Part shown: positions 1 to 64,000 of the stretch, piece by piece | Numbering within the stretch: position 1 is the stretch's first letter | How the letters are laid out: each line of letters opens with the position of its first letter | NCBI RefSeq assembly: GCF_000620125.1 | Contig: NZ_JHVL01000006.1 | Span: 1-64,000, forward strand | Source of the DNA: Clostridiisalibacter paucivorans DSM 22131 | GTDB lineage: Bacteria > Bacillota > Clostridia > Tissierellales > Clostridiisalibacteraceae | Direction: 5' to 3' | Length of the DNA: 64,000 bases | Program-made: the position numbers and the translations under genes | Notes under the pieces: model-generated | Told to the model about the DNA's origin: nothing | The model's input: only the letters and a program-made list of their open reading frames with translations | Databases searched by the model: none

Positions 1-96
1 AAAGAATTATCCTTCGCTAATTATTCTATAAGTATATTTTAGCCTTAGGATATCTCTTTGTAAAAGTGTAATAAGAAATAAAATAAATTAATATGC

Positions 97-123
97 TTAG
101 AACACTTTTAAGAGTGGTTCTAA
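97..123 (+). promoter_or_regulatory. Inverted repeat in the leader of the ABC uptake operon
   Basis: TTAGAAC (97-103) pairs with GTTCTAA (117-123), and the intervening bases can add ACT/AGT pairs. It lies about 12 bases before the ribosome binding site of the substrate-binding protein and has no U-tract after it, so an operator or mRNA structure is more likely than a terminator. No Fur-box consensus is recognisable. Confidence 0.35.
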
Positions 124-149
124 ACATATTATACGAGGAGATGAATGAT

Positions 150-1145
150 ATGAAAAAAGTTTTGAATTTAAAATCGATTTTATTAGCTATCATGATAGTT
201 TTTGTATCTTTAGTGAATGTAGGCTGTGGTGGAAGTGCCAATGAAGATTCAATTGATGAAGGTGAAAAGGATGCTGCAAATAAAGAGATTGTGTTGAATA
301 CATTCGACCATGAGGTAAAATATGATAAAGTACCTGAAAGAGTAGTAAGTATGAACCTACATACTACTGAAAATTTATTGGCATTGGGTCTTGGAGATAT
401 GATTGTAGGAACAGCATATGGAAATGCAGAAATATTACCAGAATATAAAGATATATATGAGAGTATACCTGAATTGGCAGAAAAATATCCATCGATGGAG
501 GTACTTCTTTCGGTAGAACCAGATTTTGTATATGGAAGAAGTTCGGCATTTGGAGAAAAGGGGACAGCTTCTGTAGATACTTTGGTTGAAAATGGTATAA
601 TGCCCTATGTATCTAAGGCTACTTATACTCAAGGAGCAACAATAGAAGATACATTTGAAGATTTTTATAATTTAGGAAGGATATTTGATATAGAAGATAG
701 AGCGGAAGAGTTAGTAAATGAAATGAAGATGAAAATTGAAAATGTACAATCAAAGACAGATAAAATAGACAATAAATTGAGGATATTTGTATATGATAGT
801 GGAATGGATCAGGCATATACCGCAGGAAAGAGTCTTCAGACTAATATAATATCTTTAGCAGGAGGTAAAAATATATTTGATGATATAGAGAAGACATGGG
901 CTAAGGTCAATTGGGAAACTGTAGTTGAAAGGGACCCAAATTGTATAGTAATAAATGACTATGGCAATACATCAGCTGAAGAAAAGATAGAGTTTTTAAA
1001 AAGTAATCCTGCCCTTTCTGAAATAACAGCAATAAAAGAAAATAGATTTGTAATTTTACCATTACCCAGTGTATTTACAGGTGTGAGAAATGGGGATGCA
1101 GTTGAATATTTAGCTAAAGAATTTTATCCAGAATTATTCAAATAA
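150..1145 (+). CDS. ABC transporter substrate-binding lipoprotein (FecB/BtuF-like)
   Basis: Extracytoplasmic binding lipoprotein of a metal-chelate ABC importer. A basic, hydrophobic signal peptide (residues 1-25) ends at a lipobox-like NVGC with Cys26 as the likely lipidation site. The mature part has the periplasmic-binding-protein-2 pattern (PERVVSMN near the start, VLLSVEPDFV, then NWETVVERDPNCIVI). I chose the ATG at 150 because GAGGAG at 135-140 is well spaced from it; an upstream in-frame ATG at 93 has no site. The genes that follow, a FecCD permease and an ATPase, complete the importer. The substrate could be a ferric siderophore, haem or cobalamin. The cobalamin-dependent eut locus 20 kb away makes B12 tempting, but no B12 riboswitch precedes this operon. 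Confidence 0.85.
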   Translation: MKKVLNLKSILLAIMIVFVSLVNVGCGGSANEDSIDEGEKDAANKEIVLNTFDHEVKYDKVPERVVSMNLHTTENLLALGLGDMIVGTAYGNAEILPEYKDIYESIPELAEKYPSMEVLLSVEPDFVYGRSSAFGEKGTASVDTLVENGIMPYVSKATYTQGATIEDTFEDFYNLGRIFDIEDRAEELVNEMKMKIENVQSKTDKIDNKLRIFVYDSGMDQAYTAGKSLQTNIISLAGGKNIFDDIEKTWAKVNWETVVERDPNCIVINDYGNTSAEEKIEFLKSNPALSEITAIKENRFVILPLPSVFTGVRNGDAVEYLAKEFYPELFK

Positions 1146-1156
1146 TTTGGTGGAAA

Positions 1157-2212
1157 ATGATGATTGACATAGTTAGGAAAAACAAACTTATATTTTTTTG
1201 TATGTCCCTTATATTATTGCTAATTTCAATAATAATGGCAGTTGGATTAGGACCTGTAAATATAGAATTTGGAACAGTATGGAATGTGATATTTTACAAA
1301 ATTATGCCTGAATCGCTTAAACCTAATAGAATATGGAAAATAAGTACAGAAAAAATAATTTGGAATATAAGGACTCCTAGAGTTATATTAGGATGTATTG
1401 TAGGTGGAGGACTTGCCCTTACTGGTGTATCCATGCAGTCTTTTACTAAGAATCCATTATCTGAACCATATATTTTAGGGGTATCATCAGGGGCATCTAC
1501 TGGTGCTGTGGCAGTTGCATTAACTGGGGCATTAAAACATTTTGGTATATTTGCCATGCCTATGGGGGCCTTTTTTGGTTCATTGGCATCTTTAGTTCTA
1601 GTATATAATCTGGCTAAAACTAGACGGGGAATAATGCCAGTACGGCTTATATTGACAGGGATTGCAGTGTCTGCTATGTTTACATCTATAACTAATTTTA
1701 TAGTATTTAATGCCAAAAATGAAACTGGTATTAGAACTGCTATGTTTTGGATGATGGGAAGTTTAGCAGGGGCCAAATGGGATTATGTATTTATTCCTTT
1801 ATTTGTATTGGGTATTTCATTTTTAGTCCTTTTTTTCCTCAGTAGGGCGATGAATACCATGCTTCTAGGGGAACAAACTGCTATAACACTGGGAATAAAT
1901 ATAAATGTAGTTCGAAGGATTATAATTGTAGTATCATCACTTACAGCAGGGGTTATAGTAGCTGTAAGTGGTTCTATAGGATTTGTTGGACTAATTATTC
2001 CCCATATAGTGAGAAATATTATGGGTTCTAACCATAGATGGGTAATTCCCATGTCATTGATAAGTGGAGCTATATTTGTAGTATGGGCAGATGTAGCAGC
2101 AAGACTGTTGGTAGCACCACAGGAATTGCCCATAGGTATAGTAACTTCCATGACAGGAGCTCCATTTTTTGTATGGTTATTGAAAAAAAATAATTATTCT
2201 TTTGGAGGTTAA
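1157..2212 (+). CDS. FecCD-family ABC transporter permease
   Basis: Membrane subunit of the metal-chelate/cobalamin importer, 351 residues, the usual size for FecC/FecD/BtuC. The sequence is almost entirely hydrophobic helices and carries the family motif GLIIPHIVRNIMGSNHR in the C-terminal half, plus the GGGLALTGVSMQ segment near residue 80. A single permease gene implies a homodimer, as in BtuC. It starts 11 bases after the binding-protein stop (GGTGG site just upstream) and its end runs into the ribosome binding site of the ATPase gene, so the three genes form one transcription unit. Confidence 0.9.
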   Translation: MMIDIVRKNKLIFFCMSLILLLISIIMAVGLGPVNIEFGTVWNVIFYKIMPESLKPNRIWKISTEKIIWNIRTPRVILGCIVGGGLALTGVSMQSFTKNPLSEPYILGVSSGASTGAVAVALTGALKHFGIFAMPMGAFFGSLASLVLVYNLAKTRRGIMPVRLILTGIAVSAMFTSITNFIVFNAKNETGIRTAMFWMMGSLAGAKWDYVFIPLFVLGISFLVLFFLSRAMNTMLLGEQTAITLGININVVRRIIIVVSSLTAGVIVAVSGSIGFVGLIIPHIVRNIMGSNHRWVIPMSLISGAIFVVWADVAARLLVAPQELPIGIVTSMTGAPFFVWLLKKNNYSFGG

Positions 2213-2216
2213 ATAT

Positions 2217-2996
2217 ATGCACCTCAAAGTTGAACAATTGAAGTATAGAGTTGAAGATAAAATAATATTAAAAGATATAGATATGTATGTAAATCCTGGA
2301 GAGTTTATTGGATTAGTTGGTCCAAACGGCAGCGGGAAATCTACTTTACTGAAAAATATTTATAAGGTTTTGAAGCCTACTGTGGGAAATATATATTTGG
2401 ATGATTATAATCTAAATAATATGTCTAATAAAGAAGTATCTAAAAAGTTAGCTGTAGTATCCCAAGAATTTGATTCTGGATTTGATTTTTCTGTGGAAGA
2501 GATAGTAACTATGGGTAGATATCCTCAAAAAAGTTTTTATGAAACTAGTAATAAAGAAGATAGAGAGATAGTGTTAAATGCTTTAAGAAAAGTAGGGATG
2601 TTTGATTTTGTAGATAGAAGTTTTTTTAGCCTTTCTGGAGGAGAGAAGCAAAGGGTGCTCATAGCCAGAGCATTGGCTCAAAAAACGGATTTTATTATAA
2701 TGGATGAACCAACAAATCATTTGGATATAGGATATCAGATACAAATAATGGATTTAATTAAAGACTTGCAGATAACCACATTGACGGCAATACATGATTT
2801 AAACATGGCTGTGATGTATTGTGACCGTATATATGTTATGAAGGAAGGAAAAATAATTATATCGGGTAATCCTAAAGACATATTAGATAGAGCATTGATA
2901 AAAGATGTGTTTAATGTAGATTCTCATATTAGATATAATGGGATGCTCAAAAGGATACAAATAGATTTTATTTCAAAGAAAGATAGAATGATTTGA
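2217..2996 (+). CDS. ABC transporter ATP-binding protein (FecE/BtuD-like)
   Basis: Cytoplasmic ATPase that powers the importer formed with the two preceding genes. Walker A GPNGSGKST, signature LSGGEKQR and Walker B IIMDEPTNHLD are all intact, followed by the switch histidine (AIHDLNMA). The start at 2217 follows GGAGG with good spacing. An in-frame ATG at 2202 lies upstream of that site and inside the permease gene, so I did not use it. At 259 residues it matches the usual FecE length. A strong terminator follows at 3011-3043. Confidence 0.92.
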   Translation: MHLKVEQLKYRVEDKIILKDIDMYVNPGEFIGLVGPNGSGKSTLLKNIYKVLKPTVGNIYLDDYNLNNMSNKEVSKKLAVVSQEFDSGFDFSVEEIVTMGRYPQKSFYETSNKEDREIVLNALRKVGMFDFVDRSFFSLSGGEKQRVLIARALAQKTDFIIMDEPTNHLDIGYQIQIMDLIKDLQITTLTAIHDLNMAVMYCDRIYVMKEGKIIISGNPKDILDRALIKDVFNVDSHIRYNGMLKRIQIDFISKKDRMI

Positions 2997-3010
2997 TTAT
3001 AGTATAAAAT

Positions 3011-3043
3011 CTCCTTAAAAATTTAAATTTTTAAGGAGATTTT
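3011..3043. terminator. Bidirectional intrinsic terminator
   Basis: CTCCTTAAAA at 3011 pairs perfectly with TTTTAAGGAG ending at 3038, with T-rich DNA after it on the plus strand and A-rich DNA before it. It ends the uptake operon on the plus strand and the convergent lipoprotein gene on the minus strand. Confidence 0.8.
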
Positions 3044-3048
3044 TATGT

Positions 3049-3705
3049 CTAATATTCTATACCTTTGTTTTTAGATATATCATCTGAAATTATTGATGTT
3101 CCTTTAAGTACAGTACCTGATTCAACTGCAGGTTGAACTGATGGGTTGCTGGGATAATTTTCACCATCATGCTTAAGCCTTGCATAGAAACTTTCAATTC
3201 CTCCTCCAGCTACATGCATGATAATATCATTCCAGCCATTAGTTTTTTCTTCACTTATTATTATTGGATTATTAACTAGACTGAATTTAGATATAAATTC
3301 ATATTCTCCATCTTCTGATGAAAAAATAGCTCCACTACATCCACCAGAACCACAAACTGGCATTCCAACAAGGAATACAAAGGTTTCAGGATTTTCGTCT
3401 CCGTTTAGGTCGATTTTGTTATAATAGTATCTAATATCATCTCTGTCTTTTTCTAATTCATAAACCTTGGAAAAGGCTTCTTCTAATTCTTCATCTCTTT
3501 TAGTTTCTGATTTAACATATTCTAGATTTGAAAAATCTATTTCATCGGTATTCTCAAATTTAAGTAAATCATCTTGAGATATGTCTTCGGACTCACTATT
3601 TTCTGCATTTTCGTTAGCATCTTCTGTATTAGAATTTCCAGCACAAGCGGTTAAGGAAAATACTAATAGCAGTAGAACAATTGAAATATAACTTCTTTTT
3701 TTCAT
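3049..3705 (-). CDS. Lipoprotein of unknown function
   Basis: A predicted surface lipoprotein of 218 residues. The signal peptide has a basic start (MKKRS), a hydrophobic core and a clear LTAC lipobox, followed by a low-complexity acidic, Asn/Glu-rich linker of about 30 residues. The folded part contains a DLNGDENPETFVFLVG segment, typical of proteins with a repeat-like calcium-type loop, and a CGSGGC motif. The start is ATG at 3705, 8 bases after AAGGAG; a GTG at 3714 overlaps that site and is unlikely. It is convergent with the ABC operon and divergent from the carboxypeptidase. I do not recognise a specific family. Confidence 0.75.
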   Translation of the reverse strand: MKKRSYISIVLLLLVFSLTACAGNSNTEDANENAENSESEDISQDDLLKFENTDEIDFSNLEYVKSETKRDEELEEAFSKVYELEKDRDDIRYYYNKIDLNGDENPETFVFLVGMPVCGSGGCSGAIFSSEDGEYEFISKFSLVNNPIIISEEKTNGWNDIIMHVAGGGIESFYARLKHDGENYPSNPSVQPAVESGTVLKGTSIISDDISKNKGIEY

Positions 3706-3895
3706 TAAAATCACTCCTTAATCAATATTATATATATATTATAATGAGTATTAAAGTATTAAAATTTACAATAAAATTACATAATGATTACATATTATTT
3801 AAACTGATGATATAAGTATCATGATTTTTTAATGATTTAAAAATAGTTATGGGTTACAATATATATATAACATATGAAGAATGGAGGATTAAGAG

Positions 3896-4750
3896 ATGAG
3901 AATATTTAAGAAAGGCACTACATATGCAGTGGGTATATCTATAGTAATTGCATTAGCTGTAATATTATTAATAGATAGTGATGCTCCTGAAATTTATGGG
4001 GAGTCAGCTATAGTAGTAGATATTGATAATAATAAAATAATTTATGCTAAGAATATAGATAAGAGACTATATCCTGCCAGTACTACTAAATTAATGACTG
4101 CATTGATTATGGCTGATAGAAAAACAGAGAATGATATTTTCAACTATAGTGAAAGGGTAAGGAAATTGGATGGCAGAAAATTAGTGCTACCTCCAGGAGA
4201 AAAAATTTCTGCCAAAGAGGCTATGAACGCTATGTTGATTTTTTCAGCTAATGATGTAGCCCATATGATAGGAGAAAATATTGGTGGTAGTGTAGAAAAA
4301 TTTGCAGAAACTATGAATAAAAAGGCAATGGAATTAGATTTACAAGATACTAATTTTATGAATCCTAGTGGATTACCTGATGAAAATCATTATACTACGG
4401 CATTAGATCTATCTAAAATAGCAATGGAAGTAGCTAAATATCCATGGATTATGGACACTATATCTAAAGATGAGCATATGTTCATAACTGAGACTAGAAA
4501 GATACAAATTCCAATCAATAATACCAATCTTTTGTTGGGAATTAATGGATGTAATGGTGGGAAGACAGGTCATACCGATGCAGCAGGATGGTGCTTAGTT
4601 TCATTTTATGAAAGAGATGAGAAAAGACTAGTAGGGGTAGTTATGAAATCTCAAGATCAAGATACAGTATTTAAAGATATGGAAGTTATTATAGACTGGA
4701 GCTATGATAGGATAAAAGAAATAAAAAATATAAATATATTTAATATGTAA
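3896..4750 (+). CDS. D-alanyl-D-alanine carboxypeptidase (PBP5/DacF type)
   Basis: Membrane-anchored serine peptidase S11 that trims the terminal D-Ala of peptidoglycan stem peptides. The active-site motifs are complete: STTK (catalytic Ser62, Lys65), SAN (117-119) and KTG (223-225). An N-terminal hydrophobic helix (about residues 10-26) would anchor it or act as a signal. At 284 residues it lacks the C-terminal PBP5 beta domain and amphipathic anchor found in typical DacA/DacF, so it is a short catalytic-domain form. GGAGG precedes the ATG. It appears monocistronic. Confidence 0.9.
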   Translation: MRIFKKGTTYAVGISIVIALAVILLIDSDAPEIYGESAIVVDIDNNKIIYAKNIDKRLYPASTTKLMTALIMADRKTENDIFNYSERVRKLDGRKLVLPPGEKISAKEAMNAMLIFSANDVAHMIGENIGGSVEKFAETMNKKAMELDLQDTNFMNPSGLPDENHYTTALDLSKIAMEVAKYPWIMDTISKDEHMFITETRKIQIPINNTNLLLGINGCNGGKTGHTDAAGWCLVSFYERDEKRLVGVVMKSQDQDTVFKDMEVIIDWSYDRIKEIKNINIFNM

Positions 4751-4826
4751 CTTCTGTTACGGCAATATTTTTAAAGGGCTAGTAGAATAATGTTAAAGGT
4801 ACAGATTTTTAACTGAATATGAATTA

Positions 4827-5504
4827 TTATAGATTATTTAAAAGTTTAAAATCTTTGATAGTTATAGTTTTGGCATTAAAATCTATAAGTTTATCTTTCC
4901 GCATTTTATTTAATTCTCTAGACAATGAAGGTCTCCTGATACCGAACCTTTCGGCTAAAGCTTTTTTTGAAATATTAAGTTCTATAACTAAACTATTTTG
5001 TCTATAGTACTCATATATTAAAAAATCTATAATACGCTCTCTAATAGTTTTTAGTGAGATAGAGTTAATTTTATCTGTAAGTATAAGGGCTTTATCTGAT
5101 GTAGATTTAAGAAAATTTACTAAGAAAAGTTCATGCTTTTGACAGAGTTTAATGATTAGCTCTTTTTTTATGTGCAGAATAATGGTATTAGATCTACAAC
5201 TTATGGTCATTGGATAAATATTTTTACTAGAAAAAAGCAAATTCCCTCCAATAGTATTTGGTGCAGCAAAAGATGACAAAGTTAATACACTGCCCTTCTC
5301 ATCTATTTTTTGAACAAAAAGTTCCCCTTCTAAAATTATATCCATAGTACTACATCTTTCATTTTGAAAATAAAGGATTTCATCTTTTTTATGCTTAGAG
5401 ATTCTGCAAAGGGTAACATGGAAAAATGTTGATAGTTCTTCATTTGAGAACATGTTAAAAAGTTCCATATGAGATATTATATCAATATATTTTTTTATAT
5501 GCAT
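4827..5504 (-). CDS. Crp/Fnr-family transcriptional regulator
   Basis: A 225-residue DNA-binding regulator. Residues about 15-120 form a cyclic-nucleotide-binding-like beta-barrel (LEGELFVQKIDEKGSVLTL, NTIGGNLLF), and the C-terminus has a Crp helix-turn-helix (ISKKALAERFGIRRPSLSRELNKMRKDKLI). It lacks the N-terminal cysteine cluster of iron-sulfur FNR, so an [4Fe-4S] oxygen sensor is unlikely; the ligand cannot be named. It is transcribed away from the permease/RND operon, and the spacer holds a perfect 16-bp palindrome placed as a class II activator site for that operon. GGAGG precedes the ATG. Confidence 0.9.
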   Translation of the reverse strand: MHIKKYIDIISHMELFNMFSNEELSTFFHVTLCRISKHKKDEILYFQNERCSTMDIILEGELFVQKIDEKGSVLTLSSFAAPNTIGGNLLFSSKNIYPMTISCRSNTIILHIKKELIIKLCQKHELFLVNFLKSTSDKALILTDKINSISLKTIRERIIDFLIYEYYRQNSLVIELNISKKALAERFGIRRPSLSRELNKMRKDKLIDFNAKTITIKDFKLLNNL

Positions 5505-5518
5505 AAATTACCTCCATT

Positions 5519-5534
5519 AGTAACCAAGGTTACT
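5519..5534. promoter_or_regulatory. Perfect palindromic operator for the Crp/Fnr-type regulator
   Basis: AGTAACCAAGGTTACT is a perfect 7-2-7 palindrome. A TATAAT at 5556-5561 gives an expected transcription start near 5568, placing the palindrome centre at about -41.5. There is no good -35 hexamer at the proper spacing. This is the geometry of a class II Crp/Fnr activator site for the operon at 5610. Confidence 0.65.
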
Positions 5535-5609
5535 GATTATTTGTTTATTTAAAATTATAATATAAAAAAGATATATTATAAAGAAAAATGAACAATTGGA
5601 GGTAAAAAA

Positions 5610-6110
5610 ATGATGGAGTTTTTAAGATTAGATATTTTTACCATACTGTTATGGGTTATAACGGTTATGGCTTTTTTTATTTCATTATTAAAGGATAAAA
5701 ATAAAACTTTAAAATCCATGGCAAAATCTAAAAAGATGATGAAGAATATGGTTAGTCAGATTATAGCCATACTTCTTTTGATAGGACTGATGTTAACTTT
5801 TATGCCACCTGAAATTATAAAAGATTATTTAGGTAATGAAAATTCTTTTATAGCCACAACCATATCAGCATTAATAGGTAGTATTACTTTAATACCTGCA
5901 TTTGTAGCCTTTCCGTTGGTTGGATCCTTGGTAGATATGGGAGCTAGCTTAGTACCTGTAGCAGCTTTTTTAACCACATTAACCATGGTGGGTGTAGTAA
6001 CTTTTCCCATTGAAAGGAAAGAATTTGGTATGAGGTTTGCTTTAATTAGAAATTCTATGAGTTTCATATTTGCTATATTGATAGCTATTATTATGGGGGT
6101 ATTGATATGA
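5610..6110 (+). CDS. Half-size permease (DUF318/YraQ-like), first half
   Basis: A 166-residue membrane protein with about four to five helices. The core GSITLIPAFVAFPLVGSL followed by GAS is the repeat signature I associate with the DUF318/ArsP-YraQ permease family, which normally carries two such repeats in one chain of 300 or more residues. This gene and the next each supply one repeat and overlap by four bases (ATGA), so they are probably a two-subunit permease. GGAGG precedes the ATG. The transported substrate is unknown; the downstream RND genes suggest a role in export or stress resistance. Confidence 0.7.
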   Translation: MMEFLRLDIFTILLWVITVMAFFISLLKDKNKTLKSMAKSKKMMKNMVSQIIAILLLIGLMLTFMPPEIIKDYLGNENSFIATTISALIGSITLIPAFVAFPLVGSLVDMGASLVPVAAFLTTLTMVGVVTFPIERKEFGMRFALIRNSMSFIFAILIAIIMGVLI

Positions 6111-6676
6111 AATTGATTAAAAAAACAAAAGAGAACAAGTTGATAACTGGTATTATATTTATTTATATATTATTGAGTTTTTTAAATATAGATAAGGCAA
6201 CCACATCTATGAAAAATAGTACTTATTATATTATAGAAATGATTCAAATTCTTCCCATAGTATTTATAGTGACTGGATTAATAGAAGCCTGGATACCAAG
6301 GGAAATTATAATGAAAAACTTAGGAGAACAGTCTGGCCTAAAGGGAGGAATTATTTCTTTTGTTTTAGGTAGTATTTCTGCAGGACCTATATATGCAGCA
6401 TTTCCCATAAGCAAACTACTTCTTAAAAAAGGAGCTAGTATATACAATATAGTAATTTTACTTAGCTCTTGGGCGGTGGTTAAAGTACCCATGCTAGCTA
6501 ATGAAGCTAAATTTTTAGGACCAAGTTTTATGACTATAAGATGGATATTTACTATTATTTCTATATTTTTTATGGCCTATATAATATCTTTAATGGTTGA
6601 CAAGAAAAATATACCGGAGTTACTAGAAAAGTCTACAAATATGAATCAAGATGGAAATGGGGAGGAATTAAGTTGA
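6107..6676 (+). CDS. Half-size permease (DUF318/YraQ-like), second half
   Basis: Partner of the preceding gene, 189 residues, with about five membrane helices. It carries the matching repeat GSISAGPIYAAFPISKLL followed by GAS, aligned in position with GSITLIPAFVAFPLVGSL of its neighbour. Start ATG overlaps the upstream stop, and the end overlaps the TTG start of the adaptor gene, showing tight translational coupling. The soluble C-terminal tail of about 20 residues is polar. Function is inferred from the family only; substrate unknown. Confidence 0.7.
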   Translation: MKLIKKTKENKLITGIIFIYILLSFLNIDKATTSMKNSTYYIIEMIQILPIVFIVTGLIEAWIPREIIMKNLGEQSGLKGGIISFVLGSISAGPIYAAFPISKLLLKKGASIYNIVILLSSWAVVKVPMLANEAKFLGPSFMTIRWIFTIISIFFMAYIISLMVDKKNIPELLEKSTNMNQDGNGEELS

Positions 6677-7779
6677 AGAAAAAGGTAGTAACATCTATAA
6701 TTGTAATAATAATTTTGGGGGGACTTTTCTCAATTATTAAGAAGGAAAAAAGCCGGGACCATACTCAAGTTAATAATAATAAGGATTTAGGTATTCCAAT
6801 AAATACTACAGAGATTTCTATGGAAAAATTAGACAACAAAATTGTATATATGGGAGATTTAGTACCAAAGGAGATATCAAAGGTATCTTCTAAGGCTCAA
6901 GGACATATAGAAAAAATATATGTTGATAATGGTGACATGGTTAAAAAGGAACAAATTCTTATGAAATTAGAGGATAAAGATATAAAATTAAAAATTGAAA
7001 AATTAAATATACAACTAAAAGAGGCACAATTGAATCATGAGTATCTTTTAAAAGAATTAAAAAAGACCCACGAATTATTTGTTGAGGAAGCGATATCTAA
7101 AACACAGTATGAAAAAATAGAACATGAGGCAAATATGGCTGAATTAAAAGTAGAGGAGGTAAAATCTAGCTTAAAGGAACTTAGATCAAATTTGGAAGAT
7201 ACGGTTATTAGGGCTCCCATTGATGGAAGAATAACGGGATTAGACAATGTAGTTGGAGATATGGTACAGAGGGGAAATCCCATACTTATGATAGATAGTA
7301 TAAAAGAACTTTATGTAGAGGTTCAGATGCCAGAATCGGATATTATGAAATTGAAAAAAAGTAAAAAAGTATATTTGAACTTTCCTAAGATAGACAAAGA
7401 AATGGAATCAATGATAAGTAAACTACCTGAAAACATCAGTACAAAAACCAGGGTAGGAGCAGTTGAAATAGGGCCTATAAAATTAAAAGCCTATGAAGAT
7501 ATTATATTAGGTAGGACCATAGAAATATATTTTATTATAGAAGAATATTCTGAAGCTTTAGTGGTTGAAAAAGACGCAATAAAAACCATAGGCAATAAAA
7601 ATGTAGTATATTTAATAAAAGATAATAAAGCAATAAAGAAAGAGGTTAAACTAGGTTTTAGTCAAAGAAACAAGGTGCAAATAAATGGAGATATAAAAGA
7701 GGGTGAAATTGTTGCAAATAGTAATTTAGATTTATTATATGATGGTGCTAAGGTTTTTATTTTTGAAGGGATTGAGTAA
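6673..7779 (+). CDS. RND/HlyD-family efflux adaptor subunit
   Basis: Membrane-fusion (adaptor) protein of 368 residues, anchored by an N-terminal helix (residues 5-20). It shows the usual order: biotinyl-lipoyl-like half (KVSSKAQGHIEKIYVDNGDMVKKEQILMKLED), a long alpha-hairpin coiled coil (about 90-165), the second lipoyl half (VIRAPIDGRITGLDNVVGDMVQRGNPIL) and beta-barrel domains. It starts with TTG, overlapping the previous stop, with GGGGAGG upstream. It works with the RND pump encoded next; in a monoderm cell it would bridge only the membrane and wall space, since no outer-membrane factor gene is here. Confidence 0.88.
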   Translation: MKKKVVTSIIVIIILGGLFSIIKKEKSRDHTQVNNNKDLGIPINTTEISMEKLDNKIVYMGDLVPKEISKVSSKAQGHIEKIYVDNGDMVKKEQILMKLEDKDIKLKIEKLNIQLKEAQLNHEYLLKELKKTHELFVEEAISKTQYEKIEHEANMAELKVEEVKSSLKELRSNLEDTVIRAPIDGRITGLDNVVGDMVQRGNPILMIDSIKELYVEVQMPESDIMKLKKSKKVYLNFPKIDKEMESMISKLPENISTKTRVGAVEIGPIKLKAYEDIILGRTIEIYFIIEEYSEALVVEKDAIKTIGNKNVVYLIKDNKAIKKEVKLGFSQRNKVQINGDIKEGEIVANSNLDLLYDGAKVFIFEGIE

Positions 7780-7780
7780 A

Positions 7781-10700
7781 ATGAATATAGGAAAAATATC
7801 TGTTAAAAATAAATATCTTGTAATTTCTATTGTAATAGCAATAATAATATTTGGGATATATTCCAACATGACTATTAAAACCCAATTATCTCCTGATACC
7901 AGTGCCCCTAAGGTTACAGTTATCACTCAATACCCTGGGGCATCGGCTCAAGATGTTTCTCAAAATTTAATAAAGCCTTTAGAAGAGGATTTTGGGAAAT
8001 TAGAGGGTATATCAAAAATAAAATCAGACTCCTTAGATAATATGGGAATTGTTCATTTGTTTTTTAATTATGGTACTAATGTGGATAATGCATCTATTGA
8101 TGTACAAAACACCATAAATAAAATTAAAGATAGATTACCAAAGAATATAAAAGACCCAAAAGTTCTCAAATTTAATACATCAGATAAACCTGTAATGACT
8201 CTGGCTTTAACCAGTAAAGATATGGATATACAAGATATAAGAAGAATGGGAGAAGACAAAATAGCCTATGAGTTACAACTTATAGATGGAGTTGCAGCTA
8301 TTGAGATTTTTGGGGGATATATAGGAGAGATAAAAGTAACTATTGATGAAAATAAGTTAAGTGCTTATAATCTAAACTTATTCCAGATATCTAAGGTTCT
8401 TGAACAAAATAATATAATGGCACCGGGGGGGAATATTAGGGACGGAAATAAAGAAATTTCATTAAAAATAGATGAAGAATTTAGTGATATGGAACAATTA
8501 AGAGGTTTAAGGATTCCCTTAATGGATGGAAATTATATTAAATTGGGAGATGTGGCACAAATAAGTTACGGAGTAGAAGAATTGGAAAGCATGTATAGAA
8601 ATAACGGTGAAGAAGGCATTGCATTGATGGTTATGAAAAAGCAGGATGCCAATACGGTGGAAACCATAGAAAATATAAAGGGAAGATTAAAGAGCTTAGA
8701 AAAAAAATATCCATCTATAAATTTTGAAATATCCCAAGACGATTCAATATTTACTAATCAGATGGTAGGGAATATGACATCTAGTGTATTTATGGCTATA
8801 CTATTTACTGCCATAATAATTTTATTATTCCTTTCTAACATAGGCCAATCTTTAGTAGTGGCAATATCTATGCCATTGACATTTTTGAGCACATTGGGAT
8901 TAATGAAATTTTTTGATATGAAACTGGATTTAGTAACATTATCTGCATTAATATTAAGCATAGGTTTTGTGGTAGATGATGCCATAGTTATAGTTGAAAA
9001 TATAATGAGACATAGGGAAGAAGATATGGGAAAAGGGATTTTAAAAGCTGCAATAGATGGAACCAATGAGATAGCTCTTTCAAGCCTTTCGGGAAGTACT
9101 ACCACATTAGTGGTACTTATACCTTTATTATTTATAGAAGGATTTGTGGGAGAGATGTTTAGACCTCTATCTATGACTTTAATATTTGCATTGACATCTT
9201 CGGTCATTATTTCATTTGTAGTTATTCCAATTATAACTATTGCTGTGGATAAATTTTCCTTTAAAAGATTACAAATCATAATAAATATACTTTCCAAACC
9301 CTTCAATAAAATAATGGATAAAATTTTAAAGTTTTATCTCCATATATTGAAAAAAGGGTTAAAGACTAAATTCATCTATATAGTAGTTATTATATTACTT
9401 TTATCTAGTGGTATGGCTTTAAAGAATAAAGGAATAGAAATGTTACCTAAGTTTGACAGTGGTACCACATATATAACTGTGGAAATGGAACCGGGTACAT
9501 CTATAGAAGAAACTTCAGAAACTATGAAATATATAGAATCTATACTGGATAAGGAAGAGAATATTATGGGGTATGATACTCAAATAGGTTATGAAAGAGA
9601 TAGTAATATAATGAATGACTTTAATACTATGGGGGTCAATCAAGGGGTTATAACCATAAATCTAAATACAAGAAAGGAAAGAGAAGAAACCATATGGGAT
9701 TTTCAAGGGAGGATAAGGAAGGAAATAGAAAAAATTCCTGGTATAAAGAAATTTGTAGTCAAGGAACAAGGGGGTACTGCAACTACTGGAACAGTAGCAC
9801 CAATAGATATAAAAATAAGTGGTGAAGACCAAAGAATACTATATAATATAGCATTGGAACTGGAAAGGGAAATTAAAAGTTTAAAGGGTATAGTCAACAT
9901 CTATAAGAGTTTCCATATGGACAGTCCTCAATTGACCATAAAAACAGACCCTTGGAGAATACAAGAGTTAGGAATGAACAATAGTTCAGTTGCCAAGGAA
10001 ATAGTGGCCATATCAGAAGGAGTTGTCTCCACCGATCTTAAAATGGAAGATAGGGATGAGGGAATAAAAATAGTATACAGTAAAGAATCTAGGGGGAACA
10101 TTGAAGATATAATGGACAAAACTATAGATACTCCCACCGGTGCAAAAGTGCCTTTAAGAGATTTAATTTGGATAGAAAAGAAAACTAGATCTAATATAGT
10201 GACAAAGGAAGACTTGAAATATACTATTGATATTTTAGGATATACTGAGGGTAGAGCATTTAGTCATATAACAAAGGATATAGATAATGTAATAAAAAAA
10301 TTCCCTGTACCTAAAGGTTATGAAATTTCACTTTCGGGAGAACAGGAGGACTTAAAAGATTCCATGAAAGATATGATTTTTCTATTGGTTTTAGCTGTAA
10401 TATTTGTATATTTAGTGTTGCTACCCCAGTTTAAGTCATTTATATATCCACTAATAATTATGGCGGCTATTCCTTTGGTTATAATTGGAATTTCTCCTGC
10501 GTTGATACTAACTAATAAATATATATCTATGCCAGTACTTTTAGGATTCATTCTTTTAGCGGGTACCGTGGTAAATAATTCCATACTTCTTATAGATTTC
10601 TTCATAGAAAAGAGGAAATCAGGAGCTACTGCTGAAGAAGCAGTTATCTATGGAGTAAAAAATAGATTTAGACCAATAATGATGACAGTTCTATCAGATG

Positions 10701-10849
10701 TAGTAGGGATGCTTCCTCTAGCTCTTCAATTAGCATTGGGAGCAGAGAGATTCTCTCCATTAGCAATAGCAGTAATAGGTGGAATTTTGGCTTCGACTTT
10801 TATAACATTATTACTAATTCCTACGATTTTTTATTGTTTAGAAATTTAA
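7781..10849 (+). CDS. RND (AcrB/HAE1-type) efflux permease
   Basis: Proton-driven efflux pump of about 1,022 residues, full length for the AcrB family. It has an N-terminal helix, two large extracytoplasmic loops and two six-helix bundles. The TM4 aspartate pair is intact (SIGFVVDDAIVIVEN), and the matching C-terminal repeat reads AGTVVNNSILLIDF. ATG 7781 follows the adaptor stop directly; an in-frame ATG at 7739 lies inside the adaptor gene. AcrB-type pumps are less common in Firmicutes than MFS or ABC exporters. The substrate is unknown; the operon is probably switched by the Crp/Fnr-type regulator upstream. Confidence 0.93.
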   Translation: MNIGKISVKNKYLVISIVIAIIIFGIYSNMTIKTQLSPDTSAPKVTVITQYPGASAQDVSQNLIKPLEEDFGKLEGISKIKSDSLDNMGIVHLFFNYGTNVDNASIDVQNTINKIKDRLPKNIKDPKVLKFNTSDKPVMTLALTSKDMDIQDIRRMGEDKIAYELQLIDGVAAIEIFGGYIGEIKVTIDENKLSAYNLNLFQISKVLEQNNIMAPGGNIRDGNKEISLKIDEEFSDMEQLRGLRIPLMDGNYIKLGDVAQISYGVEELESMYRNNGEEGIALMVMKKQDANTVETIENIKGRLKSLEKKYPSINFEISQDDSIFTNQMVGNMTSSVFMAILFTAIIILLFLSNIGQSLVVAISMPLTFLSTLGLMKFFDMKLDLVTLSALILSIGFVVDDAIVIVENIMRHREEDMGKGILKAAIDGTNEIALSSLSGSTTTLVVLIPLLFIEGFVGEMFRPLSMTLIFALTSSVIISFVVIPIITIAVDKFSFKRLQIIINILSKPFNKIMDKILKFYLHILKKGLKTKFIYIVVIILLLSSGMALKNKGIEMLPKFDSGTTYITVEMEPGTSIEETSETMKYIESILDKEENIMGYDTQIGYERDSNIMNDFNTMGVNQGVITINLNTRKEREETIWDFQGRIRKEIEKIPGIKKFVVKEQGGTATTGTVAPIDIKISGEDQRILYNIALELEREIKSLKGIVNIYKSFHMDSPQLTIKTDPWRIQELGMNNSSVAKEIVAISEGVVSTDLKMEDRDEGIKIVYSKESRGNIEDIMDKTIDTPTGAKVPLRDLIWIEKKTRSNIVTKEDLKYTIDILGYTEGRAFSHITKDIDNVIKKFPVPKGYEISLSGEQEDLKDSMKDMIFLLVLAVIFVYLVLLPQFKSFIYPLIIMAAIPLVIIGISPALILTNKYISMPVLLGFILLAGTVVNNSILLIDFFIEKRKSGATAEEAVIYGVKNRFRPIMMTVLSDVVGMLPLALQLALGAERFSPLAIAVIGGILASTFITLLLIPTIFYCLEI

Positions 10850-10931
10850 TTTATTTAGTCTAATGAAAAAGGTATAAAAGCAATCGCTGAGCTTATAATC
10901 ATATGTTTATCAATAGTCTGAATTTATTATA

Positions 10932-10964
10932 CAAATGTTTTTGACAATAGGTTTAAAACATTTG
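10932..10964 (+). other. Inverted repeat in the RND-hemerythrin spacer
   Basis: CAAATGTTTT (10932-10941) pairs perfectly with AAAACATTTG (10955-10964). The 221-base spacer between the RND gene and the hemerythrin-like gene has no ORF. There is no U-tract after the repeat, so it may be an operator or mRNA hairpin rather than a terminator. Confidence 0.35.
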
Positions 10965-11070
10965 CATGAAAGGAAAGATATTTAGTAGAAAAACAAAAGG
11001 ATATATGAAAATTTTGAAAAAAGTAGGGAATAAAAGGTTGAGAAAATAATAAAAAAATAGGAGGAAAAAT

Positions 11071-11622
11071 ATGAATTGTATACAAATCATGGTTGAAGAG
11101 CATGAAAATATAAAAAGAATGTTAAAAGTTACTACAAAATATTGTATGGATATATTGGAACATAAAAAAGTAGAATATGAAGACTTTTTTAAGATAATAG
11201 ATTTTATAAGAAATTATGCGGATAAACACCACCATGGTAAGGAAGAGATAATGTTATTTAATAGAATGGTTGACGAAATAGGAGGAGCAGCAGAAAAGCT
11301 AGTCAAATTTGGTATGCTAGTAGAGCATGATATGGGAAGATTTTATATTCAAGAATTGGAATTTGCTGTTAGAGAAGTGTTAAATGGAAACCAAGAGGCA
11401 AGATTAAAGATTATAACATATGCTATGTCTTATGTATATCTTTTACAAAGACATATAGAAAAGGAAAATGAGGTTGCATATATATTTGCTGAGGAGAATT
11501 TGAAGCAAGAGACTTTAGATATAATAAATGAAGAGTGTGCCAAATTCGAAAAAGAGGCAAAAGAAAATCAAATGCAACAAAGATATTTAAATTTATTATA
11601 TGAGTTAGAGAAAAAAATATAG
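11071..11622 (+). CDS. Hemerythrin-like cation-binding protein
   Basis: A 183-residue four-helix-bundle protein. The spaced metal ligands are visible: HEN near residue 10, HHHGKEE near residue 50 (the H-x3-E motif of the diiron site), VEHDMGR near 85 and QRHIEKE near 130. Such proteins bind a non-haem diiron centre and handle oxygen or nitric oxide, or donate iron for cluster repair, in anaerobes. AGGAGG precedes the ATG. It appears monocistronic, ending in a perfect inverted repeat and then a terminator. The exact role is not determined by sequence. Confidence 0.85.
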   Translation: MNCIQIMVEEHENIKRMLKVTTKYCMDILEHKKVEYEDFFKIIDFIRNYADKHHHGKEEIMLFNRMVDEIGGAAEKLVKFGMLVEHDMGRFYIQELEFAVREVLNGNQEARLKIITYAMSYVYLLQRHIEKENEVAYIFAEENLKQETLDIINEECAKFEKEAKENQMQQRYLNLLYELEKKI

Positions 11623-11627
11623 AATAA

Positions 11628-11654
11628 GTTAGTAGTTTACAGTAAACTACTAAC
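11628..11654. repeat. Perfect 13-bp inverted repeat (small member of the intergenic TTAGTAGTT repeat family)
   Basis: GTTAGTAGTTTAC and its exact reverse complement flank a single A. The TTAGTAGTT word recurs in other intergenic spaces of the window (14757, 18059, 19551, 38985), so this is probably a small copy of a dispersed palindromic repeat. Confidence 0.6.
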
Positions 11655-11687
11655 TATTAACTGTTTTTATACATCTATCGTTATATT

Positions 11688-11719
11688 AAAAACTATCTTT
11701 AATAAAGATAGTTTTTTTA
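11688..11719 (+). terminator. Intrinsic terminator after the hemerythrin-like gene
   Basis: AAAACTATCTTT and AAAGATAGTTTT form a 12-bp stem with a 3-base loop, followed directly by a T-run. It separates the hemerythrin-like gene from the methylthioribose operon. Confidence 0.85.
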
Positions 11720-11796
11720 TATTATTCATATTTGATATAATAGATAAATGAGTAGGGAATCAATAGTATTTTATAAAATTATTGGGAGTGAGGATA

Positions 11797-12453
11797 TTGA
11801 TATTCCAAGAAGAGAGAGAATTAATTGTAGAGTATGGGAAAAAGTTAATTAAAAATAATTTAACTAAAGGTACTGGAGGCAATATAAGTATTTTTATAAG
11901 GGAGGAAGAAGTTATAGCAATAACCCCTAGTGGTATTGATTATTTCAAAATGAACCCAGAAGATGTGGTAATTATAGATTTACAAGGCAATGTGATAGAT
12001 GGAAGTAATAAGCCATCAAGTGAATATTCAATGCATAAAATTTTTTATGAAAGAAGAGAGGATATTAATGCTGTAGTACATGTACATTCTACATATTCAA
12101 CTACTTTAGCATGTATGCATTGGGATTTACCTGCTGTAAGTTATTTAGTGCCCGTTGCAGGAGGAAATAATGTAAGATGTGCTGAATATGCTACATTTGG
12201 CACTGATAAATTAGCTGAAAATGCCTTTGAGGCAATGGAGGAAAGGTATGCTGTTTTTTTGGCAAATCATGGTCTATTAACTGGAGCAAAGGATTTACCA
12301 AATGCATTTAGTAAGGCTGAAGAGATTGAATTTTGTGCGGAGATATATTATAGGACTAAGACATTGGGAGAACCTAAATTGATACCAGATGAAGAAGTCA
12401 ATAATTTGTTAGGGCTATTTCAATCATATGGGCAAGTTAAAGTTAAAAAGTAA
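11797..12453 (+). CDS. Class II aldolase (Ald2/FucA-like), probable methylthioribulose-1-phosphate aldolase
   Basis: Zinc-dependent class II aldolase/adducin-family enzyme of 218 residues. GTGGNIS, PSSEYSMH, the zinc ligands HVHSTYS and the C-terminal LANHGLL are all in place. First of three genes with mtnA and mtnK: in the known DHAP shunt, Ald2 splits 5-methylthioribulose-1-phosphate (or the 5-deoxy analogue) into dihydroxyacetone phosphate and an aldehyde. The start TTG at 11797 is set by GGGAG 8 bases upstream; in-frame TTG 11782 and GTG 11788 precede or overlap that site. A standard fuculose- or ribulose-phosphate aldolase role cannot be excluded, but no fuc or ara genes are nearby. Confidence 0.82.
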   Translation: MIFQEERELIVEYGKKLIKNNLTKGTGGNISIFIREEEVIAITPSGIDYFKMNPEDVVIIDLQGNVIDGSNKPSSEYSMHKIFYERREDINAVVHVHSTYSTTLACMHWDLPAVSYLVPVAGGNNVRCAEYATFGTDKLAENAFEAMEERYAVFLANHGLLTGAKDLPNAFSKAEEIEFCAEIYYRTKTLGEPKLIPDEEVNNLLGLFQSYGQVKVKK

Positions 12454-12474
12454 TTCAAAGAAAGGTAGGTAGTT

Positions 12475-13527
12475 ATGGAAAGAGTAGATGAAGGGTTAGC
12501 CTTTATGCTTAAATATGAAAATGTAGCATGGTATGAAGATGGCAAGGTACGTATATTAGATAGGAGGGTCTATCCTACAGAAGTAAGATTTGTCACATGT
12601 GATAACCATGGACAAGTGGCACAGGCTGTTGCAGATATGGTTACTCAAAGTGCAGGGCCCTATACTGCAGCAGGTATGGGGATGGCATTAGCGGCCCATG
12701 AATGTAGGGATTCATCATCTAAAGAGAAAATAGATTACTTAAATAAAGCAGGGCATAGATTGGCCAATGCTAGACCAACAACTGCAAATAGGATGTCTTT
12801 AGTAGTTAAAGGATGTTTGAAAGTTGCTAAAAGGGCCATGGAAAGTGGAGAAAAATTGGATGAAGCTATATTTAATCACACTGTTAATGCGATGAATAAT
12901 CGCTATTCAAGGATAGGCATAGTAGCAAAATATCTAGCAGACATGTTTCCTGAAAATGGAAATGTCATGACCCAATGTTTTGGGGAAACTATTGTAGGTA
13001 TGATGTTAAAAGAAGCCAAAAATCGAAATAAAAATGTAAAGTTATTTTGTCCAGAAACTAGACCATATCTACAGGGAGCAAGACTTACTGCCAGTGTAGC
13101 ATATGACCAAGGATTTGATGTTACTGTAATTACTGATAATATGCCTGCATTTACTATGAAGACTAAGAATATAGATGTATTTACATCGGCAGCAGATTCA
13201 ATCTGTTTAGATGGACATATAGTAAATAAGGTTGGCACTTTACAAATAGCTATTGCAGCTAAGTATTTTCAAGTACCGTATTTTGTTACGGGGATTCCTG
13301 ATAAGGATTATAAGAATATTTCTCAAGTTAAGATTGAAGAAAGGGATCCTAATCAGGTATTAGAATGTAGAGGTATAAAGAATACTATGGATGGTGTTAA
13401 AGGCTATTATCCATCCTTTGATATAACTCCACCTAGTTTAATTAGTGGAGTAGTTACAGATAAGGGAATATTAAGTCCTTATGATGTGAATAGATATTTT
13501 GAAACTAAAGTAGAGGATTACTATTAG
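12475..13527 (+). CDS. mtnA: S-methyl-5-thioribose-1-phosphate isomerase family protein (MtnA-like)
   Basis: An eIF2B-like aldose-ketose isomerase of 350 residues that should convert methylthioribose-1-phosphate (or 5-deoxyribose-1-phosphate) to the ribulose form. The catalytic Cys region reads VMTQCFGET, and the C-terminal part has the family Asp and NKxGT motif (SICLDGHIVNKVGTLQIA). The Cys region differs from the classical MtnA wording (HCNxG), so this is a divergent member. It lies between the aldolase and kinase genes with short spacers, which supports a salvage pathway. Confidence 0.85.
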   Translation: MERVDEGLAFMLKYENVAWYEDGKVRILDRRVYPTEVRFVTCDNHGQVAQAVADMVTQSAGPYTAAGMGMALAAHECRDSSSKEKIDYLNKAGHRLANARPTTANRMSLVVKGCLKVAKRAMESGEKLDEAIFNHTVNAMNNRYSRIGIVAKYLADMFPENGNVMTQCFGETIVGMMLKEAKNRNKNVKLFCPETRPYLQGARLTASVAYDQGFDVTVITDNMPAFTMKTKNIDVFTSAADSICLDGHIVNKVGTLQIAIAAKYFQVPYFVTGIPDKDYKNISQVKIEERDPNQVLECRGIKNTMDGVKGYYPSFDITPPSLISGVVTDKGILSPYDVNRYFETKVEDYY

Positions 13528-13540
13528 AGGAGTTGATGAT

Positions 13541-14764
13541 TTGTCTAGATTCAATTCACATTTTAGAATGGAGCCAAAGGATGCAATACTTTATGCAAAG
13601 GAAAAGCTAAATATATTTGATGAAAATGACCATTTAGAAGCAAAAGAAATAGGTGATGGAAATATAAACTATGTATTTAAGGTATGGGATGTGGAAAACC
13701 ATAAGTCAGTTATAATAAAACAAGCTGATATACTTCTTAGATCTTCAGGTCGCCCTTTAGATATTGATAGAAATAGAATAGAAGGGAATGCACTGATATC
13801 ACAATGGAGATTGGCAACTGATCTAGTACCTAAAATATATAAATATGACCCTGTTATGTGTATATTGGCTATGGAAGATGTATCTGATCATGTAAATTTA
13901 AGGAAAGGACTATTACAGAGAAAAATCTATCCTAAATTGGCAGATCACATAACTACTTTTATGGTTAATACACTATTACCTACTACAGATTTAGTTATGG
14001 ATTCGGGTAAAAAGAAAGATAATGTAAAAAAATATATAAATAAAGATATGTGTAAAATATCAGAGGATCTTGTATTTACAGAACCATATATTGACTATAA
14101 AGGAAGAAATATAGTGATAGATGAAAATATGAATTTTGTAAAAAGGGAAGTTTATAGTGATAATAAATTAATACTTGAGGCGGGAAAACTAAAAAATTTA
14201 TTTATGAATAATGCTCAAGCATTAATCCATGGCGATTTACATTCTGGTTCTATATTTGTAAGGAGAGACTCCACTAAGGTCTTAGATCCAGAGTTTGCCT
14301 TTTATGGTCCAATAGGTTATGACTTGGGTAATGTAATAGGAAATTTATTTTTTGCATTGGCCAATGCTTACGTGACTGAGAATTTGGAGGATATAACAGA
14401 ATTTATAAATTGGATGGAAAATACTATAAAAGATATTGTAAGTCTATTTAAAGAAAAATTTATAAGTTTGTATAGAGAAATAGTAACGGATGTAATGGCA
14501 AAACGGGAAGACTATATGAGGTGGTATTTAGATTCAGTATTATCTGATACTGCAGGTATAGCTGGACTTGAGATTATTAGGAGAGTAGTTGGAGACTCAA
14601 AAGTATTGGACATTACTAGCATTGAAGAAATTAGTCAAAGGGTTAGATGCGAAAGGATTTTGATATTAGCAGCTAAATCATTTATAAAAGATAGAGACAG
14701 TATAAATACAGGAGATAGATATTTAGAAATTTTTTATGAAGTTATGGAAATAGTTAATAGTTAG
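13541..14764 (+). CDS. mtnK: S-methyl-5-thioribose kinase
   Basis: Aminoglycoside-phosphotransferase-fold kinase of 407 residues that phosphorylates methylthioribose (or 5-deoxyribose) at C1. The nucleotide-loop lysine (VIIKQAD), the catalytic loop LIHGDLHSGSIFV and the DPEFAFYGPIGYDLGN metal-binding motif match MtnK. It starts with TTG at 13541, 9 bases after GAGGAG, 13 bases downstream of the mtnA stop. With mtnA and the aldolase it makes a three-step pathway from free methylthioribose. A nucleosidase to release the sugar is not in the window. Confidence 0.92.
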   Translation: MSRFNSHFRMEPKDAILYAKEKLNIFDENDHLEAKEIGDGNINYVFKVWDVENHKSVIIKQADILLRSSGRPLDIDRNRIEGNALISQWRLATDLVPKIYKYDPVMCILAMEDVSDHVNLRKGLLQRKIYPKLADHITTFMVNTLLPTTDLVMDSGKKKDNVKKYINKDMCKISEDLVFTEPYIDYKGRNIVIDENMNFVKREVYSDNKLILEAGKLKNLFMNNAQALIHGDLHSGSIFVRRDSTKVLDPEFAFYGPIGYDLGNVIGNLFFALANAYVTENLEDITEFINWMENTIKDIVSLFKEKFISLYREIVTDVMAKREDYMRWYLDSVLSDTAGIAGLEIIRRVVGDSKVLDITSIEEISQRVRCERILILAAKSFIKDRDSINTGDRYLEIFYEVMEIVNS

Positions 14765-14813
14765 TGGTTAGTAGTTGTTGGTGGGAGTTTTATGGATTTT
14801 ATAATTGTCAATC

Positions 14814-14845
14814 AATAGGGCTATCTTGATCAAGATAGCCCTATT
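14814..14845. terminator. Perfect palindrome between convergent genes, probable bidirectional terminator
   Basis: A 32-bp perfect palindrome (AATAGGGCTATCTTGA and its reverse complement) between the end of mtnK and the end of the minus-strand repeat protein. The stem is GC-rich for this genome. Flanking T-tracts are weak on both sides, so termination is inferred mainly from the stem and position. Confidence 0.6.
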
Positions 14846-14854
14846 AATTGATGT

Positions 14855-15202
14855 TTATCTATAGGGACAATCAGGTCTACCGGGTCTACCAGGGCCATAG
14901 CCAGGTCTACCAGGGCCATAGCCAGGTCTACCAGGGCCATAGCCAGGTCTACCAGGGCCATAACCGGGTCTACCAGGGCCATAGCCAGGTCTACCAGGGC
15001 CATAACCGGGTCTACCAGGGCCATAGCCAGGTCTACCAGGGCCATAACCAGGTCTACCAGGACCGTAACCAGGTCTGCCAGGACCATACCATGGGTTCCA
15101 AGGATTATACCCATAAAAATTCATGAAGGGATATAAAGACAAATATGGATTTTGTCTATATCCTGGATTATATTCATAATCGTCTCTGTTTTGGCTATTC
15201 AT
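14855..15202 (-). CDS. Gly/Pro/Tyr/Arg heptapeptide-repeat protein
   Basis: A 115-residue protein with no signal peptide: 38 residues rich in Tyr, Asn and Pro, then ten tandem copies of YGPGRPG, then a short tail RPDCPYR. AAAGGAGGAG precedes the ATG. Composition resembles spore-coat or exosporium proteins and adhesive or phase-separating low-complexity proteins, but the repeat itself does not identify a family. The single Cys near the C-terminus could cross-link. The plus-strand and second minus-strand frames over the same DNA are also open because the 21-bp unit has no stop in any of them; codon context and ribosome site favour this frame. Confidence 0.75.
   Translation of the reverse strand: MNSQNRDDYEYNPGYRQNPYLSLYPFMNFYGYNPWNPWYGPGRPGYGPGRPGYGPGRPGYGPGRPGYGPGRPGYGPGRPGYGPGRPGYGPGRPGYGPGRPGYGPGRPGRPDCPYR
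14879..15088 (-). repeat. Ten tandem 21-bp repeats
   Basis: Ten head-to-tail 21-bp units encoding YGPGRPG. Units differ at a few third positions (cca/ccg in the plus-strand sequence); the outermost units near 15065-15088 have drifted most, as expected if the array expands and contracts from the middle. Confidence 0.95.
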
Positions 15203-15302
15203 TTTGACTCCTCCTTTTGTAATAGTTTATTCATCAATTTCTTGTTAAGTTACTATATGTGGTATAATCATTGTATAGTTCAATATATAAGGAGTTGAGA
15301 AG

Positions 15303-16595
15303 ATGAGCAGTGATAGATTAAAAAAACAGATAGATTTTTTGATAGAGATAGATAAGATTAAAAATATATTTAGACAGACAGACCTCATGGATGGTTCAAG
15401 AAGAGAAAATGATGCTGAACATTCTTGGCATCTAGCTATGATGACAATATTACTTTCTGAATATGCAAATGAAAAAATAGATGTACTTAAGACTATTAAG
15501 ATGGTACTGATTCATGACTTAGTAGAGATAGATGCAGGAGATACCTTTTGCTATGATGAGAAGGGATATGAAGATAAAGAGGAAAGGGAAAAAAGAGCAG
15601 CAGATAGGATATTTAATATATTAGAAGAGGATCAAGCAAAGGAATTGAGAAGATTATGGGATGAATTTGAGGCAATGGATACCCCAGAAGCAAAGTTTGC
15701 AAATGCAGTAGACAGAATGCAACCAATGATACACAATTATGTAAATAAAGGTGGTAGCTGGATTAGACATGATGTAGAAAAAGAGCAAATAGTAGAAAGG
15801 GCTAGACCTATTGAAGAAGGGGCTGAAGAATTGGGCAAATATATAGATAAATTAATAGAAAATTCTCTAAAAAAGGGATATATTGCCCAGGAAAAACATA
15901 GTGAAGATTATAAGGCTTATGTAGATGGATCATATCTAAATGGCAATGTGGGATATGGTGCTGTTATTTTAAACGATAGTGATGTAGTTGAAGAGATTTA
16001 TGGTAGAGTTACTCGACCTGACTATATAAACTCAAGACAGGTTGGAGGAGAAATAATGGCTGTAATCAACACTTTAAAATGGTGTGGGAAAAAAGGGCTA
16101 GATAAGATTTCTATATATTATGATTTTGAAAATCTTGAAAAATGGGCTACGGGTAGATATAAGACTAATAATAAAATGACTAAATCATATAAATCATATA
16201 TAGATAATTGTAATATAGATATTAAGTGGTATAAAGTGGATAGTCATACTGGCGTAAAATGGAATGATAGGGCTGATGAACTAGCCAAGAAGGGAGCAAA
16301 TATTAAAGATATAGAGGATGTAAGCAAAGACCCCTTTATAGAAGAATTAGAAAATGCAGTGGATTTATTAATTGACAAATTAGTTGATTGGGGATATGAA
16401 GTTAATTATAAAGGTATATATAATGGTAACTGTGCTAAATTACAAGTATTAAAGGACATAGAAAAGATAGGCCATATAAATATATATAATACTAAGAATA
16501 AACATCTGAAACCTTATTATGGAGAGATAAAAGACGAAGATGAGAAGAATAAATTAAGTGAGATTATAGATAGAGAGTTGGAAGAATTAAAATAA
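15303..16595 (+). CDS. HD-domain hydrolase fused to RNase HI, with a C-terminal extension
   Basis: A 430-residue three-part protein. Residues 1-195 are a YfbR/YGK1-like HD phosphohydrolase: His40, His71-Asp72 and Asp137 form the metal site, suggesting 5'-nucleotidase activity on (deoxy)nucleoside monophosphates. Residues about 203-335 are RNase HI with the catalytic set Asp208 (YVDGS), Glu250, Asp274 and Asp322, and His315. Residues about 340-430 are an unassigned alpha-beta tail. RNase H cuts RNA in hybrids, and an HD nucleotidase could act on the products. AAGGAG precedes the ATG; it looks monocistronic. Both active sites appear intact. I know each half well but not this fusion. Confidence 0.85.
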   Translation: MSSDRLKKQIDFLIEIDKIKNIFRQTDLMDGSRRENDAEHSWHLAMMTILLSEYANEKIDVLKTIKMVLIHDLVEIDAGDTFCYDEKGYEDKEEREKRAADRIFNILEEDQAKELRRLWDEFEAMDTPEAKFANAVDRMQPMIHNYVNKGGSWIRHDVEKEQIVERARPIEEGAEELGKYIDKLIENSLKKGYIAQEKHSEDYKAYVDGSYLNGNVGYGAVILNDSDVVEEIYGRVTRPDYINSRQVGGEIMAVINTLKWCGKKGLDKISIYYDFENLEKWATGRYKTNNKMTKSYKSYIDNCNIDIKWYKVDSHTGVKWNDRADELAKKGANIKDIEDVSKDPFIEELENAVDLLIDKLVDWGYEVNYKGIYNGNCAKLQVLKDIEKIGHINIYNTKNKHLKPYYGEIKDEDEKNKLSEIIDRELEELK

Positions 16596-16694
16596 TACAT
16601 TGGAACATTCTTTGATAACAAAAAAACAATGGTGTAATATCTTTTTTTCTGGGTAATTTTAATAATAGGATTAAAATATAAAGGAGAGAATGAA

Positions 16695-18035
16695 ATGCAG
16701 AAGAGAAGATTAATTGTTATCGGTGGTGTTGCTGCAGGAATGAGTGCGGCATCTAAAGCTAGAAGACTAGATCCAGATTTAGATATAGTAGTATTTGAAA
16801 GAGGAGAATATGTTTCTTATGGAGCATGTGGGTTACCTTATTATATAGGAGGACTTACAGAATCTAAAGAAAGACTCATAGCTAGAACACCTAGGGAGTT
16901 TGAAAAAATGGGTATAAAGGTATTTACTAGCCATGAGGTTATAGATGTAAATTTTGAGGAAAAAACAGTTAAAGCAAGGAATGTTAAAAATAATGGTATA
17001 TTAACAAAATCCTATGATTCACTTGTTATAGCTACAGGAGCTGAGCCTATAATAGTTCCATTTCCAGGTGTAGATTTAGAAAATGTATTGACATTAAGTA
17101 CTATACCAGATGCAGATAAAATTAAGGAAATTGCATCTAATGACGACATTAAAGATGTAGTTTTAATAGGTGGAGGTTATATAAACCTTGAATTAATAGA
17201 TGCAATGACTTTATTAGGAAAAAATGTGAGAATAATAGAACGTATGGATACATTGCTAAATAAATTTGATAATGAATTTGGAGAAATGGTTAAAAAAGAA
17301 TCAGAAAAGCATGGGGTATCAGTACACACTGGAGAGTCATTGGAAGAAATAATAGGCAATAATAAAGTAGAAAAAATTAAAACAGACAAAGGAGAATATC
17401 CTGCTGATTTAGTAATAATGGCATTGGGTATAAGGCCAAATACAGGATTTATAAAAGATAGTGGGATAGAGATGTTGAAAAATGGTGCAATAGTAGTAGA
17501 TAAAAAAGGAAGAACTTCTATTCCTGATGTATATAGTGCTGGAGATTGTGCGACTATATATCATAAGATTAAGAAGGAGAATGTATATATTCCATTGGGA
17601 ACTAATGCCAATAAACAGGGAAAAATAGTAGGCAGTGTAATTGGAGGAGAAGATATAAACTTCAGTGGTATATTGGGAACAGCTGTATTGAAGCTTTTAG
17701 ATATGACATTTGGTATGACAGGTTTAACAGAGAAAGAGGCTAAGAATTTAAGTATTGATTATGGAACTATAACAGTTGATGCACCTAATCATGCAGGGAC
17801 ATATCCAGGTATGAAAAAAATTACTATAAAATTGGTCTATGAAAATAATACGCATAAGATATTGGGTGCACAATTGGCAGGTGAAGATGGAGTAGCTAAA
17901 CGTGTTGATGTTTTAGCACTTGCTATAGATCGAGGTATGACAACAGAGGAATTGGGAATGGTTGATTTTTCATATTCACCACCATATGCAACCCCATGGG
18001 ATGCAGTGGCTATAGCGGCCAATGCAGTAAAATAG
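16695..18035 (+). CDS. cdr: CoA-disulfide reductase / FAD-dependent pyridine nucleotide oxidoreductase
   Basis: A 446-residue flavoenzyme that reduces CoA disulfide or related per/polysulfides with NAD(P)H. An FAD dinucleotide fold opens the chain (VIGGVAAGMSAASKARR), the single redox Cys45 sits in SYGACGLPYY, the NAD-binding fold reads VLIGGGYINLELIDA, and the second FAD motif is VYSAGDCA. The dimerisation domain has the YSPPYATPWDAV signature near the C-terminus. Length and motifs match CoADR; NADH oxidase relatives share the same cysteine. It is flanked by non-coding DNA and a long terminator, so it is probably monocistronic. Confidence 0.9.
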   Translation: MQKRRLIVIGGVAAGMSAASKARRLDPDLDIVVFERGEYVSYGACGLPYYIGGLTESKERLIARTPREFEKMGIKVFTSHEVIDVNFEEKTVKARNVKNNGILTKSYDSLVIATGAEPIIVPFPGVDLENVLTLSTIPDADKIKEIASNDDIKDVVLIGGGYINLELIDAMTLLGKNVRIIERMDTLLNKFDNEFGEMVKKESEKHGVSVHTGESLEEIIGNNKVEKIKTDKGEYPADLVIMALGIRPNTGFIKDSGIEMLKNGAIVVDKKGRTSIPDVYSAGDCATIYHKIKKENVYIPLGTNANKQGKIVGSVIGGEDINFSGILGTAVLKLLDMTFGMTGLTEKEAKNLSIDYGTITVDAPNHAGTYPGMKKITIKLVYENNTHKILGAQLAGEDGVAKRVDVLALAIDRGMTTEELGMVDFSYSPPYATPWDAVAIAANAVK

Positions 18036-18058
18036 AAATATAATTAGTACTTGTATAG

Positions 18059-18117
18059 CTAATAGTTGATATTTAGTAGTTTAATAATTACTAAATGTTA
18101 ACTATTAGTTTTTTTAT
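18059..18117 (+). terminator. Long imperfect hairpin terminator
   Basis: CTAATAGTTGATATTTAGTA pairs with TACTAAATGTTAACTATTAG, followed by a run of seven T. The arms carry the TTAGTAGTT-type words of the dispersed intergenic repeat, so a repeat copy seems to serve as the terminator of the CoA-disulfide reductase gene. Confidence 0.75.
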
Positions 18118-18196
18118 TTTATATCTTGTCAATAACCATAGGTCTATTTACTTTTTATAAAATAAAGGATAAAATAGAATAAAAATATGGAGAATA

Positions 18197-19546
18197 ATGA
18201 CTATGAAATTGGAAAATAAAAATATTAGAAAACAAATAATAAAGTTGGCATGGCCTGCAATACTGGAAATGATGTTACATACTTTAGTATGGACTGCAGA
18301 TACTGCTATGGTTGGTAGATTAAACCCAGTTGCAATTTCCTCTGTTAATTTAAGTTCTCAAATTATGTTTACGGTGAGTAATATTTTGGGGGCATTTGGT
18401 ATAGGGGCTACGGCTATGGTATCTAGATATATTGGATCTAAGGATAGACAAAGGGCTGAAGAGATTGCATCTCAAGCTGTGGGATTTAGTATATTAATAG
18501 GGCTATCAGTAGGGATTCTAGGTATTTTTTCTACAGACACTTTATTCAAATGGATAGTAAATGATACAGAGGTTATAAATCAGGGAACAATGTATTTGAA
18601 AATAGTATATATAGGTGCAATTTTCTTAATACCTCTTATGGTAGGCAATGCTGTATTACGAGGAGCAGGGAATACAGTGATACCCCTTGTTGCAGCAGCA
18701 TTTGCCAATGTTTTCAATATAATAGGTGATTACTTGCTTATATTTGGTAAATTTGGGTTTCCAGAGATGGGCGTAAAAGGTGCTGCTATTGCAACAGGAA
18801 GTGCACAGATAGTAGGTGCTTTAGTAACCTTCTTTTTCTTGATTAGGGGAAAGTCTGGTATAAAAATAGATATTGTTAAAATATTTGTATTTAAGTTAGA
18901 ATCTCTAAAGAAACTAATCAAATTAAGTGTTCCAGCTATTTTTGAGATGTTCATGAATGAAGGAAGTAGATTAGTGTCCTCTTTTTGGATAGCCCAATTG
19001 GGAACAGTGGCATTTGCAGCCCATTCTTTAGCTGTAGCGGCAGAGTCCATATCTTTTATGCCTGGATTAGGATTTGCTATAGCGGCTACAACTTTAGTAG
19101 GTCAAAATCTGGGTTCTGAGAATGTAGAAAAAGCTGAATTAAGTGCAAAAAAATCTACAGAATATGGTGTCTTCTTTATGGGATTAATAGGAATTGTATT
19201 TTTTGTATTTCCTTTTCAGATAATGAGATTATTTAGTACCGATTTAAAGACGGTGGGATTAGCTGCACAGTGTATAAGAGTCGGTGCATTTGAACAAATA
19301 CCTATGGCATTGGGGATGGTAATGTCAGGTGCTTTGAAAGGAGCAGGAGATACTAGAGGACCATTTAAAATATCTCTGATAACTAATTTGTTAGTAAGAA
19401 TGCCATTGATATTTATAGTTGTGTTTATAATTAAAGGACATATTGCATATGTATGGGCTATAACTGCATTTCAATTTTTGGTGGAAGGTACATTAATGAC
19501 TATTAGATATAAGAAAGGAAATTGGAAAAAGATAAAGATTGAATAA
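18197..19546 (+). CDS. MATE-family multidrug/cation efflux transporter
   Basis: A 449-residue membrane protein with about 12 helices in two homologous halves, the normal size for MATE exporters. Family features include PAILEMMLHTLVWTADTAMVGRL at the start, GAGNTVIPL at the end of TM5 and its counterpart GAGDTRGPF in the second half. It would extrude drugs or cationic metabolites using a sodium or proton gradient. Start is ATG 18197 or, with similar spacing from GGAGA, ATG 18203. No regulator gene adjoins it. Confidence 0.92.
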   Translation: MTMKLENKNIRKQIIKLAWPAILEMMLHTLVWTADTAMVGRLNPVAISSVNLSSQIMFTVSNILGAFGIGATAMVSRYIGSKDRQRAEEIASQAVGFSILIGLSVGILGIFSTDTLFKWIVNDTEVINQGTMYLKIVYIGAIFLIPLMVGNAVLRGAGNTVIPLVAAAFANVFNIIGDYLLIFGKFGFPEMGVKGAAIATGSAQIVGALVTFFFLIRGKSGIKIDIVKIFVFKLESLKKLIKLSVPAIFEMFMNEGSRLVSSFWIAQLGTVAFAAHSLAVAAESISFMPGLGFAIAATTLVGQNLGSENVEKAELSAKKSTEYGVFFMGLIGIVFFVFPFQIMRLFSTDLKTVGLAAQCIRVGAFEQIPMALGMVMSGALKGAGDTRGPFKISLITNLLVRMPLIFIVVFIIKGHIAYVWAITAFQFLVEGTLMTIRYKKGNWKKIKIE

Positions 19547-19550
19547 AGGA

Positions 19551-19650
19551 AAGTTAGTAGTTAACGGTTAGTAGTTATTAGTTTAATGATGAAATCCGTA
19601 GGATTTCTACCATCAACTACTAACTACGAACTACCAACTATTAACTAACT
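19551..19650. repeat. Intergenic palindromic repeat, copy R1
   Basis: About 100 bp between the convergent MATE and P-II-like genes, rich in TTAGTAGTTA words on one side and their complement on the other, with a central TTTAATGATGAAATCC segment. The reverse complement of 38985-39093 aligns along its whole length with few gaps. It can fold into one long imperfect hairpin and may terminate both genes. Confidence 0.75.
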
Positions 19651-19655
19651 CTCCT

Positions 19656-20003
19656 TTATTCATTTTCGATTTTTGAACCATAACATTCTAATACAGGAAC
19701 TACAAACATGAATCCGATACCAGGTTTAGATATATAATTTAATTTTTTATTTATCATTTCTGTTGCTTTATTTAATTTATTTTTTTCTCGTATAATACTG
19801 ATGATGGTCTTATTATAGGGTTTATCACCTTCCAAAATTTTTCTTATACTGGCAAACATGGGTATGTCAACATTATGCTCAATAAGCACTTTTCCCATAC
19901 CTACACTGTCTATGGTGGTAGCACCTACACCAATTTCATAAAAGATTTCCATGATTTCATCTAACATATGTACATCATTTAATATTAAAAATAAAGCATA
20001 CAT
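19656..20003 (-). CDS. P-II-like signalling protein
   Basis: A 115-residue protein with the alternating beta-alpha layout of the P-II/CutA-like superfamily (MYALFLILNDVHMLDEIMEIFYEIGVGATTIDSVG, then a T-loop-like stretch, and GIGFMFVVPVLECYG at the end). It lacks the glnB uridylylation-loop motif YRGAEY, so it is not a classical nitrogen P-II. AAAGGGGG precedes the ATG. Such stand-alone P-II-like proteins usually sense a nucleotide and partner with a transporter; here the divergent neighbour is the eut locus, but a functional tie is only a guess. Confidence 0.65.
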   Translation of the reverse strand: MYALFLILNDVHMLDEIMEIFYEIGVGATTIDSVGMGKVLIEHNVDIPMFASIRKILEGDKPYNKTIISIIREKNKLNKATEMINKKLNYISKPGIGFMFVVPVLECYGSKIENE

Positions 20004-20133
20004 TTTAGGAACCCCCTTTGTTGAAAATATAATTTATATAAATATATTATAGCATTTTTAACTGATGTATAGTTAAAATGTTTAAAATTTTTACATCTAG
20101 GAGGAAATTTCTCTAAAAATTTTGACAATAACC

Positions 20134-20162
20134 TTGCTTTTAAATGCTCTCCATGTTATAAT
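20134..20162 (+). promoter_or_regulatory. Probable eut locus promoter
   Basis: TTGCTT (20134-20139), 17-base spacer, TATAAT (20157-20162). The predicted start, near 20169, lies just before the first ANTAR hairpin. A TTGACA at 20122 is too far from the -10 to be its partner. Confidence 0.65.
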
Positions 20163-20184
20163 TATAAAAAATGAATATTATTAT

Positions 20185-20221
20185 TGCACAATGGGGTGCA
20201 TTAGTTAAGGCGAAGAGGCTT
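20185..20221 (+). promoter_or_regulatory. ANTAR antiterminator element 1 (EutV target) before eutS
   Basis: Two short hairpins with six-base loops. P1: TGCAC-AATGGG-GTGCA (20185-20200), loop with the ANTAR-hallmark A at position 1 and G at position 4. P2: AGGC-GAAGAG-GCTT (20208-20221), G at position 4 but G at position 1. They are separated by 7 bases. P2 shares bases 20216-20221 with the 5' arm of the following terminator, so P2 and the terminator exclude each other. An alternative P2, TGCA-ATGGAA-TGTA (20221-20234), has both A1 and G4 and also clashes with the terminator. Confidence 0.8.
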
Positions 20222-20264
20222 GCAATGGAATGTATAACTATGTTCTAGAGCAGGCCTTTATTTT
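20216..20264 (+). terminator. EutV-controlled leader terminator before eutS
   Basis: AGGCTTGC (20216-20223) pairs with GCAGGCCT (20250-20257) through eight pairs including one G-T, followed by TTATTTTATT. Formation requires the P2 antiterminator hairpin to open. Confidence 0.75.
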
Positions 20265-20296
20265 ATTCGGAATAATTATTTAAGGAATGATTATCT

Positions 20297-20647
20297 ATGG
20301 AAAAATTAGAAAAGCAAAGAATTGTTCAAGAATATGTACCGGGCAAACAAGTTACATTGGCGCACCTTATTGCCAACCCAGAGAAGAGCATCTATACAAA
20401 ATTAGGTCTAACTGATGAGTATACAGATGCCATAGGAATACTTACAATAACCCCCAGTGAAGCAGTGATAATAGCAGCAGATGTAGCGACTAAAGCAGCA
20501 AATATAGATATAGGATTTATAGATAGATTTAGTGGCTCTTTAGTTATTACTGGTGATGTGGCCAGTGTAGAATCAGCTTTAAAAGAGATATTACATTTAT
20601 TGAGTGATGTATTACTATTTACTCCTACTAAAATTACAAGATCATAA
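20297..20647 (+). CDS. eutS: BMC shell protein EutS
   Basis: A 116-residue circularly permuted BMC-domain protein; EutS forms bent hexamers in the microcompartment shell. The order of elements, an N-terminal strand ending in TLAHLIANP, then the [51 protein letters not shown] core, is that of EutS/PduU rather than a canonical BMC protein. It is the first gene after the ANTAR-controlled leader. The length is within a few residues of the enterobacterial protein. Confidence 0.95.
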
Positions 20648-20659
20648 GAAGGAGATATA

Positions 20660-21082
20660 ATGAAAAAAATTATATTAATTGGTCCAATAGGATGTGGGAA
20701 GACTACCTTTGTTCAATCCTTAAAAAATATATATAGGAGATATAAAAAGACCCAGACTATGGAATATTATGGTAATATCATAGATACTCCAGGAGAGTAC
20801 TTAGAAAATAGAAGGTTTTATAATGCACTAATTGTAGCATCTTTTGATTGTGATGTAATAGCGTTGCTTCAAGACAGTAGTAGTAAAAGATGCATTTTTC
20901 CTCCAAATTTTGCAAATATATTTACTAAACCTGTTATAGGTATAATCACTAAAATTGATAAAGAAAGTAAGTGTCTAGATTTTTCTGAAAAGTGCCTCAA
21001 ACTAGCAGGAGCATCAAAAATTTTTCAAATAAGTGCAATAGAAGGAATTGGGTTAGAGGATGTAGAAGAATATATAAAATAA
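20660..21082 (+). CDS. eutP: EutP/PduV-family small GTPase-like protein
   Basis: A 140-residue P-loop protein with Walker A GPIGCGKTTF at the start, a DTPGEY switch II-like motif and TKID for base specificity. Homologues have been reported as GTPases or as acetate kinases acting with the microcompartment. It follows eutS by 12 bases behind a clean AAGGAGAT site. Intact nucleotide-binding motifs suggest it is active. Confidence 0.92.
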   Translation: MKKIILIGPIGCGKTTFVQSLKNIYRRYKKTQTMEYYGNIIDTPGEYLENRRFYNALIVASFDCDVIALLQDSSSKRCIFPPNFANIFTKPVIGIITKIDKESKCLDFSEKCLKLAGASKIFQISAIEGIGLEDVEEYIK

Positions 21083-21154
21083 AGCTGTTAATTATTTGCC
21101 TTTGTTAATGGGTAAATATCATATAAATGAAGATATGTTAAGGGGGACAATGCA

Positions 21155-21727
21155 ATGAAATACAGAATAGTAGTAGCCGATGATGAGCCTATTACTAGGA
21201 TGGACCTCAGTGAGATTCTCAAAGAGGAAGGCTACAATGTTGTAGGGGAGGCTTCCGACGGATTTGACGCAGTAGAATTATGCAGAAAATTCAAACCAGA
21301 TTTAGTGCTCATGGATGTAAAGATGCCTATTTTAGATGGAATAAAGGCATCCAAAGTTATTATTAATGAAAAATTAGCTAAAAGTGTGGTTCTATTGACG
21401 GCTTATAGTGGAATGGAGTTTATAGAACAAGCTAAGGAATCGGGAGTTATGGGATATATAGTTAAGCCCATAAGCAAAAAAAATTTGATACCTACAATTG
21501 AAGTTGCAATATCTAAAGGAGAAGAGATAGAAAAAATCAAAGATGATGCACAGAAAATAAAGGATAAATTAGAGGCTAGAAAGGCAATTGAGAAAGCAAA
21601 AGGGATACTTATGGAGACAGAAAATATATCAGAAGAAGAAGCCTATAATAAAATTAGAAAGCTTAGTATGGACAAACGATGTCCCATGAAGAGCATTGCA
21701 TCTGCAATTATAATGAATAATTTATAG
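21155..21727 (+). CDS. eutV: Response regulator EutV with ANTAR RNA-binding domain
   Basis: A 190-residue antiterminator. The receiver domain (1-120) has the acidic pair in VVADDEPITRMDL and the phospho-Asp in LVLMDVKMP. The C-terminal ANTAR domain (about 135-190) reads ARKAIEKAKGILMETENISEEEAYNKIRKL. When phosphorylated by EutW in response to ethanolamine, EutV dimers bind two-hairpin RNA targets and block terminator folding. Two such targets exist here, before eutS and before eutA. GGGGG precedes the ATG. It is cotranscribed with eutW. Confidence 0.95.
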   Translation: MKYRIVVADDEPITRMDLSEILKEEGYNVVGEASDGFDAVELCRKFKPDLVLMDVKMPILDGIKASKVIINEKLAKSVVLLTAYSGMEFIEQAKESGVMGYIVKPISKKNLIPTIEVAISKGEEIEKIKDDAQKIKDKLEARKAIEKAKGILMETENISEEEAYNKIRKLSMDKRCPMKSIASAIIMNNL

Positions 21728-21752
21728 TACACAGTATATGGGAGAGATTATA

Positions 21753-23162
21753 ATGCTTAGAAAGTTATGTAAAAAATATACTGAGCTTGATCAGTCGGAT
21801 ATAAAAAAGCTTGAAAACATATCGCAAATACTTCCGATAATAGCAGATTTAGTAAGGGCAAATGTATTTATAGACTGTGCGACCAGTGATCCTAATGCTG
21901 CCATAGTAGTTGCAGAAGCTAAACCTACTACATGTCCTTCTATGTATGAGTATTCTGTAGTTGGAGAACTGGCATTAAGAAAAAATGAACCAGCAGCCCT
22001 TAGAACATTGGAAATAGGTATGGCGACTAGAGATTTGAAAGCCATAACCCAGGAGAACAAAACAGTAAGACAAAGCGTTGTTCCTATACATAACGATGCT
22101 GGAGATGTTATTGGGGTATTGATAATGGAGGAAGACATAACTAAAGATGTAAAACAGGATAGAAAGATGGAGTTCTTGGCTGAGACAACAGAGCAGTTGA
22201 CCGAGACATTACTAAATTTTAGAGATAGTGAATACACTGTGACTTACCATATAAATGATGCAATAGTAATGTTTGACCAACAGGGTATTGCAACGTATGG
22301 TAATCCAGGAGCTAAAAAACTATATAAAAAATTAGGATATAGAGACAGTATAATAGGGATGAACTTCGATAATTTAGTCTTAGATGGAAATTCTTTTAAT
22401 AAACTTATAAACGAGCCTTGCCTAAAGGTATCAGAAGCAACAGTTGGAAAGTTGACACTGCAAATAAAATATGCGGCAATGAAGCAAAAAAATAAGATAG
22501 TAGGCGTTACAATGTTGATAAAAGATATTACAGAGGTGAGGGAAAAGGAAAAGGAACTTATACTTAAATCTGTTGCAATAAGGGAAATACACCATAGAGT
22601 TAAGAATAATTTACAAACTATTGCAAGTTTACTGAGTTTACAGTCAAGAAGAATAAATAATGATTTAGTAAACAAGGCATTTAATGAAAGTATAAATAGG
22701 ATACTTAGTATAGCTGTTACCCATGAAATATTAGCCCAAAATGGTGTAGATGATGTAGATTTAAAGACTATAGTTACAAAGATAAAAAACAGCACTATAA
22801 AATATGGATTGCCTTGTATGAAAAATATAAAGATATCTGTAGAAGGGGATAGCCTTACTATTAATTCAGACAAGGCCACATCTATAGCGTTGGTAGTAAA
22901 TGAATTATTACAAAATTCCTTAGAACATGCCTTTGATGGTAAAACGGAAGGGTTTATAGAAATTTGGATTCAAAAAGGAAGTATGTATTCTAGTATATCA
23001 ATCATTGATGATGGAAGAGGATTTGATGTTAAAGCTATTAAGATGGGTAGTTTAGGATTAAATATAGTTAAAAGTATAGTTAAGGATAAATTACATGGTC
23101 ACTTAAACATAGATTCCACTGAAAATGGAACGAAGATAATATTTGACTTTAAAAATGAATAG
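21753..23162 (+). CDS. eutW: Ethanolamine-sensing histidine kinase EutW
   Basis: A soluble sensor kinase of 469 residues. The N-terminal domain (about 1-135) is the EutW/PdtaS-like sensor, followed by a PAS domain (about 155-265), a HisKA_2 phosphoacceptor helix REIHHRVKNNLQTIASLL (His280/His281) and a HATPase domain with NELLQNSLEHAF and DDGRGFD. There are no membrane helices, so it senses intracellular ethanolamine. I chose ATG 21753 because GGAGAG at 21741-21746 precedes it; the in-frame ATG at 21738 lies upstream of that site. The gene ends just before ANTAR element 2. Confidence 0.93.
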   Translation: MLRKLCKKYTELDQSDIKKLENISQILPIIADLVRANVFIDCATSDPNAAIVVAEAKPTTCPSMYEYSVVGELALRKNEPAALRTLEIGMATRDLKAITQENKTVRQSVVPIHNDAGDVIGVLIMEEDITKDVKQDRKMEFLAETTEQLTETLLNFRDSEYTVTYHINDAIVMFDQQGIATYGNPGAKKLYKKLGYRDSIIGMNFDNLVLDGNSFNKLINEPCLKVSEATVGKLTLQIKYAAMKQKNKIVGVTMLIKDITEVREKEKELILKSVAIREIHHRVKNNLQTIASLLSLQSRRINNDLVNKAFNESINRILSIAVTHEILAQNGVDDVDLKTIVTKIKNSTIKYGLPCMKNIKISVEGDSLTINSDKATSIALVVNELLQNSLEHAFDGKTEGFIEIWIQKGSMYSSISIIDDGRGFDVKAIKMGSLGLNIVKSIVKDKLHGHLNIDSTENGTKIIFDFKNE

Positions 23163-23164
23163 AA

Positions 23165-23203
23165 AACACAAAGACGTGTTTTTGTAAAAAGGCGAAGGGG
23201 CCT
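23165..23203 (+). promoter_or_regulatory. ANTAR antiterminator element 2 (EutV target) before eutA
   Basis: P1: AACAC-AAAGAC-GTGTT (23165-23180), a perfect 5-bp stem with A1 and G4 in the six-base loop. P2: AGGC-GAAGGG-GCCT (23190-23203), a perfect 4-bp stem with G4 but G1. Nine bases separate them. P2 shares bases 23197-23203 with the 5' arm of the terminator. P2 here and in element 1 have nearly the same sequence, which supports the P2 assignment in both. Confidence 0.88.
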
Positions 23204-23239
23204 AAAGGGTATGGAGACATACTTTTTAGGCCCCTTTTT
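23197..23239 (+). terminator. EutV-controlled terminator between eutW and eutA
   Basis: GGGGCCTAAA (23197-23206) pairs perfectly with TTTAGGCCCC (23225-23234), with an inner GTATG/CATAC stem, followed by TTTTT. A very strong terminator that should stop transcription of eutA and all later genes unless EutV stabilises the upstream hairpins. Confidence 0.92.
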
Positions 23240-23261
23240 GCATTTGACTGGAGGGATTGTT

Positions 23262-24698
23262 TTGAAGGAAGAAATATTAAGCGTAGGAATAGATATCGGA
23301 ACATCGACTACCCAATTAGTATTTAGTAAGTTGACCATTGAAAACACAGCATCTGCCTTTTCCATACCTAAGATAAACATAGTAGATAAAGAAGTAATAT
23401 ATAAAAGCGAGATTTATTTTACTCCTCTAAAATCGGATACAGAGATAGATGGAGAGGCAGTAAGGAGAATAATAGAAGATGAATATGGCAGAGCAAATAT
23501 AAAACCTAAGGATGTAGATACTGGTGCAGTGATAATAACAGGTGAAACAGCTAGAAAAGAGAATGCCAGTTTAGTTTTAAATAAGTTAAGTGGATTGGCT
23601 GGTGACTTTGTGGTTGCCACAGCGGGGCCAGATCTTGAATCAATAATTGCGGGAAAGGGAGCAGGAGCAGATTGTCTTTCTAAAGAGAGAAGGACTGTAG
23701 TGGTCAATTTGGATATAGGTGGAGGCACTACAAATATATCAGTGTTTAAAGATGGAGAGATTTTAGATACCACATGTTTAGATATAGGTGGTAGATTGAT
23801 AAAGATTGATCCAAATAATATGAAGGTAAGGTATGTATCGGAAAAAATAAAAAGATTAGCCAATGGTATAGGGGTTGTGATAGAGGTAGGCAAAGGTATA
23901 ACCCTTAACGAAATAAAATCCATAACTAATAGAATGGCAGAAATAATTGAAGAGGTATTGGGGGCTAAGAAGATTACAGAAGATCTAGGGTTAATCTTAA
24001 CCACGGAGGATTTAAATAGAGATTATGATATACAATACATATCTTTCTCGGGAGGGGTTGCTGACTGTATATATGATGAAGATACTGATAGAGATAATTT
24101 TCAATATGAAGATATAGGGGTTATTCTTGGAAGAAGCATAAGAAATAGTGATATGTTTAAGAAATTCAATATATATGAATCCTCTGAAACCATAAGGGCA
24201 ACAGTTGTTGGAGCAGGAAGTCATACAACAGATATAAGTGGAAGCACTATAACATTTACTAAGGATGTTTTCCCATTGAAGAATATACCTATTCTAAAAC
24301 TGTCCAAAGAAGATGAAAGCCTAGATTACAAAAGATTAAGTGAGAGGATAAGACAAAAAGTAAACTGGTTTAATCTAGATAATGGAAATCAACAAGTTGC
24401 ATTGGCATTAAAGGGGGTGAAAAACCTAAGTTTTAAAGAACTTCAAGATATGGGTCAGAGTATTATTGCTGGAATGAAGGACATATTGAACATGGATATA
24501 CCATTGATAGTAATAGTAGAAAATGATATAGCAAAGGCATTGGGTCAAACAATGCATAGATATCTGGAATATAAGAAGGACGTAATCTGTATAGACAGTG
24601 TAAAGGTTAAAAACGGGGACTTTATAGATATAGGAAAGCCGTTGGCTAATGGTAGAGTTGTTCCCGTGGTAATTAAGACATTAGCTTTTGGATATTAA
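23262..24698 (+). CDS. eutA: Ethanolamine ammonia-lyase reactivating factor EutA
   Basis: An actin/Hsp70-fold ATPase of 478 residues that removes damaged cobalamin from EutBC. Phosphate-binding motifs GIDIGTSTTQLVFSK at the start and VNLDIGGGTTNISVF in the middle are clear. I chose the TTG at 23262: it follows GGAGGG by 7 bases, whereas the in-frame ATG at 23211 lies inside the loop of the leader terminator and has no site. The protein then begins LKEEILSVGIDIGT, as expected for the family. It is the first gene controlled by ANTAR element 2. Confidence 0.93.
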   Translation: MKEEILSVGIDIGTSTTQLVFSKLTIENTASAFSIPKINIVDKEVIYKSEIYFTPLKSDTEIDGEAVRRIIEDEYGRANIKPKDVDTGAVIITGETARKENASLVLNKLSGLAGDFVVATAGPDLESIIAGKGAGADCLSKERRTVVVNLDIGGGTTNISVFKDGEILDTTCLDIGGRLIKIDPNNMKVRYVSEKIKRLANGIGVVIEVGKGITLNEIKSITNRMAEIIEEVLGAKKITEDLGLILTTEDLNRDYDIQYISFSGGVADCIYDEDTDRDNFQYEDIGVILGRSIRNSDMFKKFNIYESSETIRATVVGAGSHTTDISGSTITFTKDVFPLKNIPILKLSKEDESLDYKRLSERIRQKVNWFNLDNGNQQVALALKGVKNLSFKELQDMGQSIIAGMKDILNMDIPLIVIVENDIAKALGQTMHRYLEYKKDVICIDSVKVKNGDFIDIGKPLANGRVVPVVIKTLAFGY

Positions 24699-24737
24699 TA
24701 TTTAAATATTAATTATAAAACTAAGAGGTGAAGATGT

Positions 24738-26102
24738 ATGAGATTAAAAACTAAGTTATTTGGTGAAGTGTATCAATTTAGTTCAGTAAAAGAGGTGTTG
24801 GCTAAAGCCAACGAAGAAAAATCTGGGGATAGATTGGCAGGAGTAGCAGCAGAATCAGTAACAGAAATGGTAGCAGCAAAAGAGGTGCTTAGCAATCTTA
24901 CCCTTAAAGATTTGCGTAATAATCCAGTGGTTCCCTATGAAGAAGATGAAGTAACTAGAGTAATACAAGATGCAGTAAATGAAAAAATATATGGGGAAAT
25001 TCAGAATTGGACAGTGGGAGAGCTTAGGGAGTGGATTTTGGATCATAAGACTAAGGAAAGCGATATCAAGAGGATTAGTAGAGGACTTACCAGTGAAATG
25101 GTTGCAGGGGTTGCAAAATTGATGTCAAATCTTGACCTGATATATGGTGCTAGTAAGATTAGAATAACTGCTCATTGTAATACTACTATAGGTCTTCCAG
25201 GTACACTTTCTGCCCGTGTTCAACCTAACCATCCTACAGACAATATTGACGGTATATTGATATCTGCAATGGAGGGTCTATCCTATGGGTGTGGAGATGC
25301 TGTAATAGGATTGAATCCTGTGGATGACACAGTTAACAGCGTAAGTAATGTATTAAAGGCATTTGCAGACCTCAAGAATAAGTGGAAGATACCTACTCAG
25401 GCATGCGTATTGGCCCATGTTAGCACTCAAATGAAGGCCATAAGAAATGGAGCACCATCTGATTGTATATTCCAGAGTATAGCAGGTACCCAAAAGGGTA
25501 ATGAAGCATTTGGTATATCTACTGCTATGTTAGATGAAGCCAGAGAATTAGCATTGAAGGAAGGCACAGCCACAGGCCCCAATGTAATGTATTTTGAAAC
25601 TGGTCAAGGATCTGAATTGTCTTCTGATGCTCATCATGGCGCAGATCAAGTGACATTGGAGGCAAGATGTTATGGATTTGCTAAGAGATATGAACCATTT
25701 TTAGTTAATACAGTGGTTGGATTTATAGGACCTGAATTCTTGTATGACAATCATCAAGTTATAAGGGCAGGACTAGAAGATCATTTTATGGGTAAATTGA
25801 CAGGTATATCAATGGGGGTTGATGCTTGCTATACAAACCACATGAAGGCAGATCAAAATGATATAGAAAATTTAGCAGTATTACTTACAAGTGCAGGCTG
25901 TAATTACTTCATGGGTATACCAGCAGGCGACGATGTAATGCTCAACTACCAGTGTACTGGTTATCATGAAATACCAACATTGAGAGAACTATTAAATTTG
26001 AGACCTACAAAGGAATTTGACCAATGGTTAGAAAAAATGGGCATATATAAAGATGGTAAGTTAACAGAAAGGGCAGGTGACGCATCTATATTTCTTAAGT
26101 AG
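24738..26102 (+). CDS. eutB: Ethanolamine ammonia-lyase large subunit EutB (copy 1, canonical active site)
   Basis: Catalytic TIM-barrel subunit of the AdoCbl-dependent lyase that turns ethanolamine into acetaldehyde and ammonia. At 454 residues it can be numbered directly against the E. coli enzyme as I remember it: Arg160 and Gln162 (SARVQPN), Asn193 (IGLNPVDD), Glu287 (MYFETGQGS) and Asp362 (MGVDACYTNH), the substrate-contacting set, are all present. It is followed after 11 bases by a second eutB and then eutC. This is the copy expected to carry normal activity. Confidence 0.97.
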   Translation: MRLKTKLFGEVYQFSSVKEVLAKANEEKSGDRLAGVAAESVTEMVAAKEVLSNLTLKDLRNNPVVPYEEDEVTRVIQDAVNEKIYGEIQNWTVGELREWILDHKTKESDIKRISRGLTSEMVAGVAKLMSNLDLIYGASKIRITAHCNTTIGLPGTLSARVQPNHPTDNIDGILISAMEGLSYGCGDAVIGLNPVDDTVNSVSNVLKAFADLKNKWKIPTQACVLAHVSTQMKAIRNGAPSDCIFQSIAGTQKGNEAFGISTAMLDEARELALKEGTATGPNVMYFETGQGSELSSDAHHGADQVTLEARCYGFAKRYEPFLVNTVVGFIGPEFLYDNHQVIRAGLEDHFMGKLTGISMGVDACYTNHMKADQNDIENLAVLLTSAGCNYFMGIPAGDDVMLNYQCTGYHEIPTLRELLNLRPTKEFDQWLEKMGIYKDGKLTERAGDASIFLK

Positions 26103-26113
26103 GGGGAATTTAA

Positions 26114-27496
26114 ATGAAACTTAAGACTAAGCTGTTTGGAGTTACTTATAAGTTTAATTCTATAAAAGAAGTATTGGCCAAGGCTAATGAGGAAAAGTCA
26201 GGCGATGGTTTGTTAAAGATAGGCGCTGAGACATCTCAAGAAAGGGTTGCAGCCAAGAGAGTTTTAAGTGAACTGACATTGGAAGATTTAAGAAAGCATC
26301 CCACTATTCCCATGGAAGAGGATGAAGTCACAAGGATGATAGATAATCTGATAAATGAAAGAATTTATAATGACATAAAAAACTGGACAGTGGGATATTT
26401 AAGAGAGTATATATTGCAACATGATACCAGCGAAGAGGATATAAAAAGGATTAGTAAGGGGCTTAATGGTGAAATGATAGCTGGGGTTGCGAAATTGATG
26501 TCTAATATGGATTTAGTTTATGGAGCAAGCAAGATTAATGTCTGGGCTAAAGCCAATACTGTGATAGGTAGACCTGGAACATTGTCTTTTAGACTTCAAG
26601 CAAATCACCCTACTGATGATATAGATGGTATATTGGCATCTATGATGGAAGGTCTATCCTATGGATGTGGAGATGCAGTAATTGGAATAAACCCAGTGGA
26701 GGACACAGTGGGAAATACTATGAAAATTATGAACTGCTTATACGACTTTATGATGAAATGGAATATACCTACCCAGACATGTGTATTGTCCCATATATCT
26801 ACCCAGATGGAAGCAGTAAAGAGGGGAGCTCTGGTATCAGTATTTTTCCAAAGTATAGCAGGCACTGAAGATGCCAATAAAGCCTTTGGAATAAATCAGT
26901 TATTATTGGATGAAGCTTTTGAGCTTATAAAGAAGCAGGGAGCGGCTCCTGGTCCCAATCTTATGTACTTTGAAACGGGTCAAGGTGCAGAGATGTCATT
27001 GGATACAGACCATGGTGTAGATGAGATGACATTAGAGGCTCGAACTTACTGTATTGCTAAAAAGTATTTTCCTTTTATGGTAAATAATGTATCAGGTTTT
27101 ATAGGACCAGAGACATTGTATGATGGTAAACAGATGATACGGGCTAATCTAGAAGACCATTTTATGGGTAAACTTGCAGGGCTACCTATGGGAATGGCAC
27201 CATGTTATACCAATCATACAAAGATGGATCAAAATGACCAGGAATCAGCAACTATGTTATTGGCATTAGCTGGGTCTAACTATTATATGGGAGTACCAGT
27301 AGGGGATGATGTAATGCTAAGTTATCAGGATACCAGCTTTCATGATGATGCAACCTTGAGAGAGCTGTTAAATAGAACACCAGCCCAAGAGTTTTTTCAT
27401 TGGTTAATTAATATGGGGATAATGGATCAAGATGGCAAACTAACAGCAAAGGCTGGAGATCCTTCAATATTTCTAAAAAATGGAGAGGTGAATTAA
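26114..27496 (+). CDS. eutB: Second, diverged EutB paralogue lacking Asp362
   Basis: A 460-residue full-length EutB homologue directly downstream of the canonical copy and touching eutC. It keeps Arg160, Gln162, Asn193 and Glu287 at exactly the same positions, but residue 362 is Ala (MGMAPCYTNH instead of MGVDACYTNH). Other changes cluster around the barrel mouth: SAR to SFR, QPN to QAN, VVGF to VSGF, AGCNY to AGSNY, LNYQ to LSYQ. Asp362 contacts the substrate ammonium in the E. coli enzyme, so this copy may use a different substrate, be a structural or regulatory subunit, or be impaired. The reading frame is intact with a good ribosome site, so it is not a pseudogene. Confidence 0.93.
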   Translation: MKLKTKLFGVTYKFNSIKEVLAKANEEKSGDGLLKIGAETSQERVAAKRVLSELTLEDLRKHPTIPMEEDEVTRMIDNLINERIYNDIKNWTVGYLREYILQHDTSEEDIKRISKGLNGEMIAGVAKLMSNMDLVYGASKINVWAKANTVIGRPGTLSFRLQANHPTDDIDGILASMMEGLSYGCGDAVIGINPVEDTVGNTMKIMNCLYDFMMKWNIPTQTCVLSHISTQMEAVKRGALVSVFFQSIAGTEDANKAFGINQLLLDEAFELIKKQGAAPGPNLMYFETGQGAEMSLDTDHGVDEMTLEARTYCIAKKYFPFMVNNVSGFIGPETLYDGKQMIRANLEDHFMGKLAGLPMGMAPCYTNHTKMDQNDQESATMLLALAGSNYYMGVPVGDDVMLSYQDTSFHDDATLRELLNRTPAQEFFHWLINMGIMDQDGKLTAKAGDPSIFLKNGEVN

Positions 27497-28384
27497 ATGG
27501 TATCTGAAAGAGAATTAAAGAAAATTGTAGAACAGGTATTAACAGAGTTAGGGAGCAAATCTCCTGTAGAAGCTGAAAAATGTACTACACCACAGTGTAC
27601 AGAAGTAAATGACATAGATGATGGTGAGTTGACTGACATAACAACGATTAATTTAAAAGAGCAGTTATTGGTTCCAAATCCAGAAAATAAAGAAGAATAT
27701 TTGAGTATGAAAGCCAAGACACCTGCTAGAGTAGGTGTATGGAGGGCAGGTCCAAGATATAAAACTGAAACTTTGCTTAGGTTTAGAGCGGACCATGCAG
27801 TTGCAATGGATGCTGTATTTACTAATGTAGATGAAGAGATTATAGGGGAAATGAATCTATTTACTGTCAAGACTAAATGTAAAGACAAAGATGAATATCT
27901 TACAAGACCAGATTTGGGAAGAAAATTTGATGATGAAGAGATTAATAAGATGAAAGAAAAATGTCAGATGAATCCACAAGTTCAAATAGTAGTTGCAGAT
28001 GGTCTAAGTTCAACAGCTATAGAGGCTAATATCAGGGATATACTACCTGTAATAACTCAAGGACTAGAAGGATATGGAATAAAGATTGGAACGCCTTTTT
28101 TCATAAAATTTGGTAGGGTGCCTGCAATGGATGTTGTATCAGAAGTTACTGGGGCAGAGGTTACTTGTTTATTGGTAGGAGAAAGACCTGGTCTTGCTAC
28201 TGGAGAAAGTATGAGTGCATATATCGCATATAAGGGTACAGTGGGAATGCCAGAGGCAAGAAGGACAGTAGTTTCTAATATACATCAGGGAGGAACAGCA
28301 TCAATAGAAGCAGGAGCACATATAGCGCACATTATAAAAGAAATGTTAGATCAAAAGACCAGTGGTCTAGATCTTGAATTGTAG
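27497..28384 (+). CDS. eutC: Ethanolamine ammonia-lyase small subunit EutC
   Basis: A 295-residue subunit that, with EutB, forms the cobalamin-binding interface. The first about 20 residues (SERELKKIVEQVLTEL) form an amphipathic helix like known microcompartment encapsulation peptides, then a variable linker of about 40 residues, then the conserved domain beginning TPARVGVWRAGPRYKTETLLRFRADHA and including the conserved VVADGLSSTAIEAN and GERPGLATGESMSAY segments. Its ATG follows the eutB2 stop with no gap. There is only one eutC for two eutB genes, so both large subunits may compete for it. Confidence 0.97.
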   Translation: MVSERELKKIVEQVLTELGSKSPVEAEKCTTPQCTEVNDIDDGELTDITTINLKEQLLVPNPENKEEYLSMKAKTPARVGVWRAGPRYKTETLLRFRADHAVAMDAVFTNVDEEIIGEMNLFTVKTKCKDKDEYLTRPDLGRKFDDEEINKMKEKCQMNPQVQIVVADGLSSTAIEANIRDILPVITQGLEGYGIKIGTPFFIKFGRVPAMDVVSEVTGAEVTCLLVGERPGLATGESMSAYIAYKGTVGMPEARRTVVSNIHQGGTASIEAGAHIAHIIKEMLDQKTSGLDLEL

Positions 28385-28404
28385 AAAAATGGGAGGGATT
28401 ATTA

Positions 28405-29058
28405 ATGAGAAACGATCCAATTCGTGCACAAGTACTAAGTGTTAAATTGATTCCAAATATTGACCCAGATTTGGCTAAGGCACTAGAGCTGGGACCTGAG
28501 CATAGGAGTATAGGGTTAATAACTACTGATATTGACGATGTTTCTTATACAGCTTTAGATGAGGCCACTAAAAAGGCCGATGTAGATGTGGTTTATGCAA
28601 AGTCTTTTTATGCAGGAGCAGCAAATGCCTCTACTAAGTTAGCAGGTGAATTTATAGGTATATTGGCAGGGCCAAATCCTGCAGAGGTAAGAAGTGGATT
28701 AGATGCAGCAGTTGATTTTATAGAAAATGATGCATGTTTCTATAGTGCCAATGAAGATGATTCAATTGCATATTATGCCCATTGTATATCAAGAACTGGA
28801 ACATATTTATCTAGTATGTGTGGAATACAGGAGGGGGCAGCTATAGCATATTTGATAGCACCTCCAATAGAGGCCATGTATGCTTTAGATGCTGCATTGA
28901 AGGCAGCTGATGTTAAGATGGTACAATTTTATGGGCCACCATCTGAAACAAACTTTGGTGGAGGATTATTGACAGGTAGTCAATCAGCATGTAAGGCAGC
29001 TTGTGATGCTTTTGCTGCAGCAGTACACTTTGTTGCAGATAATCCAGCCAAATATTAA
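28405..29058 (+). CDS. eutL: BMC-T shell protein EutL
   Basis: A 217-residue tandem-BMC (trimeric) shell protein with a gated pore. The N-terminal half begins RAQVLSVKLIPNIDPDLAKALEL and the C-terminal half contains GTYLSSMCGIQEGAAIAYLIAPPIEAMYALDAALKAADV, both typical of EutL. Such proteins are thought to pass large cofactors such as cobalamin. The length is that of the family. It follows eutC with AAATGGGAGGG before the ATG. Confidence 0.96.
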   Translation: MRNDPIRAQVLSVKLIPNIDPDLAKALELGPEHRSIGLITTDIDDVSYTALDEATKKADVDVVYAKSFYAGAANASTKLAGEFIGILAGPNPAEVRSGLDAAVDFIENDACFYSANEDDSIAYYAHCISRTGTYLSSMCGIQEGAAIAYLIAPPIEAMYALDAALKAADVKMVQFYGPPSETNFGGGLLTGSQSACKAACDAFAAAVHFVADNPAKY

Positions 29059-29080
29059 TTGAGAAATTGTGGTGATAATT

Positions 29081-29719
29081 ATGAAAAATAGAGCCCTAGG
29101 AATGATAGAAACATATGGATATGTGGGAGCAATCGAAGCCGCCGATGTATGTGTAAAGGCAGCCAATGTTGAATTGGTGGGCTGTGAATTTATAAGGGGT
29201 GGATTAGTGACCATTCATATAAGAGGAGATGTAGGAGCTGTAAAGGCATCAATAGATGCAGCAGAGACTGCTGTGGTAAAGGTAGGAACACTAATATCTA
29301 CCCATGTAATTCCTAGGCCCAGTGATGATGTAGAAAAGATATTGCCTTCTTACGATCCAGATCCAGAAAAAAAAGAAGAAGATATACAGCAGGATGACAA
29401 GGAGGATAAAAAGGATATTGAAGAAGATGAGATACATTCAGCAGAAAAAAATGGGGAAACAAGTGGGGAATATGTAGACGAGGATGAGGAAGAAGAAATA
29501 GATACAAATGAAGACGAATTGAATGATGAAGAAATAGATTTATCATTTAAAACTGGGGATGAGCTTAAGGAGATTAAAACAGTTAAGCTAAGATCATTGG
29601 CTAGAAGTTTAGATGATAAATTTGAAGAACCTTTCCCTATAGAAAGAAATCAAATTAAATATTCTAGAAAAAAAGAACTTATAGAAGCTATATTGAAATT
29701 TTATGAAAGGGTGAAGTAG
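29081..29719 (+). CDS. BMC shell protein with acidic linker and SAP/Rho-N-like C-terminal domain
   Basis: A 212-residue protein in the EutK position. Residues 1-90 are a canonical BMC domain ([30 protein letters not shown]). Residues about 95-165 are a disordered, strongly Asp/Glu-rich linker. Residues about 168-212 form a small helical domain ([13 protein letters not shown], then [15 protein letters not shown]) whose pattern resembles SAP or Rho N-terminal domains, which bind nucleic acid or act as small protein modules. EutK of enterobacteria also has a nucleic-acid-binding-type tail, but of a different fold. The start is ATG 29081; a GTG at 29069 is upstream. Confidence 0.85.
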
Positions 29720-31192
29720 GTGGTGATTAAGGATAAAGATTTAAAATCTATACAAGAAGTGAGAGAACTAGTAGAAAAAGCTAAAGAGGCTCATCGTATA
29801 TTTAAAAAGAAGAGTCAAAAGGATATCGATAATATAGTAAAGGCTATGGCAAATATAGCTTATAGAGAGTCAGATAGATTGGCAAAAATGGCAGCAGCGG
29901 AAACAGGGTTTGGTGTATATGAACATAAGATAATAAAAAATAAGTTTGCAAGTAAAGCTGTATATGAATATATAAAAGATATGAAGACCATAGGCATAGT
30001 TAATGAGGATAAAGAGAATAAAGTAATAGAGATAGCAACACCAGTTGGAGTAATAGCAGGGCTAGTACCTTCGACAAATCCTACATCTACAGCTATTTAT
30101 AAGGCGCTTATAGCAGTAAAATCAGGAAATGCCATAGTATTTAGCCCTCACCCATCGGCACTTAATTGTATTAGAGAAACTGTGCGAATATTGGAAGAAG
30201 AGGCAAAAATAGCAGGGGCACCAGAAGGATTGATAAGTTGTATGTCTATACCTACTATGGAAGGAACAGATGCATTGATGAAGCATAGAGATGTTGCATT
30301 AATATTGGCCACAGGTGGTTCAGGCATGGTGAAGGCTGCATATAGTTCAGGAACTCCAGCATTGGGTGTAGGCCCTGGAAATGTACCTGCATTTATAGAA
30401 AAGAGTGCAGATATACCTCTAGCAGTGAAGAGAATAATGGACAGTAAGACATTCGACAATGGTACAATATGTGCTTCAGAACAAGCTGTAGTTACACAAA
30501 ATTGTATAAAAAATCAAGTAAAGACGGAATTCGTAAAACAAGGTGGATATTTTTTAACTGGAGAAGAACTAGATAAAGTAGGGAACACAATCCAAGACAG
30601 AAGTGGCAAATTCAACTCAGCTATTGCAGGAAGGTCTGCTATAAAAATAGCAGAAATGGCAGGAATAAAAGTGCCTAATGATACAAGGGTGCTAATAGCA
30701 GAGCAGACAGAAGTTGGCAGACAATATCCATTTTCTAGAGAAAAGCTTTCTCCCATATTGGCTTTATATGCTGAAGAAGATTGGGAAAGGGCTTGTGACA
30801 AATGTATTGAATTGCTGAATTATGGTGGGCTAGGTCATTCTTTAGTTATTCATTCTAAAGATGAAGATATAATAAAAGAATTTGCATTGAGGAAGCCTGC
30901 ATCAAGGATATTGATAAATACACCTTCATCGCAGGGAGGTATAGGTGCAAGTACTAATTTAGCACCATCATTGACATTGGGTTGTGGGGCTATAGGAGGA
31001 AGTGCTACATCAGACAATGTAAGTCCATTAAACCTAATAAATATTAGAAGGATGGCCTATGGCATAAAGGAATTAGAAGATATAGCAGACGAGTATAAAG
31101 ATGAGTGTAGTCAAAGAGAAGAAAGATTTAATAATGTGGATGTTGAAAGAATAGCAAAACTTGTCATAGCCGAATTAAAAAAAGGTAAATAG
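29720..31192 (+). CDS. eutE: CoA-acylating acetaldehyde dehydrogenase EutE
   Basis: Converts acetaldehyde, NAD+ and CoA to acetyl-CoA inside the microcompartment. A 490-residue aldehyde dehydrogenase fold with catalytic Cys in FDNGTICASEQAVV and cofactor-binding VGVIAGLVPSTNPT and ATGGSGMVKAAYSSG. The C-terminus ends in a short amphipathic helix (VERIAKLVIAELKKGK) that looks like an encapsulation peptide. Start is GTG 29720 or the adjacent GTG 29723, directly after the previous stop. No alcohol dehydrogenase gene accompanies it, so NADH regeneration must happen elsewhere or through PduS. Confidence 0.96.
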   Translation: MVIKDKDLKSIQEVRELVEKAKEAHRIFKKKSQKDIDNIVKAMANIAYRESDRLAKMAAAETGFGVYEHKIIKNKFASKAVYEYIKDMKTIGIVNEDKENKVIEIATPVGVIAGLVPSTNPTSTAIYKALIAVKSGNAIVFSPHPSALNCIRETVRILEEEAKIAGAPEGLISCMSIPTMEGTDALMKHRDVALILATGGSGMVKAAYSSGTPALGVGPGNVPAFIEKSADIPLAVKRIMDSKTFDNGTICASEQAVVTQNCIKNQVKTEFVKQGGYFLTGEELDKVGNTIQDRSGKFNSAIAGRSAIKIAEMAGIKVPNDTRVLIAEQTEVGRQYPFSREKLSPILALYAEEDWERACDKCIELLNYGGLGHSLVIHSKDEDIIKEFALRKPASRILINTPSSQGGIGASTNLAPSLTLGCGAIGGSATSDNVSPLNLINIRRMAYGIKELEDIADEYKDECSQREERFNNVDVERIAKLVIAELKKGK

Positions 31193-31238
31193 TCTTAATA
31201 AAAATAAATTTTAATGAAATTAAAGGAGGAATATACAA

Positions 31239-31523
31239 ATGGCTAATACGAATGCATTGGGAATGATAGAGACTAAAGGATTGGTAGGTTCTGTAGAGGC
31301 AGCAGATGCCATGGTAAAGGCGGCAAATGTAACACTTATTGGAAAGGTACATGTTGGTGGTGGCCTTGTAACTGTAATGGTTAGAGGAGATGTAGGGGCT
31401 GTTAAAGCAGCTACAGATGCTGGGGCAGCGGCAGCAGAAAGAGTTGGAGAATTGGTTTCTGTACATGTAATTCCAAGACCTCATAATGAAGTGGAACTAA
31501 TATTACCTAAACTTGAAGGATAA
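31239..31523 (+). CDS. eutM: Major hexameric BMC shell protein EutM (copy 1)
   Basis: A 94-residue canonical BMC-domain protein ([58 protein letters not shown]), the main facet tile. AAAGGAGG, the strongest ribosome site type, precedes the ATG, fitting a highly made protein. A second, closely similar copy lies at 37065. A structured hairpin follows it in the mRNA (31531-31568). Confidence 0.97.
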
Positions 31524-31530
31524 TCATTCT

Positions 31531-31568
31531 AGGTATTGCCTGGTCTATATGGACCAGGTTTAGACCTA
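31531..31568 (+). other. mRNA hairpin after eutM copy 1
   Basis: TAGGT/ACCTA outer stem, a symmetric 4x4 internal loop, then CCTGGTC/GACCAGG inner stem with a six-base TATATG loop. No U-tract follows and the loop lacks the ANTAR A1/G4 pattern, so it is probably a stability or processing element separating the abundant eutM message from eutT. Confidence 0.55.
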
Positions 31569-31587
31569 AAAAAGGATGTGATAATAA

Positions 31588-32328
31588 ATGAAAGTTTTGA
31601 CTGAGGCAGAACTTAGGGCAAGGCTTAAAAAGGAAAAAACAGATGAGCTCATTGTCAATTCTAATATTATAATTACTCCTTCTGCTAGGGAATATTTGAA
31701 TGAAAAAAATATTAAATTGGTATTTGAAGATGAGGTAAAACAGGCTAGTTCAAAACCAGATAATCAAAAGCATAAAGAAGATAAAGAGGAGAGGTTTGTA
31801 CCAAAATATATATGTAGATATACTGGAGGGTATTTTGATGACAAACCTGAACATATGACTCAGTTATATGGTAATGAATTGGTTTTTAAAGATCATCCCA
31901 GTATAGTATTTAGGGGTAAACTTGATAGTCTCCAATCGAAAATACTTGAGGTACAGGTGATGGCAGATAGAGATAAGTGCCAGAAGTTGGTTGATGAGAT
32001 ACAAGAAATACTTCGATTTGTAAGAAATATACTTAAAGCAGAGGTTATTAATGAAAAAATAGAAAATATAAGTATCCTGGGACTAAAGGAAGAAGAGGTT
32101 AGGGAAATGTCACATAACCCTAAAAAGCATCTAGGAGTAGAGCATATATTGCCTGATTATAAAATGGGAGAATTGGTAATAGGATTAAATGCCATTCGAA
32201 GTAGTGTTAGAGAAGCAGAATTGAGTTCTATATCTCTGGAAAGAAAAGATATAATAAAAGCCCTCAATAGATTGAGTAGTGCAGTATATGTAATGATGTG
32301 CAGGTATTTGGCTGGATATTACAACTAA
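31588..32328 (+). CDS. eutT: Ethanolamine-type cobalamin adenosyltransferase EutT
   Basis: Makes AdoCbl from cob(I)alamin and ATP for EutBC. The 246-residue chain starts with an about 50-residue EutQ-N-like module (VLTEAELRARLKKE, then IIITPSAREYLNEKNIKLVFED), a polar linker, and the adenosyltransferase domain beginning PEHMTQLYGNELVFKDHPSIVFRGKLDSLQ, with an all-helical C-terminus. The HX11CCX2C metal motif known from Salmonella EutT is absent, as in the Firmicute-type enzymes. AAAGGATGTGAT precedes the ATG. Confidence 0.92.
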   Translation: MKVLTEAELRARLKKEKTDELIVNSNIIITPSAREYLNEKNIKLVFEDEVKQASSKPDNQKHKEDKEERFVPKYICRYTGGYFDDKPEHMTQLYGNELVFKDHPSIVFRGKLDSLQSKILEVQVMADRDKCQKLVDEIQEILRFVRNILKAEVINEKIENISILGLKEEEVREMSHNPKKHLGVEHILPDYKMGELVIGLNAIRSSVREAELSSISLERKDIIKALNRLSSAVYVMMCRYLAGYYN

Positions 32329-32342
32329 TGGGAGGTGAACCG

Positions 32343-32999
32343 ATGGATGAAAGAATGATAAAGGAAATAATAGGTAGAGTAGTAGAGGGACTATCACAAG
32401 AAGAGAGTGAAAAAGGTATTATACCCATTGAGGCATCAGCAAGACATGTACATCTTAGTAAAGAGGATGTAGAAAGACTTTTTGGAAAGGGCTATAGGCT
32501 CACTCCTAAGAGAGAATTATCCCAGCCAGGACAATTTCTGAGTAATGAAAGGGTCACATTAATTGGACCTAAGGGCATGTTTAAAAATGTGGCTGTATTA
32601 GGGCCAGAGAGGAAAAACACCCAAGTAGAGGTTTCCAAAACAGATGCCATATCTCTAGGGATAAAGGCACCTGTTAGGGAATCAGGAAAAACAACAGGAA
32701 GTTCATCCATATATCTATCATCGGGAAAAGATATGATAAAGGTTGATGAAGGAGTTATTATAGCAAAGAGACATATTCATATGCCACCAGATATAGCCAA
32801 TAGCTTTGGAGTAGAAGATAAACAAATAGTATCGGTGAAGGTATTCAGTGATAGACCAGTTATATTTGAAGATGTATTAGTAAGGGTAAGCAAAGACTAC
32901 AGTTTAAATATGCACATAGATTTTGATGAGGCAAATGCGTGTAACTTTGAAAATGGCATTAAAGGAAAAATATTGACAGAAGAGGGGAAATGGCAATGA
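32343..32999 (+). CDS. pduL: Microcompartment phosphotransacylase PduL (EutD-equivalent)
   Basis: Converts acetyl-CoA and phosphate to acetyl phosphate, recycling CoA in the compartment. 218 residues. The paired zinc-binding motifs are SARHVHLS and AKRHIHMPPDIA, typical of PduL. The N-terminal MDERMIKEIIGRVVEGL is an amphipathic encapsulation-type helix. Start is ATG 32343, 6 bases after GGGAGGTG; an in-frame ATG at 32298 is inside eutT. The end overlaps eutJ by 10 bases. This is the PduL class, unrelated in fold to Pta. Confidence 0.95.
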   Translation: MDERMIKEIIGRVVEGLSQEESEKGIIPIEASARHVHLSKEDVERLFGKGYRLTPKRELSQPGQFLSNERVTLIGPKGMFKNVAVLGPERKNTQVEVSKTDAISLGIKAPVRESGKTTGSSSIYLSSGKDMIKVDEGVIIAKRHIHMPPDIANSFGVEDKQIVSVKVFSDRPVIFEDVLVRVSKDYSLNMHIDFDEANACNFENGIKGKILTEEGKWQ

Positions 33000-33820
33000 T
33001 AGATTTTACAAATTCCGATAGTATAATCGCCCAATTGGAAGAGACTATTAAAAACCCTAAAAAAGTGAAGCAAGGAGAAGAATTGCTGGTAGGTGTGGAT
33101 TTAGGTACAGCATATATTGTATTGGTTGTATTAGATAAGGACAAAAGACCAGTAGCATGTGAAATGGAATTTGCTCAAGTAATAAGAGATGGACTGGTTG
33201 TAGACTATATAGGTGCTATGAAAATAGTGAGAAGTCTTAAGGAAAGAATAGAAGAAAAGATAGGAGTAGAGCTTACCAAGGCAGCCATAGCAGTTCCACC
33301 AGGAACAGGTGAGAGGGACAGTAAGACCCATATGTATGTAGTACAGGGAGCAGGTATGGAAGTAACTAATATATTAGATGAGCCTACAGCTGCCAATGCA
33401 GTGCTGAATATAGATAATGGAGTTATTGTGGATATAGGTGGAGGTACCACTGGATTATCTATAATTGAAGATAGTGAAGTAGTATATGTAGCTGATGAAG
33501 CTACAGGAGGAACCCATTTAACATTGGTTATAGCTGGAAGTTACAAAGTTAAATTTGAAGAGGCAGAAAAATTGAAGACATCTTCGGACAAACAAGATGA
33601 AGTTTTTCCTGTGGTAATACCTGTAGTTCAGAAAATGGGAAATATAGTAAATACTCATATTAAAAATCATGATGCTAAAGAGATATATCTTGTGGGAGGT
33701 ACTAGTTGTCTAAAGGGAATAGAGACAATTATAGAAAAAGAAACGGGAATAACTACTATCAAACCTAAAAATCCATTTTTAGTAACACCTTTAGGTATTG
33801 CTATGAATTGCAGGATATAA
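32990..33820 (+). CDS. eutJ: EutJ, Hsp70/actin-fold chaperone-like protein
   Basis: A 276-residue actin-fold ATPase. Phosphate-1 motif GVDLGTAYIVLVVLD, phosphate-2 motif IVDIGGGTTGLSII and the adenosine motif VGGTSCLKGIE are present. EutJ occurs in most eut loci; a chaperone role in enzyme assembly or loading is proposed but not proven. Residues 1-20 form another amphipathic segment. The ATG overlaps the pduL stop, implying coupled translation. Confidence 0.94.
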   Translation: MAMIDFTNSDSIIAQLEETIKNPKKVKQGEELLVGVDLGTAYIVLVVLDKDKRPVACEMEFAQVIRDGLVVDYIGAMKIVRSLKERIEEKIGVELTKAAIAVPPGTGERDSKTHMYVVQGAGMEVTNILDEPTAANAVLNIDNGVIVDIGGGTTGLSIIEDSEVVYVADEATGGTHLTLVIAGSYKVKFEEAEKLKTSSDKQDEVFPVVIPVVQKMGNIVNTHIKNHDAKEIYLVGGTSCLKGIETIIEKETGITTIKPKNPFLVTPLGIAMNCRI

Positions 33821-33838
33821 AGGATGTGATATTTAGAT

Positions 33839-34522
33839 ATGAATTCAATGGATACTAAAGAGCTGATTGAATATATAACTAGGGAAGTTATGAAGAGGAT
33901 TCAAAACACTAATACAGATAAGTTGAATGAAAGAAAGGATAAGATTTTAACTGTAGATTTTTCAATAGAAAATGTATTGGAAAAAGTCAAGGAAGATTTT
34001 CATATAGATCATTTGGAAGATTTAAATGAAGATGTAGTTGTAGATTCCTATAAATATATTTTAATAGGGAGTATGACTAATAAGGAACTAGTTAATATTG
34101 CATTGGGATTGCCAAATGATAAAATCTCTTCCATTATAATAGACTTTATATTACAAGGCAAAAGGGTGTATGTGTTAAATGAAGGCATCAAATATCACAA
34201 ATATAAGGACAGTTCCAATATACCATTTTATAATATGATGAAATCTTATGAAGAAAGGCTTGAAACCTTTGGAATAAATTTTGTAAATGAAAAAGAGATA
34301 TCAGGATTGTTTGCTGATAATATGAGGGCAAAAGAGTCTGTTGATGAAAATGTTGATAAAAATAACCAATATGTAATTAAAGAAAAAATAGTGACGGAAT
34401 CTCTAATAAGACAGATTCACCAAGGAGGATATACAGAGGTTGTAACAAATAAAGCCACTATAATAACTCCTTTGGCAAAAGACTATATAAGGACCAATGG
34501 CATTGGTATCTTTACCAAATAA
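33839..34522 (+). CDS. TIGR02536-like ethanolamine-utilisation protein of unknown function
   Basis: A 227-residue protein found in Firmicute eut loci. Its first 20 residues (TKELIEYITREVMKRI) look like an encapsulation helix. The middle has a flavoprotein/decarboxylase-like alternation (YKYILIGSMTNKELVNIALG, then IIDFILQGKRVYVLNEG). The last about 45 residues (IVTESLIRQIHQGGYTEVV, ITPLAKDYIRTNGIGIFTK) match the EutQ-N-like module of EutT and of the 99-residue protein at 36751. Function is not known to me; location inside the compartment is inferred from the helix. Confidence 0.75.
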   Translation: MNSMDTKELIEYITREVMKRIQNTNTDKLNERKDKILTVDFSIENVLEKVKEDFHIDHLEDLNEDVVVDSYKYILIGSMTNKELVNIALGLPNDKISSIIIDFILQGKRVYVLNEGIKYHKYKDSSNIPFYNMMKSYEERLETFGINFVNEKEISGLFADNMRAKESVDENVDKNNQYVIKEKIVTESLIRQIHQGGYTEVVTNKATIITPLAKDYIRTNGIGIFTK

Positions 34523-34546
34523 ATTTAAACGAGGAGGAAGGTATTT

Positions 34547-34819
34547 ATGATAGTTGGAAAGGTAGTTGGAAATATATGGGCTACAAGAAAAGATGAGGCT
34601 TTAAATGGACTAAAGTTTTTAGTTGTAAAACCTTTAGATTATTCTTCGGGTAAAGACCTTCCTACTGTGGTAGCAGCTGATACCATTGGAGCAGGAATAG
34701 GAGAAACGGTATTAATAGTAAATGGTAGTTCGGCTAGAATGGCCTTAGGAAGAAAAGACATTCCCATTGATGCAATAATAGTTGGAATAATTGATGTAGT
34801 TGATGTAGAGGAAGATTAA
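34547..34819 (+). CDS. eutN: BMC vertex protein EutN
   Basis: A 90-residue pentameric BMC-P protein that caps shell vertices. It starts MIVGKVVGNIWATRKDEALNGLKFLVV, with ADTIGAGIGETVLIVNGSSARMA and a C-terminal IDAIIVGIIDVVDVEED, the standard EutN/CcmL layout. GAGGAGG precedes the ATG. It is the only vertex gene seen in the locus. Confidence 0.96.
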   Translation: MIVGKVVGNIWATRKDEALNGLKFLVVKPLDYSSGKDLPTVVAADTIGAGIGETVLIVNGSSARMALGRKDIPIDAIIVGIIDVVDVEED

Positions 34820-34844
34820 ATGGGAAAAGAGGTGTTGGTAGAAC

Positions 34845-36191
34845 ATGGATTTATTACAGAAAATATATGAAGCGGGAGTTGTGGGAGCGGGAGGTGCAGG
34901 ATTTCCTACCCATGTAAAATTAGATTGCAAAGTAGAATACCTTATTATAAATGCAGCTGAATGTGAACCTCTATTAAATACAGATAAATATATCATGATG
35001 AATAGAGGGGAAGAAATAATAAAGACTGTAGAAGAGGTAGGAGAGTTTGTAGAGGCTAAACATCTTATTATAGCCCTTAAAGAAAAATATACAGAGGAAA
35101 TAAATAGTCTGAAGGACATAATTAAAAGATTAAATTCAAATGTGGAATTATTCTATCTAGGTAATTACTATCCAGCAGGAGATGAGCAGATGATGGTATA
35201 TGAAGTAACAGGTCGGTCTATTCCTGAGGCAGGGATACCATTGGATGTGGGTGCAGTAGTTACCAATGTAGGGACTATAGTCAATATTGGTGAAGCAATG
35301 AAGGATAATCCTGTTGTAGATAAGTGCATAACTGTAGTGGGAGAAGTAAATAATCCTACAATGCTTAAGGTACCAGTAGGTATATCGGTTAAAGAGTGTA
35401 TAGATGCAGCAGGTGGCACTGATCTCAATGAATATGCTGTCATAATAGGTGGCCCTATGATGGGGACTATAATAGATGATAATGAAACCCATAAAAATCA
35501 CATCAAAAAGACTGATGGTTCTTTGATAATATTGCCTAAAGATCATTATATAGTACAAAGGAAGAGGAAACCTCTTCAGACTATAATAAATGAAACTAGA
35601 TCGGCGTGTATCCAATGTAGATATTGTACCGATTTATGTCATAGATATCTCATAGGTCACAAATTGAGACCACATAAAGTTATGAGGAATATAGGTATGT
35701 CGGAGCAGGATGAAGAGATAATGAAGGAAGCGTTGATATGTTGTGAGTGTGGAATATGTGAGTTGTATTCTTGTCCTATGGGACTTTCACCTAGATTAGT
35801 AAATGTATATGTTAAAGGAGAGCTGAGAAAGAAAGGTATAAGACCAGAAAAGGGTAGTACAGATATTGAGAGCAGAGATATGATTGAATATAGGAAGATT
35901 CCTACAACAAGGCTTATGGCAAGATTAGATATACTTAAATATTATAATCAAAATATAGATGATATAAAGGAATTGTTTCCTAAAGAAGTTACCATACCAT
36001 TGAGTCAACATATAGGAAAACCTGCCAGTGCCGTAGTAAAAGTTGGAGATAATGTATCTAAGGGTCAACTTATAGGAAAGGTAGAAAGAAATGATATGGG
36101 GGCAAATGTACATGCAACCATAGATGGAAAGGTGTTGGAGGTATCAGATAAGGTAATTATTCAAAGGGAAGATAATGGGGTGATTTTATGA
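34845..36191 (+). CDS. pduS: PduS-like RnfC-domain flavo/iron-sulfur protein (cobalamin reductase)
   Basis: A 448-residue redox protein. The N-terminal Rnf/NuoF-like FMN and NADH region opens VVGAGGAGFPTHVKLD, with NAAECEPLLNTD. Two 4Fe-4S sites follow: CIQCRYCTDLC and CCECGICELYSCP. The C-terminus has an RnfC barrel-sandwich (ASAVVKVGDNVSKGQLIG). In propanediol compartments PduS reduces cob(II)alamin for the adenosyltransferase; here it would serve EutT, and with the PduT-like protein could also move electrons across the shell. GAGGTG precedes the ATG. Confidence 0.92.
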   Translation: MDLLQKIYEAGVVGAGGAGFPTHVKLDCKVEYLIINAAECEPLLNTDKYIMMNRGEEIIKTVEEVGEFVEAKHLIIALKEKYTEEINSLKDIIKRLNSNVELFYLGNYYPAGDEQMMVYEVTGRSIPEAGIPLDVGAVVTNVGTIVNIGEAMKDNPVVDKCITVVGEVNNPTMLKVPVGISVKECIDAAGGTDLNEYAVIIGGPMMGTIIDDNETHKNHIKKTDGSLIILPKDHYIVQRKRKPLQTIINETRSACIQCRYCTDLCHRYLIGHKLRPHKVMRNIGMSEQDEEIMKEALICCECGICELYSCPMGLSPRLVNVYVKGELRKKGIRPEKGSTDIESRDMIEYRKIPTTRLMARLDILKYYNQNIDDIKELFPKEVTIPLSQHIGKPASAVVKVGDNVSKGQLIGKVERNDMGANVHATIDGKVLEVSDKVIIQREDNGVIL

Positions 36192-36736
36192 TAAGGACCA
36201 TAGGACTTCTGGAACTAAATAGTATAGCTAAGGGGATAGAAACAGCTGATGCTATGATAAAGGCTGCCGAAGTAGAATTAATACTTTCAAACTCCATATG
36301 TCCTGGGAAATATATAGTGCTTATTTCGGGGGATGTAGGAGCGGTAAAATCCTCTGTAGAGGCAGGAAAAGAAGTAGGAAGACAATATGTAGTAGATGAG
36401 TTGATTCTACCCAGTATACATCCTCAATTGATTAATGCTATAAATGGTGCTACACAAATAGGGGAAGTAAATGCCATAGGAGCAATGGAATTTTTCAGTG
36501 TAGCTACATCAATAGTAGCAGCTGATGCGGCAGCAAAGGCTGCATTGATAAATCTTATAGAAATAAGATTAGGTTTTGCTATAGGAGGAAAGTCTTTTGT
36601 TACATTGAGTGGAGATGTAAGTGCTGTAAAGGAGGCCGTCGAAGCGGGAAGTATGATAGGTAAAGACAATGGTATGCTTATAAGTAAGGTGGTTATCCCA
36701 TCTCCTAGAAAAGAATTATTTGAAAAATTGTTATAG
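36188..36736 (+). CDS. pduT: PduT-like trimeric BMC shell protein with an iron-sulfur pore cysteine
   Basis: A 182-residue protein with two tandem BMC domains (1-90 and 95-182). Cys38 in SNSICPGKYIVLISGD is at the position that binds a 4Fe-4S cluster in the central pore of PduT trimers. The ATG overlaps the pduS stop by four bases, and PduS and PduT are known partners. Together they suggest electron transfer through the shell. Both BMC domains look complete. Confidence 0.93.
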   Translation: MIRTIGLLELNSIAKGIETADAMIKAAEVELILSNSICPGKYIVLISGDVGAVKSSVEAGKEVGRQYVVDELILPSIHPQLINAINGATQIGEVNAIGAMEFFSVATSIVAADAAAKAALINLIEIRLGFAIGGKSFVTLSGDVSAVKEAVEAGSMIGKDNGMLISKVVIPSPRKELFEKLL

Positions 36737-36750
36737 ATGGGAGGGATAAT

Positions 36751-37050
36751 ATGGGAAAGGTATTGCTTACTAAAAAGAATATAAATCAATATGTATCTAA
36801 GGGTGATGAAAAAATATATATTGGTAAGGATATGATACTAACTCCCGGTGCTAAGGACATAATTAGAAATATGGGCCTAACAATAGTATATGGAGAAAAA
36901 CCAGAGGAGAAAGATTGTGACTACTGTTTTGACCCTGAGATTGTTAAAAAGGATATATTGAAGATGTTAAAAGAAGATTATGGTATTAGTGATGAGGTAA
37001 GACTTAATGAGCTGTGTAATGAGACTTTAAATAGGATTAATAAAAAATAA
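36751..37050 (+). CDS. Stand-alone EutQ-N-like domain protein
   Basis: A 99-residue protein. Residues 1-50 ([21 protein letters not shown], then [22 protein letters not shown]) match the N-terminal module of enterobacterial EutQ, of EutT here and of the C-terminus of the 227-residue protein. The rest has a DCDYCFD cysteine pair and an amphipathic C-terminal helix. The EutQ encoded downstream lacks this module, so it appears to have been split off as a separate gene. GGGAGGG precedes the ATG. Role unknown; possibly an adaptor or cargo-binding domain. Confidence 0.75.
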
Positions 37051-37064
37051 AGGAGGCAAATATT

Positions 37065-37352
37065 ATGGCTGTTAAAAATGCGTTGGGAATGGTAGAAACT
37101 AGAGGTTTAATAGGATCTATTGAGGCAGCAGATGCTATGGTAAAGGCAGCAAATGTCACATTAATAGGTAAGGAGCAAATAGGAGGAGGATATGTAACTG
37201 TGATGGTTAGAGGGGATGTAGGTGCAGTAAAGGCATCAACAGATGCAGGAGCAGCCGCCGCCGATAGAGTTGGTCAATTGGTATCAGTACATGTAATTCC
37301 AAGACCACATGAAGAAGTAGAATGTATTTTACCCAAGGTTAAAACTGAATAG
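37065..37352 (+). CDS. eutM: Hexameric BMC shell protein EutM (copy 2)
   Basis: A 95-residue canonical BMC protein nearly identical in layout to the copy at 31239 ([58 protein letters not shown]). Differences are concentrated around the pore-facing loop (KVHVGGGL versus KEQIGGGY), which could give the two tiles different permeability. AAAGGAGG precedes the ATG. A small hairpin follows, as for copy 1. Confidence 0.96.
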
Positions 37353-37369
37353 GTAGAGTGGAGAGTAGC

Positions 37370-37389
37370 ATTGAAATCCTTATTTCGAT
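37370..37389 (+). other. mRNA hairpin after eutM copy 2
   Basis: ATTGAAAT and ATTTCGAT form an 8-bp stem (one G-T pair) with a 4-base loop, just before the eutH ribosome site. No U-tract. The position matches the hairpin after eutM copy 1. Confidence 0.45.
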
Positions 37390-37407
37390 GATAAAGGGGG
37401 AGAATAA

Positions 37408-38508
37408 ATGAGTATTAATGAAATTATTGTATATATAATGGTAGTTTTTATGGTATTAGGTGCAATAGACAAGATAATAGGAAATAAATTTGGTCTAGGT
37501 GAACAGTTTGACGAAGGTTTTATGGCAATGGGTTCTTTGGCTATAGCTATGGTAGGGGTTGTATCATTGGCACCAGTACTTGCTAAAATACTTACTCCAG
37601 TGGTATCTCCTATATATAGTGCATTGGGAGCAGATCCGGCGATGTTTGCTACAACACTTTTAGCCAATGATATGGGAGGATATCCCTTGGCTATGGAAAT
37701 GGCCCAAACTAAGGAAGCAGGACTTTTTGCAGGACTTATCCTTGGAGGTATGATGGGACCTACAATAGTATTTACAATACCGGTAGCATTAGGGATAATT
37801 GAAAAAAGAGATCATAAATTTTTAGCTACAGGTATATTAGCAGGTATAATAACTATACCTATTGGATGTTTAGCTGGAGGAATTGCAGCAGGATTTGAAA
37901 TATCTATGATACTGAGCAATTTAGTACCTATAATTATAGTATCTTTGCTTATAGCACTGGGGCTTTGGAAAATGCCCAATAAGATGATAAAGGGATTTAC
38001 TGTATTCGGTAAGGGAGTGGTTATAGTTATAACTGCAGGAACGGCAGCTATAATTGTAGAAACCCTTACAGGAATAGTTATAATACCGGGAATGGCACCA
38101 GTTTGGGATGGTATAGAGATAGTTGGATCTATTGCATTGATGTTAGCAGGAGCATTTCCTATGGTTCACTTTATAACTAAAGTATTTAAAAAGCCATTGC
38201 TTAGTATGGGTAAAGTTTTAGGTATGGGAGATGTGGCAGCAGCTGGTATGGTAGCTACATTGGCAAATAATATACCTATGTTTCAATTGATGAAGGATAT
38301 GGATGATAGAGGAAAAATTTTGAATGTGGCCTTTGCAGTAAGTGCAGCATTTGTATTTGGTGATCATTTAGGATTTACTGCAGGAGTTGCAAGAGATATG
38401 ATATTCCCTATGGTTGTTGGAAAACTTGTTTCAGGTATTACAGCTGTTATGGTGGCCATGTTAATTGCCAATAAGACCCTTGGTAAGACAGCCAAAGCTG
38501 AAGAGTAA
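37408..38508 (+). CDS. eutH: Ethanolamine permease EutH
   Basis: A 366-residue inner-membrane protein with about 10-11 helices that carries ethanolamine into the cell, needed mainly at low concentration or low pH. Characteristic segments include FGLGEQFDEGFMAMGSLAIAMVGVVSLAPVLA near the start, LLANDMGGYPLAMEMA and VFGDHLGFTAG near the end. AAAGGGGG precedes the ATG. It lies between the shell gene and eutQ, as in Enterococcus and Listeria loci. Confidence 0.95.
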   Translation: MSINEIIVYIMVVFMVLGAIDKIIGNKFGLGEQFDEGFMAMGSLAIAMVGVVSLAPVLAKILTPVVSPIYSALGADPAMFATTLLANDMGGYPLAMEMAQTKEAGLFAGLILGGMMGPTIVFTIPVALGIIEKRDHKFLATGILAGIITIPIGCLAGGIAAGFEISMILSNLVPIIIVSLLIALGLWKMPNKMIKGFTVFGKGVVIVITAGTAAIIVETLTGIVIIPGMAPVWDGIEIVGSIALMLAGAFPMVHFITKVFKKPLLSMGKVLGMGDVAAAGMVATLANNIPMFQLMKDMDDRGKILNVAFAVSAAFVFGDHLGFTAGVARDMIFPMVVGKLVSGITAVMVAMLIANKTLGKTAKAEE

Positions 38509-38522
38509 TGGGGGTATAGATT

Positions 38523-38969
38523 ATGGTAGATATAGATACTAAGATAGTGGAAGAAATTGTTAGAAGGGTATTAAAAGAACAGTTGGATGCAAATAATGAT
38601 TTTAAAAAGGAAACTGACAAAAGTGGAGTTGCAGTTATAAAGACAAGTACAGTAAAACCAGAAAAATTTGATACAGGAAAAGAAGGAGATAAGGTATATC
38701 TGAAGGATGTATTGAATCTAGAGGAGAGTCCTAGGTTAGGGTGTGGAGTAATGGAGATGGAAGAATCCACATTTGATTGGACATTAAAATATGACGAGGT
38801 TGACTATATAATAGATGGAACATTGGAGATAGTTATAGGAGATAGAAAAATAGTAGGAAATAAGGGGGATATAATCTTTATACCTAAAGATACAGCAATA
38901 AAATTTAGTTGTCCCCAACATGCAAGATTTGTATATGTTGTATATCCAGCAAATTGGGAAGCATTATAA
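38523..38969 (+). CDS. eutQ: EutQ cupin-domain protein with encapsulation-type N-terminus
   Basis: A 148-residue protein. Residues 1-25 form an amphipathic helix (TKIVEEIVRRVLKEQL), followed by a flexible linker and a cupin barrel from about residue 55 (VMEMEESTFDWTLKYDEVDYIIDGTLEIVIGDRKIVGNKGDIIFIPKDTAIKF). Enterobacterial EutQ has been described as an acetate kinase and carries an extra N-terminal module; that module is missing here and appears as the separate gene at 36751. Last gene of the locus, followed by repeat R2. Confidence 0.92.
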   Translation: MVDIDTKIVEEIVRRVLKEQLDANNDFKKETDKSGVAVIKTSTVKPEKFDTGKEGDKVYLKDVLNLEESPRLGCGVMEMEESTFDWTLKYDEVDYIIDGTLEIVIGDRKIVGNKGDIIFIPKDTAIKFSCPQHARFVYVVYPANWEAL

Positions 38970-38984
38970 AGCTAAGAGTTAAAA

Positions 38985-39093
38985 GATAAGAAAGAAGTTA
39001 GTAGCTATTAGTTAGTGGTTAGTAGTTGATGGTTGAAATCTTATGGATTTCATCATTAAACTACTTATTACTAACCATTTAACTACTAACTTT
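38985..39093. repeat. Intergenic palindromic repeat, copy R2 (inverted relative to R1)
   Basis: Its reverse complement aligns along the full length of 19551-19650, sharing the TTTAATGATGAAATCC core and the TTAGTAGTTA arms. It folds into a long imperfect hairpin ending in ACTTTTTC and probably terminates the eut transcript. The 313-base gap between eutQ and the chemoreceptor holds this repeat, then AT-rich promoter DNA with no ORF. Confidence 0.75.
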
Positions 39094-39282
39094 TTCATAT
39101 GGACACAAATTTTATTAAATATTTATTTTATACCTCTATCATAATTGTATGTTATTGACAATATGGGAAAAAGATTCTCCGTCTATTTTTATAATGTAAA
39201 ACAATGTTAAATGGGTATAAATAAATAATAAAGAGTTTTTTAGAATAATAGTAAATTATATACAAAAAATGGGGGGACAAAA

Positions 39283-41409
39283 ATGTCTAGAAAAAATGGC
39301 TTTAAGGTTTGGATGAAGATAGCATTATTGTCATTTGTAATCTTAGGTGTGTCTGTTTATCTAGAGATGGACATTCTTTCGGAACTAAAAAATGTTAGTT
39401 TAAACAAAACCCAAAAAGAGGTAGAAGAAATATCTAAAGGGGAAGCATTGAGATTGGAAAAGGAAATAGAAGTGGTACAGCGTACAGTGGAAGGCCTTGC
39501 ACAGCATATAGGACTGCTTACAGAAAACAATAAATTAGATAGGCAATCGGTTATAATGCTTTTAAAAAATAGTTTAGAAAAGAATAAAAATATTATAGCC
39601 CATGGTTCTGGATGGGAAGTGAATAGTTTTGACCAAGATGATTCATCATATGCAGGACTAAAGTCACTGGGAAGTGATAAAAATGGAAGATTTCTACCAT
39701 ATGCCTATAGGGGTGATGATGGCCAGATAGGGGTAGATGTATTGGTAGAATATGATGTGGAGGGTGCAGGAGATTGGTATCTAGTACCTAAAAGGACTAA
39801 AAAACCCATATTGACAGAGCCGTACATATATCCAGTAAATGGAGTGGATGTGTTGATGACTACTATATCCTATCCTGTATTGGACAGCAAAGAAAACTTT
39901 TTAGGAGTAGTAACAGCAGACATAGGGTTGGATTATTTGAGTAATAGAATAGAAGAGATTGAAAGTATAAAGAATTTAAAAGGATCATCTACAATAGTCT
40001 CTAAAGAGGGAACAGTAATATGTAGTAATGTAAATGAAAACCCTACATTCCAGTCTCTAATGGATGAAGGAATAATCAATGATGAAATAATGGATAATTT
40101 AAGTAAATATAATAAAGGGAGTTTTTTTACTGAATTAGCTGGAGAAAAGGAAGAAGATTTAGTTGTCTATCAGCCTATTAATTTTAATGATATGGACACT
40201 GTGTGGGGCTATATAACCAATATACCTAAAGCTCAAATACTTAAAGAATATAATTCAATATATAGAACAGATATAATTTCCATAGCAATTATAATAATTA
40301 TATCTATAATATTGATAATACTAATTACTAGAGGTATAAATAACCCTATAAAAGAAATGATACTGCTTATGCATAAAGCAGAGCAGGGTGATTTGACCAA
40401 TGTGTGGAAAAAAGAACGGGGAGACGAGTTTGGAGTATTATTTAAGAGTTATAACAATATGGTAGTAAATATCAAAAGTTTAATAAATAGTGCTAAAGAG
40501 TCAGGGATTGTTGCTAACGAAGAAACAAAAGCATTGTCAGAAATATCAGTACAAAGTGATAGAGCTGCCAATGAGATAGCAGAAGCCATGGACCAGATGG
40601 CGAATAGTATATCTGACCAGGCTAAAGATGCTGAGGAAATAGCCCAAAAGACTACTGAATTAGGAAATGGAATAGAGAGAATAGGTAGACTAATAGAGGG
40701 AACGTTTGACATTGCTCAGGAAAGCAATAAGATAGGTGATAACGGCATTGAAATAATAAAAAAATTGAGCACCAAAACGCTAGACATAGCAAATAGCATA
40801 AAAGTTGTGGATACTACTATAGATGATGTAAATGAATATGCTCACAATGCTGAATCTATTACTCAATTGATTGATGATATAGCCGAGCAAACGAATCTAT
40901 TGGCATTAAATGCATCTATTGAGGCTGCTAGAGCAGGAGAGGCAGGTAAGGGATTTGCAGTAGTAGCTGATGAGATAAGAAAGTTAGCTGTTGAAGTCTC
41001 TCAAGCTACAAATGATATAAGAGAGAGGATACACAATATTCAAGACAGTTCTAAAAATGCTGTAATGGCCACAGAGACTGTAAAAGAAATGCAGGAGGAA
41101 CAAGAAAAATGGCTCAATGATACTAATGAAATATTTAATCATATATCTAATTCACTTTCAGATTTAGTTGGAAACATGGAAAATGTGACCAAGTACGCCC
41201 ATGAAATAGAAGAAGGAAAAGATACGATTGTTGAGGCCATAAATAATATTTCAGCAATAACTGAGGAAAACTCTGCTGGAACTCAAGAGGTTTCTGCTTC
41301 TGTAGAGGAGCAACTAGCAACTATGGAGTCATTGAATAGACATGCTGAAAATACAAAAAAATCATTTGAAAAACTATTGGAAGATATAAAAAGGTTTAAA
41401 GTAGATTAA
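39283..41409 (+). CDS. Methyl-accepting chemotaxis protein (dCache sensor)
   Basis: A 708-residue chemoreceptor. One helix near residues 10-28, a double-Cache extracellular sensor (about 30-325; contains [18 protein letters not shown] and [27 protein letters not shown]), a second helix (about 327-350), HAMP, and a signalling domain with the hairpin tip [40 protein letters not shown]. dCache sensors of this type bind amino acids, amines or carboxylates. Its place just after the eut locus invites the idea of an amine sensor, but nothing in the sequence proves it. GGGGGG precedes the ATG. Confidence 0.93.
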
Positions 41410-41448
41410 TTTTAATCTACACTCCCGCAAAAAAAGTTAAAAAAATCC

Positions 41449-41477
41449 TTGACATAAGTTAATAAACTTTGTATAAT
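41449..41477 (+). promoter_or_regulatory. Consensus promoter for tRNA-Leu
   Basis: TTGACA (41449-41454), exactly 17 bases, TATAAT (41472-41477): a perfect housekeeping sigma-factor promoter, with the expected start about 20 bases before the tRNA. Confidence 0.92.
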
Positions 41478-41503
41478 ATCTTTTGTCGGTATCAGTAAAT
41501 AAT

Positions 41504-41587
41504 GCGGGAGTGGCGGAATTGGCAGACGCGCTAGACTTAGGATCTAGTGCCATTGGCGTGGGGGTTCGAGTCCTCTCTCCCGCACCA
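41504..41587 (+). tRNA. tRNA-Leu (anticodon UAG)
   Basis: An 84-base class II tRNA including an encoded CCA. The acceptor stem GCGGGAG pairs with CTCCCGC; the anticodon stem CTAGA/TCTAG encloses loop CTTAGGA, giving anticodon TAG; a long variable arm (TGCCATTGGCGT region) is typical of leucine; the T arm reads GGGGGTTCGAGTCCTCT. It reads CUA and other CUN codons. Confidence 0.97.
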
Positions 41588-41597
41588 TAGACATAAA

Positions 41598-41627
41598 AAA
41601 ACCAATGGTTTGTCCATTGGTTTTTTT
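41598..41627 (+). terminator. Terminator after tRNA-Leu
   Basis: AAACCAATGG and CCATTGGTTT form a 10-bp stem around a 5-base loop, followed by T residues. Confidence 0.92.
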
Positions 41628-41797
41628 AATATGTATCTCATAATTGAATTAGAATAAGTAATCTTAAAAAATGACTATATTGGATAGGCAAATTATTTAT
41701 GATATAATATAATGGTTAATTGATTAGAATATATTGACTGGACAAACATTTAGTATTTTAAAAATACATAAATTAAATTGGATGAGGAGGAACGAAG

Positions 41798-43084
41798 TTG
41801 AGTTCAACAATCGTAAAAAAAGAAAATAATAATGTAACATTAAAAATTGAGGTAAGTTCAGAAACATTCGAAAAGGCTATACAAAAATCATATTTAAAAA
41901 ACAGGGGTAGATTTAATATTCCTGGATTTAGAAAGGGTAAAACTCCAAGAAAAATAATTGAATCTAGATATGGGGTAGAAGTTTTTTATGAAGATGCAGT
42001 TAATTTTGTATTACCTGATGCATATGATAAAGCAATAGAAGAACATGATTTAAAACCTGTAGATAGACCTGAGATAGATATAGAAGAACTTGAAAAGGAT
42101 AAACCAGTTGTATTTAAAGTAGATATAACAGTAAAGCCAGAGGTTAAACTAGGAGAGTATAAAGGAATAGAAGCAGAAAAAGTAGAGTATAATGTAACAG
42201 AGGAAGATGTGGAAGCAGAGCTTAAAAATATGCAAGAGAGAAATTCCAGATTAATAGCTGTTGAATATAGAGCTGCTAAAGAAGGAGATACAGTAGTTAT
42301 AGATTATGAAGGATATGTGGGAGATGAACAGTTTGAAGGAGGTACAGCTGAGAATCAAACACTGGAATTAGGATCAAATACCTTCATACCTGGATTTGAA
42401 GAACAATTAGTAGGTAAAAATGTAGAAGATGATGTAGATGTAAAAGTTACATTCCCAGAAGAATATCATTCAGAAGAGTTAGCTGGAAAGGAAGCAATAT
42501 TTAAAGTTAAAATTCATGAAGTAAAAGAAAAAGAATTACCAGCATTGGATGATGAATTTGCTAAAGATGTAAGTGAGTTTGATACATTAGAAGAACTAAA
42601 AGCAGATCTAAAGAAAAAAATGGAAGATGAAGCAGAGCAGAAAGAAAAAAATGAAACTCAAAGTAAAGTTATAGAAAAAGTATTAGAGGGAGTCGAAGTA
42701 GATATCCCAGAAGCTATGATAGAAGCTCAAATAGATTCTGAAATAAAGAATTTCGAATATAGACTACTTTATCAAGGACTTAATATGGAAAAATATCTCT
42801 CATTAACAAATACAAAAATAGAAGACCTTAGAGAACAAATAAAACCTACTGCAGAAAATTTTGTTAAAACAGATTTAGTTTTAGAAGCTATATCTAAAGC
42901 AGAAGAAATCGAAGTAACAGAAGAAGAAGTAGAAAAAGAGTTGGCTAAATTAGCTAAACAATATGACCAAGACTTAGATAAATTTAAGAAAAATATGAGA
43001 GATGAAGATTTAGAATACATCAAAATGGGTATAATTAAAAGCAAGACGGTAGATATGCTTGTAGATAATGCAAAGCTTGTTTAA
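41798..43084 (+). CDS. tig: Trigger factor
   Basis: Ribosome-bound chaperone and peptidyl-prolyl isomerase, 428 residues. The N-terminal ribosome-binding signature is GFRKGKTPRKIIESRYG (about 43-60); the FKBP-like domain contains GDTVVIDYEGYVGDEQFEGGTAENQTLELGS; the C-terminal helical arms follow. It starts with TTG, with GAGGAGGAACG upstream. First gene of a protein quality-control cluster with clpP, clpX and lon, an order common in Firmicutes. Confidence 0.97.
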   Translation: MSSTIVKKENNNVTLKIEVSSETFEKAIQKSYLKNRGRFNIPGFRKGKTPRKIIESRYGVEVFYEDAVNFVLPDAYDKAIEEHDLKPVDRPEIDIEELEKDKPVVFKVDITVKPEVKLGEYKGIEAEKVEYNVTEEDVEAELKNMQERNSRLIAVEYRAAKEGDTVVIDYEGYVGDEQFEGGTAENQTLELGSNTFIPGFEEQLVGKNVEDDVDVKVTFPEEYHSEELAGKEAIFKVKIHEVKEKELPALDDEFAKDVSEFDTLEELKADLKKKMEDEAEQKEKNETQSKVIEKVLEGVEVDIPEAMIEAQIDSEIKNFEYRLLYQGLNMEKYLSLTNTKIEDLREQIKPTAENFVKTDLVLEAISKAEEIEVTEEEVEKELAKLAKQYDQDLDKFKKNMRDEDLEYIKMGIIKSKTVDMLVDNAKLV

Positions 43085-43137
43085 TCAATATACTATCGTC
43101 GGTTTAATTTGCAAAAAATTAACATGGAGGGATAGAT

Positions 43138-43722
43138 ATGGCTTTAGTACCTGTTGTTGTGGAACAAACTAATAGGGGAGAAAGATCTTATGATATTTAT
43201 TCTAGACTTTTAAAAGATAGGATAATTTTCTTAAGTGACGAAATCAACGATACCACAGCAAGTTTAGTGGTTGCTCAGTTGTTATTTTTGGAGGCTCAAG
43301 ATCCAGATAAGGACATTCAAATATATATAAATAGTCCAGGTGGATCAATAACAGCGGGTTTTTCAATATATGATACTATGCAATATATAAAGCCTGATGT
43401 ATCTACTATATGTGTAGGTATGTGTGCTAGTATGGGAGCATTTTTACTTACTGCTGGCGCTAAAGGTAAGAGATTCGCCCTTCCAAATTCAGAAATAATG
43501 ATACATCAACCATTGGGAGGAACTAGAGGTCAGGCAGAAGATATAAGAATACATGCTGAAAGAATATTGAAGATGCGAGATAAATTAAATGAAATAATAA
43601 GTGATAGAACAGGCCAACCACTAGAAAAAGTTGAAAAAGATACCGATAGAGATTTCTTTATGTCAGCAGAAGAAGCTAAAAAGTATGGTATAATAGATGA
43701 AGTGATAACTTCTAGGAAATAA
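43138..43722 (+). CDS. clpP: ATP-dependent Clp protease proteolytic subunit ClpP
   Basis: The 194-residue serine protease that forms double heptamer rings. The catalytic triad is visible: Ser in [11 protein letters not shown], His in [10 protein letters not shown] and Asp in [12 protein letters not shown]. The N-terminal [29 protein letters not shown] is standard. GGAGG precedes the ATG; clpX follows after 19 bases. Confidence 0.98.
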
Positions 43723-43741
43723 TTTTGAGAGAGGTGTCTTA

Positions 43742-45013
43742 ATGTCAAGATTTGACGATAAGCAACTCAAATGTTCTTTTTGTGGCAAATCACAGGATCA
43801 GGTTAGAAGGCTTATAGCTGGACCTAATGTATATATATGTGATGAATGCATTAATTTATGCCAAGAGATAATTGATGAAGAATTCGATGAAGCTGTGGAT
43901 GTGGAGATGAAAGAACTGCCAAAACCCATGGAAATAAATGAGATTCTTAATCAATATGTCATTAAGCAAGATAGGGCAAAAAGGGCATTAGCAGTTGCAG
44001 TTTATAATCATTACAAAAGAATAAACAAGAAAACTTCTTCTTCAGATGTTGAATTACAGAAGAGTAATATAATTATGCTTGGACCCACAGGTTCAGGTAA
44101 GACATTATTAGCCCAAACATTGGCTAAGATATTAAATGTACCATTTGCAATAGCTGATGCAACATCATTAACTGAAGCGGGATATGTTGGAGAGGATGTA
44201 GAAAACATACTCTTAAAACTTATTCAGGCAGCAGATTATGATATAGAAAGGGCAGAAAAGGGGATAATATATATTGATGAGATAGATAAAATAGCAAGGA
44301 AATCAGATAATCCATCAATAACAAGAGATGTCAGTGGTGAAGGTGTTCAACAGGCATTGTTAAAAATACTTGAAGGAACTGTAGCCAGTGTACCACCTCA
44401 AGGAGGCAGAAAACATCCCCATCAAGAGTTTATTCAGATAGATACTAGTAATGTATTATTTATAGTTGGTGGAGCTTTTGATGGTGTAGAAAATATTATT
44501 CAAAATAGAATAGGTAAAATGTCTATGGGATTCGGGGCAGACATAAGAAGTAAAGAAGCGAAGGATATAGGCGAAATATTAAAGCATATACAGCCTGAAG
44601 ATTTATTGAAATATGGTCTCATCCCTGAATTTGCAGGAAGATTACCAGTCATGGTGTCTCTTGATCAATTAGATGAAGAAGCCCTTATAGACATATTGAC
44701 TAAACCTAAAAATGCATTGGTTAAGCAATATAAGGAACTGTTCATGATGGATGGAGTAGAATTAGAATTCGAAGACCAAGCACTAAAGATAGTAGCACAA
44801 AGGGCAATAGAAAGAAAAACTGGAGCCAGAGGATTGAGGGGCATACTTGAAGAAATAATGTTGGATATAATGTATGAAATACCCCATAGATCTGATATAG
44901 AGAAATGTGTTATAACAAAGGATACCATCCTTAAGAAATCTGAACCTACTTTAGTTCTTTCTGAAAAAAGAAAGAAAAAGGGAAAGAAAGGTGAAGAAGA
45001 GTCAGCTTCTTAA
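43742..45013 (+). CDS. clpX: Clp protease ATPase subunit ClpX
   Basis: A 423-residue AAA+ unfoldase that feeds ClpP. The N-terminal zinc-binding domain has [11 protein letters not shown] and CDECINLC; Walker A is GPTGSGKT, Walker [11 protein letters not shown]; the pore-loop GYVGEDVE and the ClpP-docking IGF-type loop (SMGFGADIR) are present. GAGAGGTG precedes the ATG. The gene ends in a terminator that separates it from lon. Confidence 0.98.
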
Positions 45014-45017
45014 AAAA

Positions 45018-45046
45018 ATGTCCACATTGGTGTGGACATTTTTTTA
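45018..45046 (+). terminator. Terminator after clpX
   Basis: ATGTCCACA and TGTGGACAT form a 9-bp stem with a 4-base loop, followed by a T-run. Confidence 0.9.
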
Positions 45047-45162
45047 TATATTGACTATTTATATTTGTTTGGGTAACATTGTAGTAGCATGGGTAAAATA
45101 TTTATAAATATATTTTAAATTAAAAGAGAATAATAGTTTTGCTATTTGAAGGAGTTGATAGT

Positions 45163-47514
45163 GTGGATAGCTATAAGATAAAAAGTGAAAAACGAGAAAT
45201 ACCATTGATACCGTTGAGGGGATTGTCTGTATTTCCTTATATGGTAGTCCATTTTGATGTTGGACGGGATAAATCTATAAATGCATTGGAAGAGGCCATG
45301 GTAAATGATTCTTTGATATTTTTGACGGCACAAAAAGAAGCAAAGGTGGATATTCCTACCCCTGAAGATTTTTATAAAGTGGGAACAGTTTGTAAAATAA
45401 AGCAAATGTTAAAATTACCGGGAGATACCATAAGAGTTTTAGTAGAAGGTATAAATAGGGGAAGAATAACGGAGATATTAAAGGAAGAACCATACTTTGA
45501 GTCAGAAATAGAGGAAGTAATCTATGAAATAGATGAATCCAATAAAGAAATAAAGGCAATGATGAGATTAGTGGTAGAGAGATTTGAAGAATATGTAAGT
45601 TTAGGCAATAAAATTTCTCCCGATGTAATAGTTACTGTAGATGAGATCAAAGAACCTGGAAGATTGGCAGATGTTATTTCTTCGTATATACATTTAAAGC
45701 CAGATAATAAACAAAAGATATTAGAGGCATTTGATCCATATAAAAGGTTAGAGGTATTGCATATAATACTTGAAGAGGAAATAGAAGTATTACAAATAGA
45801 AGATAAGATATCTAATAGAGTAAAGAAACAGATAAATAAAGTTCAAAAGGAATATTATCTTAAAGAGCAGTTAAAAGCTATACAGAAAGAACTAGGAGAA
45901 GGGGAAAGCTTAGAAGAAGAGGTCTTAGAATACGAAGAAAAAATCAATAAAATTAAAATGCCTGATGAAGTAAAGGAAAAGGCATTAAAGGAAGTAAATA
46001 GGCTTAGAAGGTTGTCTCCTGCATCGGCAGAAACTGCTGTAATTAGAAATTATGTAGAATGGATTATAGAGTTACCTTGGGATAAACAGACTAAGGATAG
46101 AGTAGATATAAAAAAATCTAGAGAAATATTAGACAAAGACCATTATGGACTTAAGGATGTAAAGGAAAGAATTCTAGAATATCTAGCTATAAGAAAATTG
46201 GCTAAGGATATGAAGGGTCCTATATTATGCTTAGTTGGTCCTCCTGGTGTAGGTAAAACATCAATAGCTAAATCAATAGCGAGATCAATAAATAGAAAAT
46301 TCGTACGAATGTCTTTAGGTGGAGTAAGAGATGAAGCAGAGATAAGGGGACATAGAAGGACATATGTAGGAGCTATACCAGGGAGAATAATATCTTCTAT
46401 AAAAAAGGTGAAGTCCAAAAATCCTGTATTTTTATTTGATGAAATAGATAAAATTAATAGTGATTTTAGAGGAGATCCAGCTTCAGCTTTATTGGAAGTA
46501 TTGGACCCCGAACAAAATAGTACATTTACAGACCATTTCTTAGAGGTACCCTTTGATTTGTCCAAGGTTATGTTTATAACTACAGCAAATACAATCAATA
46601 CTATTCCGAGACCATTATTAGATAGGATGGAGATAATTCGAGTATCTGGTTATACAGAGGAAGAAAAATTGGAGATAGCTAAGGGATATTTGGTAACTAA
46701 ACAGCTTAAGGAACATGGTTTAAAGGAGAAAAACATAAATATATCAGAAAATGCATTGAGAGATATAATAAATAACTATACCAGGGAAGCAGGTGTTAGG
46801 AGTCTAGAGAGGAGTATTGCCACTGTATTTAGAAAGTCTGCAAAAAGAATTGTAGAAGATAAAGTAAAGACTGTAAGGATAAATAGTGGAAATCTAGATA
46901 AATACTTGGGCATACCTAAATATAGATATGAAATGGCAGCTAAAGAAAATCAGATAGGTATAGCGACTGGTCTTGCATGGACAGCAGTTGGAGGAGAAAC
47001 ATTGTCTATAGAGGTTACTCCAATGGGTGGAAAAGGCAAATTACAGCTCACAGGGAAACTGGGAGATGTGATGAAGGAATCTGCAATGACAGGAATAAGT
47101 TATATAAGATCTAAAGCGAAGGATTTAAATATAAATGATGATTTCCATGAGAAACAAGATATACACATACATGTGCCAGAGGGAGCAATACCTAAAGATG
47201 GACCATCGGCAGGGATAACTATGGCTACAGCAGTTATATCAGCCCTTACCAATATCCCTATAGATAGTGCATTGGCAATGACTGGAGAAATAACGTTGAG
47301 GGGCAGAGTTTTACCCATAGGAGGAGTAAAAGAAAAGGTACTTGCAGCTAATAGGGCAGGTATAAAGAAGGTATTATTGCCATATGAAAATAAAAAAGAT
47401 ATGGAGGAAATACCAGATAAAATTAAGAAGAGGTTAAATATAGTATTTGTCAAAACCATGGATGAGGTTTTAGACCATGCCTTAGTTACAGAGGAGAATG
47501 AACATGAAAATTAA
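45163..47514 (+). CDS. lon: ATP-dependent protease Lon
   Basis: A 783-residue LonA protease. N-terminal substrate domain ([23 protein letters not shown]), coiled-coil middle, AAA+ module with GPPGVGKT and FLFDEIDKI, and a C-terminal Ser-Lys peptidase with the serine in [14 protein letters not shown] and the lysine in [15 protein letters not shown] chose GTG 45163, 8 bases after GAAGGAG; the upstream in-frame TTG at 45139 precedes that site. The 3' end overlaps the start of ysxC. Confidence 0.96.
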
Positions 47515-48094
47515 AAAGGCAGAGATACTTGCAACTGCTGTTAGGGAGAATCAATATCCTGAAATTGGTCCTCCTGAAATAGCATTTGCAGGTAAATCAA
47601 ATGTGGGAAAATCATCTTTGATAAATACCCTTGTAAATAGAAAAAATCTAGCCAGGACCAGTGGACAACCAGGGAAAACTCAAACTTTAAATTTCTACAA
47701 TGTAAATGATGAATTTAGGTTCGTAGACTTACCAGGATATGGATATGCTAAGGTATCCATGAAGGAACGAGAAAGATGGGGAACGATGATAGAAAATTAC
47801 TTGGTAAATAGGCAAACCTTAATAGAGGTATTACAATTAATAGATATAAGACATCCTCCAGGAGAGCATGATATAATGATGCATAATTGGATAAGATCTT
47901 TTGGATATAAGGGGTTAGTCATAGCTACTAAGGCGGATAAAATATCTAAGGGAAAATGGATGAAACATATGGCTATTATAAAAAGAGATCTAGGCATACA
48001 AGATAATAATCTAATCATACCATTTTCAGCATCAAAGAAAATAAATAAAGATAAGGTATGGGAAACATTAGAATCAATAATCCCTGTGGAATAG
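47504..48094 (+). CDS. ysxC: Ribosome-biogenesis GTPase YsxC/EngB
   Basis: A 196-residue GTPase needed for large ribosomal subunit assembly. G1 [11 protein letters not shown]3 [12 protein letters not shown] and G4 TKADK are intact. ATG 47504 is 7 bases after GAGGAG; the ATG at 47498 is too close. The lon-ysxC overlap is a common Firmicute arrangement. A terminator stem begins inside its last codons. Confidence 0.95.
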
Positions 48095-48115
48095 TATCCA
48101 CAGGGATTATTTAAC
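48079..48115 (+). terminator. Terminator overlapping the end of ysxC
   Basis: AATCCCTGTGGA and TCCACAGGGATT form a perfect 12-bp stem with a 6-base loop; the ysxC stop codon is in the loop. ATTTAACTTT follows. Confidence 0.85.
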
Positions 48116-48125
48116 TTTAAAAACA

Positions 48126-48149
48126 AAAACGGCCATTTGGCCGTTTTAT
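48126..48149 (-). terminator. Terminator of the rubredoxin gene
   Basis: AAAACGGCC and GGCCGTTTT form a 9-bp stem with a 4-base loop. T-rich DNA follows on the minus strand; it could also back up the ysxC terminator on the plus strand. Confidence 0.85.
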
Positions 48150-48155
48150 GTAATA

Positions 48156-48317
48156 TTAGTCTTCTTTTTCAAACATATCTTTACCTGCACCACAAACTGG
48201 GCAAACCCAATCTTCTGGTAATTTGTCAAAAGGAGTTCCTGGTTCTACACCGTTATCAGGGTCTCCTTCAGCAGGGTCATAAACATATCCACATGGTACG
48301 CATACATATTTGTCCAT
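48156..48317 (-). CDS. Rubredoxin
   Basis: A 53-residue electron-transfer protein with a single Fe(Cys)4 centre. Reading the minus strand gives [19 protein letters not shown] near the start and [17 protein letters not shown] at the end; the two CxxCG knuckles and the aromatic core are exactly those of rubredoxin. AAAGGAGG precedes the ATG. It is monocistronic with its own terminator. It probably works in oxygen or peroxide detoxification, with partners such as rubrerythrin that are not in this window. Confidence 0.97.
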
Positions 48318-48531
48318 AATAAAAAACCTCCTTTGAAAGTTTCACTATAATTTAGTATAATTGTCTACGAGAATTATATACCCTCATAGTGATATTTTAA
48401 ACTAAAAATAATAAAAAAGCAATAGAGTCTAAATTGGACAAAATAAAGATTACAACATATACTTTTTGGGTAGAATATAATTAGAAAATCGAAATAATAT
48501 ATAATAAGGGGATTAAATAAAATAATTCTAG

Positions 48532-48942
48532 GTGGGTGTGGTTAAATTGTGCTATATAATAAAGAAGACTTTATCCAGTGATTTATTAGAAATGAAATCA
48601 GCATTGCAAGAAATATTAAAAAGTTTACAAAATGTTTTAGTGGACGAAACAACCCTATTTGATGCAAGACTCATACTAGACGAGTTAATATGCAATGGTA
48701 TAATACATGGAAATAAATCTGATACTAGAAAGAAGATAGATGTATTTGTAGAAGTAAATGTTGATAACAATAAATACATCAAAATAGAGGTATCAGATGA
48801 GGGCAGTGGATTTAAATATGAAAGGGAAGCATATGATCCAATGAAATTGACCATAGGTGGAAGAGGGCTAAAGATTGTAGATGAATTAAGTGACGAGTTT
48901 TTGATATTTGAAAACAGGGCCATATCTATAAAACATCTCTAA
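48532..48942 (+). CDS. Anti-sigma-factor-like serine kinase (HATPase_c domain)
   Basis: A 136-residue GHKL ATPase of the SpoIIAB/RsbW type. The N box reads LILDELICNGIIHGN, the G1 box VSDEGSGF and the G2 box GGRGLKIVDELSD. Such proteins bind a sigma factor or phosphorylate a STAS antagonist. No STAS or sigma gene is next to it, so the partner is unknown. The start is uncertain: GTG 48532 lacks a good site, and TTG 48547 behind GGTGGGTGTGG is a fair alternative. Confidence 0.82.
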   Translation: MGVVKLCYIIKKTLSSDLLEMKSALQEILKSLQNVLVDETTLFDARLILDELICNGIIHGNKSDTRKKIDVFVEVNVDNNKYIKIEVSDEGSGFKYEREAYDPMKLTIGGRGLKIVDELSDEFLIFENRAISIKHL

Positions 48943-48943
48943 T

Positions 48944-49007
48944 AAACTCTAATATGCTTTGTTTACTTTTGATTGATTAGTAAATAAAGTATATTAGAGT
49001 TTTTTTA
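48944..49007 (+). terminator. Long terminator hairpin
   Basis: AACTCTAATAT near 48945 pairs with ATATTAGAGTT near 48991, with further pairing inside, followed by seven T. Confidence 0.85.
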
Positions 49008-49080
49008 ATGAAAAATAACTATTAACTAATAAATATATATGTTATAATATCCTATAAAAATTGAAAGAAAAGGTGATGTA

Positions 49081-50454
49081 ATGGTAAAAAAGAATGACGT
49101 CTTAGAGCTTACTATAGAAGATGTAAAATTTCCTAATAAGGGAATATCAAGTATAGATAATGAGAATATAATTATAAAGAACACTATTAAAGGACAAAAA
49201 ATTAAAGCTAGAATAAGTAAAAAAAGGGGCAAAAAGATAGAGGCAAAGGTAATAGATGTATTACAGAGATCTCCTCAAGAAATAGTGCCTAAATGTGTAC
49301 ATTTTGAAAACTGTGGAGGATGTATATATCAAAACTTACCTTATGAAGAACAGCTTAAACTCAAATCTTCACAGGTACAAAGATTATTGTCAGAAGCAGG
49401 AATAGAGGGATATGAGTTTTTAGGCATAGAGAAAAGTCCATTAGAATATGAATATAGAAATAAAATGGAATTTACTTTTGGAGATGAAAAGAAGGATGGA
49501 CCATTGACATTGGGGATGCATCAACAAGGGAAATTTTATGAAATACTCACAGTGGATAAATGCCAGATAGTAGACAATGATTTTACAGAGATATTAATGA
49601 CTGTGTTGGAATATTTTAAGGATGAGGGGACATCTTTTTATCATAAAAAGACTCACCAAGGAGTAGTTAGACATTTGGTAGTAAGAAAGGCTGCTAAGAC
49701 AGGAGAAATACTTATAAACTTGATAACATCGTCTCAACAGAAACTTCAACTGGAAGATTTGGTAGAAGATTTGAAGAATATAGATTACAAAGGTGTATTG
49801 AAGGGAATACTTCATACAATAAATGATGGTCTAGCAGATGCAGTAAAGAGTGATGAAATGCATATACTGTATGGTAGTGACTATATCACAGAAGAATTAT
49901 TGGGGCTTAAATTTAATATATCGGCATTTTCTTTCTTCCAGACAAATTCATTTGGAGCAGAGAAGCTATATTCCATAGTTAGAGATTTTATAGGGGAGAC
50001 AGAAAACAAGACTATATTTGACCTATACTGTGGTACAGGAACTATAGCCCAGATAATGGCACCAGTAGCTAAAAAGGTAATAGGCATAGAGATAGTAGAA
50101 GAAGCAGTAGAAGCAGCTAGAAAAAATGCTAAACTAAATGGATTAGATAACTGTGAGTTTATAGCAGGAGATGTACTTAAAAAAGTAGACGAATTAAAAG
50201 AAAAGCCAGATATAATAATATTAGACCCTCCAAGGGATGGCATACATCCAAAGGCTATAAACAAGATAATAGACTTTATGCCCGATGAATTCATATATGT
50301 ATCATGTAAACCTACATCCTTAGCTAGAGATTTACCTGTATTTGTAGAAAGGGGATATAAGGTAGATAAGGTAAAATGTATGGATATGTTTCCTCATACA
50401 CCACACGTTGAAGCAGCAATTCTGATGACGTATTGTGGTTTGGGTAAAGAATAA
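49081..50454 (+). CDS. rlmD: 23S rRNA (uracil-5-)-methyltransferase RlmD/RlmCD family
   Basis: A 457-residue SAM-dependent RNA methyltransferase. An N-terminal TRAM domain (DVLELTIEDVKFPNKGISSID), iron-sulfur cysteines (CVHFENCGGC plus the later KCQIV), the SAM motif IFDLYCGTGTIAQIMA, the catalytic region LDPPRDGIHPKA and YVSCKPTSLARDL, and the terminal TPHVEAAILMTYCG. The last 17 codons and the following 110 bases are duplicated at 58707. AAAGGTGAT precedes the ATG. Confidence 0.95.
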   Translation: MVKKNDVLELTIEDVKFPNKGISSIDNENIIIKNTIKGQKIKARISKKRGKKIEAKVIDVLQRSPQEIVPKCVHFENCGGCIYQNLPYEEQLKLKSSQVQRLLSEAGIEGYEFLGIEKSPLEYEYRNKMEFTFGDEKKDGPLTLGMHQQGKFYEILTVDKCQIVDNDFTEILMTVLEYFKDEGTSFYHKKTHQGVVRHLVVRKAAKTGEILINLITSSQQKLQLEDLVEDLKNIDYKGVLKGILHTINDGLADAVKSDEMHILYGSDYITEELLGLKFNISAFSFFQTNSFGAEKLYSIVRDFIGETENKTIFDLYCGTGTIAQIMAPVAKKVIGIEIVEEAVEAARKNAKLNGLDNCEFIAGDVLKKVDELKEKPDIIILDPPRDGIHPKAINKIIDFMPDEFIYVSCKPTSLARDLPVFVERGYKVDKVKCMDMFPHTPHVEAAILMTYCGLGKE

Positions 50455-50565
50455 TAGGGTTTGACCACAACATGTAGTGGTTTGAAGATGAAATTTGGGT
50501 CAAAAATTGGTGAAAAAGCACCCTTTTTTGACCCTTTTAAATAGGGAGTTTGACAGATGACATTG
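50404..50565 (+). repeat. Long direct repeat, left copy (rlmD 3' end plus downstream hairpins)
   Basis: 162 bases starting at CACGTTGA in codon HVEAA of rlmD and ending at GACAGATGACATTG. The right copy at 58707-58868 has the same length with no net gaps; I count 29 differences (about 82% identity). Both contain the coding end with a stop at the same codon, a CCACAACAT hairpin and a terminator-like stem. Confidence 0.92.
50497..50538 (+). terminator. Probable rlmD terminator inside the repeat
   Basis: GGGTCAAAAA pairs with TTTTTTGACCC; inside, GGTG pairs with CACC. TTTTAAAT follows. The stem is kept in the right copy with changes that preserve or add pairing. Confidence 0.7.
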
Positions 50566-50684
50566 GATAAATATGGATATTTGAAGGGCAATTTGAAAAA
50601 AGTAGATAAACACTAGGAGCAAATTAGAACTTAAATATTTTAATGCTTTCCGCTTTATGTTAAATTTATAAATAATATAGTTAG

Positions 50685-51056
50685 TTATTTAGGCTGGTTA
50701 TTATTTTCAGGATAATTTATATTCTTTTCTTTAAATTTTAAAAAACTTATAAAATTTTCTAAGTCCTTCAGACTACTAGTTGTTAAATTATAAATATCAT
50801 CTAAAGGGAAAGCAGAGCAGTAATTATCCTCATTTTCTTTTATCCATTTATAATCCTGGAAATTAGATATACCGACTAAATAATCTAAACTGGTATTTAA
50901 AAGTTTTGCTATAATTATAGCATTTTGTAATGTAGGCATTTTTCTGCCACTTTCATAATATGATATGGTACTCTGGGTTAGGTTAAGTTGCTTTGCTAAT
51001 TCATCCTGGGTTAAGCCCAAATATTCTCTTAGCTGTTTTAGCCGATGTGAAAACAT
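50685..51056 (-). CDS. XRE-family transcriptional regulator
   Basis: A 123-residue repressor-like protein. Residues 3-60 are a Cro/C1 helix-turn-helix (SHRLKQLREYLGLTQDELAKQLNLTQSTISYYESGRKMPTLQNAIIIAKLLNTSLDYLVG); the C-terminal part is a short helical dimer-type tail. Such regulators often control mobile elements. ATG 51056 follows GAGGTGAT; the GTG at 51065 overlaps that site. It is the first gene inside the repeat-bounded segment. Confidence 0.88.
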   Translation of the reverse strand: MFSHRLKQLREYLGLTQDELAKQLNLTQSTISYYESGRKMPTLQNAIIIAKLLNTSLDYLVGISNFQDYKWIKENEDNYCSAFPLDDIYNLTTSSLKDLENFISFLKFKEKNINYPENNNQPK

Positions 51057-51306
51057 TAAAATCACCTCTAAATTAATTATAATATGATTTTAATAATAAA
51101 ATTAAACATATGACTTATAGAAATATTATTTGAATTATATGTCCAATAGGCATATAATTAAATTGTCTATATATTTGTTTATATGTCTTAAAATAAGTTT
51201 TAAAGCTTATATAAATATGGAACATTGGGTCTAAAGATGTTATATTTTAGTTATATGCTAGCAAAAATATAAGTTACAAATATAACTAATACGAGGGGTT
51301 AATGAT

Positions 51307-51479
51307 ATGGATTTAAAAGATAAATTAAAATAGTAAATTTCAGCGCTGTAGTGCTTCCAGTTAGTATAGGAATAACTGAATTTATGAAGATGGATAGCAT
51401 TGAACAATTAATAGGGCGAGCTAATGAGGCACAATATATGGAAAAAGCAAAGGGCAGAAATAATGTTCAAGTTATATAA
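51307..51479 (+). pseudogene. Possible chemoreceptor N-terminal remnant, frameshifted
   Basis: A good ribosome site (GAGGGG) precedes ATG GAT TTA AAA GAT AAA TTA AAA TAG. Skipping one base near 51330 opens a frame of about 50 residues (IVNFSAVVLPVSIGITEF, later SIEQLIGRANEAQYM) that looks like the first membrane helix of a chemoreceptor or sensor, ending at a stop before the next gene. Probably the 5' stump of a decayed gene. The family call is weak. The 454-base gap between the XRE gene and the HD-GYP gene holds only this. Confidence 0.4.
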
Positions 51480-51510
51480 AGAAATATATAACTGTATAGG
51501 AGGGATTCTA

Positions 51511-53241
51511 TTGTATAGAATGTTTGATGGGTCAAATAAAGATTTTAACCTGAATTATAAATTAAAAGAACAATTATCTGATTTTTGCAAATCTCTTAAT
51601 TTTGATGGTTGGAATATTTTAATGCTTAACAGAGATAAAAGATATGCTTTCGTATTCATGTCTTCAATGGAGGATTCAATAGATAGCTTAAATATACAAT
51701 CTAAAGTATTCTTTGATATCTCAAAGGAAGATTCCTACCTATGTAAAGCAATTAATGAAAGTAAAATTATTATTTATGATGGAGATTTCAAGAATGATAC
51801 CCAAAAGTCTTTAAACAAATTAAATGAGGAAAATGCATCAGAAATGTATATTCCTATAAATTCCACAAGGTCTAATAATAGTATCCCTATAGCATGCATC
51901 TATTTATTTAAGAAAAGTGCAATAGATAATAATGTTAACAACTTAATTAAAAAAAATTGTATTATTTGTCAAATGGGATATATTGAATCTCTAGTTCAAC
52001 TACATAATTATGAGTATGTAAATAACAGAAGATTCTTTGACATTATCCATACAATTACTGAAATAATTGGAACAAGGGAACCCTATATGAAAAATCACCC
52101 TTATAATGTAGCATACTTAAGCAATATAATTGGGGTTGAGATGAAACTGAGTGATATTCAATTATATAAATTATATATATCATCCTTACTCCATGATGTG
52201 GGCAAGCTTTATGTCTCAGAATATATTTTAAATAAGACAGGGCAATTAACAGAGGAGGAATTGCTTGAACTACAAAACTATCCTATTCATAGTGGTAGAA
52301 TAGTTGAAGATTTAATATATGGCTACTACAATCTTGAGGGAGTTGATGAAATCGTACTAAACCATCATGAAAGATATGACGGAGCTGGTTATCCAAATGG
52401 GATTAAAGGTGATGATATCCCCTTAGAAAGTAGAATTATTTCCATTGCAGATGCAGTTGATGCAATGCTTTGTGAACGAAGTTATAAAAAGCCAAAAACA
52501 ATAAGTGAAGCTATACAAGACCTTAAAAAGAATAGGGGTAGTCAATTTGACCCACAAATTACAGATATAATGATAAATAGATTAATACGAAGACAAGAGG
52601 ATAGGGAAAAGCTCTTGGAAGAACCAGTTATAAGTGGTACCATAGAATTTTTAACAGAAACAGAGTCATATCAACTACAGGGAACCCTAATTAAAACTGA
52701 ATTTGCCTATAGATTTAAGGTAAGTAAATATGACCAACACCTACTAAAACAAGTATCTGATCCTTCAGATATTAAAAAGGTTAGCTTCCACACAGAGGTT
52801 ACTGGAATCATTTTTGAATATGGTGCTACAATTATGGAGATAAAAGAAGCAGAGGTATATATTTCAAAGCTTACACCAAAGGTTACAAAGAATGCCTTTA
52901 GTTTACCCTGGTTACTAGATGGGATTATAAGGTTTAAAAATAACACTGTACTTAAAATTACTATAAATAAGGTAGGTGGTAATTATCTTGACTTCTATAT
53001 ACTAGACGAAGATTATAGTGATGTTAAGATATTTGATGATGTAAATATGGTAAGAATAAAATTTGAAGAAGAAGATATAATAGTTTCCGGGAAAATAGAT
53101 AAAAAAATAAAGCTAGGAAGAAAATTGCACTGTACCTTTATTTACTTAAATATTCTGGAAAGCACAAGAGATACTATTTTCAAGCATATATTTAGTAAAC
53201 AAACTGCTTTTACTAGAAATCTTAATAATATGCTTAAATAA
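51511..53241 (+). CDS. HD-GYP cyclic-di-GMP phosphodiesterase with C-terminal beta domains
   Basis: A 576-residue soluble protein. An N-terminal GAF-like region (about 1-170), then HD-GYP (about 180-355) with HDVGKL, NHHERYDGAGYPNGIKGDDIPLESRIISIADAVDAML, so the metal and GYP-loop residues are intact. The last about 180 residues form a beta-rich region that may be PilZ-like, though I cannot find a clean RxxxR-DxSxxG motif. It would break down c-di-GMP. TTG 51511 lies 6 bases after AGGAGGG; the longer frame from 51424 has no site. Confidence 0.85.
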   Translation: MYRMFDGSNKDFNLNYKLKEQLSDFCKSLNFDGWNILMLNRDKRYAFVFMSSMEDSIDSLNIQSKVFFDISKEDSYLCKAINESKIIIYDGDFKNDTQKSLNKLNEENASEMYIPINSTRSNNSIPIACIYLFKKSAIDNNVNNLIKKNCIICQMGYIESLVQLHNYEYVNNRRFFDIIHTITEIIGTREPYMKNHPYNVAYLSNIIGVEMKLSDIQLYKLYISSLLHDVGKLYVSEYILNKTGQLTEEELLELQNYPIHSGRIVEDLIYGYYNLEGVDEIVLNHHERYDGAGYPNGIKGDDIPLESRIISIADAVDAMLCERSYKKPKTISEAIQDLKKNRGSQFDPQITDIMINRLIRRQEDREKLLEEPVISGTIEFLTETESYQLQGTLIKTEFAYRFKVSKYDQHLLKQVSDPSDIKKVSFHTEVTGIIFEYGATIMEIKEAEVYISKLTPKVTKNAFSLPWLLDGIIRFKNNTVLKITINKVGGNYLDFYILDEDYSDVKIFDDVNMVRIKFEEEDIIVSGKIDKKIKLGRKLHCTFIYLNILESTRDTIFKHIFSKQTAFTRNLNNMLK

Positions 53242-53441
53242 TATGGTTAATTGGTCTTTGAATGTCTATTATTACTTGGAAAAGCCTGTATGTTTATCTA
53301 TAAATTATAAGGGGTTTATAATAGTAAAGCATCTAATCATCTCAAATCCATTATAATAGTATTTTATTGTATATTTATGCTATATTATAATAGGTTAAAT
53401 TCAGTATAATGATGAATTATACTGAATTAGGGGGGAGAGAG

Positions 53442-55706
53442 TTGAAATTTAATAAAAAGTTTAAAAATATTAAATCAAAAGCCATTTTTATTCCACTAAT
53501 AATAGTATTAATGTTAAGTATTATTGCTAGTGGTATTATTAATGGAATAAAAAAATCACAATACAATAATTTAAAAACGGAGTCGTTAATTTTTGCTAAA
53601 AATCACTCCCATAGTTTAAGTAAAGTCATTGAAGCAAATGAAATTATCAATAGGTTACTTGAAGAAAAGTTACAAATTTCCAGTAGAACAATAACTTTTT
53701 ACGATGGGGAATTTAGTAATAATTTACTTAATGAAATGGCTCAAAATTTAAAAATAGATAAAATATATTACTATAGCTCAGAAGGTAAAATAATATATTC
53801 TAGCGATGCAAACTATATAGGGTGGAAGGTATATGAGGGGCATCCAGTTTATGAATTTATGAACAGTAAAAATGAAAATCTTGTAGAAGACATAAGAAGG
53901 GATACGGAATCAGAATTTTATTATAAATACGCTTATTTTAGATTGCCACATAACGGTTTTATCCAGGTAGGTATTTCGGCTGATAAAATACACGATTTTC
54001 TCGAAAACTTTGATGTACAAGATGTACTTGAAAATCTAAAAGAAAATACAAAGGCTGTTGAGATTTGTTTAATTGATAATAATTTTAAAATTATAAGCAG
54101 CACTAATCTGGAGATTATTGGACAAGAGATAGTTGATGATAAAGTTAGAGAGATGATTTTAAAAAACAATGAATACAGCCAGATAGATAGTACTGGTGAT
54201 GAGAATGTATACGATATCTATGTACCAGTAGATTATAATAATGATAGGATAGGTACTCTTCACTTTACTAAATCCTTAAAAGAGATGGAGGACTTTGTAA
54301 AATCAATAAATGTGGTATGGAAGATAAGCATTTTTGTAATATTCATTTCTATGGCATATATAATTTTTTATATATATTACGAAAATAAGCAATTAATAAA
54401 GTTAGCTTACTATGATTCACTAACAGATCTACCTAATAAAAAATACCTAATAGATCATTTGACAGAGGATATTGGAAAAGATAAAGATTATAACAGAGCA
54501 ATATTACTAATCAACTGTATTGATTTTAAGTCTGTCAATTTACTATCTGGTTACCAATATGGCGATAAGGTCCTAAAGAAAATGTCTATTGAAATAAAAA
54601 AGATTCTAGATTCAAATCATATGGCATTTAGATTTACAGCTGATAGGTTTGTAGTCTATGTAAACAATTATCAAGATAAGGATGAATTAATCTTACTATC
54701 AAAAAGGATTGAAAGTGCACTAAAGGGAATTTCCATAATTGAAAGTAAATATATAGATATACAAATTGGAATCGTTGAAATAAACAACAACTACGAAGAT
54801 GTGGATCAAATATTAAAGGATGTTTCCATTGCTTTAAATCATATTAATGATAATGATAATAATTATATATTCTTTAATAGTGAAATGGAGAAGATAATTA
54901 CACGGGAGAATTATATAGAAGGAGAACTCAGAAAATCTCTTGCTCAAGAAAATACTGAAAAGATATATTTGGAATATCAGCCTCAGGTAGAATTAAAAAC
55001 TAATAGAGTCATTGGATTTGAAGCATTAGCACGTATGAAGACTGAGAAGCTTGGATTTATTTCTCCACTAGAGTTTATTGATGTAGCTGAAAGAAAACAT
55101 TTGATTGCACCACTGGGTGACTTTATTCTTAAAAAAGCCTGTAGTTTTTTAAAAAGATTAAATATGGATGGGTATAAAGAAGTTAAGGTTGCAGTTAATG
55201 TTTCAGGTATTCAATTATTACGTGATGATTTTAATATCAGCGTAGAGAATACTATAAACAAAGCAGGAATAAATGGGTCAAACTTAGAACTAGAAATAAC
55301 TGAATCAATATTAGTTAAAAACTTTGATTTGATAAATGAGAAACTTGAAAAATTAAGAGGAATGGGTATAACAATTGCACTAGATGACTTTGGCACAGGA
55401 TATTCATCATTTGCCCGCCTTAGGGAGTTAAATATTGATTTAGTAAAAATTGATAAACTATTTATTGATGGGATAATTTGCAGAAAATATAATGAGCTAA
55501 TCACTGGGGATATTATTTCCATGTCTCATAAAATCGGACTAGCTGTTGTGGCTGAGGGTGTGGAGGTTGAAGAACAGAAGCAATACCTAATTGACTATAA
55601 CTGTGATTTCATGCAAGGATACTTATTTAGTAGACCCCTTGCAGAGGAGAATGCTTTGCAAATTTTACAAGATAATATGAACAAATTATCTAAAAAAGAT
55701 GGTTAA
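53442..55706 (+). CDS. Membrane sensor with degenerate GGDEF and intact EAL domain
   Basis: A 754-residue c-di-GMP phosphodiesterase. Two membrane helices (about 12-32 and 295-315) flank a Cache-like extracellular sensor. The GGDEF domain (about 330-480) has TADRF in place of GGDEF, so it is probably a regulatory GTP-binding or inert domain. The EAL domain (about 495-745) keeps FEALAR, VAVNVSG, ELEITES, DDFGTGYSS, IDLVKIDK and AEGVE, the full catalytic set. TTG 53442 is behind GGGGGGAG; an upstream ATG at 53409 has none. It lies between two other c-di-GMP genes. Confidence 0.88.
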   Translation: MKFNKKFKNIKSKAIFIPLIIVLMLSIIASGIINGIKKSQYNNLKTESLIFAKNHSHSLSKVIEANEIINRLLEEKLQISSRTITFYDGEFSNNLLNEMAQNLKIDKIYYYSSEGKIIYSSDANYIGWKVYEGHPVYEFMNSKNENLVEDIRRDTESEFYYKYAYFRLPHNGFIQVGISADKIHDFLENFDVQDVLENLKENTKAVEICLIDNNFKIISSTNLEIIGQEIVDDKVREMILKNNEYSQIDSTGDENVYDIYVPVDYNNDRIGTLHFTKSLKEMEDFVKSINVVWKISIFVIFISMAYIIFYIYYENKQLIKLAYYDSLTDLPNKKYLIDHLTEDIGKDKDYNRAILLINCIDFKSVNLLSGYQYGDKVLKKMSIEIKKILDSNHMAFRFTADRFVVYVNNYQDKDELILLSKRIESALKGISIIESKYIDIQIGIVEINNNYEDVDQILKDVSIALNHINDNDNNYIFFNSEMEKIITRENYIEGELRKSLAQENTEKIYLEYQPQVELKTNRVIGFEALARMKTEKLGFISPLEFIDVAERKHLIAPLGDFILKKACSFLKRLNMDGYKEVKVAVNVSGIQLLRDDFNISVENTINKAGINGSNLELEITESILVKNFDLINEKLEKLRGMGITIALDDFGTGYSSFARLRELNIDLVKIDKLFIDGIICRKYNELITGDIISMSHKIGLAVVAEGVEVEEQKQYLIDYNCDFMQGYLFSRPLAEENALQILQDNMNKLSKKDG

Positions 55707-55715
55707 AGATAAGAT

Positions 55716-57230
55716 ATGAGATACCATGAATTTATTATCATTTCTATGTTAATTTATAGCACAATAATCTCTTTGATGTACAGAAGTTTAAAGTTTAAAA
55801 CGAAAAAGGTTCCAAATTTAGAAGAGCTGAGGGATAGTAAGGAGAAATTAGAGCTTATACTAAACTCTACAGCTGAAGCAATATATGAGATTGATGATAA
55901 AGGGAATTGTACTTTTTGCAATAGGCGTTGTTTAGAAATCCTTGGATACTATGACCATAGTGATCTTCTAGGTAAGAACATGCATACTCAGATTCATCAT
56001 AGTTATAAAGATGGTAGTCCTATGTTTATAAAGGATTGTAAAATCATTGAATCTTTGAAGACAGGTATAGGAGCACATTCGGATGATGAGGTTTTTTGGA
56101 CATCAGATGGAAAATTTTTTGATGTAGAATATCGTTCTTACCCCAAATTAAAAGATAGAGAGGTTATTGGTGCTGTAGTAACCTTTGTTGATATAACAGA
56201 GGAGAAAAAGACGCGGGAGGAAATAATTTATTTAAGTTGTCACGATCCACTGACAGGCCTTTATAATAGGATGTTTTTTGAAACTGAACTGAAACGTTTA
56301 GATACTGAAAGGAATTTACCTATATCTGTTATTGTTGGGGATGCTAATAATCTAAAGCTTACTAATGATGTATTTGGGCATTCTGTTGGTGATGAACTAT
56401 TAAAGAAGATATCAGAAGTATTTAAAGGGGTTTGTAGGTCTGATGATATTATAGCACGTATAGGTGGGGATGAATTTGTAATCCTTTTACCAAATACAGA
56501 GGCAAGGGCTGCAGAAAAGATTATTAAAAGGATAAAAGATGAAATTTCTAAGGAAGAAATTATGGCTATTAAAACAAGTATATCAATGGGGACTAGCACT
56601 AGGGAAAATATCGGCCAGGATATTTTAAATGTATTAGAGGATGCTGAAAATAAAATGTATTACGATAAAACAATTAATAGTAAAAATAACAATATAGATC
56701 AGATAAGAGGAATAATAGATTCATTACATGAAAATTATCCTAGAGAAAAAATACACTCTAAGAATGTTAGCAGGTTAAGTCAAGCTATAGGTAGAGCAAT
56801 GAATCTATCTAAAGAAGAAACGAGGAAACTACAAGACGCAGGATACTTGCATGACATAGGTAAATTAGTTTTAGATGATAGGATAATTGGAAATGGGCCA
56901 GTTACTGAAAAAGAGATTCGAGAGTACAAGCGGCATTCTGTTGTAGGCTATAGAATTTTAAATTCATTTGATAAGACTTTAGATTTAGCCAATGTTGTTT
57001 TAGCACACCATGAACATTGGGATGGATCAGGATTTCCCAAAGGATTGAAGGGTAATGAAATTCCATTGTTAGCTAGAATCATTGCAGTAGCAGAGGGCTA
57101 CGATTCAAAAACAAATGAAATGAATAAAATTATTATGAAGAAAGAGGATGCTATAGACTATATTAAAAAAGAGTCAGGTATAAAGTTTGACCCATATATT
57201 GTAGATATTTTTATAAAAAGTATAAAGTAA
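55716..57230 (+). CDS. PAS-GGDEF-HD-GYP bifunctional cyclic-di-GMP enzyme
   Basis: A 504-residue protein with one N-terminal helix, a PAS domain (about 40-165; ILNSTAEAIYEIDDKGNCTFCNRRCLEILGY), a GGDEF domain with intact IGGDEFVILL (about 170-315), and HD-GYP (about 320-504) with HDIGKL and HHEHWDGSGFPKGLKGNEIPLLARIIAVAEGYD. It could both make and break c-di-GMP depending on the PAS signal. It starts 10 bases after the EAL gene with a weak ribosome site, so translation is probably coupled. Confidence 0.88.
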   Translation: MRYHEFIIISMLIYSTIISLMYRSLKFKTKKVPNLEELRDSKEKLELILNSTAEAIYEIDDKGNCTFCNRRCLEILGYYDHSDLLGKNMHTQIHHSYKDGSPMFIKDCKIIESLKTGIGAHSDDEVFWTSDGKFFDVEYRSYPKLKDREVIGAVVTFVDITEEKKTREEIIYLSCHDPLTGLYNRMFFETELKRLDTERNLPISVIVGDANNLKLTNDVFGHSVGDELLKKISEVFKGVCRSDDIIARIGGDEFVILLPNTEARAAEKIIKRIKDEISKEEIMAIKTSISMGTSTRENIGQDILNVLEDAENKMYYDKTINSKNNNIDQIRGIIDSLHENYPREKIHSKNVSRLSQAIGRAMNLSKEETRKLQDAGYLHDIGKLVLDDRIIGNGPVTEKEIREYKRHSVVGYRILNSFDKTLDLANVVLAHHEHWDGSGFPKGLKGNEIPLLARIIAVAEGYDSKTNEMNKIIMKKEDAIDYIKKESGIKFDPYIVDIFIKSIK

Positions 57231-57310
57231 CAATTACAAGTTCAATGATGAGTAAAAAAACTAACATATTTAAGCTATAGTCAAGAAATAAGCTGTAGTT
57301 AAAAAAACAG

Positions 57311-57366
57311 AGGGTATAACGAGGGCAAAGTTGAGGTCATGAAAGACCAAATAAACTTTGCTCTTT
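57311..57366 (+). promoter_or_regulatory. Attenuator-like leader hairpin before the truncated gene at 57403
   Basis: GGGCAAAGTT pairs with AACTTTGCTC, enclosing an inner GGTC/GACC stem, followed by TTTTTT. After it comes GTGCCTAAAAACAGAAAGGA and the ribosome site. The same layout and the same TGCCTAAAAACAGAAAG sequence occur before the gene at 61979. Confidence 0.65.
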
Positions 57367-57402
57367 TTTGTGCCTAAAAACAGAAAGGAAGGATTGAGAT
57401 CA

Positions 57403-57513
57403 ATGTCAAAATTCTTTATGTATGAAACATCCTTGGAGGGGATAGAGCAAGTGGCCGTAGAATTCACCAATTATGCCTCCTTACAGTCACATTCTTGGGA
57501 ATTCCTGACATGA
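57403..57513 (+). pseudogene. Truncated copy of the gene at 61979
   Basis: A 36-codon reading frame. Its first 16 residues, MSKFFMYETSLEGIEQ, match MSKLFMYGTSLEGIEQ of the 229-residue protein at 61979; the rest is unrelated and stops soon. The leader and about 30 bases before the start are also shared, so this is the 5' end of a second copy cut short. Confidence 0.8.
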
Positions 57514-57515
57514 GA

Positions 57516-57548
57516 CCTAATCCTATTTATTTCATAAATAGGATTAGG
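57516..57548. repeat. Perfect 15-bp inverted repeat with 3-base loop
   Basis: CCTAATCCTATTTAT, TTC, ATAAATAGGATTAGG. It follows directly on the stop of the truncated gene at 57403. There is no clear T-tract (GTTTC), so it may be a terminator relic or the scar of an inserted element. Confidence 0.7.
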
Positions 57549-57571
57549 GTTTCAAAGGCTATGGTAGACAT

Positions 57572-57916
57572 ATGATTTGTGGATCAGGACATTTTGAATA
57601 TGACCATAATCTAGAAGAGTATATTGATTTTAAAAGATATGGACAAGTAAAAATGAATAATGAAATTGGAACCTTCGCAGACAAGGGATATATTATCTAC
57701 AACGGTTACAATCAAAAGTTATCAAACAAACTATCAGAAAATCTTGGTATGGAGATGCCTGAAATAAAAGAGCAAAAGATAATTAAACTATATATGCCCT
57801 TAACTGTTACAATCTATGATATTGAAAATGATTATGGCTATAGAGAAACCTTAAATGAAACTTTGGAATTAGGAAACTATGCAATAGTTGATTATATTCA
57901 CGAGGTCTTGGTCTAA
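57572..57916 (+). CDS. Hypothetical protein, possibly 5'-truncated
   Basis: A 114-residue frame with no clear ribosome binding site. It is rich in Tyr, Asp and Asn, with a C-terminal ETLNETLELGNYAIVDYIHEVLV. I do not recognise the family. It follows the truncated gene and hairpin and could be the remaining 3' part of a once longer gene; codon use looks like real coding DNA. No membrane helix or signal is visible. Confidence 0.5.
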   Translation: MICGSGHFEYDHNLEEYIDFKRYGQVKMNNEIGTFADKGYIIYNGYNQKLSNKLSENLGMEMPEIKEQKIIKLYMPLTVTIYDIENDYGYRETLNETLELGNYAIVDYIHEVLV

Positions 57917-58014
57917 TATCTGAATAAAATAATTTAAAGAATTTTTTATTGTTAGAAACATTAAGGTTTAATAGGGTATAATAATGTTATAGGCAAAGAA
58001 TGGAGGGATTGTTA

Positions 58015-58062
58015 TGGAACATGTTCAGAATGCACATTTAGAAAGTGAAGATTCAGAATGAT
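58015..58062 (+). CDS. Fifteen-codon ORF before the PIN gene, possible antitoxin remnant
   Basis: GGAGGG, 6 bases, then ATG and 15 codons (MEHVQNAHLESEDSE) ending in TGA that overlaps the PIN-gene ATG. PIN/DUF3368 toxins are normally preceded by an UPF0175-type antitoxin of about 80 residues. Here only a peptide remains, perhaps the fused two ends of a deleted antitoxin gene or a translation-coupling leader. Confidence 0.4.
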
Positions 58063-58546
58063 TGTCATTTCAGATACTACCCCATTAATTTATTTAATGA
58101 AAATTGAATCCTTAAATATATTAGAGAAAATGTACAAGGAAATTATTATCCCAAAGGCAGTTGATGATGAATTAATTATTAATATGGACTATCAAAGTGA
58201 GATAGATATTATTCAAAACTGCAGATTTCTTCAAACAAAAATAGTAAAAGAAGATTTATCGGTGGCTCTTTTGCAAAAACAATTGAAATTAGATCTAGGT
58301 GAAAGCGAAGCAATAGTTTTAGCAAATAATATTGATGCAGACTTGATTATTATAGATGAGAGAAAAGCAAGAAGAATAGCAAAAGATATAGGTCTAAATG
58401 TAACTGGTAATTTAGGAATATTAGTTGAAGCAAAGCAGCGTGGATTAGTCAAGGAATTAAAACCTTTATTAGATAAACTTATAAAAAATGATATTAGAAT
58501 TGGTAAAAAGTTATACCAGGATATTCTAGAGCTAGTAAATGAATAG
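58058..58546 (+). CDS. PIN-domain nuclease (DUF3368 family), probable orphan toxin
   Basis: A 162-residue PIN-fold RNase of the VapC-like toxin type. Acidic metal ligands are at Asp6 (VISDTTPLIYL), Glu (LGESEAIVLA) and Asp (ADLIIIDERKARRIA), in the order expected. The conserved GNLGILVEAKQRGLV segment identifies DUF3368. The start ATG overlaps the stop of a 15-codon ORF, and no full antitoxin is present. Either the toxin is harmless, or its antitoxin is elsewhere. Confidence 0.85.
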   Translation: MIVISDTTPLIYLMKIESLNILEKMYKEIIIPKAVDDELIINMDYQSEIDIIQNCRFLQTKIVKEDLSVALLQKQLKLDLGESEAIVLANNIDADLIIIDERKARRIAKDIGLNVTGNLGILVEAKQRGLVKELKPLLDKLIKNDIRIGKKLYQDILELVNE

Positions 58547-58588
58547 TCTCCATTATTTTACAAGAAAAATAATTGAATAAATTGTAAT

Positions 58589-58631
58589 AAACAAAGTCTT
58601 CAAGATATTAATTTATTTTGAAGGTTTTGTT
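58589..58631 (+). terminator. Possible terminator after the PIN gene
   Basis: AACAAAGTCTTCAA pairs imperfectly with TTGAAGGTTTTGTT around a 15-base loop, followed by GTTTGTAATTT. Confidence 0.5.
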
Positions 58632-58706
58632 GTTTGTAATTTGGTAATATAACTTGCCACCAAGGGGATAGCAGATATTTACAATATCTTTATTGACCTC
58701 TCAAGG

Positions 58707-58868
58707 CACGTTGAGAGTATAATTCTGATGACGTATTGTGGTTCAGAAGAGAAATGATAGAGATTGACCACAACATATAGTGGGTTGAGGGTGAAAATTG
58801 GGTCAAAAATCGGTGGAAAAACACCGTTTTTTGACCCTTTAAAATAGGCCATTTGACAGATGACATTG
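58707..58868 (+). repeat. Long direct repeat, right copy (remnant rlmD 3' end)
   Basis: 162 bases matching 50404-50565. In frame it reads HVESIILMTYCGSEEK and then TGA, a credible RlmD C-terminus with the stop at the same codon as in rlmD. Upstream of CACGTTGA the match stops. The terminator-like stem GGGTCAAAAA/TTTTTTGACCC (58800-58837) is kept. Confidence 0.92.
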
Positions 58869-59303
58869 AGGAATTAGAGAATTGATAAGATAAAAGCGAC
58901 AAATAGGGTTGTAAAGGGTAATTTAATAACCCAATTTATAAAGAATGTATATTATTTAATTGTGATGTATAGCACCAATGTCTATTCACAATGAGGCTAA
59001 CTAAAAGTAAAGTGACCTAAGAATGAAGTTAAGTTTAAAAAAATATATACATTAATATGTAATTTTTAATAGATGAATATGTTGGCTTACCTTATTGAAT
59101 TATAATCTAAGTCTGTAAAATATAACAAGAGACTCTATGTAAGATGTAACTATGTTATTTTGATAATTTTTTCTTCAAACATTTTCATAATCTAGTTATA
59201 TAATTTATGAAAAACACTCCATAAGTGCTATAATACTACCTTATATTTTCTATAATTTTTAGAATATATAATATTTATTCTATTTCTTCTAACAGCTTAA
59301 ATT
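58869..59303. other. AT-rich non-coding stretch
   Basis: No ORF with a ribosome site on either strand, no tRNA and no strong hairpin seen. It separates the right-hand repeat from the MarR operon and may be decayed DNA. Confidence 0.5.
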
Positions 59304-59367
59304 TTGTTGCAAGTGCAACAAGGTTGTGGTAAAATTTATTTATAAATTTTTATTGTATTTGCAACAA
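59304..59367 (+). promoter_or_regulatory. Probable MarR operators
   Basis: TTGTTGCAAGTGCAACAA (59304-59321) is a perfect 8-2-8 palindrome. A second, imperfect site, TTGTATTTGCAACAA (59353-59367), lies just before the MarR gene. Two related sites around the expected promoter fit autorepression. Confidence 0.7.
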
Positions 59368-59390
59368 AATATATTTTAAAGGGGTTTATT

Positions 59391-59843
59391 ATGACAGAAA
59401 TTCTTCGTGAGATAGGAATGATAGCAAGGGCATTAGATTCTATAAGTAATATAGAATTTAAAGAATATGACCTTACAAAAGGGCAGTATTTGTACCTTGT
59501 GAGAATATATGAAAATCCAGGAATAATTCAAGAAAAATTATCTGATATGATAAAAGTAGATAGAACAACAGTATCCCGTGCCTTAAAGAAATTGGAGGTT
59601 AATGGATTTATTGAAAAGAAGGCAGATAAGACTAATAAAAAAATCAATAAACTTTTTCCAACAGAGAAGGGTGAAAATACTTATCATTTTATTAAAAGAG
59701 AACATGACTATTCCAATACTGTAGCATTAGAAGGATTTTCAGAAGAGGAAATGGAAATAATCTCTAACCTTCTTCAAAGAGTAAGAAAAAACATAGAAAA
59801 AGATTGGGATTTTGTGAAAAAAGGAAACAAAAGAAATTATTGA
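59391..59843 (+). CDS. MarR-family transcriptional regulator
   Basis: A 150-residue winged-helix dimer. The recognition part reads QEKLSDMIKVDRTTVSRALKKLEVNGFIEKKADKTNKKINKLFPTEKG, typical of MarR. Two related palindromes precede it, so it probably represses its own operon with the acetyltransferase and B3/B4 genes downstream (25- and 40-base gaps, same strand). The ligand is unknown. Confidence 0.92.
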   Translation: MTEILREIGMIARALDSISNIEFKEYDLTKGQYLYLVRIYENPGIIQEKLSDMIKVDRTTVSRALKKLEVNGFIEKKADKTNKKINKLFPTEKGENTYHFIKREHDYSNTVALEGFSEEEMEIISNLLQRVRKNIEKDWDFVKKGNKRNY

Positions 59844-59868
59844 TTATACAAAGGGGTGATTTAATTAA

Positions 59869-60387
<519 letters not shown>

Positions 60388-60427
60388 TTTAATGGAGTTA
60401 CTATTTACTTTAAGGAGGTATATTTAA

Positions 60428-61135
60428 ATGACTAAATTTGTTGTTGAAGAGGACTTTTGGGGTTTATTTCCTAATGCAAGAATTGGTGTTGTTGTTTGCC
60501 ATAACATAAATAACTTTATAATAGATGAGGATAAATATAAGGAAATGATACTTATCTCAGAAAAACAGGCCTTAAAATATTTAAATAATGAAATATTCAG
60601 CAGTAATGAGGTTATAAAGGTATGGAGAGAGGCCTTTCAAAAATTTAAGACAAAGAAAGGAGCACGATCATCAATTGAAGCACTGTTAAAGCGAGTGCAT
60701 AAGGGGAACCATTTAGGGACTATTAATCCCCTAGTTGATATTTACAACTCTATTTCATTAAAATATGGATTGCCTTGTGGTGGGGAAGATATTGATACAT
60801 TTGTTGGAAATATAAGATTAACTAAGGCAGTTGGAAATGAAAGTTTTGTTACATTAGGAGCAGAGGAAAATTCACCACCCTATGAAGGGGAAGTAATATA
60901 TAAGGATGATGAAGGTGCAATTTGTAGATGCTGGAATTGGAGAGAAGCAGTGAGGACAATGCTTACTGAAAATACAAGAAATGCTTTTCTGTGCATTGAA
61001 TTGGTTGATGAAAGTAGATTAGCAGAGTTTGAGAGTGCTTTAAAGGAATTGTCGGAGGCAGTACAAGATAATTTGGGTGGGATATGCGAAATTTCAATTT
61101 TAGATATTAACAATAAAGAAGTTTTAATAAGATAA
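60428..61135 (+). CDS. B3/B4 tRNA-binding-domain protein
   Basis: A 235-residue stand-alone B3/B4 domain, homologous to the editing region of phenylalanyl-tRNA synthetase beta. Visible features are ARSSIEALLKRVHKG, INPLVDIYNSISLKYGLPCGGEDID and a Gly/Glu-rich PPYEGEVIYKDDEGAICRCWNWRE motif. Stand-alone forms are thought to act in trans on mischarged tRNAs or small amino-acid substrates. AAGGAGG precedes the ATG. Last gene of the presumed MarR operon. Confidence 0.85.
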   Translation: MTKFVVEEDFWGLFPNARIGVVVCHNINNFIIDEDKYKEMILISEKQALKYLNNEIFSSNEVIKVWREAFQKFKTKKGARSSIEALLKRVHKGNHLGTINPLVDIYNSISLKYGLPCGGEDIDTFVGNIRLTKAVGNESFVTLGAEENSPPYEGEVIYKDDEGAICRCWNWREAVRTMLTENTRNAFLCIELVDESRLAEFESALKELSEAVQDNLGGICEISILDINNKEVLIR

Positions 61136-61278
61136 TTTTGAAAAAGAATTTTATTTAAGATTTTTATATCTATATATTAGCTTTTATTATAATACTAAAT
61201 TATATTTACCAGAAATCTAAAAGGATTAGATTCGCCTTGTTTTAGGAAGGGACTATATTATAAAAAGGAGGAGGAACT

Positions 61279-61764
61279 ATGTTTAGAAAAATGAGAAGGA
61301 ATAAACAGTTATTATCTATAGATGATATTGTAGCCGTAATGGAGAGATGTACCAACGGTGTATTAGCATGTATGGGTGATAATGATTATCCTTATGCAGT
61401 TCCGCTTAGTTATGTTTACTTTGACAACAAGATTTACTTTCATTCAGCAAAAGTTGGTCATAAAGTAGATGCTATTATAAAAAATCCGAAGGTGTCTTTT
61501 TCAGTAATTGATGAAGATACAATCGTAAGTGGAGAGTACACGACCTATTTTCGTAGTGTCATTGCATTTGGAAAAGCAAGAGTTGTTGAGGGCGATGAAT
61601 GGGTCAAGGGTTTTGAAGCTTTGGTTGAAAAATATTCAGGAGATCAGCCCAAAAAAGCAAAACAAAAAGAAATAAGTGGATGTACACAGTCTCATGTTAT
61701 TGCAATTGATATTGAACATATAACTGGGAAGGAAGCTATTGAATACATCAGAGCAAAGCAGTAG
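61279..61764 (+). CDS. Pyridoxamine 5'-phosphate oxidase-family (NimA-like) flavin protein
   Basis: A 161-residue split-barrel flavoprotein. It starts with MRRNKQLLSIDDIVAVMERCTNGVLACMGDNDYPYAVPLSYVYFDNKIYFHSAKVGHKVDAI, the classic Pfam Putative_PNPOx/NimA-like pattern, with AKQKEISGCTQSHVIAIDIEHITGKEAIE near the end. Relatives include 5-nitroimidazole reductases and haem-binding proteins. Function cannot be fixed by sequence. GGAGGAGG precedes the ATG. Confidence 0.88.
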   Translation: MFRKMRRNKQLLSIDDIVAVMERCTNGVLACMGDNDYPYAVPLSYVYFDNKIYFHSAKVGHKVDAIIKNPKVSFSVIDEDTIVSGEYTTYFRSVIAFGKARVVEGDEWVKGFEALVEKYSGDQPKKAKQKEISGCTQSHVIAIDIEHITGKEAIEYIRAKQ

Positions 61765-61894
61765 AAAAATATATATAATGGAAACCATATCAACAGATTA
61801 GATATTATATTATCTTTATAGATAAAGAACCATGTTCAACATAAAAATTTTAGTTTATTTATTTTATATAACTCCAAAACTTAATGTAGAAAAT

Positions 61895-61954
61895 AAGAGA
61901 TGCGAAGTCTTTGGTCAATTAATGATCGATAGGCTTCGTTTTATTATGCCTAAA
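61895..61954 (+). promoter_or_regulatory. Attenuator-like leader hairpin before the gene at 61979
   Basis: GCGAAG pairs with CTTCG, with an inner GGTC/GATC stem, followed by TTTTATTATGCCTAAAAACAG. The layout and downstream sequence match the leader at 57311-57366, although the stem bases differ, which suggests that the structure is what is kept. Confidence 0.6.
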
Positions 61955-61978
61955 AACAGAAAGAAAGGATTGAGAATA

Positions 61979-62668
61979 ATGTCAAAATTATTTATGTATG
62001 GAACATCCTTGGAAGGAATAGAGCAACTTATGGTTATGGTTCCAAATTTCCAGCCAAGAAGAAGTGCTATAGTCATCAATAATTATTTTAACTGCCAAGG
62101 AGGTGATGAAAATTGGAAGCTTAGTGTGATTAATGTTGATGATAGTTGCAGGAAATGTGGATACAATAATTCAAATTCCAAAGTTAATGTGGATAAGAAA
62201 AGATATAAAGACTTTGTAATGGATTGTTTTGGAAGGATAAACAATAATTCCTTAAGAGAAAGATTAAAGGGGATTAGTAGGAATTTTAAGGGAGAAGTAT
62301 TTCTAAATTATCATCATAAGGAAAGGTTCTATAATTTTCTGCAAGACCAGGATCTAGATACCAATCATATACAATCGAGATTTATTGCCATTCTATTTTT
62401 ACTTACTGCTAATGAAGGTCTATGGAAGGTTTCAAAACATTTAATAAAATTAAATGGATTTGATTTAAAAGAAATATGTCTTAGGGAAATAGATACTGAT
62501 GGCTATGCCCTATACCAAACTGCAAAGACTCTATCAACTGGGAAGGAATATATAAGAATCAATGAGTTAGCAGATAAGGATTTAATAGATGACTATATAT
62601 TTAAAGCAATAATTAACTCTGCCTTAATCAATAGATATGGGACAGAGTTATTTTTAATTAATAAATAG
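61979..62668 (+). CDS. Unrecognised protein with a CxxC knuckle (family with the truncated copy at 57403)
   Basis: A 229-residue protein I do not recognise. It begins MSKLFMYGTSLEGIEQLMVMVP, contains DDSCRKCGYN (a half zinc-ribbon-type knuckle) and has a mostly helical C-terminal half. I chose ATG 61979 because AAAGGA lies upstream and because the truncated copy at 57403 begins at the same residue; the longer frame from 61832 runs through the leader hairpin. It pairs with the ArdA-like gene downstream (15-base gap), a pairing typical of integrative elements. Confidence 0.65.
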   Translation: MSKLFMYGTSLEGIEQLMVMVPNFQPRRSAIVINNYFNCQGGDENWKLSVINVDDSCRKCGYNNSNSKVNVDKKRYKDFVMDCFGRINNNSLRERLKGISRNFKGEVFLNYHHKERFYNFLQDQDLDTNHIQSRFIAILFLLTANEGLWKVSKHLIKLNGFDLKEICLREIDTDGYALYQTAKTLSTGKEYIRINELADKDLIDDYIFKAIINSALINRYGTELFLINK

Positions 62669-62683
62669 AATGGAGGGAAAAAT

Positions 62684-63268
62684 TTGAACATAACTATTAA
62701 AAAATCAAGGGATACTGATAAAAGAAAAACCATATGGCTTCCAATGGAAGAAGATAAGCTGGAAGAAGTTTGTAATGAATTAGGAGTAGAAATGGCTACA
62801 GAGCCAAATTGCTATATAGAAAGCAGCATAGATAAAAGATTTTCAAATATGCTAATAGATAAAAATGTAAATATAGATGAGCTAAATTATCTAATGAAAA
62901 GATTTGATGGTCTTAGCCCCAGGGAGATAGAAAAATTCTATGCAGTGTCCTTTGCAGAAGAAACAAAGACAATGGCAGATTTAATAAACCTAAGTTTTAA
63001 TTTACATTGCTATAGTCTAATAAATAATTTCAGTGACTTTAATAAGCTAGGCAAGGATCTATACTTAACTGAAAAAATGGCAGTGGCAACTAAAGAATTA
63101 GAGGAATTAGATGGACAATCCTATGCAATGGGTGTAATAAAAAATAATAAAAGTGCTAAAGTAACTCCTTACGGTGTCTTATATAAAAACTCAAATGATT
63201 CAATACAAGTATATATCGAGAAACAATTTCCACCATATGGCTGGAAAGAATCTATGGTTATTATTTGA
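62684..63268 (+). CDS. ArdA-like antirestriction-family protein (tentative)
   Basis: A 194-residue acidic protein. The IWLPMEEDKLEEVCNELG opening, NIDELNYLMKRFDGLS, AEETKTMADLINLSFNLHCYSLI and the late KVTPYGVLYKN resemble the ArdA-related proteins carried by clostridial integrative elements, from memory only. Such proteins mimic DNA to block restriction enzymes. It starts with TTG behind TGGAGGG. The motif match is moderate, so hypothetical protein is the safe fallback. Confidence 0.5.
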   Translation: MNITIKKSRDTDKRKTIWLPMEEDKLEEVCNELGVEMATEPNCYIESSIDKRFSNMLIDKNVNIDELNYLMKRFDGLSPREIEKFYAVSFAEETKTMADLINLSFNLHCYSLINNFSDFNKLGKDLYLTEKMAVATKELEELDGQSYAMGVIKNNKSAKVTPYGVLYKNSNDSIQVYIEKQFPPYGWKESMVII

Positions 63269-63381
63269 ATTAATTGTAAAGGGTTTTTAAAAGGATAGCA
63301 TTTCTGAGATAGTTATATTATTATAGAATATAGCAGTACTAATGAAAAGGGAATATATTTTAGTATAGAGGAGCTGAGATA

Positions 63382-64000
63382 ATGTGGAAACATTTATTTC
63401 AAGATCACATATTAGGAAGAGGATTAGATTATTTTATTCGTAATCTTGTTGAAAATGTATATGTTAAAGACAATATAATAGAGGCTACTGCATATGGAAC
63501 TGAAGAATATAAAGTTGAGATTGTGAAAAAGAATGATGAAATAATAGAATTAAGTTGCAACTGTCCATATGCAGATGGTGGAAATAATTGCAAGCATATG
63601 GCTGCAGTATTATTTTATTTGGAGGATAAAGAGAGAGCCTTAAAAATAGAAGATATAGAAACAAGCATCACTAAATTAGTAAAAGAAGCAGACTCTGTTC
63701 TAGTTGAAGATTTTTTGAACGATATTCTGAAAAATGATGAAAAATTATTAAATAGGTTTAAAAGTAGATTGCAATGTGATATTTCACCGGCAGATATGAA
63801 GCGTTATAAAAATCAAGTAAATAGTATTTTTAGGAGATATGCAGGACATCATGATTTTGTTGATTATAAAAATGCCTGGGGTTTCATATCAGAACTTGAA
63901 GAGATTCTAGATAATGATATACAAGCAATGGTAGATAATAATCAACTGGAAGAGGCCTTTGAACTTACTAATTATATATTTATTAAAGTAGGAAACCAAG
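63382..64000 (+). CDS. SWIM zinc-finger protein (partial, runs off the window)
   Basis: At least 206 codons open to the window end. It starts MWKHLFQDHILGRGLDYF, and the SWIM motif CNCPYADGGNNCKHMAAVLFYL (C-x-C-xn-C-x-H) is at about residues 60-80, followed by helical repeats. SWIM domains bind DNA or protein; in bacteria they occur with SNF2 helicases or alone. GAGGAG precedes the ATG. The C-terminus and any linked helicase gene are outside the window. Confidence 0.85.
   Translation, partial: MWKHLFQDHILGRGLDYFIRNLVENVYVKDNIIEATAYGTEEYKVEIVKKNDEIIELSCNCPYADGGNNCKHMAAVLFYLEDKERALKIEDIETSITKLVKEADSVLVEDFLNDILKNDEKLLNRFKSRLQCDISPADMKRYKNQVNSIFRRYAGHHDFVDYKNAWGFISELEEILDNDIQAMVDNNQLEEAFELTNYIFIKVGNQ

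Follow-up and report, generated by a model that had tools for sequence, protein, structure and literature searches.

A second EutB with alanine at position 362 in the eut operon of Clostridiisalibacter paucivorans, a predicted lyase for N-methylated ethanolamines

Introduction

The first 64,000 nucleotides of contig NZ_JHVL01000006.1 of Clostridiisalibacter paucivorans DSM 22131 (hereafter, the window) contain a complete eut microcompartment operon (20297-38969), in which two eutB genes stand in tandem ahead of a single eutC. The ethanolamine ammonia-lyase (EAL) of E. coli binds the hydroxyl group of its substrate through R160, N193 and E287, and the amino group through Q162, E287 and D362. 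The second EutB of the window (EutB2) has an alanine in place of D362, which raises the question of whether it is still a lyase and, if so, for which substrate. The initial annotation of this locus had proposed either a lyase with another substrate or a non-catalytic partner that shares the single EutC. Here, we present evidence for the first of these proposals and narrow it: on the basis of residues, tree position and the gene context of relatives, we estimate a probability of about 60% that EutB2 is the large subunit of an additional, active adenosylcobalamin (AdoCbl) lyase acting on N-methylated ethanolamines (choline, N,N-dimethylaminoethanol or both, and possibly N-methylethanolamine). 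We know of no B12 enzyme that splits choline or other N-methylated ethanolamines, and a literature text search found no report of EutB acting on choline, methylethanolamine or dimethylethanolamine.

Results

Two intact eutB genes precede a single eutC

The features of the operon are listed in Table 1. Both eutB genes are intact and preceded by ribosome-binding-like sequences; they are separated by a spacer of 11 bases, and eutC follows eutB2 with a spacing of 0 bases. Both proteins are matched along their full length by the Pfam family EutB (PF06751); in EutB2, the match covers residues 12-445 and lies far above the curated cut-off of 25 bits. With E. coli EutB (PDB 3ABO) as the reference for residue numbering, EutB1 and EutB2 align without gaps to this protein and to 2QEZ up to about residue 436, beyond residue 370 to which gap-free numbering had initially been claimed. 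EutB1 and EutB2 share 65% identity, and their identity to E. coli EutB is 62% and 55%, respectively.

Table 1. Features of the eut operon in the window.
Feature	Position	Strand	Description	Evidence
eutS, eutP, eutV, eutW	20297..23162	+	Shell protein, GTPase-like protein, two-component regulator	ORFs; same order in Geosporobacter and G381
eutA	23211..24698	+	Reactivating factor for B12 lyase	ORF; EutA orthologues beside EutB2 elsewhere
eutB1	24738..26102	+	Canonical ethanolamine ammonia-lyase large subunit, D362, 454 aa	Pfam EutB 737 bits; PDB 2qez/3abo; residues; D362 side of tree
eutB2	26114..27496	+	A362-P363 type EutB paralogue, 460 aa, predicted lyase for N-methylated ethanolamines	Pfam EutB 663 bits; residues; A362 side of tree
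eutC	27497..28384	+	Sole small subunit in operon, canonical EutC lineage, presumably common to EutB1 and EutB2	Pfam EutC 291 bits; EutC tree
eutL, BMC-domain protein with long tail, acetaldehyde dehydrogenase (eutE-like), eutM-like	28405..31523	+		ORFs; BMC domain
Cobalamin adenosyltransferase (eutT-like), PduL-type phosphotransacylase, eutJ-like, eutN, pduS-like, BMC tandem protein, eutM-like, eutH, eutQ	31588..38969	+		ORFs; Pfam Cob_adeno_trans, PTAC, EutN_CcmL, EutH, EutQ

A residue-by-residue check bore out the arrangement first described: EutB1 has R160, Q162, N193, E287 and D362, and EutB2 has the first four of these residues, as expected of a functional EAL, but carries A362-P363 where the aspartate for the substrate amino group should be. 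We take R160, N193 and E287 of EutB2 to be the sites of the substrate hydroxyl and of the radical chemistry, and position 362 to be that of the amino-group carboxylate. EutB2 also differs at F159, A163, S327, S388 and S403, as well as from EutBC of the E. coli type at M322 and T334. Among the additional changes initially listed, A159F, P163A, V327S and the one in the LNYQ motif (N403S) are correct, while the C-to-S change lies at residue 388 instead of near 393; P363 and D406 had been missed.

Synonymous divergence is saturated, and hence we make no dN/dS claim. A structure of EutB2 predicted from 12 sequences had a mean pLDDT of 67.7, with active-site loops below 50; because this model is weak, no docking or distance argument was drawn from it.

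Between positions 14500 and 42000, the only RNA family detected is a tRNA at 41504. Upstream of the operon, the window also encodes a 115 aa low-complexity tandem-repeat protein consisting mostly of GPGRPGY repeats (14855-15202, minus strand), and a 430 aa ORF in which an HD-domain hydrolase seems to precede a ribonuclease H-like domain (15303-16595, plus strand).

EutB2 belongs to an A362-P363 subfamily

EutB rows were gathered by scanning a genome collection with EutB2 and by searching about 1,200 whole genomes. This survey for the presence of D362, which had been suggested together with the first reading of the locus, gave 181 aligned rows, a few of which are the same protein repeated (e.g., the window copy and Desulfoluna): 144 have D362, 36 have A362 and one has G362. 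P363 and D406 are present in all 36 A362 rows and in 0/144 D362 rows. At position 327, the A362 rows have S (32) or T (4) and all D362 rows have V; at position 159, F or Y occurs in 34/36 A362 rows. Together with Q376, these residues (F/Y159, S/T327, A362, P363, D406) mark the A362 group. R160, N193, E287, S247, F258, V326 and F329 are invariant across both groups. P163A and N403S were dropped as markers, being found in only 3/36 and 14/36 A362 rows, respectively.

A quick maximum-likelihood tree of 89 rows (signature columns removed, without bootstrap, some long rows included) contains one branch that splits the A362 and G362 rows from the D362 rows (SH-aLRT 98). This single separating branch places the split between the two types far beyond chance. 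EutB2 of the window lies on the A362 side and carries A362-P363, D406 and S327, and thus belongs to the subfamily, whose members are spread over Bacillota, Actinomycetota and Thermodesulfobacteriota. No published account of an A362-P363 subfamily was found in a literature text search.

Within the subfamily, EutB2 groups with the tandem second copies of Geosporobacter subterraneus and of G381, a genome of the same class, both of which have the same eutB1-eutB2-eutC order; absence or frame-shift of the second eutB in all relatives is thereby excluded. The tree position and these conserved tandem copies indicate that EutB2 is a paralogue of long standing and neither a young duplicate nor one in decay. 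G052, the nearest relative as judged by EutB1 (92% identical), has a single EutB match, with eutC directly after eutB1, so that the distribution of the second copy is patchy: it was lost in G052 or gained by the others.

A D362 EutB, identified by residue or score class, is also present in 31 of the 34 A362 genomes found; a rule that A362 EutB is always accompanied by the D362 type fails in G067, G753 and G1153. G067 (Oscillospiraceae) has two non-D362 EutBs (L035:10001-11368 and L114:1501-2868) and no D362 EutB; one is G362-C363 and the other A362-P363 with C163 and T327. A further active-site type is seen in G1160 (L304:451-2631), where a fused EutBC with S362-P363, T327 and V406 adjoins a gene for a TRAP-like binding protein. 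G1013 contains two fused EutBC genes about 28 kb apart (L300:3849-6215 and L301:4427-6685); both have D362, together with D325, A327 and T406, and represent a third large EutB group.

A362 loci of relatives contain choline and methylamine genes

One A362 locus of Sporomusa malonica lies beside pylB, pylC, pylD and a trimethylamine methyltransferase gene with an in-frame TAG; the amber-containing genes of S. malonica (647 bits) and of G081 score 647-648 bits in TIGR02369 (cut-off 525). Its second A362 locus contains PylSc, a Choline_kinase-family kinase, a corrinoid protein and an EamA transporter. In G081, which is of the same order as Sporomusa, all these pyl, methyltransferase, kinase and EamA genes surround one A362 microcompartment operon. 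In Desulfosporosinus HMP52 and G081, EutB2, EutC2 and EutA are encoded together, adjoining genes for a corrinoid protein, an APH-type kinase, an MttB-like protein, another corrinoid protein and a pterin-binding methyltransferase. By family and order, this set resembles mthC, mthK, mthB and mthA of E. limosum. In Desulfosporosinus, a gene for a PocR-type regulator also adjoins EutBC. G595 has a kinase and a transporter of the same kind near EutB2, where a sarcosine/dimethylglycine oxidase-type FAD enzyme is also encoded.

In Desulfoluna, EutB2-EutC-EutA is found near CutC (TIGR04394, 1657 bits). Two genomes of the same class have a fused A362 EutBC in an OpuAC-ProV-permease-EutA-EutBC operon, the permease of which (tested for G700) matches the choline ABC permease model TIGR03416 (421 bits; cut-off 363), and G680 has a BCCT transporter. 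True CutC is present in five A362 genomes, where a second choline lyase would be redundant unless substrate or conditions differ. A putative CutC match at L152 was disregarded, being only a fragment of generic pyruvate-formate-lyase-like character.

No choline gene was found near the A362 genes of the window, Geosporobacter, G381 and Bacilli. Five Bacilli loci (L208, L216, L217, L045 and L051) have EutB2-EutC2 without a full shell operon, several with EutW/EutV-like regulators. The genome of the window has no MttB-family gene and no CutC (TIGR04394) match over the cut-off of 1050 bits; two CutC-related glycyl radical enzymes encoded outside the window (C25:1265-3616 and C26:31799-34141) score 541 and 528 bits, well below it.

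D362 loci serve as a control

One set of query genes was run against both 29 A362 loci and 78 D362-only loci. Genes of the methyltransferase, pyrrolysine, mthK-like, cutC or choline ABC kinds were found in 8/29 A362 loci versus 0/78 D362 loci (Fisher p=1.3e-5) and, when only genomes with MttB-family genes were considered, in 6/10 versus 0/12 (p=0.003); since the loci are interrelated, these p-values overstate independence and are guides only. With a wider query set, a transporter or kinase also appeared in three D362 loci. Ethanolamine-permease-type genes showed the opposite distribution (0/29 A362 versus 13/78 D362 loci). Moreover, in G063, G065 and G081, which have both types at separate loci, the D362 locus contains an ethanolamine permease and the A362 locus choline or methylamine genes; the permeases of G063 and G065 exceed the cut-off of the ethanolamine-permease model TIGR00908 (382 bits). 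Genome-wide co-occurrence with MttB-family genes was uninformative because many D362-only genomes have them and the genome of the window has none, and we therefore used only the neighbourhood.

These distributions bear on whether EutB2 might act as a lyase on a primary amino alcohol instead (ethanolamine itself with different kinetics, 2-amino-1-propanol or 1-amino-2-propanol). EutB2 is indeed encoded in an ordinary eut operon with EutH and a shared EutC, and a D362 EutB coexists with the A362 type in most genomes. In addition, two fused A362 loci found later than the control set (L303 and L305) lie beside eutH and an APC permease that stays below the TIGR00908 cut-off (216 and 211 bits), and do not fit neatly with a methylated substrate. 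However, the amino-binding carboxylate has been lost, together with the appearance of P363, S327 and D406, and the A362 loci have choline and methylamine genes instead of ethanolamine permeases. We thus regard a primary-amine substrate as unlikely.

Another possibility is that methylated ethanolamines are used by the Sporomusa, Desulfosporosinus and Desulfobacterota branch only, and that the early-branching type of the window does otherwise. The copies of the window, Geosporobacter and G381 do form a branch of their own lacking the choline context, but EutB2 of the window is identical to the Sporomusa type at F159, N325, S327, A362, P363 and D406, which makes such a restriction quite improbable.

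EutC and EutA partners of A362 EutB

In a tree of EutC, 23 small subunits with an A362 EutB as partner fall into a separate clade (SH-aLRT 99). The single EutCs of the window, Geosporobacter and G381 fall among the partners of D362 EutB. EutC of the window is thus of the canonical lineage, which leaves EutB2 without an EutC of its own lineage; most likely, it shares the canonical EutC with EutB1, the formation of such a complex being predicted from sequence. For this operon, the sharing proposed in the initial annotation is therefore supported.

The proposal that EutB2 is a non-catalytic partner in mixed complexes with EutB1 and EutC fared differently. It would account for the loss of one substrate ligand and for the presence of only one EutC in the operon, but the catalytic residues are invariant in every A362 row and most A362 forms have an EutC of their own clade. 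EutA is encoded beside EutB2, and some A362 forms in which EutB is fused to EutC have an EutA to themselves; in G753, moreover, an A362 EutBC accounts for every EutB match. This proposal is accordingly very improbable. A diol dehydratase-like lyase (for ethylene glycol or 1,2-propanediol), for which D362 would presumably be dispensable as the substrate is neutral, is scarcely credible, given that no diol genes were recognised in the A362 contexts read and that the context genes handle amines.

Discussion

Our results favour the view that EutB2 is an active lyase for N-methylated ethanolamines. It retains the residues for the hydroxyl side of the pocket and lacks the D362 carboxylate, so that its substrate is probably a 2-hydroxyethyl amine with a methylated nitrogen; loss of D362 would be expected if this nitrogen bears methyl groups and one or no N-H. 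The substrate would be split into acetaldehyde and dimethylamine or trimethylamine. EutB1 and EutB2 would have EutC and EutA in common, with EutA renewing the cofactor, and acetaldehyde from EutB2 would enter the same microcompartment and be used by the shell enzymes. If this reading is right, the organism, which has no MttB-family gene and no CutC over the cut-off, would excrete the amine or use it otherwise.

The trimethylamine methyltransferase and the choline ABC transporter speak for choline as the substrate, and the mth-like sets for dimethylaminoethanol; gene neighbourhoods cannot tell the two apart. For EutB2 of the window, we infer the substrate by transfer from distant relatives. Tentatively, and with somewhat less than even confidence, we propose that the A362-P363 subfamily comprises AdoCbl-dependent lyases that release trimethylamine from choline and/or dimethylamine from dimethylaminoethanol. 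Such a B12 counterpart of CutC would be invisible to cutC-based surveys of trimethylamine formation; the choline reaction is suggested by genomic context.

If correct, choline or the products of its demethylation would have another path to methylamines and acetaldehyde, one that involves no glycyl radical and has been missed because annotation labels the enzyme an ethanolamine ammonia-lyase, and predictions of trimethylamine producers would change. It would also be a clean natural experiment on how substrate choice is set by the amine pocket of a B12 radical enzyme, and the fate of dimethylaminoethanol would become testable in bacteria with both mth-like and EutB2 systems.

EutB2 is a variant of a known enzyme family and, if our reading is right, has an unusual substrate. 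It shares with E. coli EutBC (3ABO; 2QEZ) the fold family, the B12 radical-site residues R160, Q162, N193 and E287, the EutC partner, EutA and the microcompartment operon; it differs in A362-P363 for D362, in S327, M322, T334, Q376 and D406 and, in many relatives, in gene company. EUT2D microcompartment loci have PocR regulators (PMC4207490), as does the Desulfosporosinus A362 locus, although EutB is not split by active-site type in the searched passages of that taxonomy. The nearest published idea to ours is the suggestion that the duplicate fused eutBC1 and eutBC2 of Pelobacter carbinolicus may encode an ethanolamine ammonia-lyase and a choline trimethylamine-lyase (PMC3543383). These duplicates were rejected as A362 types, as both copies of G1013, presumably this organism, have D362.

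In the E. limosum mth cluster, MthK phosphorylates choline and MthB demethylates phosphocholine; dimethylaminoethanol is the end product of choline demethylation, the cluster encodes an EamA transporter whose best hits are LicB and MttP, and S. malonica is named as a choline-using methylotroph with mthK and mthB (PMC12155760). The similar gene set of MthB, MthC, MthA and MthK type beside EutB2 in Desulfosporosinus and G081 would thus yield a candidate EutB2 substrate. Unlike the proposed EutB2 reaction, the Mth system removes a methyl group from phosphocholine and leaves the C-N bond to the ethanol part uncleaved. A functional parallel would be CutC/CutD, which, like EutB2 in our proposal, splits a functionalised ethanol into acetaldehyde and an amine in a microcompartment. 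The protein families are nevertheless unrelated (EutB2 matches EutB only, and not TIGR04394), and CutC uses a glycyl radical versus adenosylcobalamin; for CutC, direct elimination has been proposed, as opposed to migration in EAL (PMC8473560). Phe395 of CutC makes a cation-pi contact with choline (PMC8473560), and the aromatic residue at position 159 of nearly all A362 EutB rows is a candidate parallel to it.
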